A stretch of 64,000 nucleotides of DNA. Source: Gemmatimonas phototrophica (GTDB taxonomy: Bacteria; Gemmatimonadota; Gemmatimonadetes; Gemmatimonadales; Gemmatimonadaceae). Made by a program: the position numbers and the translations under genes. A model generated the notes under the pieces. It was not told the DNA's origin and ran no database searches. It saw only the letters and a list, made by a program, of their open reading frames with translations. The DNA lies in assembly GCF_000695095.2 (NCBI RefSeq), contig NZ_CP011454.1:434001-498000 (forward strand), written 5' to 3'. Of the stretch, positions 1 to 64,000 are shown one piece after another (the stretch's first letter is position 1; each line of letters starts with the position of its first letter).

Positions 1-230
1 GGGCTGTACGACGAAAAATCGGTAAGCACCGACGCCTGCTGCCACGCCGACTCGGTGAGCGTGCCATCGATGGTGATGGAGTCCCGCAGGCGGGGGACAT
101 GCGCCGAGAGTTCGCGCGCGCGTCCTGAGAAGGTGCGGGCGACGACGGGGACCGGGGCGGGGGCCGCCTCCGGTGTGCTCCCGGTGGGACCGCTAACCTG
201 CTGGAGCAACGCGAGCAAGACAGAAACCAT
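1..230 (-). CDS. DUF5916 / CBM9-like exported protein, N-terminal part only
   Basis: Only the first 76 or so codons lie in the window; the gene runs off the left edge. Reading from the ATG at 228-230, an in-frame TAA sits four codons upstream, so this ATG is the first possible start in the frame. A short hydrophobic N-terminus (MVSVLLALLQQ) suggests export. The Pro/Ala-rich stretch that follows leads into DSITIDGTLTESAWQQAS, which is the typical opening of the family-9 carbohydrate-binding-like domain found at the front of DUF5916 proteins. Family members are large periplasmic or outer-membrane proteins of unknown activity. The assignment rests on this short motif, so the function is open. 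Confidence 0.7.
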   Translation of the reverse strand, partial: MVSVLLALLQQVSGPTGSTPEAAPAPVPVVARTFSGRARELSAHVPRLRDSITIDGTLTESAWQQASVLTDFSSYS

Positions 231-340
231 GAGGGGATGTTAACTGCCTTGGGTCGTTGGGGCGATGTGCCGCTCACGCCGGTGGAGCGATGGGCGGCCA
301 AGCGGCGTATGTTTGAGCGTGCCCCTCCTGACACTTCATT

Positions 341-520
341 GTGACTGATCTCCCCACTGCGCTCGCCGCCGTTCTCGGTACCGCCTATCGCCTCGAGCGT
401 GAGCTCGGCGGGGGTGGTCTTCGGTGTGCGTTCCTCTTTGAGGAAACTGCGCTCCGCCGGCGTGTCCGAGACGCCAAGCAGCGCGGGGACGGCGCTTCAC
501 AAAAGGCCACGCTGCATTGA
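341..520 (+). pseudogene. Remnant of a PknB-type kinase gene (first ~40 codons plus unrelated tail)
   Basis: A 59-codon frame opens with GTG at 341 and reads VTDLPTALAAVLGTAYRLER, ELGGGG, then LRCAFLFEETALRRRV. This matches the start of the kinases in this window (compare kinase 10: ALGTAYTLEHELGGGG, VFVATEVALDRRVVVKV) through the glycine-rich loop, but it stops just before the catalytic lysine. The last 20 or so codons (from RDAKQRGD) match nothing I recognise, and the frame ends in TGA at 518-520. The stop lies immediately before the ribosome-binding site of the asparaginase gene. It looks like the debris of a kinase gene cut by deletion or recombination. It might still be translated as a short leader coupled to the asparaginase. 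Confidence 0.7.
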
Positions 521-530
521 GGAGTTCCTG

Positions 531-1754
531 GTGAACCGTTTGACCCGTGTCGTCTCTCCCACCGTCGCGCTGTTGGCGGTGGTCGTCGCTGCCTGCGCGC
601 GTCCTGGTGCGGCTCGCGTCACGTCGGCGACACCCGCCGTATCGGTGCCAGCGGCGCCCGCGCCTGCCCCGCCCGTCGCCGCGCGCCCAGTGACCGTCGT
701 CCCCAATCCCAATGCGCCCAAGGTGCTGGTGATTGCGACGGGCGGCACCATTGCCGGCGTGCAGAACGCGCCGGGAACATTGGGTTCCTATCGCGCCGGC
801 ACACTCACGGCGGAGCAGATCACGGGGTCGGTACCGGAACTCGCCCGTTATGCGCGGGTGGAGACCGAACAGTTCTCCAACGTGGCCAGCCCGCTCATCA
901 CGCCGGAGATGTGGGTCAAGCTCGCCAAGCGCATCAATGTGGTACTGCAGCGTGGCGATCTCGCTGGTGTAGTGGTCACGCACGGCACCGACCGCCTGGA
1001 GGAGACGGCGTTCTTTCTCTACCTCACCGTGCGCTCCAGCAAGCCGGTCGTGGTGGTGGGGTCGCAGCGCCCGGCCACGGGCATCAGCCCCGATGGTCCC
1101 ATCAACTTGCTGAGTGCCGTGCGGACCGCCGCGTCGCCCAAGGCGACACAGAAGGGCGTGATGGTGGTGATGGACGACCGCATTCTGTCGGCGCGCGAAT
1201 CACGCAAGCTGTATCAGCGCACCGGTGGCTTCAGTACCGGCGACATGGGGATGCTGGGAGTCGTTGCCTCGCAGGGGCCGGAGTTCTTCTTTGCGCCCGT
1301 GCGTCGCTTTGGAGAACGCAGTGAGTTCGACCTCGATGGCGTGGATACCCTGCCCAAGGTGGAGCTGACAATGTCGTACCCTGGTGGCACGGGGCAGACG
1401 TTCACCACCAACCCGAAGGGCGTGGTGGTGGCCACGACAGGAATGACCGCCGCCGAGAACGCGACGTACCGCGCGTTGCGGCAGACGGGAGTGGTCGTGG
1501 TGACCTCGTTTACGTCAGGGGAGAACGTGAATGGCGGCGGGGGTGGAGGCGATGGTCCGCCACCAGCGGCGCGCGTGGATACCACGGCGCCGCGTGATTC
1601 CGTTGCGCGCCCCGCAGCGCCTGCCGCGCCACCAGTACCGCCGGGTGTCGTTGCGCTGCACCTCACGGCCACCAAGGCGCGCATCCTGCTCATGGTCGCG
1701 CTTACCAAGACGAAAGATCCGCGCGAGATCCAGCGGATCTTCAACGAGTACTGA
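531..1754 (+). CDS. Type II L-asparaginase, predicted lipoprotein
   Basis: Hydrolyses L-asparagine to aspartate and ammonia, outside the cytoplasm. The GTG start at 531 is chosen because a GAGGAG-like ribosome-binding site precedes it and it gives a lipoprotein signal peptide (hydrophobic core, then VVVAAC at about residue 20). The catalytic motifs are clear: VLVIATGGTIAG with the nucleophilic threonine, VVVTHGTDRLEETAFFL with the second threonine/aspartate site, and the C-terminal ATKARILLMVALTKTKDP helix. Odd point: the loop before that C-terminal block, normally short, is a 45-residue Gly/Pro/Ala-rich insert (GGGGGGDGPPP and so on). Kinase 1 starts 9 nt downstream, so the gene is likely the first of a six-gene operon. 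Confidence 0.92.
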   Translation: MNRLTRVVSPTVALLAVVVAACARPGAARVTSATPAVSVPAAPAPAPPVAARPVTVVPNPNAPKVLVIATGGTIAGVQNAPGTLGSYRAGTLTAEQITGSVPELARYARVETEQFSNVASPLITPEMWVKLAKRINVVLQRGDLAGVVVTHGTDRLEETAFFLYLTVRSSKPVVVVGSQRPATGISPDGPINLLSAVRTAASPKATQKGVMVVMDDRILSARESRKLYQRTGGFSTGDMGMLGVVASQGPEFFFAPVRRFGERSEFDLDGVDTLPKVELTMSYPGGTGQTFTTNPKGVVVATTGMTAAENATYRALRQTGVVVVTSFTSGENVNGGGGGGDGPPPAARVDTTAPRDSVARPAAPAAPPVPPGVVALHLTATKARILLMVALTKTKDPREIQRIFNEY

Positions 1755-1763
1755 CACGTCTTG

Positions 1764-4193
1764 ATGACGGATCTTCGCGCGCAGCTCCAAACCACCCTGG
1801 GCGACGGCTACACCCTCGAGCGGGAGCTCGGTGGTGGCGGCATGTCGCGCGTGTTCGTGGCGCATGAGAACGCGCTGGGGCGCACGGTCGTGGTAAAGGT
1901 GATTGCGCCCGAGCTGGCCGAAGGGGTGAGCGCCGAACGGTTCGCACGGGAGGTGAAGCTGGCGGCGCGGTTGCAGCAGGCGAACATCGTACCGGTGCTC
2001 AGCACCGGCAGCTCGGGATCGCTGCCGTATTACACCATGCCGTTCGTGACTGGCGAATCGCTGCGGGCGCGACTGGCCAACGGCGTGCCGCTCACGGTAT
2101 CGCAATCGCTCAGCATTCTGCGCGACGTCGCACGTGCCCTGTCGTACGCGCATGGACAGGGTGTGGTGCATCGGGACATCAAGCCGGAGAACATCCTGCT
2201 CTCGGGTGGCACGGCGGTGGTCACGGACTTTGGGATTGCCAAGGCGCTCAGTGCGTCGCGCACCATTGGCGACGGCGGTGCCGCTGCGCCAACGAGTGCG
2301 TCGCTCACGCAGGCCGGTGGTTCAATAGGCACGCCCGCCTACATGGCCCCTGAGCAGGCGGTGGGTGCTGATGTGGATCAGCGGGCCGACATTTACGCGT
2401 GGGGGGTGCTGGCCTACGAACTGCTCACGGGCGCTCATCCCTTTTCGGGCAAGGCGAACTCGGCGCAGATGATTGCGGCGCATCTCTCGGAAGCCCCGGT
2501 GCCGCTCACCCAGCGCAATGCCGTGTTACCGACCGCACTGAGTGACCTGGTGTTGCGGTGTCTCGAGAAGGATGCCGCGCATCGTCCGGCCAATGCGGAA
2601 GAAGTCTTGCAGAGCCTTGATGGCGTGGTAACACCAACGGGAACGACGGGCTCCCGTACGGGCGGCACGGTCACTCCGGCACGTGGTCCGCGCACGACTA
2701 TGCTGATCGCGGGCGCTGTGCTCGTGGCGGCGGTCGCGGTGGCAGCGGTGGTGATGAAGCGTGGGGGCAATGTCGCGTCGTCCTCGGGCGCCGTCGCCAG
2801 CGCGGCGTCGGCTGCACCGAACCGCTCCATCGCGGTGCTGCCACTCGCCAATCTGAGCGGCGACAAGGCCGATGACTTTTTCGGGATTGGTCTTGCCGAA
2901 GAGATGACACGCGCTCTTTCAAAGACGGGCGTGCGCGTAATCGGTCGATCGAGCGCCGGCGCCCTGCAAGCGCGTGGCCTGGACGAAAGCGCCATCGCGC
3001 GCGAACTGGGCGTGGGCTCGTTACTTACCGGCAGTGTGCAGCGCGCCGCGGGGCAGGTGCGGGTGAACGTCTCGCTCGTGTCCGCCGGCGACGGTTCGGT
3101 CACGTGGACGGAGAAGTACGATCGGCCGCTCACCAATGTGTTTGCCTTGCAGGACGAGATCGCGCGGGCGGTGGCGACCAAGCTGCTCGGGGCGCTCGGC
3201 GGGGGACGCGCGGCGCAGGCCAGCCGGGTGGAGACCACCGATCCTGAGGCGTATGCGTGGTACTTGCAGGGACAGGTCTTGTTCGGCCGTCGCACGGCGG
3301 AGGCGGTGCGACAGTCCATCTCACTCTTCGAGCGTGCGGTGGCGCGCGACCCGAAGTTTGCGCGCGCGCAGGGCGCGCTGGCGTTAGCACTTACGTCGGT
3401 GCCGTTCTACGAGCAAGGCACGGCGCGTACGATATCGCCGCTCGCGCTCGCCGCAGCGCGCAAGGCCATCGCCATTGACTCCTCGGTAGCCGAGGCCTGG
3501 GTCGCCGTCGCCCAAGCGCAGGTGAATCTGTGGGAGAATCAGTCGGCTGAAGTGAACTTCCGGCGCGCTCAGGCCCTCGATTCCACGGTCGCGATCGCTT
3601 GGGGCTGGCACGGGCTGAGCCTCATGCATCTCGGCCGATTCGGCGAGGCACATGACCGCATGGCGCGGGCGCAGACGGCTGAACCCGCGTCACTGATTGC
3701 GCGCACATGGGGGGCGCAGCTGCTGCTGACGGAGCGCCGCTATCGCGAGGCGGATTCCGCCACGCGAGCCATCCTGTCGATGGATTCGACCTACGCCTTG
3801 GCGTGGGACGCACGCGGTGAAGTTCTGAGTTTTCTGGGACGGCACGACGAAGCGATCGCGGCTCTTCAGCGCAACCTCGAACGGCGTGCATCTAGCCTGC
3901 CGACCCAAACCGAGGGGATGCTTGCGTACGTTCTGGCACGAGCGGGGCGCGCATCCGAGGCGCGCCAGGTCATCGACCGATTGCGCGCGAAGAACGGGGG
4001 CGATCTACCCGCGATGGGGGTCGTCGCGGCGACGTTGGAACGGCTGGGCGATCATCAAGCTGCAGTTGTGACGCTGGATCGCGCGGCGAAGCAACCGGAC
4101 AACTGGTTGAATATGGGTAACCGCGCCGAACGCTATGATGCGCTGCGAAAGGATCCGCGCGCGGATGCGATCATGAAGAGTATCGAGCAGTGA
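1764..4193 (+). CDS. Kinase 1: membrane Ser/Thr kinase with TolB-N-like domain and TPRs
   Basis: PknB-family kinase domain at about residues 17-285. The glycine loop is LGGGGMSRVF, the catalytic lysine K45 sits in VVVKV, the catalytic loop is H136-R-D138-IKPEN, D155 begins DFG, and MAPEQ follows. A single membrane helix lies at about 312-333. It is followed by a TolB-N/FlgO-like domain (RSIAVLPLANLSGD, about 354-470) and then TPR-like helical repeats to the end, predicted outside the membrane. This is the plan of a receptor kinase with an external protein-binding sensor; the ligand is unknown. The start is ATG 1764; a TTG one codon earlier is possible. The stop overlaps the GTG start of kinase 2 (GTGA), so the two are translationally coupled. 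Confidence 0.95.
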   Translation: MTDLRAQLQTTLGDGYTLERELGGGGMSRVFVAHENALGRTVVVKVIAPELAEGVSAERFAREVKLAARLQQANIVPVLSTGSSGSLPYYTMPFVTGESLRARLANGVPLTVSQSLSILRDVARALSYAHGQGVVHRDIKPENILLSGGTAVVTDFGIAKALSASRTIGDGGAAAPTSASLTQAGGSIGTPAYMAPEQAVGADVDQRADIYAWGVLAYELLTGAHPFSGKANSAQMIAAHLSEAPVPLTQRNAVLPTALSDLVLRCLEKDAAHRPANAEEVLQSLDGVVTPTGTTGSRTGGTVTPARGPRTTMLIAGAVLVAAVAVAAVVMKRGGNVASSSGAVASAASAAPNRSIAVLPLANLSGDKADDFFGIGLAEEMTRALSKTGVRVIGRSSAGALQARGLDESAIARELGVGSLLTGSVQRAAGQVRVNVSLVSAGDGSVTWTEKYDRPLTNVFALQDEIARAVATKLLGALGGGRAAQASRVETTDPEAYAWYLQGQVLFGRRTAEAVRQSISLFERAVARDPKFARAQGALALALTSVPFYEQGTARTISPLALAAARKAIAIDSSVAEAWVAVAQAQVNLWENQSAEVNFRRAQALDSTVAIAWGWHGLSLMHLGRFGEAHDRMARAQTAEPASLIARTWGAQLLLTERRYREADSATRAILSMDSTYALAWDARGEVLSFLGRHDEAIAALQRNLERRASSLPTQTEGMLAYVLARAGRASEARQVIDRLRAKNGGDLPAMGVVAATLERLGDHQAAVVTLDRAAKQPDNWLNMGNRAERYDALRKDPRADAIMKSIEQ

Positions 4194-6619
4194 GCGATCT
4201 GCGCGCGCAACTGCAATCCACCCTTGGTGACGGCTATACCCTCGAGCGCGAGCTCGGCGGTGGCGGGATGTCGCGGGTGTTTGTAGCGCAGGAGCATGCG
4301 CTAGGGCGTGACGTGGTGGTCAAGGTGCTCTCCCCCGAGCGGGCCGCGTCGCTGAGCGCTGAACGTTTTGCGCGCGAGATCAAGCTCGCCGCGGCGCTGC
4401 AGGACCCGCACATCGTGCCGGTGCTGGCCGCGGGCGCCACGAACGAGGGGCTGCCGTACTACACGATGCCTTTCGTGCGCGGCGACTCGCTGCGCGCGCG
4501 GCTGGTGGCCGGCGCAGTGCCGGTGGCCGAGGCACTCGGCATTCTGCGCAACATCGCCCAGGCGCTGGCGTATGCGCACGAGCGCGGCATCGTGCACCGC
4601 GACATCAAGCCGGAGAATGTGCTGCTCTCGCGGGGCACGGCGGTGGTGACCGACTTCGGGATCGCGAAGGCGCTCTCGGCCTCCAGCACCAAGGCCGAGG
4701 GTAACACCCTCACCTCGGTGGGCACCTCCATTGGCACGCCGGCCTACATGGCGCCGGAGCAGGCGCTGGGCGATGTGAACACCGACGCCCGCGCCGATCT
4801 CTACGCGTGGGGCGTGGTGGCATACGAGGTGCTCGCGGGCGCGCATCCGTTTGCCGCGCGCAGCACGCCGCAGGCGATGGTGGCGGCGCATATCAGCGAA
4901 GCGCCGCCTTCTTTTGACGCGGCCCGGTTGGGTATACCGCGCGACGTCGCCGCGCTCGTCATGCAGTGTCTGGAGAAGGACCCCACGCAGCGCCCGCCGA
5001 GTGCGGATGCGCTGCTTGCTCGATTAGCCAGTGAGACGTCGGGAAGTGTCGAGCACGCGACGGTGCCGAGTCGGCGACGCGCGCCGTCGTTGCTGGTCAG
5101 CGCGGCGGTAGCCGTGCTTGCCATTGCCGGCTGGGCACTGCTTCGCCCGGGCGCCACCGAGCCGAGCGCGTCACGCACCGGCACCCCCGCCACCGACTCC
5201 ACCGCGCCGGTGCGTTCGCTCGTCGTACTCCCCTTCGAAAGTGTGGGCGGCGACACGGCCAACGCGTACTTCGCCGAAGGGATGGCGGACGAACTGTCCA
5301 ACGCCCTCACGAAAGTGCCAGGGCTCCAACTCACGGCCCGCAGTTCTGCAGCGGCATTCCGTGGCAAGAACGCCTCGGTGCAAGCGATCGGCAAGGCGTT
5401 GAACGTGGGCGCCGTGCTCGAAGGCACGGTGCGTCGTGCCGGGAGGAAGCTGCGCGTGTCCACGCAACTCACCAACGCCAGCACGGCTACGGTGATGTGG
5501 AGTGAGAGCTACGAGCGCGATGCGACGGACGTCTTTGCCGTGCAGGATGACATTGCCAACGCGATTGTCAGCGCGCTGCGCGTCACGCTGACCGGTGGTA
5601 ACACCAACATTGCCCCTGCCGCGCGCGGTACCAGTAATCTCGAGGCGTACGATCTCTACCAGCGCGGCGTGTACTTCTACGAGCGCCGCGGGCCAGGGCT
5701 GTTCAGAGCACGCGAGTACTTCGAGCAGGCTATTCGGCAAGATCCGAACTTCGCCCGCGCGTATGCCGGGCTGGCATTGACGTGGCTCGGCCTCCCCATT
5801 TACACCGATGTGTTGATGCGCGATGCCCTGCCGCGAGCGCTGGACGCGAGTCAGCGGGCGGTGGCGCTCGACTCGATGTCGGCCGAGAGTTGGGTCGCCT
5901 TGGGGTTGGCCCATACGCATCAGCACCAGTGGCAATCGGCCGACCTCGAGACCGCACGCGCCGTACGACTCGATCCACGTAACGCGAACGCATGGCTCTA
6001 TCGTCAAGGCCTCCTGAGCGCGATTGGTAGCGCAGAAGCGGCGGCCGAAGCAGCGCGCCGGGCCGCTGCGTTGAATCCGATGAGCGTCGGCACCCTAGGC
6101 AGCGCGTCGATGGCGCTATCGCTGGCCGGTCAGCACGCGGAGGCGATGGCGTTGAGCGACCGCGCATGGGAGATCGACTCTACGCTCGGCACACCGATCA
6201 CCACGTCCCTCTTTGCCCTCTTGGACGGCGGGCGGCGGGCCGAGGCGAAGCGACGCGCGGAGATCGTGTTGCGGACAGCGACACGTCCGCAGGTGCTCGC
6301 ACGCGCTACGTATGTGCTCGGTACGGCTGGTGAACGAGCGCGCGCGTTGACCATGGCACGGCAGTTGACCGAGCGGTTCGCGGGTAGCGTCGAGGGAGCG
6401 AATAGCCTTGGCACGGCGTGGTTGGCCGTGGGCGACACCGCCCGCGCGCTGACTTTGATGGAGCGTGCCGTCACGATTCCGGACTATTTCGTGCTTTCAC
6501 ACCTAGGCTTGCGGATGTACGATCCTGTCCGCCGCAGCCCCCGCTTCTCGGCCATCGTTCGCGAGCTCGGTCTCGACGTAGCGCTGTTCACGTCGCCCAA
6601 CGGCGGGCGGCCGCGATGA
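4190..6619 (+). CDS. Kinase 2: membrane Ser/Thr kinase with TolB-N-like domain and TPRs
   Basis: Close relative of the preceding kinase, with the same order of domains: kinase (about 1-285, loop LGGGGMSRVF, HRDIKPENVLL, DFGIAKA, MAPEQ), one membrane helix at about 300-320 (LLVSAAVAVLAIAGWALL), TolB-N-like domain beginning RSLVVLPFESVGGD, and TPR repeats to the C-terminus. The domain includes the block DVFAVQDDIANAIV, which is typical of this group. It starts with GTG inside the stop of kinase 1, giving 809 residues. The catalytic residues are intact, so it should be active. The two proteins may form hetero-oligomers because they are made from one coupled message; that is inference. Confidence 0.95.
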   Translation: MSDLRAQLQSTLGDGYTLERELGGGGMSRVFVAQEHALGRDVVVKVLSPERAASLSAERFAREIKLAAALQDPHIVPVLAAGATNEGLPYYTMPFVRGDSLRARLVAGAVPVAEALGILRNIAQALAYAHERGIVHRDIKPENVLLSRGTAVVTDFGIAKALSASSTKAEGNTLTSVGTSIGTPAYMAPEQALGDVNTDARADLYAWGVVAYEVLAGAHPFAARSTPQAMVAAHISEAPPSFDAARLGIPRDVAALVMQCLEKDPTQRPPSADALLARLASETSGSVEHATVPSRRRAPSLLVSAAVAVLAIAGWALLRPGATEPSASRTGTPATDSTAPVRSLVVLPFESVGGDTANAYFAEGMADELSNALTKVPGLQLTARSSAAAFRGKNASVQAIGKALNVGAVLEGTVRRAGRKLRVSTQLTNASTATVMWSESYERDATDVFAVQDDIANAIVSALRVTLTGGNTNIAPAARGTSNLEAYDLYQRGVYFYERRGPGLFRAREYFEQAIRQDPNFARAYAGLALTWLGLPIYTDVLMRDALPRALDASQRAVALDSMSAESWVALGLAHTHQHQWQSADLETARAVRLDPRNANAWLYRQGLLSAIGSAEAAAEAARRAAALNPMSVGTLGSASMALSLAGQHAEAMALSDRAWEIDSTLGTPITTSLFALLDGGRRAEAKRRAEIVLRTATRPQVLARATYVLGTAGERARALTMARQLTERFAGSVEGANSLGTAWLAVGDTARALTLMERAVTIPDYFVLSHLGLRMYDPVRRSPRFSAIVRELGLDVALFTSPNGGRPR

Positions 6620-6690
6620 GCGGGCGTTTGGCGGCGTCTTTCCGGCGGCCGGCACTTGTGTGCGGTAAGAAGACCGCGTAATTGTACCAC

Positions 6691-7857
6691 ATGTATTCTC
6701 GTCGACTGAAATCCCTCCTCGCGTCGTCCCGAAAGAGCGTGCTGCTGCTCGGGCCTCGACAGGTCGGGAAGTCCACGCTCATGCGCGCGCTGCACCCCAC
6801 GCTCGAAATCAATCTCGCGCACGAGGCCACCTATCTCGAGTTCGCGCGCAATCCGCTCGAACTCGAATCGCGCCTCGACGCGCTGCCCGCGCCCAAGGAA
6901 TCCGACGCCCTGCGCACGATCTTCATCGATGAAATCCAGCGCAGCCCGAGTCTGCTCAACACCGTTCAGTCGCTGCTCGACCGACCGCAGCATGGCCTGC
7001 GCTTTCTCCTCACGGGTTCGAGTGCACGGAAGCTCCGTCGCGGCGAAGCCAATCTGCTGCCGGGGCGGTTGCACGCATATCGCATGGGACCATTGACCAG
7101 CGCCGAGATGGGCTACGACGTCCCGACGACGACGGCGCTGATGCATGGTACCCTGCCGGGAGTCCTCGCGGAGGAGTCGGTGCGCGACCGCGAGAAAACG
7201 CTGCGCAGCTACGCGGCCATCTATCTCCGCGAAGAAGTCCAGGCCGAAAACCTGACACGAAGCCTCGAAGGGTTCGCTCGATTCCTCACGGTGATTGGGG
7301 AGTGGGCGGGGGCGCACCTCGATCTCGCCAAGATCGCCACGGCCGCGCAGGTGAGCCGTATGTCGGCGGGGCGCTGGCTCGACGTGTTGGAGGATACGCT
7401 GCTCATCCACCGCGTTGACGCGTTCGCCAAGAGCGCCACCCGCCGATTGGTGCAGCATCCCAAGGCGTACTTCTTCGACGTCGGCGTGCTCAACGGACTG
7501 CTCGGAAACTTCGTGGCCTCGCCCGATCGCATCGGTCGTTTGTTCGAGCATCTGGTCTACACGCAGCTGGTGCACAGCGCCGCCGCGTTCGACGAGGACG
7601 TGCGGGTCTCCGCCTTCCGCACTGAGCATGGCGCGGAAGTGGATTTCATCGTCGAGCGCGGAAGCGACCTCTTCGCCATCGAGGTCAAAGCCTCGCGCAC
7701 CGTGGCGCCGTCAGACCTGGGCGGCTTGGCGCGCTTTGTCGACTACTATGGCAAGCCGCATCGGCGCATGGTGTGGTACCTTGGCAAGGAGCCCAAGCGC
7801 CTGGGAGACGTGGACGTCTTGCCGTGGCAGCAGGGCCTCAAGGCCATCGGATGGTAA
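6691..7857 (+). CDS. AAA (AAA_14) ATPase with C-terminal DUF4143 domain
   Basis: The 388-residue protein has a Walker A at residues 21-29 (GPRQVGKST), a Walker B (TIFIDEIQR) and a sensor-like LLTGSSARKLRR, which define the AAA_14 family. The C-terminal DUF4143 half ends in GAEVDFIVERG and AIEVKAS, a PD-(D/E)xK-nuclease-like E-D-ExK arrangement common in this family. The biological role of these ATPases is not established; they are patchily distributed and often linked to mobile or accessory DNA. ATG 6691 is preferred over an upstream TTG at 6682. It sits between kinases 2 and 3, only 7 nt before the latter, so it is probably co-transcribed with them. Confidence 0.9.
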   Translation: MYSRRLKSLLASSRKSVLLLGPRQVGKSTLMRALHPTLEINLAHEATYLEFARNPLELESRLDALPAPKESDALRTIFIDEIQRSPSLLNTVQSLLDRPQHGLRFLLTGSSARKLRRGEANLLPGRLHAYRMGPLTSAEMGYDVPTTTALMHGTLPGVLAEESVRDREKTLRSYAAIYLREEVQAENLTRSLEGFARFLTVIGEWAGAHLDLAKIATAAQVSRMSAGRWLDVLEDTLLIHRVDAFAKSATRRLVQHPKAYFFDVGVLNGLLGNFVASPDRIGRLFEHLVYTQLVHSAAAFDEDVRVSAFRTEHGAEVDFIVERGSDLFAIEVKASRTVAPSDLGGLARFVDYYGKPHRRMVWYLGKEPKRLGDVDVLPWQQGLKAIGW

Positions 7858-7864
7858 GGACCTC

Positions 7865-10354
7865 GTGACGACCGACCTGCGCGCACAACTCCAATCGACA
7901 TTGGGCGACGGCTACACCCTCGAGCGCGAGCTCGGCGGGGGCGGCATGTCGCGCGTGTTCGTGGCGCGCGAGAATGCGTTGGGGCGCGAGGTGGTGGTGA
8001 AGGTGCTGGCGCCGGAGCTCTCGGCGAGTGTGAGCGCCGAGCGCTTCACGCGCGAGATCGCGACGGCAGCACGGTTGCAGCAGGCGAACATTGTGCCGGT
8101 GCTGGCGGCGGGCACGTCGGATGGCGTGCCGTATTACACCATGCCGTACGTAAAGGGCGAGTCGCTGCGCGCGCAGATGGCGCGTGGCATGCCGTTGTCG
8201 ATGCACGATCGGCTGAATGTGTTGCGCGATGTGGCACGCGCGTTGGCGTACGCGCACGGTGAAGGGGTAATTCACCGTGACATCAAGCCGGACAACATCC
8301 TGCTGTCGGCAGGCACCGCGGTGGTCACCGACTTCGGGATCGCGAAGGCCATTAGCGCGGCGCGTACCTACGATGGCCCGCCGGCGGGTACCAACGATGG
8401 CACGCTCACGCAGGCCGGGAGCAGCATAGGGACGCCGGCGTACATGGCGCCTGAACAGGCCGTCGGCGATGCCGTGGATCATCGCGCCGACCTCTACGCG
8501 TGGGGCGTGGTGGCGTACGAACTGCTCAGTGGCGCGCATCCGTTTGCCGGCAAGACGGGCACGTCCCAGTTGATCGCGGCGCATCTCACGGAAACGCCCG
8601 TTGCGCTCGCGATGCGATCGCCGGATGTGCCGCGCGAGGTGGTGGCGCTGGTCATGCAGTGCCTCGCCAAAGCCCCGGGAGATCGCCCGGCTTCGGCCCA
8701 TGTACTGTTGGAACAGCTCGCGACCGTTTCAACGCACAGCGCCGAGCGGGCAGCCGCACCGTCCGGCGCCGCAACCGGTTCGCGTTCTTTCACCATGGTG
8801 GCGGCAGCACTGGTGCTGGTGGCAGGTGCCGCGGCACTTTGGTTCATGAACGGTCGCGGTGGCGACGGCGACACGCGCACTCCCGCTGCGGCAGGCGCGC
8901 CGGCGGAATCGCTCTCATCGCTGGCGGTGCTGCCCTTCGTGAACACGAGCGGCGATGCCAAGGATGAGTACTTCAGCGACGGCCTCACCGACGAACTTGC
9001 GCATGCGTTGTCCAAGCTGCCCGGGCTGCGTCTGGCAGGCCGCAGCTCCAGTTTTTCGTTCAAAGGCAAGACAATTCTCGCCCCCGACGTAGGCAAGGCG
9101 TTGGGCGTTGGTGCGATTGTGGAAGGCACGGTGCGCCGCGCTGGAGATCGCATACGCCTGACCGCGCAGCTCACGAGTACGCGCGACGGTCAGGTGCTCT
9201 GGAGTGATGCATTCGAACGTACCGGCGCCGACGTGTTTGCGGTGCAGGACGCGTTCACGAGTGCGATTGTTGCGGCGCTCACGCCACGACTTGGCCAGTC
9301 GCCGGGCCGCGGCATACGGTCCACTGCGACGGCGAGCGTCGCCGCACGCGGAACCACCGATGCGGTCGCATACGATCTCTATCTCAAGGGCCGCTACTAC
9401 TGGGCGCAGCGTGGCGCCGGTCCACTCGACAGCGCGGTGAAGTATCTCGAAGCAGCGGTACAGCGTGACAGCATGTTCGCGCGCGGCTGGGCTGCACTGG
9501 CCTTGGCGTACGTGATCCGTCCCAACTTCAACTCCGACGTGGATTTCGCGCCATCTGATGCGAAGACGGAGATTGCCGCGCGTCGGGCACTGGCGCTCGA
9601 TTCCACGAGTGCGGATGCACACGCGGCCATCGGCTTTGCGGCGATCCGCCAGTTCAACTTCGCGCAGGTCGCGACATCCATGGCCACCGCGCGACGACTT
9701 GAGCCGGCGAGCGCCATTGCCGCGCATTGGTCGGCCATCGCCTTTCACGTGCTGGGCGATACGGCGCAAGCCGACGAGCAGATGGAGCGGGCCCTCACGC
9801 TCGACCCGCTTTCGCCCACCACGTTCAACACGCGTTCCCGCATGCTCTCGGAGCGACGCCAGTTCGCGCGAGCGCTTGAGAACGACGCCAGGGCGGCGCA
9901 GCTGAGCACCACCTTTCTGACCAATTCGGCCCCGCCGTTGATATGGGCGGGACTGGCGGACAGTGCGTTTCGCGTGACGAAACGCGCCCTCGTGTCGGAT
10001 CGGACCCGTGGTCGATTGGGGTACGCCATCCTGGCCGCCGCGGCTGCTGGCGAATGGAATGCCGCGCGCGCGTTGCAGCGGCAGATCGCTGCGCGTGGTG
10101 CCGACGTGCGATCGTTCGATCGCGCGGTCGCCGCGCTGGTGTTTGGTGATCGTGCTACGGCAGCCGCACTGTTTGTCGACCATCTCGAACAGGATGGCGC
10201 GCTCGCGAACCTGGCCTTCTCCGTCTGCTATCCTCCATACGACGGCATCCGCGCCGAGCCCGCGTGGAAGGCGTTCCTGGCGCGGCATCAGTTGAAGGAA
10301 TGTCCGTACACATCGCCGTGGCCGATTCGGCCGGCGCCGACGGTGCCACGCTGA
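7865..10354 (+). CDS. Kinase 3: membrane Ser/Thr kinase with TolB-N-like domain and TPRs
   Basis: Starts at GTG 7865 (VTTDLRAQLQSTLGDGYTLE), where homology to kinases 1 and 2 begins. The frame is open 450 nt further upstream, but only as an overlap with the ATPase gene. The 829-residue product has an N-terminal kinase domain (LGGGGMSRVF, VVVKV, HRDIKPDN, DFGIAKA, MAPEQ), a membrane helix at about 310-328, the TolB-N-like block LSSLAVLPFVNTSGD, and a TPR-like tail that starts near YDLYLKGRYYWAQRG. All catalytic residues are present. It lies 7 nt after the ATPase and 5 nt before the oxidoreductase gene, in one apparent operon. Confidence 0.95.
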   Translation: MTTDLRAQLQSTLGDGYTLERELGGGGMSRVFVARENALGREVVVKVLAPELSASVSAERFTREIATAARLQQANIVPVLAAGTSDGVPYYTMPYVKGESLRAQMARGMPLSMHDRLNVLRDVARALAYAHGEGVIHRDIKPDNILLSAGTAVVTDFGIAKAISAARTYDGPPAGTNDGTLTQAGSSIGTPAYMAPEQAVGDAVDHRADLYAWGVVAYELLSGAHPFAGKTGTSQLIAAHLTETPVALAMRSPDVPREVVALVMQCLAKAPGDRPASAHVLLEQLATVSTHSAERAAAPSGAATGSRSFTMVAAALVLVAGAAALWFMNGRGGDGDTRTPAAAGAPAESLSSLAVLPFVNTSGDAKDEYFSDGLTDELAHALSKLPGLRLAGRSSSFSFKGKTILAPDVGKALGVGAIVEGTVRRAGDRIRLTAQLTSTRDGQVLWSDAFERTGADVFAVQDAFTSAIVAALTPRLGQSPGRGIRSTATASVAARGTTDAVAYDLYLKGRYYWAQRGAGPLDSAVKYLEAAVQRDSMFARGWAALALAYVIRPNFNSDVDFAPSDAKTEIAARRALALDSTSADAHAAIGFAAIRQFNFAQVATSMATARRLEPASAIAAHWSAIAFHVLGDTAQADEQMERALTLDPLSPTTFNTRSRMLSERRQFARALENDARAAQLSTTFLTNSAPPLIWAGLADSAFRVTKRALVSDRTRGRLGYAILAAAAAGEWNAARALQRQIAARGADVRSFDRAVAALVFGDRATAAALFVDHLEQDGALANLAFSVCYPPYDGIRAEPAWKAFLARHQLKECPYTSPWPIRPAPTVPR

Positions 10355-10359
10355 GGCGC

Positions 10360-11442
10360 ATGGGAGGGTCGTCTATTCCGTCGTCCCTCCGCGTGGCGCT
10401 CATTGGGTTCGGTCCCGGCGGGGCATACTTCCATGCGCCGCTGATTGCGACGACGCCGGGACTGACGCTCAGCGTCGTGGTCACTAGCGATGAAGGTCGT
10501 CGCGCGCAGGCGCTGCGCGATTATTCCGGCGTTGCCGTAGTCGCCTCCGCGGCGGAGCTGTGGGACCGGTCGAGCGAGATTGACCTCGTGGTGATCGCCA
10601 CACCGAACCGCAGTCATGCGCCGCTCGCACTGGCGGCGTTCGACCACGGAATCCACGTGGTCGTCGATAAGCCGTTCGCCGTGACCGCCGCCGAGGGGCG
10701 CACTGCGGCCGATGCCGCGCGCACCGCGGGACGACTGCTCATTCCCTACCAGAATCGCCGTTGGGACGGCGACTTTCTCACGGTGCGTGCCTTGCTCGCA
10801 CAGGGAGCATTCGGCACCGTCCATCACTTTGAGAGCCGATTCGACCGCTGGCGTCCGCAGCCAACCGGCTCATGGCGTGAGTCCAGCGAACCAGGCGTGG
10901 CCGGTGGTCTGCTGTACGATCTCGGGAGCCATCTCATTGACCAGGCGTTGCTGCTCTTCGGCCCGGTGGCCGGGGTGTACGCCGAGCTGGACATGCGGCG
11001 GCCGGGCGTCACGGCAGAGGATGACGTGTTCGTGTCGCTCACGCACGTGAGCGGCGTGCGGTCGCACCTGCATGCCAGCGCGCTCGCGGCGCAGGCCACG
11101 CCGCGCTTCCGTGTAAGCGGGTCCGCGGCGTCGTTGGTGAAGTGGGGCCTCGATGTGCAGGAGGCGGCGCTCAAGGCGGGGATGAAGCCGGGCGGCGACG
11201 CGTGGGGTCAGGAGCCGCCCGAACGGTGGGGCATGCTCGGCACCGAAACGGCGAGCGCGCCGGTGCCAACACACCCCGGCAACTATCCGGCGTTCTATGC
11301 AGGTGTCGTCGCCGCCGTTCGCGGGGACGCGCCGCCCCCCGTGCAAATACACGAGGCCATCGCCATGCTCGATGTGATCGAAGCGGCGCAGCGCTCGGCG
11401 CGTGAGCGGCGCGTGGTGGAGCTGTCAGCGTCGAGCGCGTAG
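10360..11442 (+). CDS. Gfo/Idh/MocA family NAD(P)-dependent oxidoreductase
   Basis: A 360-residue protein with an N-terminal Rossmann fold (VALIGFGPGGAYFHAP) and the family motif VDKPFAVTAAEG around residue 105, followed by the C-terminal alpha/beta domain with DLGSHLIDQALLLFG. Members oxidise or reduce sugars, inositols and related compounds; this sequence resembles the YdgJ/YvaA-like branch, but the substrate cannot be read from it. ATG 10360, 5 nt after the kinase 3 stop, is the start chosen because the Rossmann strand follows shortly after it. An earlier in-frame start inside the kinase gene would add a tail unlike the family. Last gene of the asparaginase-kinase operon; it converges on the HAD gene with 6 nt between the stops. 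Confidence 0.9.
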   Translation: MGGSSIPSSLRVALIGFGPGGAYFHAPLIATTPGLTLSVVVTSDEGRRAQALRDYSGVAVVASAAELWDRSSEIDLVVIATPNRSHAPLALAAFDHGIHVVVDKPFAVTAAEGRTAADAARTAGRLLIPYQNRRWDGDFLTVRALLAQGAFGTVHHFESRFDRWRPQPTGSWRESSEPGVAGGLLYDLGSHLIDQALLLFGPVAGVYAELDMRRPGVTAEDDVFVSLTHVSGVRSHLHASALAAQATPRFRVSGSAASLVKWGLDVQEAALKAGMKPGGDAWGQEPPERWGMLGTETASAPVPTHPGNYPAFYAGVVAAVRGDAPPPVQIHEAIAMLDVIEAAQRSARERRVVELSASSA

Positions 11443-11448
11443 CGACCG

Positions 11449-12303
11449 TCAGCTCCGGCTGGCGACCGCCATCTCCAACGCCTCGGCCACTCCGTCCGAC
11501 TCCACGTCGGCCACGATATGCTTTGCCAGCGCCTTGGCCACCGGCTCGGCGTTGCCCATAGCCACGGGCCACCCGACGATGCCAAGCGCCGGTGTGTCGT
11601 TGAGGCCATCACCGACGTACATCACTTCGTCGAGCGCCACGCCGTACTCGGCGGCGATCACCCGTAGCGCATATCCCTTGTCCACGCCGCGCCGCGTGAG
11701 ATTCACGAACACCTGGTCCGGGAGTGCCGGACCCATGGCCGGAGAGATTTCCAACCCGTCGTGCGGCTCGGCCACGAGCGCGTCCAGCTCGTGGTGCGCC
11801 ACGATCCACTGCGCGCGAACGATGGGCGGCGACAGCGATTCGTACGGCTGCGGCGCATAGGGCAAGCCAAGTACTTCGGCATGCACGCGTGCCACCCGCG
11901 TCTCGCTTTCCGTGACGTACTGCGAGTCCGTATAGAGTTCGAGCAGGCGATTCTTTTCGCGCGCGCGCGCGATGAGCATTTTGATGATGTCGTCGTCCAG
12001 CACCGCCGACTGCGAATGCCCGTCGTGCAGGCGCACGATGCTGGCGCCGTTCTGGAAGCAGTGCCATCCGGTGGCGTTCACCCGCTGCGCCAGCTCGCGC
12101 GTGACGCCAAAGCCCGGACGCCCCGAGCACATGGTGAGCTGAATGCCGGCGCTGCGCGCCATCTCCACCGCGTGCCAGACGGCATCGCGCACGGTGCCGG
12201 ATTCCCCGAGCATGGTGCCATCTACGTCGAGGCACACCATGCGCACAGGGCGGCGTGAGCCGGCGCCGATGTCCCCGGCGTGCTGCTGTTGTGCGCTGCT
12301 CAC
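11449..12303 (-). CDS. Cof-type HAD hydrolase (sugar-phosphate phosphatase-like)
   Basis: HAD superfamily, class IIB (Cof) phosphatase of 284 residues. Motif I is CLDVDGTML near residue 25 with the nucleophilic Asp, motif II is TMCSGRPG, motif III is the lysine in [10 protein letters not shown], and motif IV is [12 protein letters not shown]. Such enzymes are cytoplasmic and dephosphorylate sugar phosphates or pyridoxal phosphate. The start overlaps the stop of the PTS permease by 4 nt (ATGA), so it is the third gene of the PTS operon. A role in relieving sugar-phosphate build-up is plausible from that position but is inference. Confidence 0.92.
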
Positions 12304-14108
12304 CGCGCTGACGAAACAGAGGGTGCCATGGCCGCCGCGATTCCGGCGGCGTCTTCGCCAACGATGAGATGTACAACACCGCCGTCCATGCGCATCACAC
12401 CGCGCACACCAGCCGCGGTGAGCGCGGACTCATTGAGTCGTGATGTGTCGTGCAATACCACGCGCACCCGAGTAAGTGCCACGGCGTCGGACTCGGCGAT
12501 GTTGTCGGTGCCGCCGAGGGCGGCGGTGATGGCGGATGCGCGGGCGCGGTGGCCGTCGGTGATGACGACGGTTGGTGTGTCAGAAATGGCAGCCGGTGCG
12601 ACAACGGATACGGGCGCAGACGCCGCCGGCATGGCACTCATGTACTCCTCCATGTCGGTCTTGAGGTTCTCCGATCGGGTCCCGAAGATCGCCTGCATGC
12701 CATTGCCCACCTGCATCACGCCGGATGCGCCCAACGCCTTCAGGGTCGAGGCACTGGCGCGAGAGACATCGTGCAAGTCCACCCGCAACCTGGTGATGCA
12801 GGCGTCGAGGTTACGGATGTTCTCCGGGCCGCCAAAGGCCGCCACCAGTTGGGCCGCCATACTATCGTCCACGCCCGCGCGAGTGCCCGAGGCTCGCTCC
12901 GCGTCTGCCGTGTCGTCAGACACCGAGGCACCGTCTTCCACCTCACGCCCCGGGGTCTTGAGGTCGCGCTTGAGGATCATGGTGCGGAACAGCGCGAAGT
13001 ACATCGCCGCCCACAGGGGGCCCAGCCAGAGAAACCAGATCCCGCGCGTGGAGTTGGGGAAGAGGACGATGTAGTCGATCAACCCGTGCGAGAAGGTGGT
13101 GCCGTGCCGGATGCCCAGCTCCACCGCGACGAAGTACGCCACGGCGGCCAGCAGCGCATGCATGGCATAGAGCAATGGCGCCGCGAACATGAACGCGAAC
13201 TCGATGGGCTCCGTGATTCCGGTGAGGAACGATGTGAGCGCCGCCGAGATCATGATGCCGCCCACCTTGGCGCGATTCTCGGGACGCGCAGTGCGCCACA
13301 TGGCGAGGGCCGCGGCAGGGAGTCCCCACATCTTGAAGAGGTAGCCGCCCGCGAGGTAGCCAGCGGTGGGGTCGCCCGCGGCAAAGCGCGGGATCTCTCC
13401 GGTGAGCACCTGCCCTGTGGCCGGATCGGTGAACTGCCCCACCTGGAAGAAGAACGGCACGTTCCAGATGTGGTGCAGGCCGAAGGGAATGAGCGACCGC
13501 TCCACGACGCCGTACACGGAGAACGCCAACGCGGGATTGCTGTTGGCGGCCCAGTGCGAGAACACGTCGATCTGGTGGCCGATGGGCGGCCACACCACGC
13601 TGAGCACGATGCCGGTCACGACGGCCGCGAGGGCGGTGAGAATGGGCACCGATCGCTTGCCGGCAAAGAAGCCCAGATACGACGGCAGCGTGACGCGATA
13701 GTACCGGTTGTACAGCAGCGCCGCGATGGTCCCAATGAGGATGCCGCCAAACACACCCGTCTCAATAGACGGCATACCCATGATCTGCTTGGCCTCATAG
13801 CCCACCAATGGGGCCATGACGCCCATGGTCGCAATCATGACTGCGAACCCCACCACGGCGGCCAGCGCCGCCACGCCGTCGTTGCCGGTTAGACCTAGCG
13901 CGACCCCGATGGAGAAGATCAGCGGCAGGTTGCCAAAGATGGCCCCCCCTGCCTGCGCCATCACGCTCGACATGGCGGCTGGCAGGATGCTGAACTTGGC
14001 ACTGCCCAAGCCGAGCAGCAGGCCCGCGGCCGGGAGCACCGACACGGGGAGCATGAGCGACTTGCCGATTTTCTGAAGCCACCCGAAGGCGGCGCGACCC
14101 TGACTCAT
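12300..14108 (-). CDS. ptsG: Glucose-type PTS permease, EIIC fused to two EIIB domains
   Basis: The 602-residue protein imports and phosphorylates a hexose. The EIIC part (about 1-390, multiple membrane helices) carries blocks close to E. coli Pts[59 protein letters not shown] and LKTPGRE. The first EIIB has the phosphorylated cysteine C437 in [10 protein letters not shown] second EIIB-like module follows, [14 protein letters not shown], with alanine (A544) where the cysteine should be, so it cannot carry phosphate. Start chosen at ATG 14108, where homology begins; the frame is open further upstream through the previous gene. Glucose is more likely than N-acetylglucosamine as substrate, from the PtsG-like blocks. 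Confidence 0.93.
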
Positions 14109-14160
14109 CTGGATGAACTCATGTTGGAGAGCTGCGTCATGTATCGCGTCATGAACCGGA

Positions 14161-16782
14161 TCATGGATGACGCTGCGCGACGATCGCTCGCACTTCGGTA
14201 CCATCACCCGCCTCGAGGGCCAGACGCGCCGTCTCCCGGCACTCGGCCAGCGAGAGCGAGCGCACACGCGCCTTGACGGCTGGCACCAGCGGGATGTCGG
14301 CGCTGAGTTCGTCTACACCGAGCCCGATGAGGATGGGCACCGCGTGCAGATCACCTGCGAGCGCGCCACACACTCCCACCCAACGCCCGTGGGCGCGGGC
14401 GCCCGCCACCGTGCGCTCGATGAGTCGCAGCACCGAGGGGTGTAGCGCGTCCACCTGTGGCGCGAGCCGCGGGTTGGTGCGATCCATGGCCATCGTGTAC
14501 TGCGTGAGGTCGTTGGTGCCAACCGAGAAGAAGTCGGCCTCGCGTGCGAACTGCTCCGCAATGAGCGCGGCGGCGGGGATCTCCACCATGATGCCCACTG
14601 GAATGGGCGCTACACCCAGCGCCTCACGCTCACGCTCCACGAGCGCCTTCGCCGCGCGCCACTCCGCCAGCTTGGCAATCATGGGGAACATCATCGCCAC
14701 TTTGCCGGACGTGGACGCCCGCAGAATGGCCCGCACCTGCGTGCGGAACAACTCGGGACGCGCCAGCGTGAGACGCACCCCTCGTTCACCGAGAAACGGA
14801 TTCAGTTCGGCGGCGACATCGAGGTACGGCAGCGGCTTGTCGCCACCAACATCGAGTGTGCGGATGACGAGGATGCGGTCGGGACCCAGTGCGCGGGCTA
14901 CAGTGCGATAGCTCTTGGCCTGTTCGTCTTCGTCGGGGGCGGTGCGCCGGTCCATGAAGAGGAACTCGCTGCGCAACAGCCCCACTCCTTCGCCGCCAAC
15001 GTCGGCGACGCGCGCGCCTTCGCTCACGGCACCGATGTTGGCCACCACTTCCACGCGATGCCCGTCGGTGGTGGTCGCGGGTTCCATGGCCACGGCGAGG
15101 TCGCGCTCGCGGCGTTCGCTGTCAACAGCCTGCCGCGCAACGATGCGGCTTTCTTCGTCGGCGCTGGGTGTGGTGTTCACGGTGCCGCGGTCGCCGTCTA
15201 CCACCACGCGTGTACCCGCCGGCACGGCAAGAATGCGGGGATCTACGCCGGCCACCGCCGGTAGCCCCAGTCCGCGGGCGAGGATGGCCACGTGCGACGT
15301 GGCGCTCCCCATGGTGGTGCACAGCGCGCGCACCTTGGTGCGGTCGAGCGCGGCCGTGTCCGACGGGGTGAGGTCTTCGGCCACGACAATGGAGTCGGCG
15401 GGAACGTCCACCGGCGCCGAGCCGCCAACCAGGAGCTGCAGCACCCGGCGCCCCACATCGCGAAGGTCGGTGGCGCGTCCGCGCATGACGGCATTGGAGA
15501 GCGCGGAGAGCCGGTCGGCTTGTGAGGTGTAGGCCTGTCGCCAGGCCCAGGCGGCGGAGTCGCCGGCGCGCACCAGTGCGGCGGCGCGGTCGAGCACCTC
15601 CGGGTCTTCCAGCAGCTCCTGATGCGCCGCGAAGATGGCCGCGTGGTCGGCATCAGCCTCTTCGGTGAGGCGTTGCCGTAACCCTTCCAGTTGCACATGC
15701 GCGGCGCTCAGCGCCGACTCCAGCGCGCGTTGCTCCTGTGCAGGGTCAGCGCCCCGCTGCTCGACCACCGTGTCGTCGTGGCGCAGGTGGAAGACGTGCC
15801 CGATGGCCAGCCCCGGCGACGCGGCGACGCCGCGCAGGACGCCTTCGGCGACGGGCTCGGTGGTGGAGGGGACGATAGCCACGGGAGCTACGGGCGCGGC
15901 TTCTGCGTGTGCCTCGCCAGCACCCGCATCAAGATCGGACGCGAGCAATGCGACCAGCGCCTGAATGGCTTCGGCGGCGTCGCTGCCGCGCCCAACCACC
16001 GTGAGGGTGTCTCCGCCGCCCACTTCGAGGGCCATGATGGAGACGACACTGCGCGCGTTGGCCTCTTGCTCGCCTTTGTGCAGCCGGAGGTCCGCGGCAA
16101 AACGCCGGGCCGCCGCGGCGACCACTGCGGCGGGACGCGCGTGCAGCCCCGTGCGCGCGCCAACGACGACCGGGGCGGAGGTAATGGCCGAGTCTGCGGA
16201 GGCGGGCGCTGCGATGGTGCCCGGGTCGGTCGTGAGCTCCACCTCGAACAGCACGTCGTGCCCTGCCACCACCATCCCCGAGCGAGGCCGCAAGGCGGCC
16301 ACGCGGTCCATGTTGGAGACGATCACCTCAGTGAGCAGCGATCGGGCGCGTCGAGCGACGTCGTCAATGTCGAAACGGAGGAGCACGTCGCCGGCGCGCA
16401 CCTGCTGGCCGGCTTTCACGGCGGGGTGGAACCCGGCCCCCTGCAGCAGCACGGTATCCAGTCCCACGTGGATGACGATCTCGAGGCCCGACGCTTCAAG
16501 AGTCACCGCGTGGGAGGCGCGATGGACCTGCCGCACCACGGCATCGCAGGGGGCCACGACTTCGCTCCCGAGCGGGTCGATGGAGAGCCCGTCGCCGGCG
16601 AGTCGTTGGGCAAAGACCGGGTCGGGTACGTCCTCGAGGGGGACGATGACGCCCGAGACTGGGGCGAGCAGGGCGAGCGTCGCGCGACCAGTGATCGGCG
16701 CGAGGGTGGACTCCGGCATCAGATGGACGTGGCTGTGAGGGGTGAGGGCGGCGAGGAATCGTCGCTCCAAGTGCAGCCGCAT
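14161..16782 (-). CDS. PTS multiphosphoryl transfer protein: EIIA(Glc)-HPr-EI fusion
   Basis: All soluble PTS steps in one cytoplasmic chain of 873 residues (852 if it starts at ATG 16719; neither start has a clear ribosome-binding site). EIIA(Glc)-like domain, about 30-180: [21 protein letters not shown]91 and active H105 in VIHVGLDTV. HPr domain, about 203-285: H214 in TGLHARPAA. Enzyme I, about 315-870: phosphorylated H497 in [17 protein letters not shown]-binding [28 protein letters not shown] and the catalytic cysteine in GVCGALAGD. The domain order is that of NagF-type fusions. It passes phosphate from PEP to the EIICB protein encoded 52 nt downstream, so the operon is self-sufficient for one sugar. 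Confidence 0.95.
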
Positions 16783-16827
16783 GGAAGGGGGTTGTCGCTG
16801 GGGGGGCGCTTGACGAGATGTGCAAAA

Positions 16828-16844
16828 GGTATACTTTTTATACC
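16828..16844. promoter_or_regulatory. Palindromic operator in the brnTA promoter
   Basis: GGTATA-CTTTT-TATACC is a perfect 6+5+6 inverted repeat, 15 nt before the toxin start codon. The left arm contains a TATACT -10-like hexamer on the plus strand. BrnA antitoxins are ribbon-helix-helix proteins that repress their own operon by binding such repeats, so this is the likely operator. The sequence shows the repeat; binding is inferred. Confidence 0.7.
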
Positions 16845-16859
16845 AAAGAAGGGGGTTTT

Positions 16860-17129
16860 GTGGAGTTTGAGTTCGACCCGCTCAAGAGCGCCAGCAACTT
16901 CGCCAAACACGGCATCGACTTCGACGCCGCGCAGGCGCTGTGGCGTGACGACCGACTGCTCGAAGTGCAGGCGAGGACGACCGATGAACCACGGTGGCTC
17001 GTCGTGGGACGTATCGCGGGCGTCGCCTGGTCGGCGGTGGTCACGTATCGTGATCACCGTGTTCGTCTGATATCCGTGCGCCACGCGCGCGCTGAGGAGG
17101 TGGCGTTGTATGAAGGCGAAGGACTTTGA
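16860..17129 (+). CDS. brnT: BrnT family toxin (RNase)
   Basis: BrnT toxins are RelE-fold ribonucleases that stop translation under stress. The 89-residue product starts at GTG 16860 (VEFEFDPLKSASNFAKHGID), where family homology begins, just after a purine-rich AAGGGGG site. The motifs EFEFDPLKSASNFAKHGI, ARALW-like AQALWRD and the C-terminal RLISVRHARAEEV are those of the family. An earlier in-frame start at 16818 would overlap the operator repeat and is unlikely. The antitoxin gene begins 20 nt before this gene ends, the usual BrnTA order of toxin first. Confidence 0.93.
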   Translation: MEFEFDPLKSASNFAKHGIDFDAAQALWRDDRLLEVQARTTDEPRWLVVGRIAGVAWSAVVTYRDHRVRLISVRHARAEEVALYEGEGL

Positions 17130-17337
17130 CCGCAAGTTCGACCGCGAGGTCGACATCACGGACGATCTCGATCTGTCCACTGCGCGTCGCCCGACGCAAG
17201 CACCGCGTCGCGTGAACGTCGACTTTCCCGTCTGGATGATTGACTCGCTCGACCAGGAAGCTGCGAGACTCGGCGTCACGCGGCAGTCGATCATCAAGGT
17301 ATGGATCGCCGAACGTCTCGAGAAGCGGGCGTCGTGA
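17110..17337 (+). CDS. brnA: BrnA family antitoxin (ribbon-helix-helix)
   Basis: The 75-residue antitoxin neutralises BrnT and should repress the operon. The C-terminal half, RRVNVDFPVWMIDSLDQEAA followed by RLGVTRQSIIKVWIAERLE, is a ribbon-helix-helix DNA-binding fold of the BrnA/CopG type; the acidic N-terminal part would contact the toxin. The ATG at 17110 lies inside the end of brnT, so translation is coupled. Kinase 4 follows 19 nt after the stop and may be read from the same promoter. Confidence 0.92.
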   Translation: MKAKDFDRKFDREVDITDDLDLSTARRPTQAPRRVNVDFPVWMIDSLDQEAARLGVTRQSIIKVWIAERLEKRAS

Positions 17338-17356
17338 GCATCCGCAGCGGTCGCTC

Positions 17357-19588
17357 GTGACATTCGCGACACTGACGGCGACCCTCGCCGACCGCTACCG
17401 CCTCGACCGCGAGCTCGGTCAGGGCGGCATGGCCACGGTGTACCTCGCGCACGATCTCAAGCACGACCGCGACGTCGCTATCAAGGTGCTGCGCGACGAT
17501 GTAGCGCAGTCGGTGGGGCGCGAGCGTTTTCTGCGCGAGATTCAGCTGGCCGCGCGGCTGAGTCATCCGCACATCCTGCCGCTCTACGATTCGGGCGACG
17601 CGGATGGTGCGTTGTACTACGTGATGCCCGTGGTGCAGGGGCAGTCGCTGCGCGATCGGCTCGACACGCAGCGTCAGCTCCCAATCGCCGAGGCAGTGCG
17701 CATTGCCAGCGAAGTGGCGGCGGCACTCGACCACGCGCATCGCGTGGGCATTGTGCACCGTGACATCAAGCCGGAGAACATCCTCCTGCAGAACGGCCAC
17801 GCGCTCGTGGCCGACTTCGGGATTGGCAAGGCGATCAGCGACGCGCCGGGTGACACGCTCACGCAGATGGGGATGAGCGTGGGCACGCCGGCCTACATGA
17901 GTCCCGAGCAGGCCGTGGGCGAAGAGGTGGACGGCCGCAGTGATCTCTACAGCCTGGGGTGCGTGCTGTACGAGATGATCGCGGGAGAACCGCCGTTCAC
18001 CGGTCCGACGATGCAGGCCGTAATTGCCAAGCGGTTCGTGCAGACGCCGGTAGAAGTCGCGGCGCTGCGTGAAGGTGTACCGGGGCCAGTGTCGCGCGCG
18101 GTGAGCCAGGCGCTCGCGCGCGTCGCCGTCGACCGTTACGAGACGGCGGCGCAGTTCAGCACGGCGATCAATGCTCCCGAAACGGTGTCGGTAAAACCAG
18201 CCGCGCCAGCCAAGTCACTAGCAATTCTGCCGTTCGAGAATCTCAGCGCCGACCCCGACAACCAGTACTTCGCCGACGGCATTGCGGACGACATTCTCGA
18301 TGCGCTCGTGCCGATTGACGGCCTGCATGTCGCGGCGCGCAACTCGGCGTTCTCGTTTCGCGGCAAGCAGACGGTACTCGCTGAGATCGGCGACGCGTTG
18401 CAGGTTGCGACGGTACTGCAAGGGAGTGTGCGCAAGGCAGGCAATCGCATGCGCCTCGCGGTGCAACTGGTGTCGGTGAGCGACGGCTACCACTTGTGGT
18501 CGGAGCGCTTCGATCGCGAACTCACCGACGTGTTTGCCGTACAGGACGAAATCGCGGCAGCCATTGCGGCGAAGTTGCAGGTCACATTTGTGCCACCGAC
18601 TGAGCCTTCAGGGAGGGTGACCAGCGCTCAGGTGGAGGCGTTTGAACTGATCGCAAAAGGCCGAGCGCTGACGGCGCAGCGAGGTCGAAGCTTGTTGGCA
18701 GCACGTGAGTGCCTTGAGCGCGCTATTCAGCTTGACCCGCTAAACGCAGAAGCGCATGCATCACTGGGTGCCGCACTGATGGAGTTCGTGCGCTTTGGCC
18801 TGCTCCCGGTAACGGAGGTTCGCCCGTTGGTGCAGGCAGCGCTCGCGCGCGCGCTGGAACTCGACGCCACGATGGCCGCTGCGATGGGGACGATGGGCAT
18901 GGTATCCCTCTTTCTGGACCACGATCCGAGAGCTGCATTTTCCTGGTGGGAGCGCGCATTAGTATTGCAACCGCGGTTGGTTGAAGTCCGTGCGAGCTAT
19001 GCACTGCATGGCTTGCTGATGTGGCACGGTGACGACGATGAGCGCGCCTTGACTGAGCTCGCGCGAGCGGCGACCGAGGACCCACGAAGCGCTTTCTGTG
19101 CGGCCCATTACGGCGTTGGCCTCGCGGCGGCCACGCGGTTTTCCGAGGCGACTGTGGAAGTGGAGCGCGCGTACTCGCTTGATCCGCAGGCGTTCCTCCC
19201 TCAATACGGACGGGTTGCCGCACTCTCGCGAACGGCGGATGCCGCTCGCACCGTCGAAGCCGCCAGAGTGGCCTTCGCCTCAGTCGGCCGGCATGTGCTC
19301 ATCCTCGGCTGGCTCACAAAGTCATACGTAACCCAGGGCGACCGTATTCGAGCCGAGGGCCTGTACGCTGAGCTTCAGGCTCGCGCGCTCACTGATGATG
19401 TCTCAAACATGGCACTTGCGCTCGCGGCTGATGCCCTGGGTCGAGTGGACGAAGCGATCACGTACGCACTTGAGTCTGTCCGCTGCTGTGATTTCACCAT
19501 CCCTTTTTGGACGCGAAGCGCGTTTTCGAGCGACGCCTTGCGCGCCCACCCGCGGTATCCGGAACTGCTGCGGGCGATGGGGCTGTGA
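17357..19588 (+). CDS. Kinase 4: soluble Ser/Thr kinase with TolB-N-like domain and TPRs
   Basis: Starts at GTG 17357 (VTFATLTATLADRYRLDREL); an upstream extension overlaps brnA. The kinase domain (LGQGGMATVYL, VAIKVL, HRDIKPENILL, DFGIGKA, MSPEQ) spans about 1-270. Unlike the other ten kinases here it has no hydrophobic segment: the chain runs straight from the kinase to the TolB-N-like block SLAILPFENLSADPDNQYFA and then TPR repeats. It should therefore be cytoplasmic. The glycine loop is of the MATVYL type seen in the propeller kinases, while the C-terminus is of the TPR type, so it is a mixed form. Its stop overlaps the GTG of the broken esterase gene. Confidence 0.94.
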   Translation: MTFATLTATLADRYRLDRELGQGGMATVYLAHDLKHDRDVAIKVLRDDVAQSVGRERFLREIQLAARLSHPHILPLYDSGDADGALYYVMPVVQGQSLRDRLDTQRQLPIAEAVRIASEVAAALDHAHRVGIVHRDIKPENILLQNGHALVADFGIGKAISDAPGDTLTQMGMSVGTPAYMSPEQAVGEEVDGRSDLYSLGCVLYEMIAGEPPFTGPTMQAVIAKRFVQTPVEVAALREGVPGPVSRAVSQALARVAVDRYETAAQFSTAINAPETVSVKPAAPAKSLAILPFENLSADPDNQYFADGIADDILDALVPIDGLHVAARNSAFSFRGKQTVLAEIGDALQVATVLQGSVRKAGNRMRLAVQLVSVSDGYHLWSERFDRELTDVFAVQDEIAAAIAAKLQVTFVPPTEPSGRVTSAQVEAFELIAKGRALTAQRGRSLLAARECLERAIQLDPLNAEAHASLGAALMEFVRFGLLPVTEVRPLVQAALARALELDATMAAAMGTMGMVSLFLDHDPRAAFSWWERALVLQPRLVEVRASYALHGLLMWHGDDDERALTELARAATEDPRSAFCAAHYGVGLAAATRFSEATVEVERAYSLDPQAFLPQYGRVAALSRTADAARTVEAARVAFASVGRHVLILGWLTKSYVTQGDRIRAEGLYAELQARALTDDVSNMALALAADALGRVDEAITYALESVRCCDFTIPFWTRSAFSSDALRAHPRYPELLRAMGL

Positions 19589-20325
19589 ACCGGCGACGAT
19601 CCCTTTCCCTGGTGCTGCTCACGCTGTGCGGCTGCGGCGCCGGAGCGGCATCATCCCCGGTTGCCCCCGTGCCGCCGCCAGTCGTGTGGACCACCACCGC
19701 CATCAGCGCGCCGCGCGTGCAGTATCGCACCTTCTCCAGTGTGATTGCGCGCGCCACCGTGAGCTAACACGTCTACACGCCGCCGCAATACGACAGCGAC
19801 GCGGCACGACGCTTCCCGGTGCTCTACTGGCTGCACGGCAGCGGAGGAGGACTCGGGGGCATCGCCATACTCACGGCGTATTTCGACGACGCTATTCGCG
19901 CGGGACGCATTCCGCCTATGCTCGTGGTGTTCCCCGACGGCATGGCGTCGAGCATGTGGGCCGATTCCAAAGACGGACGCGTCCCCATGGAGTCCATGGT
20001 GGTGCGCGACTTGGTGCCGCACGTTGACGCGACCTTTCGCACACTGGCCACGCGCGACGGGCGGTTGCTGGAAGGGTTCAGCATGGGCGGGCTTGGCGCG
20101 TCACGATGGGGACTGCGCTACCCCAAGGTGTTTGGCGCGATGACCATGTTCGCGGCGGGCCCGCTGGATCTCGACTTCAATGGGCCACGCGCGACGGGAA
20201 ATCCCGCCGAACGGGCGCAGATCCTGCGCGACGTGTACAATGTGGGGCACGATACCATGACGCTCCTCGAGGGGCTCGGCGATCGGAACTTTGCGTTTTA
20301 TCGCGCGGTGTTCGCCGCACGCTGA
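19585..20325 (+). pseudogene. Broken exported esterase (enterochelin-esterase-like alpha/beta hydrolase)
   Basis: One reading frame runs from GTG 19585 (coupled to kinase 4 by GTGA) through a lipoprotein-like signal (LVLLTLCGCG) to 20325, but an in-frame TAA at 19765-19767 interrupts it. The codons around it read VS-stop-HVYTPPQYD, where a tyrosine is expected (TAC to TAA). Past the stop the esterase is recognisable: FPVLYWLHGSGGG, the nucleophile motif GFSMGGLGAS and a C-terminal VGHDTM with the catalytic histidine. The segment between RDVYN and VGHD appears shortened, with the region that normally holds the catalytic aspartate missing. Two independent lesions argue for a true pseudogene rather than one sequencing error. 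Confidence 0.8.
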
Positions 20326-20334
20326 GACGCCGCG

Positions 20335-20745
20335 CTACGGCACCAACGACACCAAGCGGCTTCCGTTCGTGCGTACCGCACTGAAATGACGCCGGTCGGT
20401 GGTGAAGATCTCGCGCGCACCGAGTCGTTCGGCAACGGCAATGACCGTCGCATCCACGAAGCCCAACGGGACATCGATATACTCGCGCATCAGGGCCGAT
20501 GCACGCATCACGTCGTCCGACTCCACCGGTTCGACAATCAGCTCGCCGTTGGCCACCGCTCGCACGAACGCCTGCTCCGCCTGCGCGCTGATGCGCGTTT
20601 GCAGCAAGTAGCACACTTCGGGTAGCACGGTGATGGGCACGCGAATGTGACGCGCCTGTGCCGTCCACCACGCGGTCACGCGCTCGTGCCACGCATCGCT
20701 GCGATCGATCAGCGCATATAAGGGCCCCGTGTCGGCAATGACCAT
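20335..20745 (-). CDS. PIN-domain ribonuclease toxin (VapC family)
   Basis: A 136-residue PIN protein with the four acidic metal-binding residues: D5 (VIADTGPLYALID), E43 (LPEVCYLL), D98 (FVDATVIAVAE) and D117 (IFTTDRRHF). VapC toxins are Mg-dependent RNases that cut tRNA or rRNA. The ATG overlaps the last base of the antitoxin stop (TGATG), the usual antitoxin-first coupled layout. It converges on the esterase pseudogene with 9 nt between stops. Confidence 0.93.
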   Translation of the reverse strand: MVIADTGPLYALIDRSDAWHERVTAWWTAQARHIRVPITVLPEVCYLLQTRISAQAEQAFVRAVANGELIVEPVESDDVMRASALMREYIDVPLGFVDATVIAVAERLGAREIFTTDRRHFSAVRTNGSRLVSLVP

Positions 20746-20975
20746 CAGCCGTGCGGATCCTTCCAGAGCAGGGTGTCCACCTGCTCGGACGTGTCGCTCC
20801 TACCGCTGGAAAACTGACCCGCGATAGACGGCAGCGGCGACGTCGCCCCCGGGACGGCGAGGTACATCGCGACGGCCTCACGCACGAGCGACGCCGTGCT
20901 CACGCCCGTACGCTGCGCGGCCCGCTGCAGCTGGAGCATCATCTGGTCGTCAAAGAACACGGTAGTGCGCTTCAT
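20745..20975 (-). CDS. Ribbon-helix-helix antitoxin of the VapC toxin
   Basis: The 76-residue product begins MKRTTVFFDDQMMLQLQRAA and continues TGVSTASLVREAVAMYL, a ribbon-helix-helix (CopG/Arc-like) DNA-binding fold; the C-terminal part (QFSSGRSDTSEQVDTLLW) would wrap the toxin. The start at 20975 fits the domain. An ATG 24 nt upstream (20999) is also in frame. The gene precedes vapC on the minus strand with a 1-nt overlap. It should autorepress the pair. Confidence 0.88.
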   Translation of the reverse strand: MKRTTVFFDDQMMLQLQRAAQRTGVSTASLVREAVAMYLAVPGATSPLPSIAGQFSSGRSDTSEQVDTLLWKDPHG

Positions 20976-21010
20976 GCCATATGTATGCTGTATATGCATG
21001 ACTATGTCAA
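20976..21010 (-). promoter_or_regulatory. Putative promoter of the RHH antitoxin-VapC pair
   Basis: On the minus strand a consensus TTGACA (21010-21005) is followed after 17 nt by CATACA and, 6 nt later, by the antitoxin ATG at 20975. If used, transcription would begin at or next to the start codon, giving a leaderless message; no ribosome-binding site is visible. The region also holds near-repeats of GCATATAC/GCATACAT that could bind the antitoxin. Confidence 0.45.
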
Positions 21011-21055
21011 ACTCGCGGATGGGAACCCGTTCCTCCGGCGCCGACTTCTCGCTGT

Positions 21056-21667
21056 ATGCATACCACGGTACGCTCCCGACTCCTTCTCCTTCTGCCAGTC
21101 CTGACGTTGGCGCTTGGCGCATCCGCCGGGCCTCGCCGCCCCGTCGCGGACCCCGTGTCCATGCCAGCGCCGGTCACGCTCTTCACTTTCGACCGCGCCG
21201 ACGAAGCCAACTGGGCTGTGGTGAACGACGGGGTCATGGGTGGCCGCTCGGCGGGGTTCGTGGCTGTTGAGCAGGGCGCTTTGCGCTTCACAGGCACGCT
21301 GGTCACACAGGGGGGCGGCTTTACCTCGGTGCGGGCGCGGCGCGCCGTGGACCTCACCGGGCAGGTTGGCATCGAACTCCGCGTACGAGGCAGCGGCCGC
21401 CAGTTCGAGGTGGAGCTCGACGACGGCGAGCGCGCCTATGGCCGCACGGTCTCGCGGCGGGCGCCGTTTGCGACGTCGGCCGAATGGACGTTGGTGCGCG
21501 TGCCATTCAGTGTGCTACGAAGCACGATTTTCGGGCGGGAGGTGAACGCCCCGCCCATCAATGTGGCGCGCATCCGCGGCATGGGGTTGTACATGGCCGA
21601 TGGGAAGGATGGCGCCTTTCGCCTGGAAGTGGACTACGTGCGGTCGTACGGGGCGGGTACCGAGTAG
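21056..21667 (+). CDS. CIA30-family exported protein
   Basis: A 203-residue protein with a signal peptide (residues 1-25, LLLLLPVLTLALGASA) and a CIA30/NDUFAF1-like jelly-roll domain: LFTFDRADEANWAVVNDGVMGGRS, here split by me as LFTFDRADEANW and VVNDGVMGGRS, then GGFTSVRAR, TVSRRAPFATSAEWTLVRVP, and MGLYMADGKDGAFRLEVDYV. In mitochondria the family helps assemble complex I; bacterial members are exported and of unknown role, with a fold like carbohydrate-binding modules. Divergent from the antitoxin gene, with 80 nt between starts. The function here is not known. Confidence 0.88.
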   Translation: MHTTVRSRLLLLLPVLTLALGASAGPRRPVADPVSMPAPVTLFTFDRADEANWAVVNDGVMGGRSAGFVAVEQGALRFTGTLVTQGGGFTSVRARRAVDLTGQVGIELRVRGSGRQFEVELDDGERAYGRTVSRRAPFATSAEWTLVRVPFSVLRSTIFGREVNAPPINVARIRGMGLYMADGKDGAFRLEVDYVRSYGAGTE

Positions 21668-21748
21668 CGGTGTCGCTCCATCGTGAGCAGAGGCGCGCCA
21701 TATTATCGGCAATGACCGCCTCTTCTCTGTTCACGATCCGGAAATACT

Positions 21749-24448
21749 TTGAGCGATAACCCGACGCCGATGCAGCGCCTGAGCGCGGCATTGTCCGACC
21801 GCTACCGTGTCGTTCGCCAGCTCGGCGAAGGCGGCATGGCCACCGTGTACCTGTGCGAGGACATCAAGCACGATCGCCAGGTGGCGCTCAAGTTGCTCAA
21901 GCCCGAACTCGCCGCCGTGCTCGGCGCCGAGCGCTTCGTGCAGGAGATCAAGACCACCGCGGCGCTGCAGCATCCGCACATATTGCCGCTCTTTGACAGC
22001 GGCGCGGCGGATGGATTCCTGTTTTACGTGATGCCGTTCATCGACGGCGAAACGTTGCGCGCCAAGCTCGATCGCGAAACACAACTGGGTGTGGAAGACG
22101 CGGTGCGGATCGCGCGTGATGTTGCCGATGCGCTGCACTACGCGCACACGCGCGGCATCGTGCACCGCGATGTGAAGCCGGAGAACATCCTGTTGCACGA
22201 CGGCCGGCCCATGGTAGCGGACTTCGGCATCGCGCTGGCGGTAAGCGCCGCCGCGGGTGGGCGCATGACCGAGACGGGGCTGAGTCTCGGCACGCCGCAC
22301 TACATGAGCCCCGAGCAGGCCACGGCCGAGAAGGAAATCTCGGCGCGCAGCGACGTGTATTCGATTGGCAGTGTGCTGTACGAAATGCTCACGGGCAATC
22401 CGCCGTTCACCGGCGCGAGTGCGCAGCAGATCATCATGAAGATCATCACCACGCCTGCCGAAGCGGTGACGGTGTACCGCAAGTCGGTGCCGCCGAATGT
22501 CGCGGCGGCGGTGGCCAAGTCGTTGGAGAAGTTGCCGGCCGATCGCTTCGAGACGGCGAAGGCTTTTGCGGAGGCGCTCGGCAATCCGGCGTTTACGGAT
22601 GTTTTCTCGAACGCTCAGTCCCGGGGGGTGCGTGGCGGCGCATCATCCCGCTCCGCCGTCGCTCGATGGGGAGTGCTGGGCTGGGCGGTCGGCGCAGCCG
22701 GCTTGGCACTCGCCGCCTGGTCGTGGCGCGGCACGAGCGGACCGGATGACGAGCAAGCGAGCGCCACGTACTTGAATGTCGCGCTGGCTGACTCCACGTC
22801 GCTTGCCAATATCGGCCCGCTCGGCAGTGGGGTCGAGGCGATTGCCTTGTCGGCAGACGGACGGCTGCTGGTGTACGCCGCAAGTAGCGCGAGCGGCGTA
22901 CAGCTCTATCGCCGGGATCTCAATCGATTCACGACGGAACCGATCAAGGGTACGGAGGGCGCTTACGCGCCGATGCTGTCGCCGGACAACAGGTGGGTGG
23001 CGTTCTTCGTCGGCAACGAGTTGCGCAAGGTGCCCATTGACGGTGGCACGGCGGTGTTGTTGGCCACGGTTCCCGAAATGGAGGGTGCCAGTTGGAGCCG
23101 TGACGGGCGCATCCTGGTGGCCGCACGAGAAGGGGACGTGCTGGGCTGGGTACCGGAGTCAGGTGGCACCATTGCGCCCATCCCCAATCCCTCCCGTGCC
23201 AATCGCCAGTCACCGCAGCTGCTGGCCGATGGACAGCACGCCCTCGTGTGGGCGGCAGGGCTGGCCGTGCCGCCTGGCGTCTATGCCGTGAATCTGGTAA
23301 GCGGTGCTCTCGTGGCCATCACCATGTCGGGGCCGAAGGCTGCCGACTCACTCGGCTCCGACCTGCCGTTGCGAGGCACGCAGCCCGGGCTCTTGCCCTC
23401 CGGCTACCTGACCTTCGTCACGTCGGCCGGGATGATGGCGGTTGCGTTCGACCCCTCCACTCTGGGTGTGCGCGGCCGTCCGGTCGAGGTGCTCAGTGGC
23501 GTGGCGCATTACGCCGTCGCGAACACGGGGATGCTGGTGTACGCGCCGAGCGACGGTGCCGATCGCAGCGCGCTGGTGTGGGTCACTCCGGACGGCGCCG
23601 TCGACAGCCTTGGCTTTAGTACGCAACGCTACGGCACGTTTTCGCTGTCACCCGATGGTCGCCGATTGGCCGTAATCGTGGAATCAACCAGCCTCGCGAA
23701 TGAACTCTGGGTATACGACCTCCAGCAACGCGCCCGGGTGAAGGTGCGAACGCAGGGCTTCGTACGGTCGCCGTCGTGGTGGCCGGACTCCCGGCGCATC
23801 GTGTTCAACGAGTATGCCCTCGCTCCCGGAACGCCCATCATCGCGGTCCGCCAGTTGGTGGAAAGTGCCGGCGAGCGCGACACGTTGGGGGTGGGGTGGG
23901 AAGTGTCGGGCATTGCGCCCGATACCACGATCGCGGTGGGCACCAAAGGCTTCGGGCGTGGCGCCTGGATTTTCCCGTTGACCAAGGGCCAGCCGCCTGT
24001 TTCGCTGGATTCGTTTCCGACAGCGTGGGGACCCACGGTCTCGCCGGATGGTCGATGGATTGCTTATACGTCGAATGAGGCGGGGCAGTATGACATCTAC
24101 GTCGCTCCCACGGCGCGGCGCGGAGAGCGCCGCAAGGTCTCACTGGGGTTTGGCGAAGAGCCCGTGTGGTCGCCACGTGGAGATAAACTGTTCTATCGGG
24201 CGGGAACGGAGTGGTACGGGGTGTCCGTGCCAACGGGCGCGCAAACCGAGTTCGGTCGTGCCGCGCCGGTGTTCCGCGGGCCGTACGCCAACGTGCTTGA
24301 CCGATCGCACGACATCTCGCGGGATGGCCGTCGGCACCTGGTGCTCCTGGGCCCACCCAGGCGCCCCACGACGCATCTCAACGTGATTCAGAATTGGGTC
24401 GTGGACGTGCGCGCCAAGGTGGCGGCGCAGGACACGGTGCGTCGGTGA
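21749..24448 (+). CDS. Kinase 5: membrane Ser/Thr kinase with PD40/TolB beta-propeller
   Basis: The 899-residue product (TTG 21749; ATG 21770 is an alternative that still keeps the domain) has a kinase domain at about 15-285 (LGEGGMATVYL, VALKLL, HRDVKPENILL, DFGIALAV, MSPEQ), a membrane helix at about 307-326 and then a large region of PD40/WD40-like repeats. Repeats show as IALSADGRLLVYA, LSPDNRWVAFF, WSRDGRILVA and SPDGRWIAYTS, giving a TolB-type propeller outside the membrane. It is a receptor-like kinase whose propeller likely binds a protein or glycan. The stop overlaps the GTG of the multicopper oxidase gene (GTGA), so the two are made together. Confidence 0.95.
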   Translation: MSDNPTPMQRLSAALSDRYRVVRQLGEGGMATVYLCEDIKHDRQVALKLLKPELAAVLGAERFVQEIKTTAALQHPHILPLFDSGAADGFLFYVMPFIDGETLRAKLDRETQLGVEDAVRIARDVADALHYAHTRGIVHRDVKPENILLHDGRPMVADFGIALAVSAAAGGRMTETGLSLGTPHYMSPEQATAEKEISARSDVYSIGSVLYEMLTGNPPFTGASAQQIIMKIITTPAEAVTVYRKSVPPNVAAAVAKSLEKLPADRFETAKAFAEALGNPAFTDVFSNAQSRGVRGGASSRSAVARWGVLGWAVGAAGLALAAWSWRGTSGPDDEQASATYLNVALADSTSLANIGPLGSGVEAIALSADGRLLVYAASSASGVQLYRRDLNRFTTEPIKGTEGAYAPMLSPDNRWVAFFVGNELRKVPIDGGTAVLLATVPEMEGASWSRDGRILVAAREGDVLGWVPESGGTIAPIPNPSRANRQSPQLLADGQHALVWAAGLAVPPGVYAVNLVSGALVAITMSGPKAADSLGSDLPLRGTQPGLLPSGYLTFVTSAGMMAVAFDPSTLGVRGRPVEVLSGVAHYAVANTGMLVYAPSDGADRSALVWVTPDGAVDSLGFSTQRYGTFSLSPDGRRLAVIVESTSLANELWVYDLQQRARVKVRTQGFVRSPSWWPDSRRIVFNEYALAPGTPIIAVRQLVESAGERDTLGVGWEVSGIAPDTTIAVGTKGFGRGAWIFPLTKGQPPVSLDSFPTAWGPTVSPDGRWIAYTSNEAGQYDIYVAPTARRGERRKVSLGFGEEPVWSPRGDKLFYRAGTEWYGVSVPTGAQTEFGRAAPVFRGPYANVLDRSHDISRDGRRHLVLLGPPRRPTTHLNVIQNWVVDVRAKVAAQDTVRR

Positions 24449-26349
24449 TCTCCCGAACCAGCCGCTCCTACACTTCTGCCATCGCCTTCGCCCTGCCCGC
24501 GCTCTTCGCGTTGCGCAGCGGGAGCGCGGCAGCGTCTGACACACTGCCGGCTATCGGATACCACGACAACTCCGTCGCGGCCGGGCGCGATCGTGCCGGC
24601 GTTCGCGAGGTAACGTTCGAGATCCGCCGCGGCCTCTGGCGCCCCAACGGACCTGATCGTCCCGGTACGCGGATGCTGGCCTTCGCCGAGCCGGGACAGC
24701 CGCTCCGCTTGCCGGGGCCGCTCGTGCGCGTCAGCGCCGGCACCAGGCTCGCGATCACCGTGCGCAACGGCAGCGACAGCATTGTCGTGCTGCGCGGACT
24801 CTCCGCCAATCCCACGGACTCGCTCGTGCTCGCACCGGGCGCGAGCGGCACCGTGCGATCGATCGCCGACCAGTCAGGCACGCGGTTCTATCATGGCACC
24901 TTCGCCGGTCTGACGCTCAAGAACCTGCGCGGTGATGACGCGCACCTGGCGGGCGCGATCATCGTCGATCCACCGGACCAGCGGCGGCGGGACGCGGTCT
25001 TCGTCATCAGCTCGTCGTTCCATGGCCGCGATTCGCTGGGCCGGGTCAGCACGGAGCGCGAACCGATCTGGATCGTGAACGGCCGACCGTGGCCCTTCAC
25101 GCAGCGACTCACAGGCGCGGTGGGCGACTCGCTCCGCTATCGGGTGCTGAACGCGTCGTGGGACGCGCATCCGATGCACTTGCACGGCACCTATTTCCGC
25201 GTGGTGGCGCGCGGCGGGCCCTGGCGCGACACCACGCTCGCGCCGGACGCCGAGCGCATGGTGGCCACCGAGCTCGTGCCGTCCGGCGCCACGATGGCGA
25301 TGGCCTGGATGCCCGATCGCCCCGGCACCTGGTTGATGCATTGCCATTTCACCTCGCACGTGATGCAGAACATCGGCTTCGGCAGCGATTCGTTGTCGCC
25401 GGCGGAGTACGACGCGAGGCTCCTGCATCCCCATGGTGGGGATCCGAACCGGCACGTGGAGCAGGAGATGGGCGGGCTCTTCATGACCATCACGGTGCCG
25501 CCGCCGCGCGGCTGGACCCTGCCGACCGCGCCGCGCAAGGTGATCACCTTCGACGTGCCGCGCGATTCCGTCGCGGGCGATATGATGCCGGCGTTCTCTC
25601 CAACGGTGACCGATGGGGCCACCGTGTCGCAGCCCGAAGTGCGCGCCGGCCCGGGTGGCATGCTGCTGCTGCATCAGGGCGAGCCCACCACGGTGCGGGT
25701 GCGCAACCGGTCGGGCGAACACACGGCCATTCATTGGCACGGCATGGAGCTCGAGAATCTCTATGATGGCGTGGTCGGGCTGGGCGGAACACCGGGCAAG
25801 CGCACGCCAGCGGTGGCGCCGGGCGAAAGCTTTGACGCGTACATGACCCCACCGCGCGCGGGGACGTTTATCTACCACACGCACTTGATGGAGGTGCGGC
25901 AGCAGCAGCGCGGCCTGTACGGGGCCATGATCGTGTTGCCGGCTGGTGCAACCTGGGACGCCTCGCGTGACCATGTATTCGTGCTGGGCACACTCCGCGA
26001 CTCGGGGCCCATGCTCAACGGGGCGAAGGTCTCGCCCACGCTCGATATCGCGGCTGGTGTGACGCACCGGATGCGGTTCATCAACGTGACGACCGGGAGC
26101 TCGAGCGCGCGCTGGCAGCTGGTGCGCGCGGATTCGACGCTCACGGAATGGACCCGACACGCCAAGGACGCGGTCGACCTGCCCGAGGCACAGCGCATCA
26201 GCGTACCGGCCCGTCAGGCGGTGAGCATCGGCGAGACGTACGACGTCCTCTTCTCACCGAGCGCGCCGGGCGAGTACCGCCTGGAGATCCGGCTCGCGTC
26301 GGGCAGACTGCTGGGGCAGCAGACTATCCGCGTGGTGGCGCGCCCGTGA
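24445..26349 (+). CDS. Exported multicopper oxidase with copper motifs in reversed order
   Basis: A 634-residue protein with a signal peptide (about 1-30) and four cupredoxin-like parts. The copper motifs come as H242PMHLHG and H299CHFTSH in the second part, then H430WHG and H478TH in the third. Classic laccases and CueO have HWHG and HxH first and HPxHLHG/HCH last. The first part keeps the backbone (LRLPGPLVRVSAGTRLAITV, TRFYHGTF) but not the HWHG and HxH ligands, and the fourth lacks HPxHLHG. A single trinuclear centre could thus form between parts two and three. Such enzymes oxidise phenols, Mn(II) or Cu(I) in the periplasm; the substrate here is unknown. Coupled to kinase 5 by a 4-nt overlap. 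Confidence 0.9.
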   Translation: MISRTSRSYTSAIAFALPALFALRSGSAAASDTLPAIGYHDNSVAAGRDRAGVREVTFEIRRGLWRPNGPDRPGTRMLAFAEPGQPLRLPGPLVRVSAGTRLAITVRNGSDSIVVLRGLSANPTDSLVLAPGASGTVRSIADQSGTRFYHGTFAGLTLKNLRGDDAHLAGAIIVDPPDQRRRDAVFVISSSFHGRDSLGRVSTEREPIWIVNGRPWPFTQRLTGAVGDSLRYRVLNASWDAHPMHLHGTYFRVVARGGPWRDTTLAPDAERMVATELVPSGATMAMAWMPDRPGTWLMHCHFTSHVMQNIGFGSDSLSPAEYDARLLHPHGGDPNRHVEQEMGGLFMTITVPPPRGWTLPTAPRKVITFDVPRDSVAGDMMPAFSPTVTDGATVSQPEVRAGPGGMLLLHQGEPTTVRVRNRSGEHTAIHWHGMELENLYDGVVGLGGTPGKRTPAVAPGESFDAYMTPPRAGTFIYHTHLMEVRQQQRGLYGAMIVLPAGATWDASRDHVFVLGTLRDSGPMLNGAKVSPTLDIAAGVTHRMRFINVTTGSSSARWQLVRADSTLTEWTRHAKDAVDLPEAQRISVPARQAVSIGETYDVLFSPSAPGEYRLEIRLASGRLLGQQTIRVVARP

Positions 26350-26372
26350 GGCGGGGGGCGCGCCCGCCTCAC
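26346..26372. terminator. Bidirectional hairpin between multicopper oxidase and kinase 6
   Basis: A 10-bp perfect stem GTGAGGCGGG / CCCGCCTCAC with a 7-nt GC-rich loop starts at the oxidase stop codon and lies between two convergent genes. There is no U-run, so it may act with Rho or as a 3'-end stabiliser. Confidence 0.6.
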
Positions 26373-26383
26373 GAATCACGCCG

Positions 26384-29047
26384 TCATTTGCCGCCCGACG
26401 CGGTCAGCCGACGCAGCTCTCCGAACCACCCCTGCAGGATGAAATACCGCACTGCGGCCGCTCCACCACCGGCGACGGTCGTCTGTACCGGCGCCGTGTA
26501 GACGAAGTGCTTGCCGTCCGGGTGCAGGTCCCAGTTCCAGACGCCATCCACATCCAGCGCGACGACGAACTCGGGTGCTTGTATGACTACGGACGGCGTG
26601 CGATCCACGCGCACCCGATAGAGCGAGTCCAGCTGCGGCGAGGGCCGCCAGTAATACAGATACCGCCCGTCCGGTGACCAGCGTGGTGCGCGCGACAAAC
26701 CTCTCGACACGGCCCACTTGCCCACCGGCGTGGGGAAGTCGCGGAGCCACACGGACAGATCGCCTCCGCCTTCAGTGGAGGTGTAGGCGAGCAACCGACG
26801 ATCAGGCGAGACCCGCGACTCGAACTCGTTCTCCGGTGACCGCAAGTAGGGCACCGGGGTGCTTCCGCTGTCTGGGCGCATGAAGAGGATGTCCCTCCGC
26901 CGCTCAGGCGAGAGGCTGGTAAACAGCAGCAGCGTATCGTCGAGCCACTGGTCGGCGATGATCTCGCGCGACCTGAGCGTAGTGATTCGGCGCGCCGGCG
27001 CGTGATTGTCAGCGAACGTGATGAACAGGTCTTCAGCGGCCGGATTGGAGTCCGCACGCGTCATGAATGCAATGCGTTGGCCGTCCGGCGACCACACCGG
27101 ACTGTCGCGATCGCCGTCGAACGTCAGTTGTGTGTACGTCCTGGTATTCACGTCCAGCGTGAAGATCTCGGAGTCGCCGCTCCGCTGTGCCGAGCCGACC
27201 GTCATCGCCAGCGCGCGCCCGTCGGGCGAGAACCGCAGGTTCGTTCTCCGGCCCGTCGGCAACCGCAACGTGTCATGGGCGCCGCCCAACGTGACCAGCA
27301 CCGGTACGTTGAGGCCTCCGATGTTGGCGGCAGCGTCGCGCTGCACCACAACGCCGTTCTGCGACATCGCGTAGCCGCGCGCCAGACCGGTCCTGCCCAC
27401 CCGTTCGAGCACTCGCACCGGCGTCCCCGTCGCCATATGTGTTGCCAGATCGAAGGCGACGGCAAACAGCCCCCCCTCCGGCGACACAAAGAGCAGGTGC
27501 CCGGACGGCGCATACATGGGCGCATCACCGACTGGAAGCACCACGCTCACCGAGTCCTTCGCGAAGTCGTAGTACGACACCTGGTCGTTTTCCGCGAAGA
27601 GCAGGCCGGCGCCATCGGGGAGCGCAAAGATCGACGAACTTTTGACCTTCGGCATCGGCACGACGGGACCGCCCGCGGCCGGCACCCGGAACACCCCCGT
27701 CGGCCCAGTGAAGACGATGGTATCGGGATGGCCCCACTGCGGGAGAATCGGATCGAGCTTGCCCGCCGGGACCACCGTCACCGCGCCGCCACCGCCCACG
27801 GGGATCTTCACGAGCGAGCGATCGGAGGTGCGTTGGAAAGCGAGCCACTGTCCGTCGGGAGAGAACGTGGGGAACAGCCCGCTCTCGCTCCCGGCCAGCT
27901 TGCGGAAGCCAAGGTCCACGTCGAGGGTGCGCACGTAGATCGCCGTCCCGTCACTCCCCTCGCGGGCCGACAGGGCGAGCGTCCGGCCATCGGGGGAGAT
28001 GGCGATATCGTTGGTCCCTGAGATCTGTAGCGTACCGAGGGTCAGGTCGTACCGACGGAACGGCTCCTCGGGCATCGTGCGCATCCAGCCGGCCGCCGCC
28101 GCGCCGAGCGCCAGCACGGCAACCACCGACGCTACCACCGTGGCCAGCCGTCTACTGCGCCCCTCAGGGGAGGCCTGCGCACCGCCCACCGCCGCCGTCG
28201 CGGCCAGCGCAAACGCCGGATTCCCCAGCGCCTCTGCAAACGCCTTGGCGCTTTCGAAACGATCGGCCGGCAGCTTCTCCAACGCCTTCGCCACCGCTGC
28301 CGCCACGTTGCCTGGCACGGACTTGCGATACTTCGTCACCGCCGCGGCCGGCTCGGTGATGATCTTCATGATGATCTGCTGCGCCGAGTTGCCCATGTGC
28401 GGCGGCTCGCCGCAGAGCATCTCATACAGCACGCTCGCCAGCGAGTATACGTCGCTGCGCCCGGAGATTTCCTTCTCCGCGGTGGCCTGCTCGGGGCTCA
28501 TGTAGTGCGGCGTCCCGAGCGAGAGCCCCGTTTCGGTCATACGCCCGCCCGCGGCCGCGCTCACTGCCAACGCGATACCGAAATCCGCGATGAGCGGGCG
28601 CCCGCCCTGCATCAGAATGTTCTCGGGTTTGATGTCGCGGTGGATCACGCCGCGCGCATGCGCGTAGTCGAGCGCATCCAGCACCTCGCGGGCGATGCGC
28701 ACCGCATCGTCGATGCCCAGCTGGGTCTCGCGATCCAGCTTGCTGCGCAGCGTCTCTCCGTCAATGAACGGCATGACGTAGAACAGGAACCCATCCGCCG
28801 TACCGCTGTCGAACAGCGGCAGGATATGCGGATGGCTCATGCTCGCCGTGGTCTTGATCTCCACTACGAATCGTTCACCGCCGAGCACCGCCGCCAACTC
28901 CGGCTTGAGCACCTTGACCGCCACCAGGCGATCGTGCTTGAGGTCCTGTGCGAGATAAACCGTGGCCATGCCGCCCGCGCCCAACTCGCGCTCAATGCGG
29001 TAGCGGTCGGCGAGGGCGGTGATCAATCGTTCGGGAATGGGACTCAT
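26384..29047 (-). CDS. Kinase 6: membrane Ser/Thr kinase with PD40/TolB beta-propeller
   Basis: The 887-residue product begins MSPIPERLITALADRYRIER. Kinase domain at about 15-280 (LGAGGMATVYL, VAVKVL, HRDIKPENILM, DFGIALAV, MSPEQ), membrane helix at about 302-322, then PD40 repeats (AISPDGRTLALSA, FSPDGQWLAFQ, WSPDGQRIAFMT, VSPDRRLLAYTS, WSPDGRYLYYW). Its sequence closely follows kinase 7 at the N-terminus (MSxIPERLxxAL) and the activation segment SAAAGGRMTETGLSLGTPHY is shared with kinases 5, 8 and 9. It lies 49 nt downstream of kinase 7 on the same strand, probably one operon, and ends facing the oxidase gene. Confidence 0.95.
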   Translation of the reverse strand: MSPIPERLITALADRYRIERELGAGGMATVYLAQDLKHDRLVAVKVLKPELAAVLGGERFVVEIKTTASMSHPHILPLFDSGTADGFLFYVMPFIDGETLRSKLDRETQLGIDDAVRIAREVLDALDYAHARGVIHRDIKPENILMQGGRPLIADFGIALAVSAAAGGRMTETGLSLGTPHYMSPEQATAEKEISGRSDVYSLASVLYEMLCGEPPHMGNSAQQIIMKIITEPAAAVTKYRKSVPGNVAAAVAKALEKLPADRFESAKAFAEALGNPAFALAATAAVGGAQASPEGRSRRLATVVASVVAVLALGAAAAGWMRTMPEEPFRRYDLTLGTLQISGTNDIAISPDGRTLALSAREGSDGTAIYVRTLDVDLGFRKLAGSESGLFPTFSPDGQWLAFQRTSDRSLVKIPVGGGGAVTVVPAGKLDPILPQWGHPDTIVFTGPTGVFRVPAAGGPVVPMPKVKSSSIFALPDGAGLLFAENDQVSYYDFAKDSVSVVLPVGDAPMYAPSGHLLFVSPEGGLFAVAFDLATHMATGTPVRVLERVGRTGLARGYAMSQNGVVVQRDAAANIGGLNVPVLVTLGGAHDTLRLPTGRRTNLRFSPDGRALAMTVGSAQRSGDSEIFTLDVNTRTYTQLTFDGDRDSPVWSPDGQRIAFMTRADSNPAAEDLFITFADNHAPARRITTLRSREIIADQWLDDTLLLFTSLSPERRRDILFMRPDSGSTPVPYLRSPENEFESRVSPDRRLLAYTSTEGGGDLSVWLRDFPTPVGKWAVSRGLSRAPRWSPDGRYLYYWRPSPQLDSLYRVRVDRTPSVVIQAPEFVVALDVDGVWNWDLHPDGKHFVYTAPVQTTVAGGGAAAVRYFILQGWFGELRRLTASGGK

Positions 29048-29050
29048 AAT

Positions 29051-29068
29051 GGCGGAAGCTATGCCGCC
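29051..29068 (-). promoter_or_regulatory. Conserved leader hairpin before kinase 6
   Basis: An 18-nt element, GGCGGCATAGCTTCCGCC on the minus strand, ends 3 nt before the kinase 6 ATG and is repeated exactly in front of kinase 7. It can form a 5-bp GGCGG/CCGCC hairpin with AGCT in the loop. It takes the place of an ordinary ribosome-binding site. Confidence 0.5.
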
Positions 29069-29096
29069 GAGGCCGCTCTCGCGACCAACGCCGCCG

Positions 29097-31721
29097 TCAG
29101 CGCGCCTCCATCAGTCTCCGTCGCAACTCCCGCGCCCAGTTGCTCACCAGCACTCCTCTCGCTTCCCCGCTCGTTGGCTGGAGGATGAGGAACTGCGTGC
29201 CGTCGGGCGTTACGTCATACGACGGATGCGTAGGATCGGCGACGCCCTGCAAGGACAGCGCGAGGCGTCGCGCGCTGACGCGCACGTCGGGGCCCGCGGT
29301 GAGCGACGCGGCGACGATGCCGCCAGGGCCGCGATAGTAGAGGGTGCGACCGCTGGCGTCGAAAAGGGGCTCGCTTCCGCCGGCGTCACTCACCTGCACG
29401 CGCGGGCCGTCGCCGGGAAAAGGGCGCAGGTAGATCTCGGCGCGGCCGCTCACGTCGGACTGGTAGGCGAGCCACTTCCCGTCGCGCGAGAGGCGCGGCA
29501 TGATCTCCGAACTCGGCCCGACGGCGATCGGGCGTAAGGTGCGGTCGCCGGAGAGGTCCATGGCGTAGATGTCGCGCGGATAGCCGGCGCTGGGGGCGGT
29601 GCGGATCACGAGCCAGCGGCCGTCAGGGGAGAGCAGCGCCTCGTTCACCTCGCCGTTGCCCTTCAGGTCGCGTGACGAATTGAAGAGCGTGTCGGTGCTC
29701 CCGCTGCCGTCAACGGCGACCGAGAAAATCCGCCCGTCGCCGCCGATCAATGCCTTGTAGATGACGCGTCGGCCATCGGCCGACCACTCCGGTGCGGACG
29801 CGACGCCGATCGTGGTGAGCCGCGAGAATGTGCCGGCAGCGCGATCGAGCACCCAGATGTCGGTGCCATCCTTGCCGCCCACCACGACCGCCAGGCGACG
29901 GCCGTCGGGCGAGAAGCGCGGATCGGTGTGGATCGCACTGTCGGGCCGGATCGTGATTCGCGACGTGCCGCTCGCGAGGACCAGTTGTGACGACGCGTTG
30001 CCGGCGATGTAGGCCAGCGTCCCCTGAGGGCTGAGGCCGGCGGCACCCACCGATCCGACGAGCGTCACCGGGTCGCCGAGGACCTTGAGCGAGGCCGCGT
30101 CGAAGCGCGCGGCGGTGATGTCCCCACCGAGACCGAGGTAGACGAGGTGATCGTCCACCATCCCGATCGCGACCCGACCCGGGAGCGGTAGTTCGGTGAC
30201 CGCTCCGGTGGCGAGGGTGATCGCCACGAGGTTCCCCTTGGGCGCCGCGTTCGCCGTCCCCACGATCACCGTCTTCCCGTCCGGCAGCACAACGGGATGG
30301 AATGCGGGTTGCGATGCTGTCGAGTCCGTGAGCGGAGTGACCGCCCCGCCGCGCGCGGGGATGGTACTGAGGCCGTTATAGCTTCCGATGAGCACGGTGC
30401 CGTCGGCCATCCACGCGAGGCCCATGATGTCCCACCCGCCGGTGCCGCCGAGCAGTGAGGGCGTTCCGCCCGTGGCGGCGGTGCGGTAGATGTCGTAGCC
30501 CTCGTTGTAGACGAGCTCGCGGCCGTCGGGTGAGAAGGCGTACCACCGCAGCGCGCGCGGCGCGAGGCGCACGCGGGCATCGAGCGAGTCCAGGCGCTGG
30601 ACGATCGTGGCGTATCCCGCCGTCCCCTGCGTCACGTACGCCACACGGTCGCCCTGCGGCGAGATGACGATGGGGAAGCCGCCGGTCATGAAACGTTCGC
30701 CGGCCGGCGCGTCGATGGGCAGGCGGAGCACCGGTGCCTCGCTCGGCGTGGGGGGCTGCGCTCTGGTCCACGCGAACACCCCGACGGCGCCGACCATGGT
30801 GATCCACGCCGCGCGCTCCATCCACCTACGGCGCGTGCTTGGCGCCGCTGCGCTCGCGGTGATGTATCGCCCACCGCTGCTCGTGTCGCCCTTGCCCTGC
30901 AGCGCCTCGGCGAACTCGGCGGCCGTCGCAAAGCGGTCGGCGGCGAGCTTCTCGAGCCCCTGCATCACGGCCGCTTCGACGTGGGGAGGCACGGCCTTAC
31001 GCTGCGTCGCGAGGGCGCGCGGTTGCTCGGAGAGCAATCGTGCCACCACGGCCTGCACGCTCGGACCGGTAAAGGGCGGTTCGCCCACGAGCATCTCGTA
31101 GGTCACGACGGCGAGCGCGTAGACATCGGCGCGCGCATCGACAATCCGTTCGCCAGTGGCCTGCTCGGGGCTCATGTACTGCGGGGTACCGAGCGAAAGG
31201 CCGGTCTGCGTCATGCGCTGTCCGCCCGCACTCTGGACAGCGAGGGCGATGCCGAAGTCGGCAACGAGTGCGCGTCCGTCCTGAAGGAGGACGTTCTCGG
31301 GCTTGATGTCACGGTGGACGATGCCCTGGCGGTGGGCGAAGTCGAGCGCGCCGGCCACTTCGCTCGCCAGCCGCACGGCGTCTGCCACCGGCAGTTGCCC
31401 TTCCCGTTGCATCCGGGCGCGCAGCGTCTCCCCAGCCACGAAGGGCATGACGTAGTACAGCAGCCCGTCGGCCACGCCCGAATCGATCAGCCCCAGGATG
31501 TGCGGGTGCTGCAGCTTGGCGGTGACCTTGATCTCGGCCAGGAAGCGCTCGGCGCCGAGCGCGGCGCCGAGGTCCGGGTGGAGGACCTTGATGGCGACTT
31601 CGCGTTCGTGGCGAAGGTCGTGCGCGAGATAGACCGTAGCCATGCCGCCCGCGCCTAACTCCCGCTCAATGCGGTAGCGGTCGACAAGGGCGGCCATCAA
31701 TCGTTCGGGAATTTGACTCAT
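29097..31721 (-). CDS. Kinase 7: membrane Ser/Thr kinase with PD40/TolB beta-propeller
   Basis: The 874-residue product begins MSQIPERLMAALVDRYRIER. Kinase domain (LGAGGMATVYL, VAIKVL, HRDIKPENVLL, DFGIALAV, MSPEQ) is followed by a membrane helix at about 301-318 and a propeller region with repeats such as VISPQGDRVAYVT, FSPDGRELVYN, RFSPDGRRLAVVV, WSADGRRVIYK and RLSRDGKWLAYQS. The activation segment differs from kinase 6 (QSAGGQRMTQTGLSLGTPQY) and is shared with kinase 11. First gene of the kinase 7-6 pair; its start faces kinase 8 across a 130-nt divergent promoter region. Confidence 0.95.
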   Translation of the reverse strand: MSQIPERLMAALVDRYRIERELGAGGMATVYLAHDLRHEREVAIKVLHPDLGAALGAERFLAEIKVTAKLQHPHILGLIDSGVADGLLYYVMPFVAGETLRARMQREGQLPVADAVRLASEVAGALDFAHRQGIVHRDIKPENVLLQDGRALVADFGIALAVQSAGGQRMTQTGLSLGTPQYMSPEQATGERIVDARADVYALAVVTYEMLVGEPPFTGPSVQAVVARLLSEQPRALATQRKAVPPHVEAAVMQGLEKLAADRFATAAEFAEALQGKGDTSSGGRYITASAAAPSTRRRWMERAAWITMVGAVGVFAWTRAQPPTPSEAPVLRLPIDAPAGERFMTGGFPIVISPQGDRVAYVTQGTAGYATIVQRLDSLDARVRLAPRALRWYAFSPDGRELVYNEGYDIYRTAATGGTPSLLGGTGGWDIMGLAWMADGTVLIGSYNGLSTIPARGGAVTPLTDSTASQPAFHPVVLPDGKTVIVGTANAAPKGNLVAITLATGAVTELPLPGRVAIGMVDDHLVYLGLGGDITAARFDAASLKVLGDPVTLVGSVGAAGLSPQGTLAYIAGNASSQLVLASGTSRITIRPDSAIHTDPRFSPDGRRLAVVVGGKDGTDIWVLDRAAGTFSRLTTIGVASAPEWSADGRRVIYKALIGGDGRIFSVAVDGSGSTDTLFNSSRDLKGNGEVNEALLSPDGRWLVIRTAPSAGYPRDIYAMDLSGDRTLRPIAVGPSSEIMPRLSRDGKWLAYQSDVSGRAEIYLRPFPGDGPRVQVSDAGGSEPLFDASGRTLYYRGPGGIVAASLTAGPDVRVSARRLALSLQGVADPTHPSYDVTPDGTQFLILQPTSGEARGVLVSNWARELRRRLMEAR

Positions 31722-31724
31722 AAA

Positions 31725-31742
31725 GGCGGAAGCTATGCCGCC
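31725..31742 (-). promoter_or_regulatory. Conserved leader hairpin before kinase 7
   Basis: Exact copy of the 18-nt element before kinase 6, at the same distance (3 nt) from the ATG. The flanking bases ACTCATAA and GAGG are also shared, while the sequence beyond differs. Retention between two diverged genes suggests a role in translation or as a protein-binding site, though recent duplication could also explain it. Confidence 0.5.
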
Positions 31743-31851
31743 GAGGGACCTCGCGCGACGAGCTCCGCCGTCACCATGCTGACGTTTCGTTCACGCGCGA
31801 CGCACACGCCTTACGCTGGCGTCGTGTGTTGGCGAGCGCGACTTTTACCGC

Positions 31852-34404
31852 ATGCCCATCCCCGACCGTCTCGTTGCCGCCCTCGCCGACCGCTATCGCA
31901 TTGAGCGGGAGCTCGGGGCCGGCGGCATGGCCACCGTTTATCTCGCTGCGGACCTCAAGCACGAGCGGAAGGTGGCCATCAAGGTCCTCAAGCCCGAACT
32001 CGCGGCGGTGCTGGGCGCCGAGCGCTTCGTGCAGGAGATCAAGACGACGGCGGCGCTGAGTCATCCGCACATCCTGCCGCTGTTCGATTCCGGCGAGGCG
32101 GGCGGCTTCCTGTATTACGTGATGCCCTACATCCAGGGCGAGACGATCCGCGAGCGGCTGAACCGGGAGACGCAGCTCGGCGTGGACGAGGCGGTGCGCA
32201 TCACGCGCGAGATCGCCGATGCTCTGGACTACGCGCACCGGGCCGGGGTGATCCACCGGGACATCAAGCCCGAAAACATTCTGCTGCACGATGGCCGCCC
32301 GATGGTGATGGATTTCGGCATCGCGCTGGCGGTGAGCGCGGCGGCGGGCGGGCGCATGACGGAGACGGGGCTGAGTCTGGGCACGCCGCACTACATGAGC
32401 CCCGAGCAGGCCACAGCCGACAAAGCCATCACGGGGCGCAGCGACATCTACTCGCTGGCCAGCGTGTGTTACGAGATGCTGACGGGTGAGCCCCCGCACA
32501 TGGGGAATTCGGCGCAGCAGATCATCATGAAGATCATCGCCGAACCGGTGCAGCCGGCGACGGCGCTGCGCAAGGCGGTGCCGCCGCATGTCTCGGCGGC
32601 GCTGGGCCACGCGCTGGAAAAGCTCCCGGCCGATCGCTTCGACAGCGCGAAGGCCTTTGCCGAAGCGCTCGCCGATGTTCACTTCGCCGAAGGCGCCAGG
32701 GTCGTCGCCGCCACGCCGTTGAAGCGTCGCGGCGCCGTCCTCGCACTCGGCGCAACGTCGACCCTCCTCGCCTTGCTGGCACTCGCCGGGTGGCTGCGAA
32801 AGCCGCCAGCCGTGGAGCGCCCGGTGACGAAGTTCATCATCGATGCGCAGGCGATGGTAGAGGATGTCGACGTCTCGCCGGACGGAGGGTTCGTACTGTT
32901 CGGACTGCAGCAACTGGGGGTGATGCGGTATCGTGCCCTCGATCACGACACACTCGTGCCGCTGCCGTTTCAGGTCATACCGCCGAGGATCACGCGCGAT
33001 GGCCGGTCGCTGGTGGGCGTCACGATCATGGGCGATCTGATCACGGCGGGCTTGCCTGCCGGCGCACCGCAGGTGCTCGCGAGGCCTGGGGTTGGCGCTT
33101 CGGCGATCCCGGGGAATGACGGCTTTGTGTACCTTGGGCTGGCTGGCGGTGGACTGGGCCGGATTCCGGAGAGCGGCGGCGCCATCGATACCCTGATCGC
33201 CGACAGCCCATCCGACGCGCGGCACGAGCCGCTCGATGTGCTGCCGGATGGGCAGACCCTGCTCATTACGCGCTACCGGGGCTTCGAAGATTCCCTCGCG
33301 CTGTTCAACATCGCGAAGCGCGCGGCGACGCCGCTCTTTCCCGCCCATCGTGTGCAGTCCGCCCGCTATATGCCGCCGGGCTACCTTCTGTACAATGACG
33401 GGAACCAGCTGGTTGCGCGGCCTTTCAACGCGCGCACGCAGACACTCGGCGAGGGAACGATTCCCATCGCGAGCGGACCACAACGGCGCCAGCTGGCGTT
33501 CGGTGTTGGCGGAACGACGCTGGCCTATGCCACGAGAGGGGGGGGGACGGGCATGCTCGTCCTCTCTGATCGGCAGGGCAACCGGCGGGTGCTCCCCAAT
33601 CTTCCGGCCGGCGACTACAACTCGCCGAAAGTCTCCCCGGATGGACAACAGATCGCGGTGATGCACTTCGCACCGACAGGGGAGCGCGACCTGTCGGTGT
33701 ATCGCTTGCCCGCGGGCCCGCTCACCAAGGTCACGCACACGGGCGATGTCCTGCTGGAGGGCTGGATCGGCGGCGGTGAGCGCGTCGCATACACCCGCAC
33801 GGGAAAGGTCGGCGACGTATTCTGGCGCCGCGCCGATGGCTCGGGAGAGGAGCAACTCCTGCTGCACCGCGACCGGATCGGGTCCCCGACGTTCTTCTCC
33901 GATGGGCGGCAGGTACTGTACCGCGATCGGAACCAGCTGAAACTCGCCACGGTCGGTGCAGACGCCGAGACGGATCGGAGCGTACCCGGCATCCGGGGAG
34001 TGGAGCTGACCGTATCGCCGAACGGCCGCTGGCTTGCCTTCACCCAGCGCGATGCCGGCACCCAGCTGTACGTGCAGACACTCGCCGACTCCGGATGGCG
34101 GCAACAGGTGTCCCTGCGCAGCGCGCTCGATCCCCGCTGGTCACAGGACGGACGCTCGCTGTATTTCCTCGACGGCGCGAATCTGATGGAAGCGACGCTG
34201 TCGTTCGATGACGAGGTGCGGGTGAGCTCGCTGCGGACACTGCCGTTCTACGACCAGACGGGTGCCACCTGGGATGTGTTTCCCGATGGCAATCAGTTCG
34301 TGATGACGCGACAGACGGACGAGTCGGGGACGCGATCGGGTGAGGTCACCGTGATCGCCAACTTCGACGTGCTGCTCGCGCGCCTCGCGCGAATGCCCCG
34401 ATGA
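31852..34404 (+). CDS. Kinase 8: membrane Ser/Thr kinase with PD40/TolB beta-propeller
   Basis: The 850-residue product (ATG 31852, MPIPDRLVAALADRYRIER) has a kinase domain (LGAGGMATVYL, VAIKVLKPEL, HRDIKPENILL, DFGIALAV, MSPEQ), a membrane helix at about 296-315 and a beta-propeller region (DVSPDGGFVLFG, KVSPDGQQIAVMH, VSPNGRWLAFTQ, WSQDGRSLYFLD). The final stop overlaps the start of kinase 9 (ATGA). The first 100 codons are nearly identical to kinase 9 at the DNA level, while the propellers are strongly diverged. That suggests the same cytoplasmic signalling output with different external inputs; this last point is inference. Confidence 0.95.
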   Translation: MPIPDRLVAALADRYRIERELGAGGMATVYLAADLKHERKVAIKVLKPELAAVLGAERFVQEIKTTAALSHPHILPLFDSGEAGGFLYYVMPYIQGETIRERLNRETQLGVDEAVRITREIADALDYAHRAGVIHRDIKPENILLHDGRPMVMDFGIALAVSAAAGGRMTETGLSLGTPHYMSPEQATADKAITGRSDIYSLASVCYEMLTGEPPHMGNSAQQIIMKIIAEPVQPATALRKAVPPHVSAALGHALEKLPADRFDSAKAFAEALADVHFAEGARVVAATPLKRRGAVLALGATSTLLALLALAGWLRKPPAVERPVTKFIIDAQAMVEDVDVSPDGGFVLFGLQQLGVMRYRALDHDTLVPLPFQVIPPRITRDGRSLVGVTIMGDLITAGLPAGAPQVLARPGVGASAIPGNDGFVYLGLAGGGLGRIPESGGAIDTLIADSPSDARHEPLDVLPDGQTLLITRYRGFEDSLALFNIAKRAATPLFPAHRVQSARYMPPGYLLYNDGNQLVARPFNARTQTLGEGTIPIASGPQRRQLAFGVGGTTLAYATRGGGTGMLVLSDRQGNRRVLPNLPAGDYNSPKVSPDGQQIAVMHFAPTGERDLSVYRLPAGPLTKVTHTGDVLLEGWIGGGERVAYTRTGKVGDVFWRRADGSGEEQLLLHRDRIGSPTFFSDGRQVLYRDRNQLKLATVGADAETDRSVPGIRGVELTVSPNGRWLAFTQRDAGTQLYVQTLADSGWRQQVSLRSALDPRWSQDGRSLYFLDGANLMEATLSFDDEVRVSSLRTLPFYDQTGATWDVFPDGNQFVMTRQTDESGTRSGEVTVIANFDVLLARLARMPR
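31912..32009 (+). repeat. 98-nt tract shared almost exactly with kinase 9 (34464-34561)
   Basis: Codons for the glycine loop to subdomain III in kinase 8 match those in kinase 9 with one difference in 98 nt (T/C in the valine codon of MATVYL). Just outside the tract synonymous differences are frequent. The pattern fits recent gene conversion or recombination between the neighbours. Confidence 0.75.
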
Positions 34405-37022
34405 GCGCCGCCGCCGATCGCCTCGCCGCCGCCCTGGCCGACCGCTACCGCATCGAGCGTGAACTCGGGGCCGGCGGCATGGCCACCGTCTATCTCGCTG
34501 CGGACCTCAAGCACGAGCGGAAGGTGGCCATCAAGGTCCTCAAGCCCGAACTCGCGGCGGTACTGGGCGCCGAGCGGTTCGTGCAGGAAATCAAGACCAC
34601 GGCCGCGCTCTCGCATCCGCACATTTTGCCGCTCTTCGACAGCGGCGAGGCCGGCGGCTTTCTGTACTACGTCATGCCCTATATCCAGGGGGAGACGATT
34701 CGTGAGACGCTGAATCGCGAGACGCAGTTGGGGGTGGATGATGCCGTGCGCATCACGCGCGAAATTGCCGACGCGTTGGATTATGCGCATCGGGCCGGCG
34801 TGATTCACCGCGACATCAAGCCCGAAAACATCCTGCTGCACGACGGTCGTGCAATGGTGATGGACTTCGGGATCGCACTGGCCGTGAGCGCCGCGGCCGG
34901 CGGGCGCATGACGGAGACGGGATTGAGTCTCGGCACGCCGCACTACATGAGCCCCGAGCAGGCCACTGCGGAGAAAGAAATCTCCGGGCGCAGCGATGTG
35001 TACTCGCTGGCGAGTGTGTTGTACGAAATGCTGGCCGGTCAGCCGCCGCATCTGGGCGGCAGCGCGCAGCAGATCATCATGAAGATCATCACCGAGCCGG
35101 CGGCGCCGGTGACCGCCTACCGAAAGACCGTGCCGCCGTATGTGGCCGCCGCGGTGGGGAAAGCGCTGGAGAAACTGCCCGCGGATCGGTTTGCGAGCGC
35201 CAAGGAATTCGGTGCGGCCCTGAACGACCGCAGTTTCACCACGGCCATGACGGCCGCGTCTGCGTCGGGTAGGTCGCCGCAGCGCGACAAACGCTTCCTG
35301 ATCGCGTCGGTGGTGGCGGCCGTCGCCCTGATGGCCGCCGTGGCCGGCTGGTTGCGACCGCGCGCGACGCCGGTCGTCTCGCGGTTCAGCGTGGCGCTGA
35401 CGGAAGCGCCGATTGCCGAGGGAGGTTCGCCCGGCAGCCGGGCGACCCTGTCACCCGACGGGCGCACATTGGCGTGGGTGAGTGGCGAGGGCACGGACGC
35501 CCGCCTCTGGGTGCGGCCATTGGACCAACGGCGCGGCACGGCGCTCGCAGGGACAGAGGGGGCCGGTGATCCGTCTTTCTCCCCCGACGGCAAGCGCATC
35601 GCATTCACGTCCGGCACGACAAAACGCTCGCTGCGCGTCGTGCCCGTAGGAGGCGGTCCGGTCCTCGTGCTGACCGATTCCCTGGTGGGTCCGGCCGGGG
35701 TAAGCTGGGCCGACGATGGCTACATCTACTACGACGGCAATCTTCAGGGCGACGGCCTCGCGCGGATTCGCGAGACAGGCGGCAGTCCGGAAATTGCGAC
35801 GGTTCGCGACACCAGCCGGAAAGAGGTGGCACATTATCGGCCCTCGGCGTTGCCCGGTGGCCGCGGTGTGCTCTTCTTCGCGCTGGGTGTACGGTCGGTC
35901 GGTGTGCTCGATGCGAGAACGGGGAAGCACAAAATGATCACCCGCGCGGAGGCTGCACTCTACGTCGAGACCGGTCATCTGCTGACGGTCACCACGGATG
36001 GCTCCCTCCTCGCGACGCCGTTCGACCTCGAGCGCCTGGAGTTGCGTGGAGAGCCCATTCTGTTGGCGGGTGGGCTTCTCAAGCGTGGCAATACCATCGA
36101 TTTCGCCGTGGCGCGTGACGGGACGCTCCTGTACGCCGAGGGAGCGGATCAAACCGCAGCGAGCGAGTTGGTGTGGATCACGCGATCCGGTGTGGTGACC
36201 GCCGTGGATTCTTCGTGGCGTGGCACCTTTTTCAGCCCGGAGGTCTCGCCGGACGGGCGCTTCGTGGCCGTGGGGATGGGTGCTGCCAGCGGATCAACCG
36301 TGGTCGTCAAGCGACTCGATCGCGGTGCCGAGATCCGTGCGGCGCAGGGCACGTGGTCCACGTGGATGCCAGACAGTCGGAATCTGTTGATCTGGGGATC
36401 TGCACCGGGAGGAAGCAGCATCGGCATCGTGCCGGCGGATGGCAGCAAGCCACCGCAGTGGCTCGGTATCGATGGCCGCTTCCCGCGTGCCTCGCCCGAC
36501 GGGGCGTGGATTGTTTATACGACCCGACCGAACCGGGTGGTGGCGCGTCGGCTGACCGGCGATACAAGCCAAGTTGTCCTGGCGTCCGAACAAGGAACCA
36601 TCACGTTTGCTCCGGTGCTTTCACCCGACGGTCGTTGGTTGGCCTATGTCTCGCGGGACAATGGCGAACAGCTGTTCGTGCGACCGTTTCCCGACGCCGG
36701 CTCCGCCAGGTACGCCGTCGCCAGCACCAGCCGCATCAGCCAGCTCCCGTTCTGGTCGCCGAATGGGCGTGAGCTGTTCTGGGCTGGCGCCGACGGCAAG
36801 CTGATGCGCGTGTCCCTGGCGCCGGGCGCGGCGTTCGAGCCCAGCGTGGCGGAGCCGGTGTTCACCACGCCGCCAATGCTGTTTTCGGGCGGCGGGGTCA
36901 CGATGGCGCCCGACGGCCGGTTCCTGGCGGTGCGAACGGCGGGTGGTGAAGCGGACAGGCCGGACGAATTGGTGCTGGTACAGGGGTTTTTTGAGGAGCT
37001 GAAGCGGGTGCGTCCGCAGTAG
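34401..37022 (+). CDS. Kinase 9: membrane Ser/Thr kinase with PD40/TolB beta-propeller
   Basis: The 873-residue product starts at ATG 34401 inside the kinase 8 stop, so translation is coupled. Kinase domain (LGAGGMATVYL, VAIKVLKPEL, HRDIKPENILL, DFGIALAV, MSPEQ), membrane helix at about 299-318, then a PD40 propeller (TLSPDGRTLAWVS, FSPDGKRIAFTS, EVSPDGRFVAVGM, LSPDGRWLAYVS, WSPNGRELFWAG). It is the last gene before the sulfur-oxidation cluster; 172 nt of non-coding DNA follow, holding a hairpin and the putative ArsR site. Confidence 0.95.
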   Translation: MSAAADRLAAALADRYRIERELGAGGMATVYLAADLKHERKVAIKVLKPELAAVLGAERFVQEIKTTAALSHPHILPLFDSGEAGGFLYYVMPYIQGETIRETLNRETQLGVDDAVRITREIADALDYAHRAGVIHRDIKPENILLHDGRAMVMDFGIALAVSAAAGGRMTETGLSLGTPHYMSPEQATAEKEISGRSDVYSLASVLYEMLAGQPPHLGGSAQQIIMKIITEPAAPVTAYRKTVPPYVAAAVGKALEKLPADRFASAKEFGAALNDRSFTTAMTAASASGRSPQRDKRFLIASVVAAVALMAAVAGWLRPRATPVVSRFSVALTEAPIAEGGSPGSRATLSPDGRTLAWVSGEGTDARLWVRPLDQRRGTALAGTEGAGDPSFSPDGKRIAFTSGTTKRSLRVVPVGGGPVLVLTDSLVGPAGVSWADDGYIYYDGNLQGDGLARIRETGGSPEIATVRDTSRKEVAHYRPSALPGGRGVLFFALGVRSVGVLDARTGKHKMITRAEAALYVETGHLLTVTTDGSLLATPFDLERLELRGEPILLAGGLLKRGNTIDFAVARDGTLLYAEGADQTAASELVWITRSGVVTAVDSSWRGTFFSPEVSPDGRFVAVGMGAASGSTVVVKRLDRGAEIRAAQGTWSTWMPDSRNLLIWGSAPGGSSIGIVPADGSKPPQWLGIDGRFPRASPDGAWIVYTTRPNRVVARRLTGDTSQVVLASEQGTITFAPVLSPDGRWLAYVSRDNGEQLFVRPFPDAGSARYAVASTSRISQLPFWSPNGRELFWAGADGKLMRVSLAPGAAFEPSVAEPVFTTPPMLFSGGGVTMAPDGRFLAVRTAGGEADRPDELVLVQGFFEELKRVRPQ
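34464..34561 (+). repeat. 98-nt tract shared almost exactly with kinase 8 (31912-32009)
   Basis: Second copy of the near-identical segment described at 31912. The next codons already differ at several synonymous positions (for example CGC/CGG, GAG/GAA, ACG/ACC), marking a sharp right border. Confidence 0.75.
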
Positions 37023-37090
37023 GCGGCGGGCGCAGGTCCATTCGGATTCTCAGGCGCGTGCCAGTTTCGCGGCCGCTCGTCGCTCTCTCG

Positions 37091-37110
37091 CTTGCCCAAG
37101 GTTGGGCGAG
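37091..37110. terminator. Inverted repeat after kinase 9
   Basis: CTTGCCCAA-GG-TTGGGCGAG is a 9-bp inverted repeat with one G-T type mismatch, located 68 nt after kinase 9 and 12 nt before the ArsR-like site. It could end the kinase 8-9 message or bind a regulator. There is no U-run after it. Confidence 0.35.
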
Positions 37111-37121
37111 CATATTACTAT

Positions 37122-37138
37122 ATTCTAGTATAGAGAAT
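37122..37138. promoter_or_regulatory. Putative ArsR-family operator before the sulfur-oxidation operon
   Basis: ATTCT-N7-AGAAT lies within a CTATA-TTCTAG-TATAG repeat, in an AT-rich island of otherwise GC-rich DNA 56 nt before the cytochrome gene. The string TATTCT followed by TATAGAGAAT recurs, with one extra base, at 43685-43703 next to the arsR-like gene. Sulfide- or persulfide-sensing ArsR repressors (SqrR/BigR type) are known to bind ATTC...GAAT dyads; the match to that site is approximate. Confidence 0.6.
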
Positions 37139-37194
37139 CTCCCGCCTTTCTCCTCCGCTCCCTCCCCGCCTCACTCCCCCGAGCAGGAGTCCAT

Positions 37195-38157
37195 ATGCGC
37201 GTTCCATCCCTGTCACTGTTTGCCCTCACGACGTTGATCGTGGGCTGCGGCGAGGCCTCGGCGCCTGCCGATGCCAACAAGACCGACACCAAGGCTGACG
37301 CCAAGGCGGTGGTCTTTACCGAGTCGGCCTGGAAGCCGCCGCTTGAAGCCGATATCCCCGCGGATTCAATGGGGGCTTCCATCAAGCGTGGTCTCTATCT
37401 CCTGCGCTTCACGCCGGAGAGCCTCCCGAACTACGCGACCTCGAACCTCCGCTGTACCAGCTGCCATCAGCAAGATGGCCTCAAGCTTGAGGCCGCGCCG
37501 CTGACCGGTTCCCACGCGCGGTTTCCCAAGTACATGCCGCGCTCGGGCACGGTCATCGCGCTTGCTGACCGTGTGAACTACTGCTTCACCCGCTCGCTCG
37601 CCGGCAATGCCATCCCCGCTGAGAGCCGCGAGATGACCGACATCCTCGCGTACCTCGCCTTTATCTCCAAGGATATCCCAGTGGGCGTCAAGATCGCCGG
37701 GGCCGACGGGATTCTGTCGATGAAGGACACGCTCGTGGGTGATGTTGCCCGGGGTGAGGCGCTTTTCACCGCCAAGACCTGTGTGACCTGCCACGGCGCC
37801 AATGGTGAGGGGAACGGTCCCATTCCTGCCCTGTGGGGGGCCAAGTCGTACTCGGTGGGTGCCTCCATGACGCGCCACGAGCGGGCGGCCAGCTTCATCA
37901 TGCACAACATGCCGCAAACGGCACCGGGATCGCTCACCCCGCAGGAAGCGTTCGACCTCTCGGCGTACATCAATTCCCATCCGCGCCCAGACTCGCCCGG
38001 CAAGGAGAACGACTGGCCAATGGGCGGCGCCCCCGCCGACGTGCCGTACAACACGGCGGGGCACAAAGCCTTCAATCCGCCGCCGCTCCTCCCGCGCGCC
38101 AATCCGCGCGGCGCGCTGGTGCCGAATCCGCCGGTTGTCGGCCGCGGTGGTCGCTGA
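37195..38157 (+). CDS. tsdA: Dihaem c-type cytochrome, thiosulfate dehydrogenase (TsdA)-like
   Basis: TsdA couples two thiosulfates to tetrathionate in the periplasm. The 320-residue product is a predicted lipoprotein (LTTLIVGC, cysteine at residue 18). Haem motifs are C87TSCH91 and C196VTCH200. C130 in RVNYCFTRSLAGNAIP occupies the place of the unusual cysteine axial ligand that defines TsdA, 39 residues after H91. The flanks also fit: GSHARFPKYMPRSG, SREMTDILAYLAFI and FIMHNMPQTAPGSLTPQEAFD. First gene of the operon with soxC, soxD-like and yeeE/yedE. A role as an electron-transfer subunit for SoxC instead is possible. Confidence 0.82.
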   Translation: MRVPSLSLFALTTLIVGCGEASAPADANKTDTKADAKAVVFTESAWKPPLEADIPADSMGASIKRGLYLLRFTPESLPNYATSNLRCTSCHQQDGLKLEAAPLTGSHARFPKYMPRSGTVIALADRVNYCFTRSLAGNAIPAESREMTDILAYLAFISKDIPVGVKIAGADGILSMKDTLVGDVARGEALFTAKTCVTCHGANGEGNGPIPALWGAKSYSVGASMTRHERAASFIMHNMPQTAPGSLTPQEAFDLSAYINSHPRPDSPGKENDWPMGGAPADVPYNTAGHKAFNPPPLLPRANPRGALVPNPPVVGRGGR

Positions 38158-38165
38158 CGGTTCCC

Positions 38166-39452
38166 ATGATCGATACGCCCGATTCCACTGACGCCGCTGA
38201 GGCGGCGTCGCCGGCGCTCACGCGCCGCGATCTCCTCGCTGGCGCGGTGGGTACCCTTGGGGGGGCCATGCTCGCCGGACTTCCCGCAGTCCTCGGTGCG
38301 CAGCAAGCCGTGGCGCCCGCGGCGCCTGCCGTACCCACCGACGCCACCAAGCTGCAGGGTGCGCCCACCTCGCCGCTCGGTGAGCGAAGCCCCTTTGAGA
38401 CGCCCAAGCGCGGTCCCACCGGCGCCACTACGGGCTCGTCGCTTACGCCGCTGCAGGATCTCACCGGCAACATCACGCCGAGTGACCTGCACTTTGAGCG
38501 CCATCACGCCGGTATCCCCGCACTCGATCCCGAGCGTCATACACTCACCATTCACGGGCTCGTCGAGCGGCCGCTCACCTTTTCGGTCGCCGACATCAAG
38601 CGCTTCCCGCAGGTGGTGCGCACGCACTTCGTCGAATGCTCCGGCAACGGGCGCGCCGCCTACCGTGCGCCCAAGCCGGAGATGACGGCGCAGCAGGTCG
38701 CCGGCATGATCAGCACGACCGAGTTCACCGGCGTGACACTCGCCACGCTCTTTCGCGAGTGCGGCGTGAAGCCCGAGGCCAAGTGGTTCCTCGCCGAAGG
38801 GGGAGATGCCTGTGTGATGACGCGCTCGGTGCCCATCGAAAAGGCCTGGGACGACGCACTCATCGTCTGGGCACAGAATGGTGAACCCCTGCGCCCCGCA
38901 CAGGGCTATCCGCTCCGCCTCGTGCTGCCGGGATGGGAAGGGAACATCAACATCAAGTGGGTGCGCCGCCTCGAACTCGGTACACAACCGTGGATGACGC
39001 GGTGGGAAACGTCGAAGTACACGGACCCGCTGCCGAACAAGACCGCGCGTCGCTTCACCTTTGAGTGCGACGTGAAGTCCATCATCACCAGTCCCACCGT
39101 TTCCGACCGCGTATCGGCGAAGGGGTGGCACACCGTCTCCGGTCTCGCCTGGAGTGGCCGCGGCCGCGTCCAACGGGTGGAGGTGAGCGTCGATGGTGGC
39201 ACGACCTGGACCGACGCGCAGCTGCTTGGCGAGCCGCAGTCGAAGTCGACGGTACGCTTTCAGCACATGTGGGAGTTCTCAGGGCGCGAGAGCGTGTTGC
39301 TCAGCCGAGCTACTGACGATGCCGGCTACACGCAGCCTACGCGCGCCGCCGTGATCACCGCGCGCGGCCTCGGCACTGACTACCACTTCAATCAGATCGT
39401 GGGGTGGAAGGTGGTTGGAGACGGCACCGTCACGTTCCACGGGGAGACCTGA
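38166..39452 (+). CDS. soxC: Sulfane/sulfite dehydrogenase molybdopterin subunit SoxC
   Basis: The 428-residue molybdoenzyme starts at ATG 38166, 8 nt after the cytochrome gene; the frame is open further upstream only as overlap. It has a twin-arginine signal (T-R20-R21-DLLAG), consistent with export after cofactor insertion. The sulfite-oxidase-type Moco domain carries the cysteine ligand C158 in HFVECSGNGR, followed by LLPGW-like LVLPGWEGNINIKWVRRLE and a C-terminal dimerisation domain (GLAWSGRGRVQRVEVSVDGG). The blocks ITPSDLHFERHHAGIP and DIKRFP point to SoxC rather than SorA. SoxCD oxidises SoxY-bound sulfane sulfur; no soxYZ is in the window, so its substrate here is uncertain. Confidence 0.92.
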   Translation: MIDTPDSTDAAEAASPALTRRDLLAGAVGTLGGAMLAGLPAVLGAQQAVAPAAPAVPTDATKLQGAPTSPLGERSPFETPKRGPTGATTGSSLTPLQDLTGNITPSDLHFERHHAGIPALDPERHTLTIHGLVERPLTFSVADIKRFPQVVRTHFVECSGNGRAAYRAPKPEMTAQQVAGMISTTEFTGVTLATLFRECGVKPEAKWFLAEGGDACVMTRSVPIEKAWDDALIVWAQNGEPLRPAQGYPLRLVLPGWEGNINIKWVRRLELGTQPWMTRWETSKYTDPLPNKTARRFTFECDVKSIITSPTVSDRVSAKGWHTVSGLAWSGRGRVQRVEVSVDGGTTWTDAQLLGEPQSKSTVRFQHMWEFSGRESVLLSRATDDAGYTQPTRAAVITARGLGTDYHFNQIVGWKVVGDGTVTFHGET

Positions 39453-39454
39453 GT

Positions 39455-40030
39455 ATGCGCTCGCTTGTGATCTTGGGACTCGTCGCGGGTCTCGCCGCCT
39501 GTGGCTCGAAACCGGCAGACAATGCGCCCGCGCAAGGCACGCGCTACGGCCTCGGCACGCCGGCAAGCGACTCGCTCATCCGTGCGATGGACATCGACAT
39601 CGGCCCCGATGGCGCTGGTCTCCCGGTAGGACAGGGGACCGTGGCCGACGGCGGCACCCTGTATCAGGCGCAGTGCGCCATGTGCCACGGTGCCAAGGGC
39701 GAAGGGATGGAGCCTGCCTTTCCCCGCCTGCTCGGCCGCGTTCCCGCTGCCGAGGACTTCACCTTCTCGAGCGATCCCAAGCTGCCGCACACCATCGGCA
39801 ACTACTGGTCGCACGCGACGACGCTGTTTGACTACATCCGCCGGGCGATGCCGCACACCAAGCCCGGCTCACTCTCCGACGACCAGGTGTATGCCTTGAC
39901 GGCCTACCTGCTGGCCATGGATGACGTGATTGCGGATGACGCTACTCTCGATGCGGCCGCGCTGCGTGCCGTAAAGATGCCATATGCTGACCGGTTCGTC
40001 GCGGACGACCGCGCCCCCGGCAAGCCGTAG
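39455..40030 (+). CDS. Monohaem cytochrome c, short lipoprotein SoxD-like subunit
   Basis: The 191-residue predicted lipoprotein (GLAAC16) has a single haem motif C74AMCH78 and a likely methionine ligand in RRAMPHTKPGSL. The preceding block DIDIGPDGAGLPVGQGTVADGG, which I read in two halves as DIDIGPDGAGLPVG and QGTVADGG, and the position right after soxC (ATG 2 nt after the stop) are typical of SoxD. Usual SoxD proteins are longer, often 330-380 residues, so this is a minimal membrane-anchored form. It should accept electrons from SoxC. A SorB-type sulfite dehydrogenase subunit is the alternative. Confidence 0.8.
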   Translation: MRSLVILGLVAGLAACGSKPADNAPAQGTRYGLGTPASDSLIRAMDIDIGPDGAGLPVGQGTVADGGTLYQAQCAMCHGAKGEGMEPAFPRLLGRVPAAEDFTFSSDPKLPHTIGNYWSHATTLFDYIRRAMPHTKPGSLSDDQVYALTAYLLAMDDVIADDATLDAAALRAVKMPYADRFVADDRAPGKP

Positions 40031-40056
40031 TCCTTCCTCCAACGTTGGAGCATTTC

Positions 40057-40614
40057 ATGTCGCTTTCCGCTTCTCCCACGCTCGCGCCGGACAATCCGGT
40101 GCCCATGCTCGAGGCGCCCAGGACGCCCTGGGTGTTCTACGGGATTCTCTTCGGGATTCTCGGCGCCGCTTCCATCATCGTGTGGGGACCCATCGGCGTC
40201 TCTGGCACCTATCCGCGGTTCATCGGTGCGATCACGGAACTCTTCAATCCGGCGTACGCGGAGTCCAACCCCTACCTGAAGAAGATGGGGTCGCTGATGA
40301 AGCCCGAGACCTTCATCGTGCTCGGCCTGCTGATCGGCGGGTTCCTCGGGGCCCGCGCCAACAAGGAAAAGACGCCGGCGTGCGAGATGGCGCATCCTGG
40401 AGAAACCACCAAGGCCAAGCGTTATCGTGATGCCTTCATCGGCGGGTTCCTCATCGTCTTTGGCGCCCGTATCGCTGGCGGGTGCACCAGCGGTCACATC
40501 ATCTCCGGCATTACCCAGTTGTCAGTGAGCGGGTTCATCTTCGCCATCGGTGTCTTCGCCTCCGGCATCATGTCAGCGAAGATGCTCAACAGCCGCCGCG
40601 CGGCAGGAGCCTGA
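40057..40614 (+). CDS. YeeE/YedE family transporter, first half
   Basis: A 185-residue membrane protein with about four helices and the family signature ARIAGGCTSGHIISG. YeeE/YedE proteins such as TsuA import thiosulfate, using conserved cysteines on the path. This gene encodes one half of what is often a single protein; the other half follows 2 nt after the stop. ATG 40057, preceded by TTGGAG, is preferred to the TTG at 40045. A role in moving sulfur compounds for the Sox/Tsd enzymes fits the operon. Confidence 0.9.
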   Translation: MSLSASPTLAPDNPVPMLEAPRTPWVFYGILFGILGAASIIVWGPIGVSGTYPRFIGAITELFNPAYAESNPYLKKMGSLMKPETFIVLGLLIGGFLGARANKEKTPACEMAHPGETTKAKRYRDAFIGGFLIVFGARIAGGCTSGHIISGITQLSVSGFIFAIGVFASGIMSAKMLNSRRAAGA

Positions 40615-40616
40615 TC

Positions 40617-41156
40617 ATGCTCGTTTCGTTCCTTGCCATCCTGATCGGCGTGGCCATGGGCTTCTTTATCCAGCGCGTGAAGGCCTCGAGCCCGGCGATG
40701 ATCGTAAAGAACCTCCGGCTCGAGAACCTGTCGGTCATCAAGTTCATGGCTCTCACCATGGCTGTCGGCATGGTGCTGGTGTACGGCATGTCGCTCGTGG
40801 CGCCGCAGGTCCTGCACTTCGACGTGAAGCCCACTTACGTGCTCGGGGTGCTGCTCGGTGGCCTGGTGTTTGGCGTCGGCTTCGGTGTCGGCGGTTATTG
40901 CCCCGGTACCAGCGTCGTTGGCATCGGTGAAGGGCGCAAGGACGCCGTCGTCGCGGTCGTTGGCGGCGTGGTCGGCGCACTCGTCTTCACGCTCGTCTAC
41001 ACGACGCTCATCGATCCGATCGTGAAAGTGGCGAACCTCGGCAAGATCACTCTCGCCGACGTGACCGGCGTCAATCCTTTCGTGATGGCCCTCATCGTGG
41101 CCGCCATCTTCGCGGCCGTGATCAAGATCCTCCCCACCGATGTGCGGAAGGCCTGA
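40617..41156 (+). CDS. YeeE/YedE family transporter, second half
   Basis: The 179-residue membrane protein has about five helices (MLVSFLAILIGVAMGFFIQ at the front) and carries the second signature, VGGYCPGTSVVGIGEGR, with the conserved cysteine. It pairs with the preceding half to complete one transporter; split pairs of this type (YeeE/YedE plus DUF6691-like) are common next to sulfur-oxidation genes. Last gene of the operon; a strong terminator lies 27 nt downstream. Confidence 0.9.
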   Translation: MLVSFLAILIGVAMGFFIQRVKASSPAMIVKNLRLENLSVIKFMALTMAVGMVLVYGMSLVAPQVLHFDVKPTYVLGVLLGGLVFGVGFGVGGYCPGTSVVGIGEGRKDAVVAVVGGVVGALVFTLVYTTLIDPIVKVANLGKITLADVTGVNPFVMALIVAAIFAAVIKILPTDVRKA

Positions 41157-41182
41157 ACGCGACGCGTGACGTGGCGGACAGC

Positions 41183-41220
41183 ACAGAGCCCCCGGCGGAA
41201 CTATCCGCCGGGGGCTCTGT
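41183..41220. terminator. Strong bidirectional terminator
   Basis: A perfect 17-bp stem (ACAGAGCCCCCGGCGGA and its complement) with the loop ACTA, between two convergent operons. It is the strongest hairpin noticed in the window. The flanks are not U-rich, but position and stability support termination for both strands. Confidence 0.8.
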
Positions 41221-41232
41221 GCATCCGTCCGC

Positions 41233-42552
41233 TTACTTGATCGGGCGGAAGGTGAACCCCAGCAGAAGCGAGGTTTCAGAGAGCGAGTTGCTCACCAACG
41301 TGCCGGGGATGGCCTGCGGCCGAAACATCGCGCCCGTGATGGTATTCTCGAGCGCCTTGTAGGCGGCGACGTTCAGCTCCACGCCCTTCGCGATGGCCAC
41401 TCCGACTCCGCCCGTGATGTGGTGTTGCACAACCGCCGGCGCGGCGATGTTGAACATCGACTGCTCGTCGGGAATCGGGTTGCCCGAGTAGTGGTAGCCA
41501 CCACGCAGCGTCACCTTGTTGCTGGCCTTGTACTGGGCGCCCGCGGCAACCACGGTGATGTCCTGCCAGCCGAACCCTTGCACGGAGCCGTCGCCCGCAT
41601 AGCCCTTGGCTTCGAAGCCTTCCGTACTGCCGTAGGTCACGTACTTGGCGTCGAGCCCCATCTGCAGGCGCTCGGTGGGCGCAACCGCGAGTCCCACGCC
41701 ATAGATCGCCGGGACGTCCATGCGGAACGAGACGGTCCGCGCGGTTCCGAAGTTCGGGAGGTTGGGATTTGCGTGCGTCATCTGGAACTTGAAGTCAGTG
41801 AAGATCTGCGGCGATGTGTACGCGAGTCCCATGGTGACCTTGGGCGATACGACGTACTGCAGCCCCACCTGAAAGCCGAAGCCGAACACGGCGTCCGCGG
41901 CGGCCGCCGACGGATAGAAGGAGCGATCATCCTGGGTTCCTGGCCGGTTGTCCGGACCTGGATCGAAGTCCGGCGCCGCGATCGGCATCGGATCCACGGC
42001 CAGCGATTGCCAGTCGATGTTGGCGGCGACACCCAGGCTCAGCTTCTCTCCCGCCTTCCACGCGAGCGCAGGCGAAATCTTGAGCAACTGGAAGTTGGAG
42101 TAGACCTGCCCGAAGCCGTTTGGCCGCGGCATCAGGATGGGGTTGGACGGATCGGCCGCGTAGTTCACGCCGAAGCCGCCGATGCCGAGCCCCGAGAGTC
42201 CGATGACCAGCCCGTTCTCGAGGCGCGTGCTGAACCCGAAGGCCGGAATGGGACTCCAGTCGGAGTCGCTGGTGGTACTCCCGGACATCGTACCGAACGT
42301 GGACGATACGGTGCGATCGGGCTTCAGAAGTTCGAACCCCATCTCGAGATTCGTGCCGTCGAAAGAGGCGAGGCCGGCCGGGTTGGAATAGAAGGCGCCC
42401 AGCAGGCTGGCGTTGGAGGCAATGGCAACGCCGCCGAGCGCGGAATTCACGGCGCCGACGCCGTGCAGGAGGTGTCCATCGGTCGCGTGTGCGGTGCCGG
42501 GCACACTGATCAAAGAAAAGGCCGCGAAGGCCAAAGACCAGGAGTATCGCAT
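41233..42552 (-). CDS. FadL/OMPP1/TodX-family outer-membrane transporter
   Basis: The 439-residue protein starts at ATG 42552 behind a GAGG site; the open frame upstream of it overlaps the next gene. Signal peptide (1-23, ending AHA), then the FadL N-terminal hatch motif (GVGAVNSALGGVAIASNASL and FYSNPAGLASFDG), alternating beta-strands and a C-terminal strand ending in LLLGFTFRPIK. These porins take hydrophobic molecules across the outer membrane. It is the second gene of the minus-strand unit that starts at the ArsR-like site, so it may import or export a hydrophobic sulfur compound; that is inference. Confidence 0.9.
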   Translation of the reverse strand: MRYSWSLAFAAFSLISVPGTAHATDGHLLHGVGAVNSALGGVAIASNASLLGAFYSNPAGLASFDGTNLEMGFELLKPDRTVSSTFGTMSGSTTSDSDWSPIPAFGFSTRLENGLVIGLSGLGIGGFGVNYAADPSNPILMPRPNGFGQVYSNFQLLKISPALAWKAGEKLSLGVAANIDWQSLAVDPMPIAAPDFDPGPDNRPGTQDDRSFYPSAAAADAVFGFGFQVGLQYVVSPKVTMGLAYTSPQIFTDFKFQMTHANPNLPNFGTARTVSFRMDVPAIYGVGLAVAPTERLQMGLDAKYVTYGSTEGFEAKGYAGDGSVQGFGWQDITVVAAGAQYKASNKVTLRGGYHYSGNPIPDEQSMFNIAAPAVVQHHITGGVGVAIAKGVELNVAAYKALENTITGAMFRPQAIPGTLVSNSLSETSLLLGFTFRPIK

Positions 42553-42607
42553 CGTGGGGACCTCGAGAAGAGTTGGAGAAGGTGGTCGGGCAGGGCTACG
42601 GGGAGCA

Positions 42608-43684
42608 TCAAGGGGTCGGCGGGAGCCGGCCGATGGCGCGCTCAAGTGCGCCACTGAGAGCGGGATCGGGCGGGAAGGCGCGTGCAAACGCGTCGCGCAG
42701 TGCACCGCTGTCTGATTCCGCGGGTATGGAGACGGCGTTGTCCGCCTCGGCAAGGCGCGCCAACCAGAAGCGACGATAGGCGCCGGCGCGCTCCGGGAGA
42801 CGCCGGTCGAGCAGCGCGGCCCCACAGCGAACCGCGGCGAGGCTCGCACGTCGGGCGGCTGTGGGATCCCCCACGCGAAGGCCAGCCTCGCGCGCGGCCC
42901 GTGAGACGGCCGGGAAGCAGGACTCGCGGGTGAAGGCGAGCAGCGGTGCATCGGTGACACTGTCGGACGCGAAGCTCCCGACCGCCGCGAGGTTGTCCTT
43001 CCGGTCGGCGGTGCCGGCGAAGAGCCGCCCCTCGGCGCCAAGGGCGGGCGCGACGATGAGACGTCCCTCGTCGAGTCGTTCCGCCACCAGCCAGGGCGCA
43101 AGCGCCGGGAGGTAGCTAGAGTCGAGCATCGCCTGCCACGCAGCCGTGCGCGCTGCTCCAGGGGGAGTCGGTCGCACGGCGCCGAGTGCATCAGCGAGCG
43201 TCGGCAAATAGGCCCGGCGCGATGTCGGAGAGAGCACCTGTCTCAGGGCGCCCACGAGCAGCGTGGCGCGCGGTACCGGTGCCTCATCGCTGGCGGCGAC
43301 GCGCAGCGCGTCGCCCAGCGCCAGGCGATCGGCGGACGGATAGTACAGGGGGAGGAAGTGGAGGATTTCCCACTCGCGCGACCCGGCGAGGGCACGGGAA
43401 AGTTCGCGTTCGGCAGCCCCGGGGGCGGCGCCGCCCGACGTGAAGGCGAACGCGCCGACTCCGGCGAGGCGCAGGTCGGCCAGCAGGGCAAACCACGCCT
43501 GCGCCGCCTCGGAGGATACGATGCGCCAGCGCACTGCGGCGGCGGGCGACTTGGCTGCCGTGGTCGGGGACACCCTCCCGGTGCCGCCCTGTGCCCAGAG
43601 CGGTGAGCTCACGGCCAGCCCGACGGCCAAGGTAACGGCGGCCCGCGCTCCCGGGACCCGAATCTTCGAGGATAGCATATGCAT
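42608..43684 (-). CDS. Exported protein of unknown function
   Basis: I do not recognise a family. The 358-residue product has a signal peptide (core VTLAVGLAVSSPLWA, about residues 16-31) and no further membrane segment. The mature part is Ala/Arg/Leu-rich and mostly helical in appearance, with two cysteines (ESCFPAV and VRCGAALL). ATG 43684 and ATG 43678 are both possible starts; the first lies inside the inverted repeat at 43677-43696, so transcription probably begins very close to it. Followed after 55 nt by the FadL-type gene, so a periplasmic partner of that porin is one possibility. Confidence 0.7.
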   Translation of the reverse strand: MHMLSSKIRVPGARAAVTLAVGLAVSSPLWAQGGTGRVSPTTAAKSPAAAVRWRIVSSEAAQAWFALLADLRLAGVGAFAFTSGGAAPGAAERELSRALAGSREWEILHFLPLYYPSADRLALGDALRVAASDEAPVPRATLLVGALRQVLSPTSRRAYLPTLADALGAVRPTPPGAARTAAWQAMLDSSYLPALAPWLVAERLDEGRLIVAPALGAEGRLFAGTADRKDNLAAVGSFASDSVTDAPLLAFTRESCFPAVSRAAREAGLRVGDPTAARRASLAAVRCGAALLDRRLPERAGAYRRFWLARLAEADNAVSIPAESDSGALRDAFARAFPPDPALSGALERAIGRLPPTP

Positions 43685-43703
43685 TATTCTGCATATAGAG
43701 AAT
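43677..43703. promoter_or_regulatory. Putative ArsR-family operator at the start of the porin operon
   Basis: Two overlapping dyads: a perfect ATATGCA-TTATTC-TGCATAT (43677-43696) and ATTCT-N8-AGAAT (43686-43703). The second, with the string ATAGAGAAT, repeats the element at 37122-37138 in front of tsdA. The site covers the likely -10 region and start codon of the 358-residue gene on the minus strand and lies 117 nt before the arsR-like ATG on the plus strand, so it could repress both. Confidence 0.62.
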
Positions 43704-43820
43704 TGATACGCTTTGCAATCCTCTTTTTTGACTGGGCGCGTGGGTATTCCCCCGACCGGGCCCCGCCAAGTCGCCGGTGCGGTCGCACGCAGCTCGGGTA
43801 CTGAATTACCTTACACGCAC

Positions 43821-44183
43821 ATGGTTTCCAGCGTACGCCCAATTTCCAAGCGCGAGCCAACCGCCGCGCTGCTCGCCATGGTAGCGGGCCGTTTCCGGGC
43901 GCTCGCCGAACCGGCGCGCCTGGGGATCCTGCATGAGCTGGAGGCGGGCCCGCTCACCGTCACCGAGCTGGTGCAGCGCACGGGGCTCGGGCAGGGCAAC
44001 CTCTCCAAGCATCTCCAGCAGTTGCATGCGACGGGCTTCGTCAGCCGCACGCGCAAGGGACTCTTCGTGTACTACGGGCTGGCCGACGACAACGTGCTCG
44101 CCCTCTGCGAGATCATGTGTGGCCGGCTCGAGCACGACATCGCCGCCGCCCGCGCGACGGTCAGCACCCCTCGCGACGAGTAG
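43821..44183 (+). CDS. ArsR-family transcriptional regulator, possibly sulfur-responsive
   Basis: A 120-residue winged-helix repressor: RFRALAEPARLGILHELEAG, then the recognition helix TVTELVQRTGLGQGNLSKHL, the wing SRTRKGLFVYYGL and a C-terminal helix with C96 and C100 (LCEIMCGRLE). No ArsR metal site ELCVCDL is present. Paired cysteines in related proteins (SqrR, BigR, YgaV) sense persulfide, though there they lie in different helices. The start is ATG 43821; an upstream TTG at 43713 would add 36 residues unlike the family. It sits next to the putative operator and is the likely regulator of the sulfur genes; that is inference. Confidence 0.88.
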   Translation: MVSSVRPISKREPTAALLAMVAGRFRALAEPARLGILHELEAGPLTVTELVQRTGLGQGNLSKHLQQLHATGFVSRTRKGLFVYYGLADDNVLALCEIMCGRLEHDIAAARATVSTPRDE

Positions 44184-44210
44184 GCGGGCGGCCGGTGCCG
44201 CCACGTTATC

Positions 44211-46664
44211 TCAACGACCGGAATCCTGGCTCGCCTTTACCCGTGCGCGGCGAAGCACATCCTGCGCCCGTGGGTCACGCCGCAGCGCCTCGTATCGGCG
44301 CATATGCAACAAATCCAGTACGCGCGAGCTGTTGGAACTGACCGCGCGGTCCCACCACTGCACCGCCCGCTCGATGTCGCCAAGGGCAAAGAACACTTCG
44401 GCGATACCATCCTCGCGCACGTATTCGCGCACCGATCGTGCGATCGCAGCGTTCAGTTCGACTCTGGCGCTGACCGTATCGCCCGCGGCGAGGAAGGCCG
44501 CGGCGAGACCCGTAAGGTTCCCGCCGGAGCGGGCTTCGCGTTCGGCCGGAGTAACGCTCCGAAGGCGGTTGAGCGACATGCGACGGGCACTGTCTGCACG
44601 TCCCGCCTGCTGCAGTTGTCGAATCGCGCAGGTCGCCGATGGCGAACCCTCCAACTGCGCGATCAACAGGCACCGCTGTTCGCGCTGGGCCGGTGATAGT
44701 CGAGCGAAATGCTCCTGGACGAGCGACTGGCGCAACAGCGCGATGGCGCCGGGATTTGACCGTATACCGCGCTCAAGGACGGCAAAGGCGGAATCGCCAG
44801 ACTCCCCGAACTCACTCGACAGCAGCCGACTGTACGATCTGGCGGCCTGGACGTTCGTCGAGTCAATCGCCAACGCCCGTTCGAATGCACGACGAGCGCT
44901 GACCGGATCCCAGTCGTACCACATGTGCAGCTCACCGGCCTGCGCGTGTGCGTCGGCCGATGACGGGTCGAGCGCGAGAGCACGCTCGACCGCGGGACGC
45001 ATGCGCGGGAGGACCTCGAGTGGCGAGACGAAATCGTCCGCCAGAGTTGACAACGCGTGGGCCAGCGCTGCCCAGCCACCGGCATAGAGGGAATCCTTCT
45101 GAATCGCCAGCTCCGCCAGCGACACGGCCTGCCGTAGTGACGCGGCAGTGAATTGATCGGTCAAAAAGTACGACCGTTGCACCAGATCCAACGCCTCGGC
45201 GCTGCGCGTGCCGCGCGCCTCGACCTTCGCCTTCACCTCAGGTGAGAGGGTGAGCCTGAGCGCGCCGGCAATGGCGTTCACCAGCTTGTCCTGCAGGGCA
45301 AACTGATCCTGATCGCTTTCTTCGAACGTCTCTGACCACTGCACGGACTCGTCGGTCGGATCGATTAGCGACGCCGTCACGCGGAGCCGATTTCCCGATC
45401 GCATCAGCGAGGCGGTGAGCAGCGAGGACACATCGAGTGTCTTGCCCGCTTCGCCCAGCGGTTTGCCCTGCATGGTCTTGGACGACGAATACGCACGCAC
45501 CACCAGCCCGGGTATCTTGCTCAGGCGCGTGGTGAGTTCGCCGGACAGGCCGTCGGCGAGGTAGGCATGGGCGGTGTCGCTGCCCATTTCGGTGGGGAGC
45601 ACCGCGATGCTGCGCGGCGCGCTTCCGGCAGCGTCCACCACCTTCGTCGATGCGAACCACGCTGCTCCCGCCAGCGCCACGAGCGCGGCCGCGGCCGCAA
45701 TCCAGCGCCCGGCACGCGAGCGCGCCGGCGTGGTTGCCGTGGACGCGGCGGTGGTGGCGATTTCGCTCGACACCGCTGCCACCGCTGTGGTGGGCGCCGA
45801 ACCACCACTCGGCGTGGTGATCTGATCCAGCCCGTGCACCAGATCCAGCGCTGTTTGCGGCCGGTCGGCGGCGCGCTTCTCGAGACAGCGCATGACCAGA
45901 TTGCCGAGCGCCGGCGGAATGGTCTGCCGCCGGCGCGTGATGAATTCCGGCGTCTCGGTTACATGCGCCGCGAGCAATCCCTGCGGCGTGCGCCCGCTGA
46001 ACGGCGGTTGGCCGGTAAGCAGCTCATACGCCAACACGCCGAAGGCGTAGATATCCGCGCGGTGATCGACCGCCGGGTCGGCGCTGGCCTGCTCCGGCGA
46101 CATGTAGGCCGGCGTGCCGAGGGCGACGCCCATGGAGGTGGTGTTGCCGGCTTCGCTGTTGCTGGAGGCCGAGATGGCCTTGGCCACGCCAAAATCGGTG
46201 ATCATCGCGCTGCCGCCCGACAGCAGCACGTTGTCGGGTTTGATGTCACGATGCACAATGCCCCGATCGTGCGCGTAGGCGAGTGCTGAGGCGATCTCGC
46301 GCAACAGGCGCATGGCTTCGCTGAGCGGCAGCTCCCCCTGACGGGCGATGCGGGCGCGCAGCGACTCGCCCTCCACCAGCGGCATGGTGAAGTAGGGCAG
46401 TCCGCCGGCATCACCGGCGGTGAGCAACGGCACGACATGCGGATTCTGCAGCCGCGCGGCCAGCGCGATCTCGCGCTTGAAGCGTTCAAGCGACACCTGC
46501 CCGACCATCTCCTCGGGCAGCACTTTCACCACCACCCGTCGGTCCAGCGCGACTTCCGTGGCGACAAACACGCGCGACATCCCGCCACCACCGAGTTCAT
46601 GCTCGAGGGTATAGGCGGTGCCAAGGGCGAGCTGTAGCTGTTCGCGAAGTGGGAAAGCGGTCAC
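44211..46664 (-). CDS. Kinase 10: membrane Ser/Thr kinase with TolB-N-like domain and TPRs
   Basis: The 817-residue product from GTG 46664 has a kinase domain (LGGGGMSRVF, VVVKVLPEE, HRDIKPDNVLL, DFGVAKA, MSPEQ), a membrane helix at about 320-338, a TolB-N-like domain (RSIAVLPTEMGSD ... QFALQDKLVNAIAG) and TPR-like repeats to the C-terminus (for example ALALDPSSADAHAQAGEL). It belongs to the same group as kinases 1-3 and is the closest match to the remnant at 341-520. Divergent from kinase 11, with 167 nt between starts. Confidence 0.95.
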   Translation of the reverse strand: MTAFPLREQLQLALGTAYTLEHELGGGGMSRVFVATEVALDRRVVVKVLPEEMVGQVSLERFKREIALAARLQNPHVVPLLTAGDAGGLPYFTMPLVEGESLRARIARQGELPLSEAMRLLREIASALAYAHDRGIVHRDIKPDNVLLSGGSAMITDFGVAKAISASSNSEAGNTTSMGVALGTPAYMSPEQASADPAVDHRADIYAFGVLAYELLTGQPPFSGRTPQGLLAAHVTETPEFITRRRQTIPPALGNLVMRCLEKRAADRPQTALDLVHGLDQITTPSGGSAPTTAVAAVSSEIATTAASTATTPARSRAGRWIAAAAALVALAGAAWFASTKVVDAAGSAPRSIAVLPTEMGSDTAHAYLADGLSGELTTRLSKIPGLVVRAYSSSKTMQGKPLGEAGKTLDVSSLLTASLMRSGNRLRVTASLIDPTDESVQWSETFEESDQDQFALQDKLVNAIAGALRLTLSPEVKAKVEARGTRSAEALDLVQRSYFLTDQFTAASLRQAVSLAELAIQKDSLYAGGWAALAHALSTLADDFVSPLEVLPRMRPAVERALALDPSSADAHAQAGELHMWYDWDPVSARRAFERALAIDSTNVQAARSYSRLLSSEFGESGDSAFAVLERGIRSNPGAIALLRQSLVQEHFARLSPAQREQRCLLIAQLEGSPSATCAIRQLQQAGRADSARRMSLNRLRSVTPAEREARSGGNLTGLAAAFLAAGDTVSARVELNAAIARSVREYVREDGIAEVFFALGDIERAVQWWDRAVSSNSSRVLDLLHMRRYEALRRDPRAQDVLRRARVKASQDSGR

Positions 46665-46694
46665 GTATGCGGGTGTTGGGATCGAAGTGTGGAG

Positions 46695-46700
46695 TATAAT
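46695..46700 (+). promoter_or_regulatory. Overlapping -10 elements between kinases 10 and 11
   Basis: AGTATAAT at 46693-46700 reads as a perfect TATAAT on the plus strand (for kinase 11) and as TATACT on the minus strand (for kinase 10). No well-spaced -35 is evident (TTGGGA lies only 13 nt upstream on the plus strand). The two promoters would compete for the same DNA. Confidence 0.4.
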
Positions 46701-46831
46701 GAGGCTTGGGTCGGTGGTTGCGCGATGTTGATGTACGGGGCTTCACGTTTTGGCGTGCCGGCCACATTGCGCCGGTACCTTCGTCACGCAACGTTACCGA
46801 GACATGCCCCGGCCAACGTCCTCCTGATCGC

Positions 46832-49528
46832 GTGACCCCTTTCGACCGCCTCACCACCGCCCTCGCCGACCGCTATCGCGTAACCCGCGAACTCGGCGCC
46901 GGCGGCATGGCCACGGTGTATCTCGCGCACGACCTCAAGCACGAGCGCGACGTCGCCATCAAGGTGCTCCATCCCGATCTCGGCGCGGCGCTTGGCGGCG
47001 AGCGGTTTCTCACCGAGATCCGCACCACCGCGCGGTTGCAGCATCCGCACATTCTCCCGCTGCTCGACAGTGGCGCGGCGGATGGGCTGCTGTACTATGT
47101 CATGCCGCTCGTCACTGGCGAGACACTACGCGCGCGCTTGGAACGCGAACGCCAGCTGCCCATCGCCGACGCGGTGCGCATTGCACGCGAAGTAGCGAGC
47201 GCCCTCGACTACGCGCACCGTCAGAATGTGATTCATCGTGACATCAAGCCGGAGAACATTCTCCTGCATGATGGGTCGGCGCTCGTTGCGGACTTCGGCA
47301 TCGCCTTGGCTGTGCAGAGCGCCGGCGGCCAACGCATGACGCAAACCGGTCTGAGCCTCGGTACGCCGCAGTACATGAGCCCCGAGCAGGCGATGGGCGA
47401 ACGTACCATCGATGCGCGCAGTGACATCTATGCGCTCGGCGCGGTGACCTACGAAATGCTCGCCGGTGACGCACCGTTTATGGGTAGCAGCGTGCAAGCG
47501 ATCGTGGCCAAGGTGTTGAGTGAAAAACCGACGTCGTTGCACACGCTGCGCGATACGGTGCCGGAGCACATCGAGGTCGCGGTGCTCACGGCACTCGCCA
47601 AGCTCCCCGCCGATCGCTTTGCCAGTGCGGCGGAGTTTGCGGCCGCCTTGGGCGCCAGCACATCAACCATCACGGTCTCCGGTGCACGTCGCGCAGCGCC
47701 GCCCTCACGCGCCGCACGTGTCGCGCGCATTGCGCCGTGGGCGCTGGCGGTGGGTTTCGCCGCCGCCCTCGCGGTCGTCTATGCCCGTCAATCGGGCACC
47801 GGCGTGTCGAACAACGCACCCAGTCGTCAGCAGGTCACGCTCTGGCAGTATCAGATGCCCTCGCCGCTCGATGCCGGCGCCACGCGTCTTGGCAATGAAG
47901 CGGCCATCGCGCCCGACGGCTCGGCGATCGTGTTCACCGACTCGACGCCCGCCGGTCGCATCCTCATGCGCAAGGCGCGCGACGCTACCGACGCCTCGCC
48001 GATTCCGGGGACCGAAGGAGGCATCGCGCCGTTCTATTCGCCCGATGGCAAGTGGATTGCGTTCCTGACGCTCAAGGGGCAGCTCCGGAAAGTCCCCGCC
48101 GCCGGCGGTGGAGCGGTCACGATCGTGGAGTCCAATATCGCCAGCGCGTTCGGCGGGAGCGCCTGGCTGGACGACGGCAGTATCGTGTACAACATGGGGC
48201 GCGACCTCAAGCGCATCTCGGCCGATGGGGCAACGATGCCTTCGCTCAACATCGCCGCATCGGGTACGAGTGCGGGCGGCCAGAACGACGTGGTGTCCAT
48301 TGATGCACTCCCCGGAGCGCGGGGGTTTCTGTTCACCGTCTGCCGGAGCGCGTGCGCGGTAGGCTCGGATACGTGGGTGTACGACATGAAGGGCGACAGT
48401 GCGCGCCCGTTGTTGCCGCGGGCGCTGGGCGCGTGGTATTCGCCAACCGGGCATGTCCTGTATACGAGCCGCGACAACGGGCTGTACGCGGTGCCATTTG
48501 ATGTCGCCACGCTCACGGTCACCGGCGGCGCCTTCGCGGTCATCGACGGCGTCCTCCCCACGAAGTTTGCACTGTCGCCGTCCGGCGCCGCGCTCTACAC
48601 CATCGATCGCACCACGGCCTCCGCTTCAGGGCTGGTGTGGGTGTCGCGCGACGGACGAGCGGAGCCAGTCGATAGCTCGTGGCGCGCGCGCTTCGACTAT
48701 CCGGCCGTCAGTCCCGACGGTCGCGCGATTGCCGTGAGCGTGCGCGACAAGACGACCGACCTGTGGATGTGGCGGAGCAACGGTACCCGCACGAAGGTGC
48801 AAAGCTCTGCCCCCACCAACTGGCGCCCGAGTTGGAGCGGCGACGGGCAATCGTTGGCCTTCGTCACCGTGCGCGATGTGAACGCCACCGACTCGCTGGC
48901 GGCGACCCCCGCAATGGCCCGCGCCGATGGTACCGGTGGTACGACGCCGTTGGTGGGAGGTCGAGTCAACTACTTCGAGGTGGAACTGTCACGCGACGGG
49001 CAGTGGATGGTGCTGCGTTCCGACGAAGCGGGGACCAGTGCGGCGCGCCTGTCGCGACTGTACGCGCGCCGGCGTACCGGAGACACGACCTTGCGCCTGG
49101 TGCCCACCGGAGACGTCTCGGCGTTGCAACCTGCGCTCTCCCCCGATGGCCGATGGTTGGCCTACGGCTCCGGCGCCGTGGTAGGTAGTCGCGAGATTGT
49201 CGTGCAGTCGTTCCCCGATGCACAGCAACGCGTGGTGGTGTCCGTCGCCGGAGGCTCCGAGCCCCGCTGGTCAGGCAACGGCCGCGAACTGTTCTATACG
49301 CTCGGCGGTCAGATGATGGCGGTGTCGGTGCCGCCCGGGCCTGTCTTCACTCCCGGGCCGCCGCGCGCGCTCTTCTCCGTCGCGGGGTACGTCTCGGCGC
49401 GTAACCGCGCGCAGTACGATGTTTCGCCCGACGGCCAGCGCTTTCTCATGATTCGCCGCGGTTCGGCGTCGCAGGTGGTGTACGTCGAGAACTGGTTCGC
49501 CGAGTTGTTGGCGAAGGCGAAGCAGTAG
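46832..49528 (+). CDS. Kinase 11: membrane Ser/Thr kinase with PD40/TolB beta-propeller
   Basis: Starts at GTG 46832 (VTPFDRLTTALADRYRVTREL), where homology begins, although the frame is open for 126 nt more upstream. The 898-residue product has a kinase domain (LGAGGMATVYL, VAIKVLHPDL, HRDIKPENILL, DFGIALAV, MSPEQ), a membrane helix at about 300-318 and PD40 repeats (AIAPDGSAIVFTD, YSPDGKWIAFLT, AVSPDGRAIAVSV, WSGDGQSLAFVT, LSPDGRWLAYGS). The activation segment QSAGGQRMTQTGLSLGTPQY equals that of kinase 7, from which it is separated by 15 kb, so the two are likely duplicates. A sulfatase gene follows after 25 nt. Confidence 0.95.
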   Translation: MTPFDRLTTALADRYRVTRELGAGGMATVYLAHDLKHERDVAIKVLHPDLGAALGGERFLTEIRTTARLQHPHILPLLDSGAADGLLYYVMPLVTGETLRARLERERQLPIADAVRIAREVASALDYAHRQNVIHRDIKPENILLHDGSALVADFGIALAVQSAGGQRMTQTGLSLGTPQYMSPEQAMGERTIDARSDIYALGAVTYEMLAGDAPFMGSSVQAIVAKVLSEKPTSLHTLRDTVPEHIEVAVLTALAKLPADRFASAAEFAAALGASTSTITVSGARRAAPPSRAARVARIAPWALAVGFAAALAVVYARQSGTGVSNNAPSRQQVTLWQYQMPSPLDAGATRLGNEAAIAPDGSAIVFTDSTPAGRILMRKARDATDASPIPGTEGGIAPFYSPDGKWIAFLTLKGQLRKVPAAGGGAVTIVESNIASAFGGSAWLDDGSIVYNMGRDLKRISADGATMPSLNIAASGTSAGGQNDVVSIDALPGARGFLFTVCRSACAVGSDTWVYDMKGDSARPLLPRALGAWYSPTGHVLYTSRDNGLYAVPFDVATLTVTGGAFAVIDGVLPTKFALSPSGAALYTIDRTTASASGLVWVSRDGRAEPVDSSWRARFDYPAVSPDGRAIAVSVRDKTTDLWMWRSNGTRTKVQSSAPTNWRPSWSGDGQSLAFVTVRDVNATDSLAATPAMARADGTGGTTPLVGGRVNYFEVELSRDGQWMVLRSDEAGTSAARLSRLYARRRTGDTTLRLVPTGDVSALQPALSPDGRWLAYGSGAVVGSREIVVQSFPDAQQRVVVSVAGGSEPRWSGNGRELFYTLGGQMMAVSVPPGPVFTPGPPRALFSVAGYVSARNRAQYDVSPDGQRFLMIRRGSASQVVYVENWFAELLAKAKQ

Positions 49529-49553
49529 TGAGAGTTGACCATGGACACCGGCT

Positions 49554-50936
49554 ATGCTGACTGACTGTCGCGAAATGTTGGCGCGGACTCGTACCGCAAT
49601 CTTTGTTGCTGCCCTGCTCGCACTCTTCAGCGCCAAGGCCGTCGCCCAGCCGGTACAAAGGCCCGGTCCCGATCGCCCCAACGTCGTGCTCATCATCACC
49701 GACGACATGGGCTACGCGGACCTAGGCAGTTACGGTGCCCGCGACATCCGCACCCCCAACCTCGATCGTCTGGCGCGTGAGGGGGTGCGCTTTACCGACT
49801 TTTACGCCAACGCCTCCACCTGCACTCCCACCAGAGCGGGGCTTATCTCGGGACGATACCAGCAGCGTTATCTGCTCGAAGCGCCCCTCGGCGCGAATGG
49901 TGCTGCCTCTTCTGCAGGCCGTGGTCTCGAGGCGTCCCCGTATTCGTTGCCACGACTGCTCAAGTCACGCGGCTACGCCACCGCGCTCTTTGGCAAATGG
50001 CACCTCGGCTACACCGCCACGCAAAGCCCCAACGCGCACGGTTTCGACACCTTTTTCGGGCTCAAAAGTGGCTATCACGACTACTGGCGCCACAACGACA
50101 GTCGTGGTCAGCCCGATCTCTGGGAGAATGACACTCCGGTCACGGTGTACGGTTACACCACGGACCTGATCACGGCGCGGACGGTGAAGTTCATTGAAGC
50201 GCACGCCGCAGAGCCGTTCTTCATTGACGTGGCGTACAATGCCCCGCATTGGCCCTTCCAGCGCCCTGAGACGCCAAGTGTTGCTGCCAATAACGCGCGC
50301 TTCGTGAAGCCGGCCGATTCGCTCACCAGTTCGCGTGCGGACTACGTTGCCATGGTGGAGCGTGTCGATCGTGGCGTTGGCGAAATTCTCGCTGCGCTCG
50401 AGCAGCAGGGGCTGACCCGCAACACGCTGGTGATTTTCACCAACGACAATGGTGGCGAGTGGCTCTCCGACAACACGCCGCTGTTCAACCGCAAGTGGAC
50501 CACGTGGGAGGGAGGCATTCGTGTGCCCGCCATGGCGCGCTGGCCAGGGCGTATCCCGCCAAAGCAGGTAACGCCGCAGGTCGGTATCACGATGGATCTC
50601 ACCGCGACCATCCTTGCCGCCGCCGGAGTTGTGGTGCCTGCCGAAGCAAAGTTGGACGGCGTGAACCTGCTGCCCCTGATGGAAGGGCGCACGCCAGCCA
50701 TGGAGCGCACGTTGTTCTGGCGAGCCGCGGTGGGCGCTGGCATCATGCGCGCGGCGCGCGACGGCGAGCACAAGATTGTGGTGGATGGCGACCACCTGTT
50801 TCTCTACAACGTGCGTCGTGATCCGGGGGAGCGCACCGATCTCGCGCGATCACGCCCCGATCTCGCCCGCGCCCTGCGCCTCAAGCTCGAATCGTGGGAG
50901 GCACAGGTGAACGCCGAGGCGGCGACGCGTCGGTAG
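49554..50936 (+). CDS. Exported S1-family sulfatase (arylsulfatase-like)
   Basis: A 460-residue sulfatase with an N-terminal signal (core IFVAALLALFSAKAVA); ATG 49554 or ATG 49575 could be used. Metal site: NVVLIITDDMGYADLGSYG. The formylglycine site is C90-T-P-T-R94 (ASTCTPTRAGLISGRY), the cysteine type that needs a formylglycine-generating enzyme. Further motifs are ALFGKWHLGY, HGFDTFFG and VIFTNDNGG. It removes sulfate from an ester, probably on a polysaccharide or aryl compound outside the cytoplasm. Released sulfate links it loosely to the sulfur genes nearby, but the operon context is with kinase 11. Confidence 0.92.
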   Translation: MLTDCREMLARTRTAIFVAALLALFSAKAVAQPVQRPGPDRPNVVLIITDDMGYADLGSYGARDIRTPNLDRLAREGVRFTDFYANASTCTPTRAGLISGRYQQRYLLEAPLGANGAASSAGRGLEASPYSLPRLLKSRGYATALFGKWHLGYTATQSPNAHGFDTFFGLKSGYHDYWRHNDSRGQPDLWENDTPVTVYGYTTDLITARTVKFIEAHAAEPFFIDVAYNAPHWPFQRPETPSVAANNARFVKPADSLTSSRADYVAMVERVDRGVGEILAALEQQGLTRNTLVIFTNDNGGEWLSDNTPLFNRKWTTWEGGIRVPAMARWPGRIPPKQVTPQVGITMDLTATILAAAGVVVPAEAKLDGVNLLPLMEGRTPAMERTLFWRAAVGAGIMRAARDGEHKIVVDGDHLFLYNVRRDPGERTDLARSRPDLARALRLKLESWEAQVNAEAATRR

Positions 50937-51007
50937 TTGGGTCAGTGCGTCCTCATAATTTGTCTCCGGCAGCTCTCCATTGCGTTCATGGCCCGCGCCT
51001 GTCACGG

Positions 51008-52372
51008 CTAGAAGCCGCTGCCGCCGAGGAGTCGGAACGAATCGAGGCGTGGATTGACGATCGTGTTGAAGATTGACCCGAAGGTGTAGCTCACCCCGAC
51101 GAACGTGAAGTACTGAAAGCCCGTGGCGAGTGCGCGTTGACGGACGAGAATCTCTTCGTTGCTGAGCTGAGCGCCCGGCAGGTAGATCTGATCGCGCACA
51201 CGCGAGTAGCGTCCGTCGAGCGTCAGCGCGAGTCCGCGCACCAGCTGCAGCCGCATGGAGCCGCCGAATGACAGTTCGTATCGATTGAGATCGTGAAGGA
51301 ACTGTGAGCCACGCGCCGAGAGATCGAGACTCCCCCACTTCTGCCGCACGTTGGTGGCAACGGTGAGCACGTGACTCGGGCGTTGTTCGGCCGTGCGTCC
51401 CAGTACCGTGCGCTCGAAGTACTGGAAATCGTTCCAGGTCACGGCGTAGCTGGCCGTCAGCTGTCGGCGCGTGGCCTCCTGCCATGGAAAAAGATTTGCT
51501 TCGACGACCGGGCCGCCTCGGATCGCCATTTTGGTGTTGAGAAAGTCGCTCCGTCGCGCCGACCCGACGACCCCCAATGACCAGCGCGGCGAAATCGAGC
51601 GCACACTCCGGAGCCGTGCGCCTTCGTTGCGCAGGATATTCGTGAACTGTGTTGCGTCACCGTCACGCCCGCGGAGTGTGAATCGGGATTCGTTGTATTC
51701 CGTCTCCACGCCCGCCACCAGCTTCCAGCGATCCGTAATCCGCCGGGCTTCGAAGGTCGCGCCGAGATTGGTGAAGCGCTGTTGCTGCTCACCATTGAGG
51801 AACGTGTTGACACTGGTTTCGAAGGTCCAGAAGTCCCACGGATCGCGAGTCGTCGCGGACGTCTTTTCCTGTGCCGCAGGCTTGGTATAGTTGATCGTGA
51901 ACTGCGAGGCCAGCGACGTCTGTTTGATGAAGGGGTAGAGTCCGCGCACGAACAGCGTCGAGAGTGCGCCCCGGATGTCGTCTTCAGAGGCATTCGGCAG
52001 CGTGTTCACGGTCAATGTGTCGACCAGACCAGCGAAGCGTTCGCGACCGATAAACGCCACAGTCCATTCGGTGCCACCGCTGCCGCTGGTCAACGTACTC
52101 ACCAGCAATTGCACATCGGCAAAGAGCCGGTCGCGCGTCCAGTCGGCGAAAGGCAGTTCCACGATGTAATAGTCGAGCGCGCATCCGGGCAGCCCCGGGC
52201 AGTCGAGGAACACGCGCAGTGCAGGTTGCGTCTTCGGCAGCACAGGTGATGTGGTGGCCGTTCCGCTCCCCGTGCTCGACTGCGCCCGCAGCGGCAGTGG
52301 GGCGAGTGCAATGCTGCCAAGTATGACAGCCACTGTGGCCGCGACTGAACGTCGAGCAATGAAAGTGAACAT
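51008..52372 (-). CDS. Outer-membrane beta-barrel-like exported protein, unknown function
   Basis: The 454-residue product has a signal peptide (about 1-30, ending PLRAQ). The first 170 residues look like a soluble domain with two close cysteines (LDCPGLPGCALDYYIVELPF, suggesting a disulfide). The rest shows alternating polar/hydrophobic strands (WKLVAGVETEYNESRFTLRG, GSMRLQLVRGLALTLDGRYS) and ends in an aromatic strand FVGVSYTFGSIFN, as in barrels. No name can be given with confidence. The gene is the most distal of a possible minus-strand operon, 198 nt after the DUF952-cupin gene in the convergent-free interval on its left and with its own start at 52372. Confidence 0.65.
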   Translation of the reverse strand: MFTFIARRSVAATVAVILGSIALAPLPLRAQSSTGSGTATTSPVLPKTQPALRVFLDCPGLPGCALDYYIVELPFADWTRDRLFADVQLLVSTLTSGSGGTEWTVAFIGRERFAGLVDTLTVNTLPNASEDDIRGALSTLFVRGLYPFIKQTSLASQFTINYTKPAAQEKTSATTRDPWDFWTFETSVNTFLNGEQQQRFTNLGATFEARRITDRWKLVAGVETEYNESRFTLRGRDGDATQFTNILRNEGARLRSVRSISPRWSLGVVGSARRSDFLNTKMAIRGGPVVEANLFPWQEATRRQLTASYAVTWNDFQYFERTVLGRTAEQRPSHVLTVATNVRQKWGSLDLSARGSQFLHDLNRYELSFGGSMRLQLVRGLALTLDGRYSRVRDQIYLPGAQLSNEEILVRQRALATGFQYFTFVGVSYTFGSIFNTIVNPRLDSFRLLGGSGF

Positions 52373-52570
52373 GAGAGACGGGCCGAGGGGAGCCGTTCCA
52401 AGTCATGGCAACAACGGCGTGATGGCGGAACGCGCGATCGTTGATAACTCATCGGCGTGCAATACCGTCACAAATCCTCAGCTCGTCCCAACCGGCCCAG
52501 CGTTTCCGAACCCGATGACAACGGACTTTGCGGCGGGGGGATGCTCCGCTGACGCCCGAAGTGCCGGCGG

Positions 52571-53455
52571 CTAGTGCCCCGGTAATTCCGGCATGCGGGT
52601 CTCCCCCGACGTCACGCCCAATCGCGCAATGATTTCGGTGGCGGACGGATAACGCGAGGTGAGTTCGTGTACAGGTCCCGCCTCGAAGCAGCCAGGCGAG
52701 AAGCCGGGGGCCATGGTGCATCCGTACAAGGCGTAGTCACCACCGGGTTGGAGTGCTCCCGCCTGCCATGTTCCTGCCGGCACAACACACTGCACTGCCT
52801 GGCCGGCGAGTGGATCGGTGCCCATCAGCACTTCGCTGGTGCTGCCGTCGTTGTGCAGCAGATACAATACGAACGGATCACCCGCGTACGCGTGCCATAC
52901 CTCGTCGTGCGTCAGACGATGAAAGCGCGACACACTCCCCAGGCTATCAGCGAAGAGCCCAATCATGGCTGTGCCGACAGGACTGCCGCTGGCAAGTGTG
53001 TCCGCGGTTCGCCACGTCTCGCGATACAGGGTGCCTTCGAGGGGCAACCGCAGAAACCGGTACTGGCGGAGCAGCGCCATGGTGGCGGCTGACACGGGCT
53101 GTCCGCTGACATGGTCGAGCTCCATGACATCTACGATGGCCGCCGCCTTGATGGGACCATAACAGTGCGGATACAGCTCACCGGGCGCGTCGGCCTTGGG
53201 CGCATCCGAAGGCAGCGGAGCCGGTGGTTCGTACACCAGCGGTGCAGTAAGCAACGTCGGATCAATGACCAGTACGACGACGTCTGGCACGCCGGCAAAG
53301 TAGGCATGGGCCGTGGGCCGCACCTGATGCGCACGCGACAGATGGATGAACCCCTCCTGGCCGAGACTGTCGGCGCGGTACTCACCGCTGGCCAGCGCGC
53401 CGTTGGCGGCCGCTCGGCTGCACAGATGAAAGACCGCGTGATCGGTGGGTGTCAT
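52571..53455 (-). CDS. DUF952-cupin_5 (DUF985) fusion protein
   Basis: The 294-residue protein joins two small families of unknown activity. Residues 1-110 are DUF952 (AVFHLCSRAAANGAL, GFIHLSRAHQV, VVVLVIDPTLL, ELYPHCYGPI), and about 125-285 are a cupin_5/DUF985 domain (YRETWRTADTL, IGLFADSLGSVSRFHRLTHD, EVWHAYAGDPF, VPAGTWQAGAL, GYALYGCTMAPGF-like YALYGCTMAPGFS). No signal peptide, so cytoplasmic. The start overlaps the stop of the DUF1569 gene by 1 nt (TAATG), so the two are coupled. The fusion suggests that the domains act on the same small molecule. Confidence 0.88.
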   Translation of the reverse strand: MTPTDHAVFHLCSRAAANGALASGEYRADSLGQEGFIHLSRAHQVRPTAHAYFAGVPDVVVLVIDPTLLTAPLVYEPPAPLPSDAPKADAPGELYPHCYGPIKAAAIVDVMELDHVSGQPVSAATMALLRQYRFLRLPLEGTLYRETWRTADTLASGSPVGTAMIGLFADSLGSVSRFHRLTHDEVWHAYAGDPFVLYLLHNDGSTSEVLMGTDPLAGQAVQCVVPAGTWQAGALQPGGDYALYGCTMAPGFSPGCFEAGPVHELTSRYPSATEIIARLGVTSGETRMPELPGH

Positions 53456-53901
53456 TATGCCCCGAACTGCCGCAAGTGATGATCAAGATGCTTCCACGCC
53501 AGCTGCCCCCACTGCGGGCCGGTCATGGGGCCAAAGAGCGGGTGCGGCGGCCACGTGGGGCGTGAGGCTTCCCGCGCAAAGCGTTCGATCAGCGCGACAA
53601 TGGCCTCGCGTTCGTCGCCCCATTCAGCCGGTGGGCGCGCAATGAGTTCGCGTGCCGTGGGGGCGCCCTTGGGAAACGGGATAACGTTGAGGAAAAGCCA
53701 CTTCACGAGACCCAGTCGGGCCAGCGGTACGTTCTTGGCGGCGCAAGGCAAGTCGCCGTAGGCCATGCGCAGGGCATCCGCGCAATGGGCCAGCATTTGC
53801 GGCGCGGTCATGCGCCCCCACGCCGGCAACGCCGAAGGAGAAAGCTGGGAGATGCGCGCCGCAAGAGCCGTGCGGGTGCTGTGGTCGGCGAGGGTTGGCA
53901 T
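53455..53901 (-). CDS. DUF1569 (DinB-like fold) protein
   Basis: A 148-residue cytoplasmic protein of the DUF1569 family, which resembles DinB/YfiT metal-binding four-helix bundles. Visible motifs are WGRMTAPQMLAHCADALRMA, with a histidine-containing first ligand site, and QWGQLAWKHLDHHLRQFGA at the end with further histidines. Three His residues in this layout usually bind a divalent metal. Activity unknown; DinB-like relatives transfer thiols such as bacillithiol. It lies between the S9 peptidase and the DUF952-cupin gene. Confidence 0.85.
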   Translation of the reverse strand: MPTLADHSTRTALAARISQLSPSALPAWGRMTAPQMLAHCADALRMAYGDLPCAAKNVPLARLGLVKWLFLNVIPFPKGAPTARELIARPPAEWGDEREAIVALIERFAREASRPTWPPHPLFGPMTGPQWGQLAWKHLDHHLRQFGA

Positions 53902-53951
53902 ATGAATCGTGTGATGAATCGAACGATGAACAGTACAGTGTAATGACTGTG

Positions 53952-56069
53952 CTACATCTTGCGCCCAAAGAAGTCGATTGCCGCTTCAAACGTGCGCATC
54001 CACGACTCGTGACGCAGAAACCCGTGCACTTCATCGGGGAACACCACCTGCTCCACGGGCACCTGCTGCGCGCGCAGCTGCTGAATGAGCGTGAGTGTTT
54101 CCACGAAGCGCACATTGCGGTCGTCGTCACCGTGAATGAGCAGTACCGGCGCGCGCCAGTTCTTCACCTGCGCCATGGGCGATGCCAGAAACGCCGTGCG
54201 TGTTGCCAGTCGGTTGGCGTGCACATCATAGTCCGGCACAAAGGTCTGAATGCCCACGTTCCAGTCGTGCACGCCGTGGATGTCCACCCCCGCCTTGAAT
54301 AGCTCCGGATTGCGCGTGAGCCCCATGGCCGTGAGATAGCCGCCGTATGAACCGCCCCAGAGTCCAATACGGGTGCGATCTACATCAGGGCGGGCCCCCA
54401 GCCACTTGGCAGCAGCCACGACATCGCCGTATTCGCTCCCACCGGTCGCCCCTTGGCGAAGCGCCTCGCGGAATTCCATGCCGTAGCCAATGCCACTGCG
54501 ATAATTGAGCGACAGCACGATGTAGCCGCGCAGTGCCATGGCCTGATTGAGTGCGTACGCGTGGTGGTAGTAGGCGCCGTAGTTCCACCCCAGCAGCATC
54601 TGACGGCGCGACCCGCCATGCAGGAAAATGACCGTGGGATACTTCTTGCCCGGCTGGGCATTGGGGGGCAGGAACAGTTGCCCGTACGACGTCACGCCGT
54701 CGGCGGCGCGCAGTGATACCGCGGTGGGGGTCACCAGCGACGCGGCGGGAAAGTCGGCGGGCATGCTCTCCGGGGCCAGCATATTCCAACGCGACGTTTG
54801 CAGCACAGCCGCGTGCGCCGGCTGTTTGGCATCGCTCACCAGCGCGTACGTGCTACCCTGGCTGGAGTACACCGGGCTCCACGCAATATGAGCCCCTGAC
54901 GCGGTGGGTACCGGTGCGGCCGAGCCGTCGGCCACCACACTCATCACGTGGCGTCGGTCGATGTCGCCGATATTGGTGTTGTATAGCACGCGGGTTCCAT
55001 CGGGACTGGTGGACACGAACTCCACTTCACCGTTGCCGGGAGTGAGTTCCTTGGCTGCGCCGCCGTTGGCGGAGACGCTGTAGAGGTGTACCCACCCCGT
55101 GCGTTCCCACGGAAAGACAATGCGGTCGCCCGCCATCCACTGCAGTTGGTTGTCCGCCACGATGGCCCAATAGGCACTGCCGCGTCCTGCCGTGGCCCGA
55201 AAGACTTCTCGCGCTTCACCAGTGGCGGCATTGGCCACCATGATGCCCCACGGCTGTGCAGATCGGGTGGCGCGGAATCCGAGGCGACGTCCCGCGTACG
55301 GCACGCGCAAGAACGCCAAACGCGATCCATCACGCGACCACACCGGCGCGTTATCCGTGTCGGTGCTGGGCGCCATCCAGCGCAATGCCTTGCTGCTCAG
55401 CGTGTACACACCCACAAAGCTGTGCGTCCCACGATTGGAGACGAACGCAAGCTGTTCGCCATTGGGTGACCAGCGAAGCGAGCCTCCGCTGCCACGCATG
55501 CGCAGCAGTTGTGACACGCGCACCGAATCGCCAGACGACGGCGACGCCATCCAGATGGCGCCGCGACGGAGAAACGCCACACTGGTTCCGCGCGACGAGG
55601 GCGTGGGACTGGACCCTTCCATCAGTCGTGTGGCCGGCGTGCCATCAAGGCGTACACGCCAGATGGCTTCTTCGGCGCCGGCCGGGTCGCTGGTGGGGTT
55701 GGGAGTTTCTCCTGCGCGGTTGGGGCCACCGCCACGCACAAAGTAGAGCGTGCGGCCATCGGCTGAAAACGCCAGCGATGTGAGATCCTGCCCGTCGTCC
55801 TGCGTGAACGCGGTAACCTGTCGTGCGTTGGGCTGCGTGGAGTCGGTAACCCAGATATTGCGCACGCCACGGGCGTTCAACACGAAGGCCACCGCATTGG
55901 CGGCGGGGGCGGCCACCAGGGTCGCGGCAAACGGTGCGCCGTCGATTTGGCGGATGGTGGGCTGGGCGGCCATCCGGTGCGGCACTGCCAGCGCTGCCAT
56001 GAAGAGCGCAGCGCGCAGTGGATGACGAAGCGTACGGAGACGGGTGACCTGGCGAATGGCGCGGCGCAT
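53952..56069 (-). CDS. S9 family prolyl oligopeptidase/dipeptidyl peptidase, exported
   Basis: The 705-residue serine peptidase starts at ATG 56069; an ATG 66 nt upstream would spoil the signal peptide (RHPLRAALFMAALAVPHRMA). The first ~430 residues are beta-propeller repeats (AFSADGRTLYFVR, RWSPNGEQLAFVS, WSRDGSRLAFLR, STSPDGTRVLYN). The C-terminal alpha/beta hydrolase has the triad S574 (GGSYGG), D650 (HGDDDRNV) and H682 (DEVHGF). It cleaves short peptides in the periplasm. The propeller is of the same general kind as those on the kinases, which shows the two families share this module type, not a specific link. Confidence 0.93.
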   Translation of the reverse strand: MRRAIRQVTRLRTLRHPLRAALFMAALAVPHRMAAQPTIRQIDGAPFAATLVAAPAANAVAFVLNARGVRNIWVTDSTQPNARQVTAFTQDDGQDLTSLAFSADGRTLYFVRGGGPNRAGETPNPTSDPAGAEEAIWRVRLDGTPATRLMEGSSPTPSSRGTSVAFLRRGAIWMASPSSGDSVRVSQLLRMRGSGGSLRWSPNGEQLAFVSNRGTHSFVGVYTLSSKALRWMAPSTDTDNAPVWSRDGSRLAFLRVPYAGRRLGFRATRSAQPWGIMVANAATGEAREVFRATAGRGSAYWAIVADNQLQWMAGDRIVFPWERTGWVHLYSVSANGGAAKELTPGNGEVEFVSTSPDGTRVLYNTNIGDIDRRHVMSVVADGSAAPVPTASGAHIAWSPVYSSQGSTYALVSDAKQPAHAAVLQTSRWNMLAPESMPADFPAASLVTPTAVSLRAADGVTSYGQLFLPPNAQPGKKYPTVIFLHGGSRRQMLLGWNYGAYYHHAYALNQAMALRGYIVLSLNYRSGIGYGMEFREALRQGATGGSEYGDVVAAAKWLGARPDVDRTRIGLWGGSYGGYLTAMGLTRNPELFKAGVDIHGVHDWNVGIQTFVPDYDVHANRLATRTAFLASPMAQVKNWRAPVLLIHGDDDRNVRFVETLTLIQQLRAQQVPVEQVVFPDEVHGFLRHESWMRTFEAAIDFFGRKM

Positions 56070-56295
56070 GGTGGCATTCAGCAGAGGGGAGCGTCTGGCG
56101 CCTGAGGGGCAAGCCAGCATCACGAACGGCCCCAAACATAGCTGCCGGGTGCGCGGTCGGTGATGCGTCCATCGACCCGGACATCAACTCGGCGCCGATA
56201 TTCGTCGCGGCGAACGGAAACGTTGCTGCCATAACCCGCGTACGGCACCGGGTATTACTGTTCAGCAACCCGCTCCCTGGCTCTCATCCCCGCGC

Positions 56296-57234
56296 ATGAC
56301 TGTCCCTCTCATTGCTGCCCGCGACCTGACCCGACGCTACGGGGCGGTTACGGCCCTCGACGCGCTGTCGGTTACCATGGAGCCCGGCATTACCGGGCTG
56401 GTGGGAGCCAACGGGGCCGGCAAGAGCACACTGGTGAAAATTCTGCTGGGCATTGTGGACCCCAGCAGCGGGAGCGCCGGGGTCATGGGGCACGATGTGG
56501 TGCGCGACCGCGCGCAGATCCGGGCGCTGGTGGGATACATGCCGGAGCACGATTGCCTGCCTCCCGATATGAGCGCCACCGAGTTCGTGTCGTTCATGGC
56601 ACGGTGCAGTGGGCTGCCAGTCACCGCGGCTCGCGAACGGGCGGCCGAGGTGTTGCGGCATGTCGGGCTGTTCGAAGAGCGCTACCGTCCCATGGGGGGC
56701 TACAGCACCGGCATGGCGCAGCGTGTGAAGCTGGCGCAGGCGCTGGTGCACGACCCTCGTATTCTCATTCTGGATGAACCCACCAACGGGCTCGATCCGG
56801 AAGGACGTGACGAAATGCTCGCCCTGGTCTCCCGGACCGGTAGGGAATTCGGGATTTCGGTGCTGGTGTCGTCGCACCTGCTGGGTGAACTCGAGCGCAT
56901 CTGTGATCGGATTGTGCTCATTGAACAGGGGCGGCTGCTGCGCGCCGAGCAGGTGGGCGCGTTGACCACCGAAACCGGCACGCTGGTGGTGGAGCTCGAC
57001 GGCGATGCCCCAGCCGTTGATCAGTTTGTGGCGCAGGTGGCGGCCAGGGGGTTGCTGGTGCAGCGCGAACGGCAGCGGGTGTTGGTGGAGATTCCCGAAA
57101 ATGTTGATGCGGCGGGCATTCAGCAGGCCCATGACATTGTGCGCGACGCGGCGGCCGCCAGTGATGTGGGGCTGCTGCGCCTCGAGCGCCGACGCGGCCA
57201 TCTGCAGGATCTGTTTGCGGGGGCCAATGCATGA
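56296..57234 (+). CDS. ABC-2 exporter ATP-binding protein 1
   Basis: The 312-residue ATPase has Walker A at about 37-45 (GANGAGKST), a signature YSTGMAQRVKLAQAL of the YSxGM form usual in ABC-2 exporters, and Walker B ILILDEPTNGLD with VLVSSHLLGELERICD after it. The C-terminal ~90 residues form the extension typical of the family. It overlaps the permease gene by 4 nt. With the next three genes it makes an exporter with two ATPases and two permeases; substrate unknown. Confidence 0.93.
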   Translation: MTVPLIAARDLTRRYGAVTALDALSVTMEPGITGLVGANGAGKSTLVKILLGIVDPSSGSAGVMGHDVVRDRAQIRALVGYMPEHDCLPPDMSATEFVSFMARCSGLPVTAARERAAEVLRHVGLFEERYRPMGGYSTGMAQRVKLAQALVHDPRILILDEPTNGLDPEGRDEMLALVSRTGREFGISVLVSSHLLGELERICDRIVLIEQGRLLRAEQVGALTTETGTLVVELDGDAPAVDQFVAQVAARGLLVQRERQRVLVEIPENVDAAGIQQAHDIVRDAAAASDVGLLRLERRRGHLQDLFAGANA

Positions 57235-58124
57235 GTGATGTGGCACAGACCGCCGTGTCGCAGGCAACCAGTACCATTCATGACCTCGGCTACCGCCGCT
57301 ACGAAGGCGCGCGGGAGGGAAGTCGCGGGGCGTTTCGTGCGCTTTTCTGGCAGGGCTTCCGCGCCATGTTCGGCCTGGGGCGGCCGTGGAAAACCAAGGC
57401 CATTCCGGTGTTCGTGAGTGTGGTGACCATGCTGCCGGCGCTGGCCTCCGTGGCAGCCAGCGGGGCCACGCAGGGGCAGCTCCCCATTACGTACGCCAAC
57501 GTGATTGGGGCGCAGTCGCTGCTGTTTTTGCTCTTCAGTGCCGCGCAGGCGCCGGAGATGTTGTGTCGGGATCAGCAGCACCGTGTGCTGCCGCTGCTGT
57601 TCACGCGCGACGTGACGCGTACCCACTACGCTCTGGCACGATTGCTGGCGCTGTTCAGTGCCATGTTTCTCGTGGCCGTGGCGCCATTGCTCATTCTGTA
57701 CCTCGGCGAGATTGGCGTGGCGAAAGATCCCGGCGCCGTTTTTGACAAGATGGGTGGCAAGATTGGGCCGGTGTTGCTTTTCGCCACGTTGCTGGCCTGG
57801 GTCATGAGCACCGTGAGTGCGTTTCTCGCCAGCCTGACCCCGCGACGTGCGTACGCCACGGCGTCCATCATTGGCGTGTTTCTTTCCACCGTCGTGATTT
57901 CGCAGGGGCTGCAGGATCTGGCCGGTTTGTCAGAAGCCACCACCAAACTCATTGATCCCATTGAAACGCTGCGCACCACGGCCATGCAGCTGTTCGGGGA
58001 AACGAAACGGTGGATGGAACTCACGCCCCCGCCCTCGGTGTGGGTGCACGTGGCGCTGCTGACCACGCTGGGAGCCGTTGCGGCGATTGGTCTGGTGTGG
58101 CGCGTGCGTCGGGTGTCGGTATGA
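57231..58124 (+). CDS. ABC-2 exporter permease 1
   Basis: The 297-residue membrane protein has about six helices (IPVFVSVVTMLPALASVAA, LLALFSAMFLVAVAPLLILY, VLLFATLLAWVMSTVSAFLA, VWVHVALLTTLGAVAAIGLV among them) and a soluble N-terminus of about 50 residues (DLGYRRYEGAREGSRGAF). This opening is common in ABC permease subunits paired with such ATPases. Coupled to both neighbours by ATGA overlaps. Confidence 0.9.
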   Translation: MSDVAQTAVSQATSTIHDLGYRRYEGAREGSRGAFRALFWQGFRAMFGLGRPWKTKAIPVFVSVVTMLPALASVAASGATQGQLPITYANVIGAQSLLFLLFSAAQAPEMLCRDQQHRVLPLLFTRDVTRTHYALARLLALFSAMFLVAVAPLLILYLGEIGVAKDPGAVFDKMGGKIGPVLLFATLLAWVMSTVSAFLASLTPRRAYATASIIGVFLSTVVISQGLQDLAGLSEATTKLIDPIETLRTTAMQLFGETKRWMELTPPPSVWVHVALLTTLGAVAAIGLVWRVRRVSV

Positions 58125-59083
58125 CCGCCGCCCTGTCCAGCAGCACGCCACTGGTGTTTGAGCATGTGTCGCACTGGTACGGCGATGTCGTGGCGGTGAA
58201 CGACATCTCGGCGGTTGTCGAGCCTGGGATTACCGGACTGCTGGGCCCCAACGGCGCCGGCAAAACCACGCTGCTGCAATTGGCGGCGGGGCTCATGCGC
58301 CCCAGTGGCGGGACGGTGCGCGTCTTTGGGGAATCGCCGGTCAAGAACCCCGGCATCTTCCGGCATGTGGCGCTGGTTCCGGAACGCGAAGCGTTGCCGG
58401 GCATGCTCTCCGCTCGCGCCTTTGTGGAAGCGCGCGCCACGCTGCTGGGGCTGCGCGACGTGCACGGCGCCGCCAAGGCGGCGCTCGAGATGGTGGAGAT
58501 GGACACCGTGGCCGATCGCGCGGTGGCGGGTTTCTCCAAAGGTATGAAGCAGCGCACCAAGCTGGCCGCGGCACTCGTGCAGCGGCCACGCCTCGTACTG
58601 CTGGATGAGCCCTTTAACGGACTGGACCCGCGCCAGCGATTGCAGATGATGCAGCTGCTGGAAGCGCGCGCGGCGGAGGGTGTCGCCGTGCTGCTCTCCA
58701 GTCACATCCTTGAGGAAATCGAGGGGGTGGCGTCGCGTATTCTGGTCATGCTCTCGGGGCGGCTGGCGGCGAGTGGCGACCATCGCACGCTGCGTCGCAT
58801 GATGACCGACCGACCGCACACTGTCCGTATTCGCGCCAGCGATGTGCGTACGCTGGCGGCTCGTCTCGTGGCACAGCCAGCGGTCATGGGAATTGATGTG
58901 GAGGGCACCGACGCGATGCATGTCCGTACCACCGACTACACCGCGTTCTCGCGGCTGCTGGTGCGCGCGGCGCAGGGTGATACCAGCAGTGGTGCCGCCA
59001 ACGCCGCGCCCATCACGCTGTATGATGTGCAGCCCACCGACGAATCACTCGAACACGTGTTTGCCTATCTGGTGGAGCGCTGA
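58121..59083 (+). CDS. ABC-2 exporter ATP-binding protein 2
   Basis: Starts at ATG 58121, overlapping the permease stop; the longer open frame upstream is not needed. The 320-residue ATPase has Walker A LLGPNGAGKTTLLQL (about 39-53), signature FSKGMKQRTKLAAAL, Walker B LVLLDEPFNGLD and the switch histidine in LLSSHILEEIEG. It differs enough from ATPase 1 to suggest an asymmetric exporter rather than a recent duplicate. Its stop shares one base with the next start. Confidence 0.93.
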   Translation: MTAALSSSTPLVFEHVSHWYGDVVAVNDISAVVEPGITGLLGPNGAGKTTLLQLAAGLMRPSGGTVRVFGESPVKNPGIFRHVALVPEREALPGMLSARAFVEARATLLGLRDVHGAAKAALEMVEMDTVADRAVAGFSKGMKQRTKLAAALVQRPRLVLLDEPFNGLDPRQRLQMMQLLEARAAEGVAVLLSSHILEEIEGVASRILVMLSGRLAASGDHRTLRRMMTDRPHTVRIRASDVRTLAARLVAQPAVMGIDVEGTDAMHVRTTDYTAFSRLLVRAAQGDTSSGAANAAPITLYDVQPTDESLEHVFAYLVER

Positions 59084-59877
59084 TGACCGTTCCCGTTTCC
59101 ATGACACCCGCGCCGGCCTTTGGTCGCGTGTCGCTGATGCGCACCGCGCTGGTGCTCATGCGCCTGGCCTGGGCCCGTACCGGGTCGTGGCTGTTGCTGT
59201 TGGGCGTGAGCGCTCTGTTGTTGTTGCCGGTGCTCTTCTCGCTCATCTTCGCCAGCCGCGGCGCGCTGTCGGGTGATCCGGTGGATTTCCTGCTGGCCCG
59301 GTACGACACCATCGTGTCAGGGCTTGCCACGCCGCTCATTGCGCTCTTGCTGGGTACCAGCGCGTTCAGTGCTGAAACCGATGATGGCACGTTGCTGTAC
59401 ATCGTGACCACCACAACGCCGCGCTGGTGGATTGTGTCGGCGCGCCTGCTCTTTGCCGCGCTGCTTACAGGAGTGCTGGCCAGTTTGTCGGTGCTGGCGT
59501 CAGGATTTGTCGCCGTTGGCTTGAGCAATCCGGAGGGGATCGTCACGGCATTCTCCGTGGCGGTGTTCTACGGCGGCGTCACGTACTCGGCGTTGTTCAC
59601 CATGCTCGCGTTGCTTACGCGCCGCTCCCTGGTGATGGGGCTGGTGTACGTACTGTTCTGGGAAGGGGCGCTCAGCGAGACCTTCCAGGCCATTCAGTTT
59701 CTGAGTGTGCGCAAGTGGATGACCGCCGTAGCCGAGCCGCTCATTGCAGGGGGCGGCGATGGCGTGGGGCCGTCGGCCACGTACGCACTCATTGCCGCCG
59801 CCGTCGTGGTGGTGCTCACCGTGTACGTGGGCGGACGCCGGCTGCACGAACCGCGCATGGGGCGGATCGGGTCGTAG
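59083..59877 (+). CDS. ABC-2 exporter permease 2
   Basis: The 264-residue membrane protein has about six helices (WLLLLGVSALLLLPVLFSLI, TIVSGLATPLIALLLGTSAF, LLTGVLASLSVLASGFVAVG, YALIAAAVVVVLTVYVGGRR). The motif SAFSAETDDGTLLYIVTTTTPR-like stretch (SAFSAETDDGTLLYIV then TTTTPRWW) is usual for ABC-2 permeases. Last gene of the exporter operon; it converges on the LON-domain gene with 4 nt between stops. Confidence 0.9.
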   Translation: MTVPVSMTPAPAFGRVSLMRTALVLMRLAWARTGSWLLLLGVSALLLLPVLFSLIFASRGALSGDPVDFLLARYDTIVSGLATPLIALLLGTSAFSAETDDGTLLYIVTTTTPRWWIVSARLLFAALLTGVLASLSVLASGFVAVGLSNPEGIVTAFSVAVFYGGVTYSALFTMLALLTRRSLVMGLVYVLFWEGALSETFQAIQFLSVRKWMTAVAEPLIAGGGDGVGPSATYALIAAAVVVVLTVYVGGRRLHEPRMGRIGS

Positions 59878-59881
59878 GTCG

Positions 59882-60520
59882 TCAGCGATCTTTCTGCGCC
59901 ATGGCGGCGCGCAGTTCGAGATCGGGGAGCACTTTGCGCAAGACGGCATCCACACTGGCCAGTCGGACGGCCGGTTGGCGTTCAGCGAGCAGCTGATAGC
60001 GCAGGTCGCTGTCAATGTCGATCATGGACGCAATCGTCCAGGCCAACTGCGATGGATCGTCGGGGAGTGTGGGGAGGGGGCCCGACTCACCGTTGATGGC
60101 GTGCACCGCCTTTACGACGCGCTTGAAATTCTGCGCCACGTCGTCGGAGGTGACGGCCAGTACCACCGCATTGGCGCCGGGGGTGTCGGCAACAAACGAG
60201 ACCTCGGCGACATGATACGGCGCGTCGTCGGGCACAAACTCGTCGAGGGCAAAGCGCTCACGCCCCACAATGACAATGTTGGCACGGCCGTCGGGCATCA
60301 TCTCCACCTCGGTCACTTCCGCCACGCAGCCCATCCGCCCAAGGGGCAGGTCGCGTTCGGGGACACCACTGATGCTGGTGAGTATCCCGAATCGCGAGTC
60401 GCCCTCGCGAATGTCCTTGAGCAACTGCCGGTAGCGCGGCTCAAAGAGGTGCAACGGCATCGTCGTGCCCGGGTAGAGCACGACGTTCAACGGGAAAATG
60501 GGCAGGCGCTGATCTGACAT
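59882..60520 (-). CDS. LON substrate-binding domain protein
   Basis: A 212-residue protein equal to the N-terminal domain of Lon protease (RLPIFPLNVVLYPGTTMPLH, LHLFEPRYRQLLKDI, GRMGCVAEVTEV and the helical SQLAWTIASMIDID ... QYLLLER-like RYQLLAERQPAVRLASV). There is no AAA or protease part. Stand-alone LON-N proteins are widespread, cytoplasmic and without a settled role; substrate binding is assumed. The start shares a base with the stop of the nitroreductase gene (TGATG). Confidence 0.92.
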   Translation of the reverse strand: MSDQRLPIFPLNVVLYPGTTMPLHLFEPRYRQLLKDIREGDSRFGILTSISGVPERDLPLGRMGCVAEVTEVEMMPDGRANIVIVGRERFALDEFVPDDAPYHVAEVSFVADTPGANAVVLAVTSDDVAQNFKRVVKAVHAINGESGPLPTLPDDPSQLAWTIASMIDIDSDLRYQLLAERQPAVRLASVDAVLRKVLPDLELRAAMAQKDR

Positions 60521-61182
60521 CAGCGAAATGTGGCGATTCGCTCGACGCTGTGCCGGTGGGAGCGGAAGCCATCGTCGGCGCCGCGCCCCAGGGCAACAAG
60601 GGCCGTGATGGTGGCCGTGGCCGGGATGCCCAGAATCTCCTTCACCTGGTCCGCCTGGAAGCCGAGCATGGGTGACGTGTCGAACCCCTCGCTCTTGGCG
60701 ATGAGGAGCAGGTAGCCCAGGGCAATATTGGACTGGGCATTGGCCCAGACGCCGCGGGCTTCGGGGGTCATGGGGCCGAAGGTGTTCTTCAGCATGGCGA
60801 TGGTGCCGGCCTTCTTGTCGGCGGGCAGATCGGGGTGCACCACCTCGTCGAGATGGGCCATGGTGTCTTCCATGTCGGCGTACATCGCCACGACCACCGG
60901 CGCATCACCTACCTGCTTCTGCCCGTAGGCCGCCGCGCGGAGCTGGTCTTTGGTGTTCTGATCGCGCACCACGACAAAGCGCCACGGCTGGAGATTGAAG
61001 GCCGACGGGGCGCGACCGGTGAGTTCGAGGAGCGTATGGATTTCCTCCTCAGTCACCGCAACGTCGCGGTAGCTCCGAACGGAATGGCGGGCGAGGGCGG
61101 CGTCGGCGGCGGAGAGGCGGGGGGTTGAGACGCCGTGTTCACCGGTCAGGAGGGCAAGCGCCGCGATATCGTTGGTAATCAT
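60520..61182 (-). CDS. Nitroreductase family flavoprotein
   Basis: A 220-residue FMN enzyme: SVRSYRDVAVTEEEI with the FMN-binding Arg-Ser-x-Arg, APSAFNLQPWRFVVVRD, VWANAQSNIALGYLLLIAKS, and GFDTSPMLGFQADQVKEILG. The C-terminal RGADDGFRSHRHSVERIATF completes the phosphate site. It reduces nitro or quinone compounds with NAD(P)H. Start at ATG 61182 is where homology begins; the frame runs on upstream into an unlikely extension. It lies 79 nt after marR on the same strand, so it may be the gene that MarR controls. Confidence 0.92.
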   Translation of the reverse strand: MITNDIAALALLTGEHGVSTPRLSAADAALARHSVRSYRDVAVTEEEIHTLLELTGRAPSAFNLQPWRFVVVRDQNTKDQLRAAAYGQKQVGDAPVVVAMYADMEDTMAHLDEVVHPDLPADKKAGTIAMLKNTFGPMTPEARGVWANAQSNIALGYLLLIAKSEGFDTSPMLGFQADQVKEILGIPATATITALVALGRGADDGFRSHRHSVERIATFR

Positions 61183-61261
61183 CTTAGTGTTGTCCTGTTG
61201 TTGCGAGGTTGTTCGTGAAAACAAGGATTGAGGCAAAGAAAAGGTTCCAGGTACGTACGGT

Positions 61262-61720
61262 TCAGCTTCCGGGGCAATTCTTCCGGATGCTGTGCAGCAG
61301 TTCGGTGAGGCGATGGCGGTCGGCGTCAGCCAGCCCTTCAAACACCGATAGTTCGGCCTGAGCGACGCTGGGTGCGGCGAGTTCGAGCAGTTCGCGACCT
61401 TTGTCGGTCAGGAGCGTATGCACGACACGACGGTCATTCTTGTCGCGTGATCGCGCCACTAACCCGGCAGTATCAAGCCTGTCGAGCATTCTGGTCACGT
61501 CAGGACCTGGAGCGGCCAGTTGACGCCCCAGTTCACTGCAGCCAGCCCCAGCCCCGGCATGCCGATCGATCACGACCAGCAGTTCGAACTGGGCCGCGGT
61601 GATACCGAAAGGGTCGAGCGCTCGGGACAGCGAACGCTCCACGTGCGCCGCCGCCGCCCGGAGGGCGAAGACGGAGCTGGCCATGCAGGCCGCCGAAGGA
61701 GCGTTTGGGGTGTCGATCAT
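61262..61720 (-). CDS. MarR-family transcriptional regulator
   Basis: The 152-residue repressor has the MarR winged helix: ITAAQFELLVVIDRHAG, recognition helix GCSELGRQLAAPGPDVTRML, wing SRDKNDRRVVHTLLTDKGREL and helical dimerisation ends. Proteins of this group sense phenolics or oxidants through small-molecule binding. An inverted repeat and a consensus -35 lie 17-38 nt before the start, so it probably represses itself and the nitroreductase-LON genes. Confidence 0.92.
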   Translation of the reverse strand: MIDTPNAPSAACMASSVFALRAAAAHVERSLSRALDPFGITAAQFELLVVIDRHAGAGAGCSELGRQLAAPGPDVTRMLDRLDTAGLVARSRDKNDRRVVHTLLTDKGRELLELAAPSVAQAELSVFEGLADADRHRLTELLHSIRKNCPGS

Positions 61721-61736
61721 CTCACAACTAAGTTTG

Positions 61737-61758
61737 TCGTTAAAACGAATATTGTCAA
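61737..61758 (-). promoter_or_regulatory. Promoter and putative operator of marR
   Basis: TCGTT-AA-AACGA (61737-61748), a 12-bp inverted repeat, lies in the spacer just after TTGACA (61758-61753 on the minus strand), where a bound MarR dimer would block RNA polymerase. No strong -10 is seen. Confidence 0.55.
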
Positions 61759-61868
61759 GCGCTGCATGCTGGCCGGCGCGCTTCTGCCGCTTTTATGCGC
61801 AGATACGCTACCACTGACCGCCGGCGCGCCATACATTGCCACTCCTCGCGGACGTTCGCGAGTCGTGC

Positions 61869-61939
61869 GGCGCCGTCGCCAAGTGGTAAGGCAGGAGACT
61901 GCAAATCTCCCACCGTCGGTTCGATTCCGACCGGCGCCT
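61869..61939 (+). tRNA. tRNA-Cys (anticodon GCA)
   Basis: A 71-nt cloverleaf: acceptor GGCGCCG pairs with CGGCGCC, D-arm GCC/GGC, anticodon stem GGAGA/TCTCC around loop CTGCAAA with GCA, T-arm GTCGG-TTCGATT-CCGAC, discriminator T. All stems pair perfectly. CCA is not encoded. Confidence 0.95.
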
Positions 61940-61987
61940 CTCATAACGCAGTTTGGAGTTTTGAGTGGTCAGTTGTGAGTTCGAAGA

Positions 61988-62021
61988 AGCGGGCGATTCC
62001 CTTTGGGAGCCGCCCGCTTTT
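61988..62021 (+). terminator. Rho-independent terminator after tRNA-Cys
   Basis: An 8-bp stem AGCGGGCG/CGCCCGCT, with an inner TCCC-TTT-GGGA hairpin, is followed by TTTT. It lies 48 nt after the tRNA and just before the stop of the convergent exported-protein gene. Confidence 0.8.
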
Positions 62022-62041
62022 CGTGGCGGTACAGTCGGACG

Positions 62042-63004
62042 CTAGTTCCAGAAGGCGCTGAAGTCGTAGAAGCTGGCGCCGCCCTGCGGATCATAGATGC
62101 GAATGACCGCCGTATAGCCGTTCCACGCCGAGGGCTGCTGCACAATCTGCACACTACCGCGACCGGCGTTGCGGTCGAGTGTGAGCGTGACATCCCGCGA
62201 CGGCAACCCACTGCCGCGGATGTTGCTGTTCACGTCGTCCACCCGGTTGCCGCTCCGGGTAATGGCATCCACCCGGCGACCGGAGATGCGGATCTCCACC
62301 ACATCGTCCACGCGACCGCTCCAGCGCAGCGCACCACTGGTATTGTTTCCACCGCGGTCATCGTAGCCACCGCGGTTGTCGCGGTCGCGGTCACGATTCC
62401 CGTTGCCGTTCCCCGGGCGATAGTCGCAATCCTGGCGCCCACCGCGCCCCCAGCCGCCCCCGCGTCCGTTGTTGTTGGGGCCACAGTCGTCATTGCGCCC
62501 CCAGCGATCATCGTCGCGACGGTCGTTGCGATTGTTGCGGTCATCACGGTCATCGCGACGGTTCTCAAACCGGTCATCGCCCGCCCAGTATGCCAGCACG
62601 CGATAGTTGTCGGCGCCACTGCGGGGGTCACGAATGCGGATGGTCGTGGTGTAGCCGTTGCGGGCAGAGGGCTGCTCCACCACATCCACACTGCCGCGGC
62701 CATCGGCCAGGCGCACCAGCACATCGCCCCGGCCACGCGGGAGCGGATCGTTCACGCGGGCGCGGTTGGGCAGCCTCGCGTCAGGGCCGGTCGTCCGGAC
62801 ATCACGGCCGCGCATGGTGATGTACACCTCGCGGTCCACCCGTCCGGTCCAGGTAAACAGCTGACGGTCAATTGGCGCGGCATGAGCCACAGTGGCCGCC
62901 ACGACGGTGGCCAGCAACGCGCCGGTGGCCAGCGCGATGGGGAGGAGGCGGGGCGCCTCAACAGCGAGGGAGCGAAGGCGACGGGTCGAACGAAGCACGG
63001 TCAT
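62042..63004 (-). CDS. Exported protein of two repeated domains around an Asp/Arg/Asn-rich linker
   Basis: The 320-residue product starts at ATG 63004 behind GAGAGGAC. Signal peptide about 20-43 (LATVVAATVAHAA). Residues 48-140 and 225-319 are two copies of one domain: TWTGRVDREVYITMRGRDV against RWSGRVDDVVEIRISGRRV, and QPSARNGYTTTIRIRDP against QPSAWNGYTAVIRIYDP. Between them lies a highly charged, repetitive linker (RDDRDDRNNRNDRRDDDR, then Gly/Asn/Arg-rich) with two cysteines (C174, C193) that could form a disulfide. I do not know this domain; a beta-sandwich with a surface-binding role is one guess. No partner gene is evident. Confidence 0.75.
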   Translation of the reverse strand: MTVLRSTRRLRSLAVEAPRLLPIALATGALLATVVAATVAHAAPIDRQLFTWTGRVDREVYITMRGRDVRTTGPDARLPNRARVNDPLPRGRGDVLVRLADGRGSVDVVEQPSARNGYTTTIRIRDPRSGADNYRVLAYWAGDDRFENRRDDRDDRNNRNDRRDDDRWGRNDDCGPNNNGRGGGWGRGGRQDCDYRPGNGNGNRDRDRDNRGGYDDRGGNNTSGALRWSGRVDDVVEIRISGRRVDAITRSGNRVDDVNSNIRGSGLPSRDVTLTLDRNAGRGSVQIVQQPSAWNGYTAVIRIYDPQGGASFYDFSAFWN

Positions 63005-63184
63005 GGTGTCCTCTCGGTGACAGGTGCCTCTCCTTAAAGCATCGGGAATGCCACAATGCCGTGCCATGGGACCAAGCGTGGCACCGGACCCCGTACATGG
63101 GGTGTAAGTTGTTGTGCCTGCTCTGCTTCCCCGCTCTTGTGAAGCGTGCAGTGCCACGCGTTATTGCCCTCAACGCGCTTCCCG

Positions 63185-63204
63185 CTGTCCGAAATTCCGG
63201 ACAG
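63185..63204. repeat. Inverted repeat before the antiporter gene
   Basis: CTGTCCG-AAATTC-CGGACAG is a perfect 7+6+7 inverted repeat, 27 nt before the GTG of the antiporter gene. TTTCT follows on the plus strand, so it may be an operator or a weak terminator. Confidence 0.45.
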
Positions 63205-63231
63205 TTTCTGTGACCGACGGCGGACGACTGA

Positions 63232-64000
63232 GTGACGACACCCCTCCTGCTCATTTTGGTGGCGGCGATGGCCTTTCTGGCCACGCACGTCGCTTACGAA
63301 TGGCTGGCCAAACGGCTGCTGATCGTGTCCGGCGCCGAATACCTGGTACTGGGCGTGCTGCTCGGACCACAGGTCACCGGTCTGTTCTCTCCCGGAGCAT
63401 TGGAGGCGTTTCAGCCCATAGTCATCCTCGGCATTGGCTGGATGGGGATTACGACTGGCATGCCATTGCGGCTCCAGCAATTGGTGCGCATTCCTGCCGT
63501 GACGTATCGGCTCGCCCTGGTGGAGAGTGTGCTGACCTTCTCACTGGTCGCGGCCGGTGCCACCAGCGCTCTGTCGTACGGTTTTCAGACGACCACCACC
63601 CTGGTACTGGCCCCAGCCATGATTCTGGGGGCGCTGGCCGTGGCGTCTACCCCGGCGGGGCTCGATGTCGCGTTTGGCCGTGGCCGCCGCGGAGCCCCTG
63701 TTCTGCGCCAGATCGAAGTGGCGCACGGGATGGATGGTTTGGTGAGTGTGCTGGTGTTTGGTGTGCTCACTGCCTTCCTGCACACCGAACAGCCCGTAGT
63801 CATGCGTGCGCTGACCACGACGGAGTGGGTAGTAGTCACCCTGGGTATTGGCGTGGTGGGCGGCGCCCTCTTTCACCTGTTCCTTGGCGACGAACGCAGC
63901 ACCGACCGGCTCTGGGTCGCGCTCGGTGGCGCCGTGATTCTCACGAGTGGCGCTGCCGCCTACCTCAACCTGTCACCGTCGCTGGCCACGCTGATCATGG
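63232..64000 (+). CDS. Cation:proton antiporter (CPA family), N-terminal part
   Basis: Starts at GTG 63232 (VTTPLLLILVAAMAFLATHV) and is open to the window end, 256 codons without a stop. It has about eight membrane helices so far (YLVLGVLLGPQVTGLF, FQPIVILGIGWMGITTGM, LVLAPAMILGALAVASTPAG, VVTLGIGVVGGALFHLFLG, LWVALGGAVILTSGAAAYL). The block LVLGVLLGPQ resembles the helix-2 signature of CPA2/KefB-like exchangers (LLGALLGP). Substrate ion unknown. The remainder lies outside the window. Confidence 0.75.
   Translation, partial: MTTPLLLILVAAMAFLATHVAYEWLAKRLLIVSGAEYLVLGVLLGPQVTGLFSPGALEAFQPIVILGIGWMGITTGMPLRLQQLVRIPAVTYRLALVESVLTFSLVAAGATSALSYGFQTTTTLVLAPAMILGALAVASTPAGLDVAFGRGRRGAPVLRQIEVAHGMDGLVSVLVFGVLTAFLHTEQPVVMRALTTTEWVVVTLGIGVVGGALFHLFLGDERSTDRLWVALGGAVILTSGAAAYLNLSPSLATLIM

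What the first reader, a model, noticed from the sequence alone, without database searches (positions are those of the whole stretch)
37110..43703. Shared operator-like element defines a sulfur regulon with an ArsR protein
TATTCT...TATAGAGAAT occurs in front of tsdA (37121-37138) and at the head of the unknown-protein/fadL unit next to arsR (43685-43703), both in AT-rich islands at promoter positions. ATTC...GAAT dyads are known targets of sulfide-responsive ArsR repressors. The ArsR protein has C96 and C100 in one helix, a different cysteine layout from SqrR/BigR.
Basis: partly seen in the sequence, partly recalled or inferred. Interest (0 to 1): 0.65.

Follow-up and report, generated by a model that had tools for sequence, protein, structure and literature searches.

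The report
ArsR operator controlling sulfur-oxidation genes
In a bacterial lineage of soils and fresh waters (Gemmatimonadota), a small repressor protein with an unusual pair of cysteines very probably switches thiosulfate-oxidation genes through a conserved 20-base DNA site over their promoter; related sites precede sulfite-export, rhodanese and efflux genes, so an uncharted sulfur-sensing circuit becomes testable.

Summary
TATTCT-N(2-6)-TATAGAGAAT occurs only at these two places in the 4.72-Mb genome. The ATTC...GAAT dyad is not the conserved feature: its spacing differs (N9 and N10), neither fits SqrR's ATTC-N8-GAAT, and relatives lack it.

The conserved unit is a 20-bp operator shifted 8-9 bp, ATATTACYRTAT-N4-RTAT. 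It lies at 37112-37131 over the -10/start of tsdA, in register with a palindrome at 43677-43696 over the unknown/fadL promoter. A matrix trained on 19 relatives scores site 1 at 26.6 bits; the best unrelated site in the window scores 9.7. A genome-wide model finds only site 1.

The cluster tsdA-soxC-cytc-yeeE-yeeE with arsR nearby is conserved in about 25 Gemmatimonadaceae genomes, with the operator before tsdA. The same operator precedes rhodanese-TauE, tolC-MFP-RND, DUF302 or arsR itself beside ArsR paralogs that keep the recognition helix and C96/C100.

Best reading: a sulfur-linked ArsR repressor using an operator and cysteine layout distinct from SqrR/BigR/SoxR. Binding and effector are inferred. 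Site 2 is weaker: conserved in two relatives, but poorly scored by the site-1 matrix.

The parts
37092..37097 (+). -35-like TTGCCC of the tsdA promoter
   Evidence: TTG at -19 or -20 relative to the operator start in 16 of 20 tsdA promoters (window included) and at -22 in two more; 18 bp before the -10-like TACTAT at 37116-37121
37112..37131 (+). operator 1, ATATTACTATATTCTAGTAT, overlapping the -10/start region of tsdA
   Evidence: 26.6 bits out of sample against 9.7 for the best unrelated site in the window; only hit of model R1 in the whole genome, E 1e-3; aligned with 19 relatives
37195..38157 (+). tsdA, diheme thiosulfate dehydrogenase homolog
   Evidence: PF21342 and Cytochrom_C; PDB 4wqc thiosulfate dehydrogenase E 5e-46, heme-ligand Cys region aligned
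38166..39452 (+). soxC-type sulfite dehydrogenase (molybdopterin)
   Evidence: TIGR04555 487 bits, above cut-off 420
39455..40030 (+). c-type cytochrome (electron acceptor of SoxC/TsdA, inferred)
   Evidence: PF13442/PF00034
40057..40614 (+). YeeE/YedE half-transporter 1 (PmpA-like)
   Evidence: PF04143 E 2e-20
40617..41156 (+). YeeE/YedE half-transporter 2 (PmpB-like)
   Evidence: PF04143 E 2e-14
41233..42552 (-). FadL/TodX-type outer-membrane channel
   Evidence: PF03349 E 3e-28
42608..43684 (-). unknown, probably secreted protein upstream of fadL
   Evidence: no Pfam or NCBIfam match; orthologs in L034, L035, L040, L044, L045, L047, L048, L057
43677..43696 (-). operator 2, ATATGCAGAATAATGCATAT on the minus strand (near-perfect palindrome), overlapping -10 and the start codon of the unknown gene
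   Evidence: 17/20 identical in L034 and L035 (1/300 and 3/300 shuffles reach this); one of 7 ATAT-N12-ATAT in the genome; the same intergenic region holds an operator ranking 2nd to 4th of about 19 kb in five g29 genomes
43713..43718 (-). -35-like TTGCAA of the unknown/fadL unit, 17 bp before TATGCA (43690-43695)
   Evidence: sequence
43803..43822 (+). possible weak operator at the arsR promoter, GAATTACCTTACACGCACAT
   Evidence: third-ranked matrix hit in the window, 8.9 bits; NNATTACCTTATGTGCATGA at the same place in L040, L044, L045; may only be a -10 box
43821..44183 (+). arsR, 120-aa winged-helix repressor with C96-x3-C100
   Evidence: HTH_5 E 2e-11; HTH_metalloreg 76 bits; C96/C100 invariant in the homologs aligned; both in helix 92-114 of the AF2 model

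Best explanation
The ArsR protein at 43821-44183 is a dimeric winged-helix repressor that binds a 20-bp operator of the type ATATTACYRTAT-N4-RTAT (symmetric core ATAT-nnCn-ATAT-nGnn-ATAT). Operator 1 (37112-37131) covers the -10 and start region of the tsdA-soxC-cytc-yeeE-yeeE operon and operator 2 (43677-43696) that of the unknown/fadL unit, so binding excludes RNA polymerase. A reduced sulfur species (thiosulfate-derived sulfane sulfur, polysulfide or sulfite) is proposed to modify the C96-x3-C100 pair in the last helix, release the DNA and switch on thiosulfate/sulfite oxidation and sulfur transport. Shown by sequence comparison: the operator, its promoter position, its conserved linkage to this ArsR clade, the invariance of the cysteines and the recurring sulfur targets. 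Inferred: binding by this ArsR, repression rather than activation, the chemical signal, and the cysteines as sensor.
For: The tsdA cluster with arsR as last or neighbouring gene is kept in about 25 Gemmatimonadaceae genomes (20 with tsdA on the contig), with the operator before tsdA. A matrix from 19 relatives gives site 1 26.6 bits against 9.7 for the next unrelated site in 64 kb. Model R1 finds only site 1 in 4.72 Mb. In the family, five tsdA promoters and one rhodanese-TauE promoter outside the training set are among its best hits. The tsdA-trained matrix finds sites of at least 18 bits in 14 of 65 ArsR-paralog loci against 0 of 65 reversed controls, nearly all at promoters of tauE/rhodanese/arsR, tolC-MFP-RND or arsR. 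In 30 genomes of the genus the general model hits only site 1 and four other places; two of these were inspected and head tolC-MFP-RND operons, and a third lies about 7 kb from an arsR on the same contig. Recognition helix GxGQxNxSKHL and C96/C100 are conserved across paralogs. A -35-like TTG lies at a fixed distance before the operator. Targets match those of known sulfane-sulfur ArsR repressors: YeeE/PmpAB, TauE, rhodanese, RND (PMC12423496).
Against: No binding or expression data. Operator 1's left half overlaps the -10 box and operator 2 overlaps both a -10 box and the start codon, so part of the conservation could be promoter or start-codon constraint. Operator 2 scores only 1.6 bits with the general matrix; its link rests on the palindrome, two relatives and the orthologous position. 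L057 lacks a recognisable site there. Many tolC-RND paralog loci show no strong site within the fetched stretch. C96/C100 are invariant also in paralogs next to RND pumps, so they do not prove a sulfur signal.
Confidence: 0.66

Rival explanations
1. The conserved element is only a core promoter (TTGC -35, TATTAC/TACTRT -10) shared by sulfur genes, not a repressor site; ArsR acts elsewhere.
For: -35-like TTG at fixed distance and a -10-like hexamer inside the element; operator 2 also overlaps a -10 and a start codon.
Against: The downstream half (positions 12-20) is conserved beyond the -10 and palindromic in many copies (e.g. GAGTATATGACCATATAGGCATATACTC, L112); the genome-wide models hit almost only genes near this ArsR clade, not promoters in general.
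Confidence: 0.15
2. The ArsR binds these operators but senses a metal, metalloid or electrophile with C96/C100 rather than a sulfur species.
For: The ArsR family includes many metal sensors; C-x3-C on one helix face could bind thiophilic metals; several paralogs sit beside RND efflux operons; the general metalloregulator model is matched above cut-off.
Against: Neighbouring targets are TsdA, SoxC, YeeE, TauE, rhodanese (one YgaP-like), DUF302; no other cysteine and, read by eye, no His/Asp set of the helix-5 zinc site; no metal-sensor equivalog cut-off met.
Confidence: 0.2
3. Operator 1 belongs to the ArsR regulon but operator 2 is a different feature (leaderless promoter with a CATATG start, or another regulator's palindrome), so the unknown/fadL unit is not co-regulated.
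For: Its central sequence differs and it scores 1.6 bits with the general matrix.
Against: In register with operator 1 over 30 bp (19 identities); conserved palindrome in two relatives; five other genomes carry a canonical operator in the same intergenic region.
Confidence: 0.3
4. The sites are SqrR/BigR-type ATTC-N8-GAAT operators.
For: ATTC and GAAT words are present at both sites.
Against: Spacings are N9 and N10; the words are absent at orthologous promoters; the ArsR is not a BigR/SqrR member.
Confidence: 0.03

Closest known systems
SqrR / BigR / SoxR / sHdrR / YgaV sulfane-sulfur-responsive ArsR repressors
   Same: ArsR fold; site over the promoter as for YgaV at ygaVP; target classes YeeE/PmpAB, sox-type genes, TauE, rhodanese, RND pumps (PMC12423496, PMC9774250)
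   Different: lacks the two conserved cysteines (C50/C116 of sHdrR) and has C96-x3-C100 in one helix; operator ATATTACYRTAT-N4-RTAT instead of ATTC-N8-GAAT; BigR model 36.7 bits against cut-off 155
TsoR (NCBIfam NF045707, ArsR/SmtB type)
   Same: ArsR/SmtB protein, 45 bits
   Different: far below cut-off 115; no paper found in the library
NmtR/SmtB/CzrA metal sensors
   Same: best structure matches by sequence
   Different: no matching helix-5 His/Asp metal ligands by eye; sulfur-gene context
TTHA1953, CsoR-family regulator of sulfur oxidation in Thermus (PMC10318464)
   Same: transcriptional regulator of a sulfur-oxidation pathway (title and abstract only)
   Different: unrelated protein family

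Membership tests
SqrR/BigR/SoxR sulfane-sulfur ArsR repressors | two conserved cysteines at the positions of sHdrR C50 and C116 | tested here: not met
   only C96 and C100, both in helix 92-114, in P0001; requirement from PMC12423496
SqrR/BigR/SoxR sulfane-sulfur ArsR repressors | operator ATTC-N8-GAAT (SqrR, also at ygaVP) | tested here: not met
   N9 and N10 here; not conserved in relatives
SqrR/BigR/SoxR sulfane-sulfur ArsR repressors | NCBIfam BigR equivalog score | tested here: not met
   36.7 bits, cut-off 155
SqrR/BigR/SoxR sulfane-sulfur ArsR repressors | linked to sulfur oxidation/transport genes | tested here: met
   tsdA-soxC-cytc-yeeE-yeeE; in relatives TauE, rhodanese
SqrR/BigR/SoxR sulfane-sulfur ArsR repressors | release of DNA on polysulfide/persulfide | not testable with these tools
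   needs gel shifts
ArsR/SmtB family | ArsR-type winged helix-turn-helix | tested here: met
   PF01022 44 bits above 22; NF033788 76 above 55
ArsR/SmtB metal sensors | known metal-site ligands (Cys in helix 3, or Asp/His set in helix 5) | tested here: inconclusive
   no Cys outside 96/100; His/Asp set not seen by reading the sequence; C96/C100 could still form an undescribed site
TsdA thiosulfate dehydrogenase | SoxA/TsdA domain, two CxxCH hemes, Cys heme ligand | tested here: met
   PF21342; alignment to 4wqc keeps the cysteine of the CF-RSL-G stretch
SoxC sulfite dehydrogenase | TIGR04555 cut-off | tested here: met
   487.4 against 420

The most novel reading that the evidence does not exclude
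A separate lineage of ArsR repressors, widespread in Gemmatimonadota and possibly beyond, senses reactive sulfur through an intrahelical C-x3-C pair (intra- or inter-subunit polysulfide bridge) and controls thiosulfate oxidation, sulfite export, rhodanese and RND operons through its own ATAT-nnCn-ATAT-nGnn-ATAT operator, having acquired the SqrR/BigR target set independently.
Probability: 0.4. Interest if true: 0.75.

Novelty: new variant of a known kind. Interest (0 to 1): 0.58.

Why it matters
Regulation of sulfur oxidation is known mainly from Proteobacteria, where the characterised ArsR repressors share one two-cysteine design. A 2025 study noted that many ArsR proteins beside sulfur genes lack those cysteines and may work differently (PMC12423496). 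Here is such a clade with a defined operator, defined targets and an alternative cysteine pair, in a phylum with few cultured members; all parts can be tested with purified protein and short DNA probes. The operator matrix also gives a way to map sulfur regulons in uncultured genomes.

Tried and rejected
SqrR-type ATTC/GAAT dyad: rejected on spacing and non-conservation. Scoring site 2 with the tsdA-trained and general matrices: it does not stand out (1.6 bits, rank 17 in the window), so its case was built on orthologous position and palindrome instead. Models R1 and R2 in the own genome at E up to 10 gave only site 1, so the only further member found in this genome is the tolC-RND site seen by pattern and matrix. 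The reversed-sequence control is inflated because reversed palindromes still score, so only the cut of 18 bits is used. First coordinates for the Pfam scans were wrong and were redone. No paper on TsoR or on C-x3-C ArsR sulfur sensors was found in the held library.

Full report
Observation. The two words are exactly where stated and occur nowhere else in the genome. Aligned without a gap, the two 30-mers match at both ends (AGCATAT and TATAGAGAAT) with different middles, which points to a 20-bp unit ATA-N14-TAT rather than ATTC-N-GAAT.

Comparison with relatives. The ArsR protein was searched in 179 genomes of the family. The closest homologs lie in a conserved cluster tsdA-soxC-cytc-yeeE-yeeE-arsR, in some genomes with the fadL and unknown genes inserted on the other strand as in the window. 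Upstream of every tsdA examined stands ATATTACYRTATCGGMGTAY or a variant of it. A matrix from the 19 relatives, tested on the window, gives 26.6 bits at 37112-37131 and at most 9.7 at any unrelated site. The sequence-only model R1 returns only that site in the whole genome. In 177 family genomes its best hits are tsdA promoters, then rhodanese-TauE and tolC promoters; of 30 fetched hit loci only two (L096, L100) have none of these genes at hand. In 395 genomes of the phylum, hits at E of 0.02 or better are all in this family except one.

The operator is a property of an ArsR clade. Several weak R1 hits turned out to be near-perfect palindromes of the same design heading tolC-MFP-RND, rhodanese-TauE, DUF302 or arsR itself. 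In 65 ArsR-paralog loci from GTDB genomes, the tsdA-trained matrix finds 14 with a site of at least 18 bits and none in reversed sequence. The own genome has such a site before a tolC-MFP-RND operon close to a paralogous arsR (3250839-3250858). The paralogs share the DNA-recognition helix and both cysteines. One such locus is in a contig labelled Acidobacteria (L183).

Promoter geometry. A -35-like TTG lies 19 or 20 bp upstream of the operator start in 16 of 20 tsdA promoters and at 22 in two more, which puts a -10 inside the operator's left half and the start near its right half: a classic place for a repressor. The same holds for operator 2 on the minus strand (TTGCAA-N17-TATGCA), where the operator runs into the start codon.

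Site 2. The palindrome at 43677-43696 is kept 17/20 in two relatives (1 and 3 of 300 shuffles reach this), and five other genomes have an operator-like site in the orthologous region ranking 2nd to 4th in about 19 kb. But it scores poorly with the site-1 matrix, and promoter plus start codon could explain part of its conservation. Co-regulation of the unknown/fadL unit is therefore likely, not established.

Protein and mechanism. The ArsR has only C96 and C100, in the last helix of the predicted monomer (mean pLDDT 80, 76 over residues 91-100). SqrR-type repressors use two cysteines at other positions (C50 and C116 in H. denitrificans SoxR/sHdrR; PMC10451225, PMC12423496). A C-x3-C pair on one helix face could form a polysulfide bridge or bind a thiophilic metal; the gene context favours sulfur (inference). 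Operon products are a TsdA homolog (PDB 4wqc E 5e-46), SoxC, a cytochrome and two YeeE-type half transporters: a thiosulfate/sulfite oxidation unit with sulfur uptake.

Verdict. Observation partly confirmed and re-registered; interpretation partly supported. It is a new variant of the ArsR sulfur-repressor kind, not a member of the SqrR/BigR/SoxR family as defined by its cysteines and operator.

Noticed in passing
G000:C1:3250839-3250858 (L071:2840-2859): ATATTACTAATTACGTATAT directly before a tolC-MFP-RND operon, with a C-x3-C ArsR paralog about 6.5 kb away: a second site of the same design in this genome.
   Followed up: partly
37092-44183: Among 30 genomes of the genus only this one has an ArsR homolog above about 60% identity and the tsdA operator; nearest relatives are in other genera, so the cluster may be horizontally acquired or lost elsewhere.
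   Followed up: partly
29097-37022 and 44211-49528: The sulfur cluster sits between runs of Ser/Thr kinase-like genes (five large ORFs), as if inserted into a kinase array.
   Followed up: no
43676-43684: The unknown gene's start codon (CATATG) lies inside operator 2 close behind the -10, suggesting a leaderless transcript; the same in L034 and L035.
   Followed up: partly
42608-43684: Probably secreted protein of unknown family (no Pfam/NCBIfam match), found beside arsR in eight other genomes, in seven of them with fadL: a candidate sulfur-linked partner of the channel.
   Followed up: no
L183:3714-3733: Operator ATATTACTATATGGTTATAT before tauE...rhodanese-arsR in a contig labelled Acidobacteria; either the system extends beyond Gemmatimonadota or the bin is contaminated.
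   Followed up: no
L066:10257-10276: Operator between divergent arsR and a YgaP-like rhodanese gene, the same gene partners as E. coli ygaV-ygaP.
   Followed up: partly
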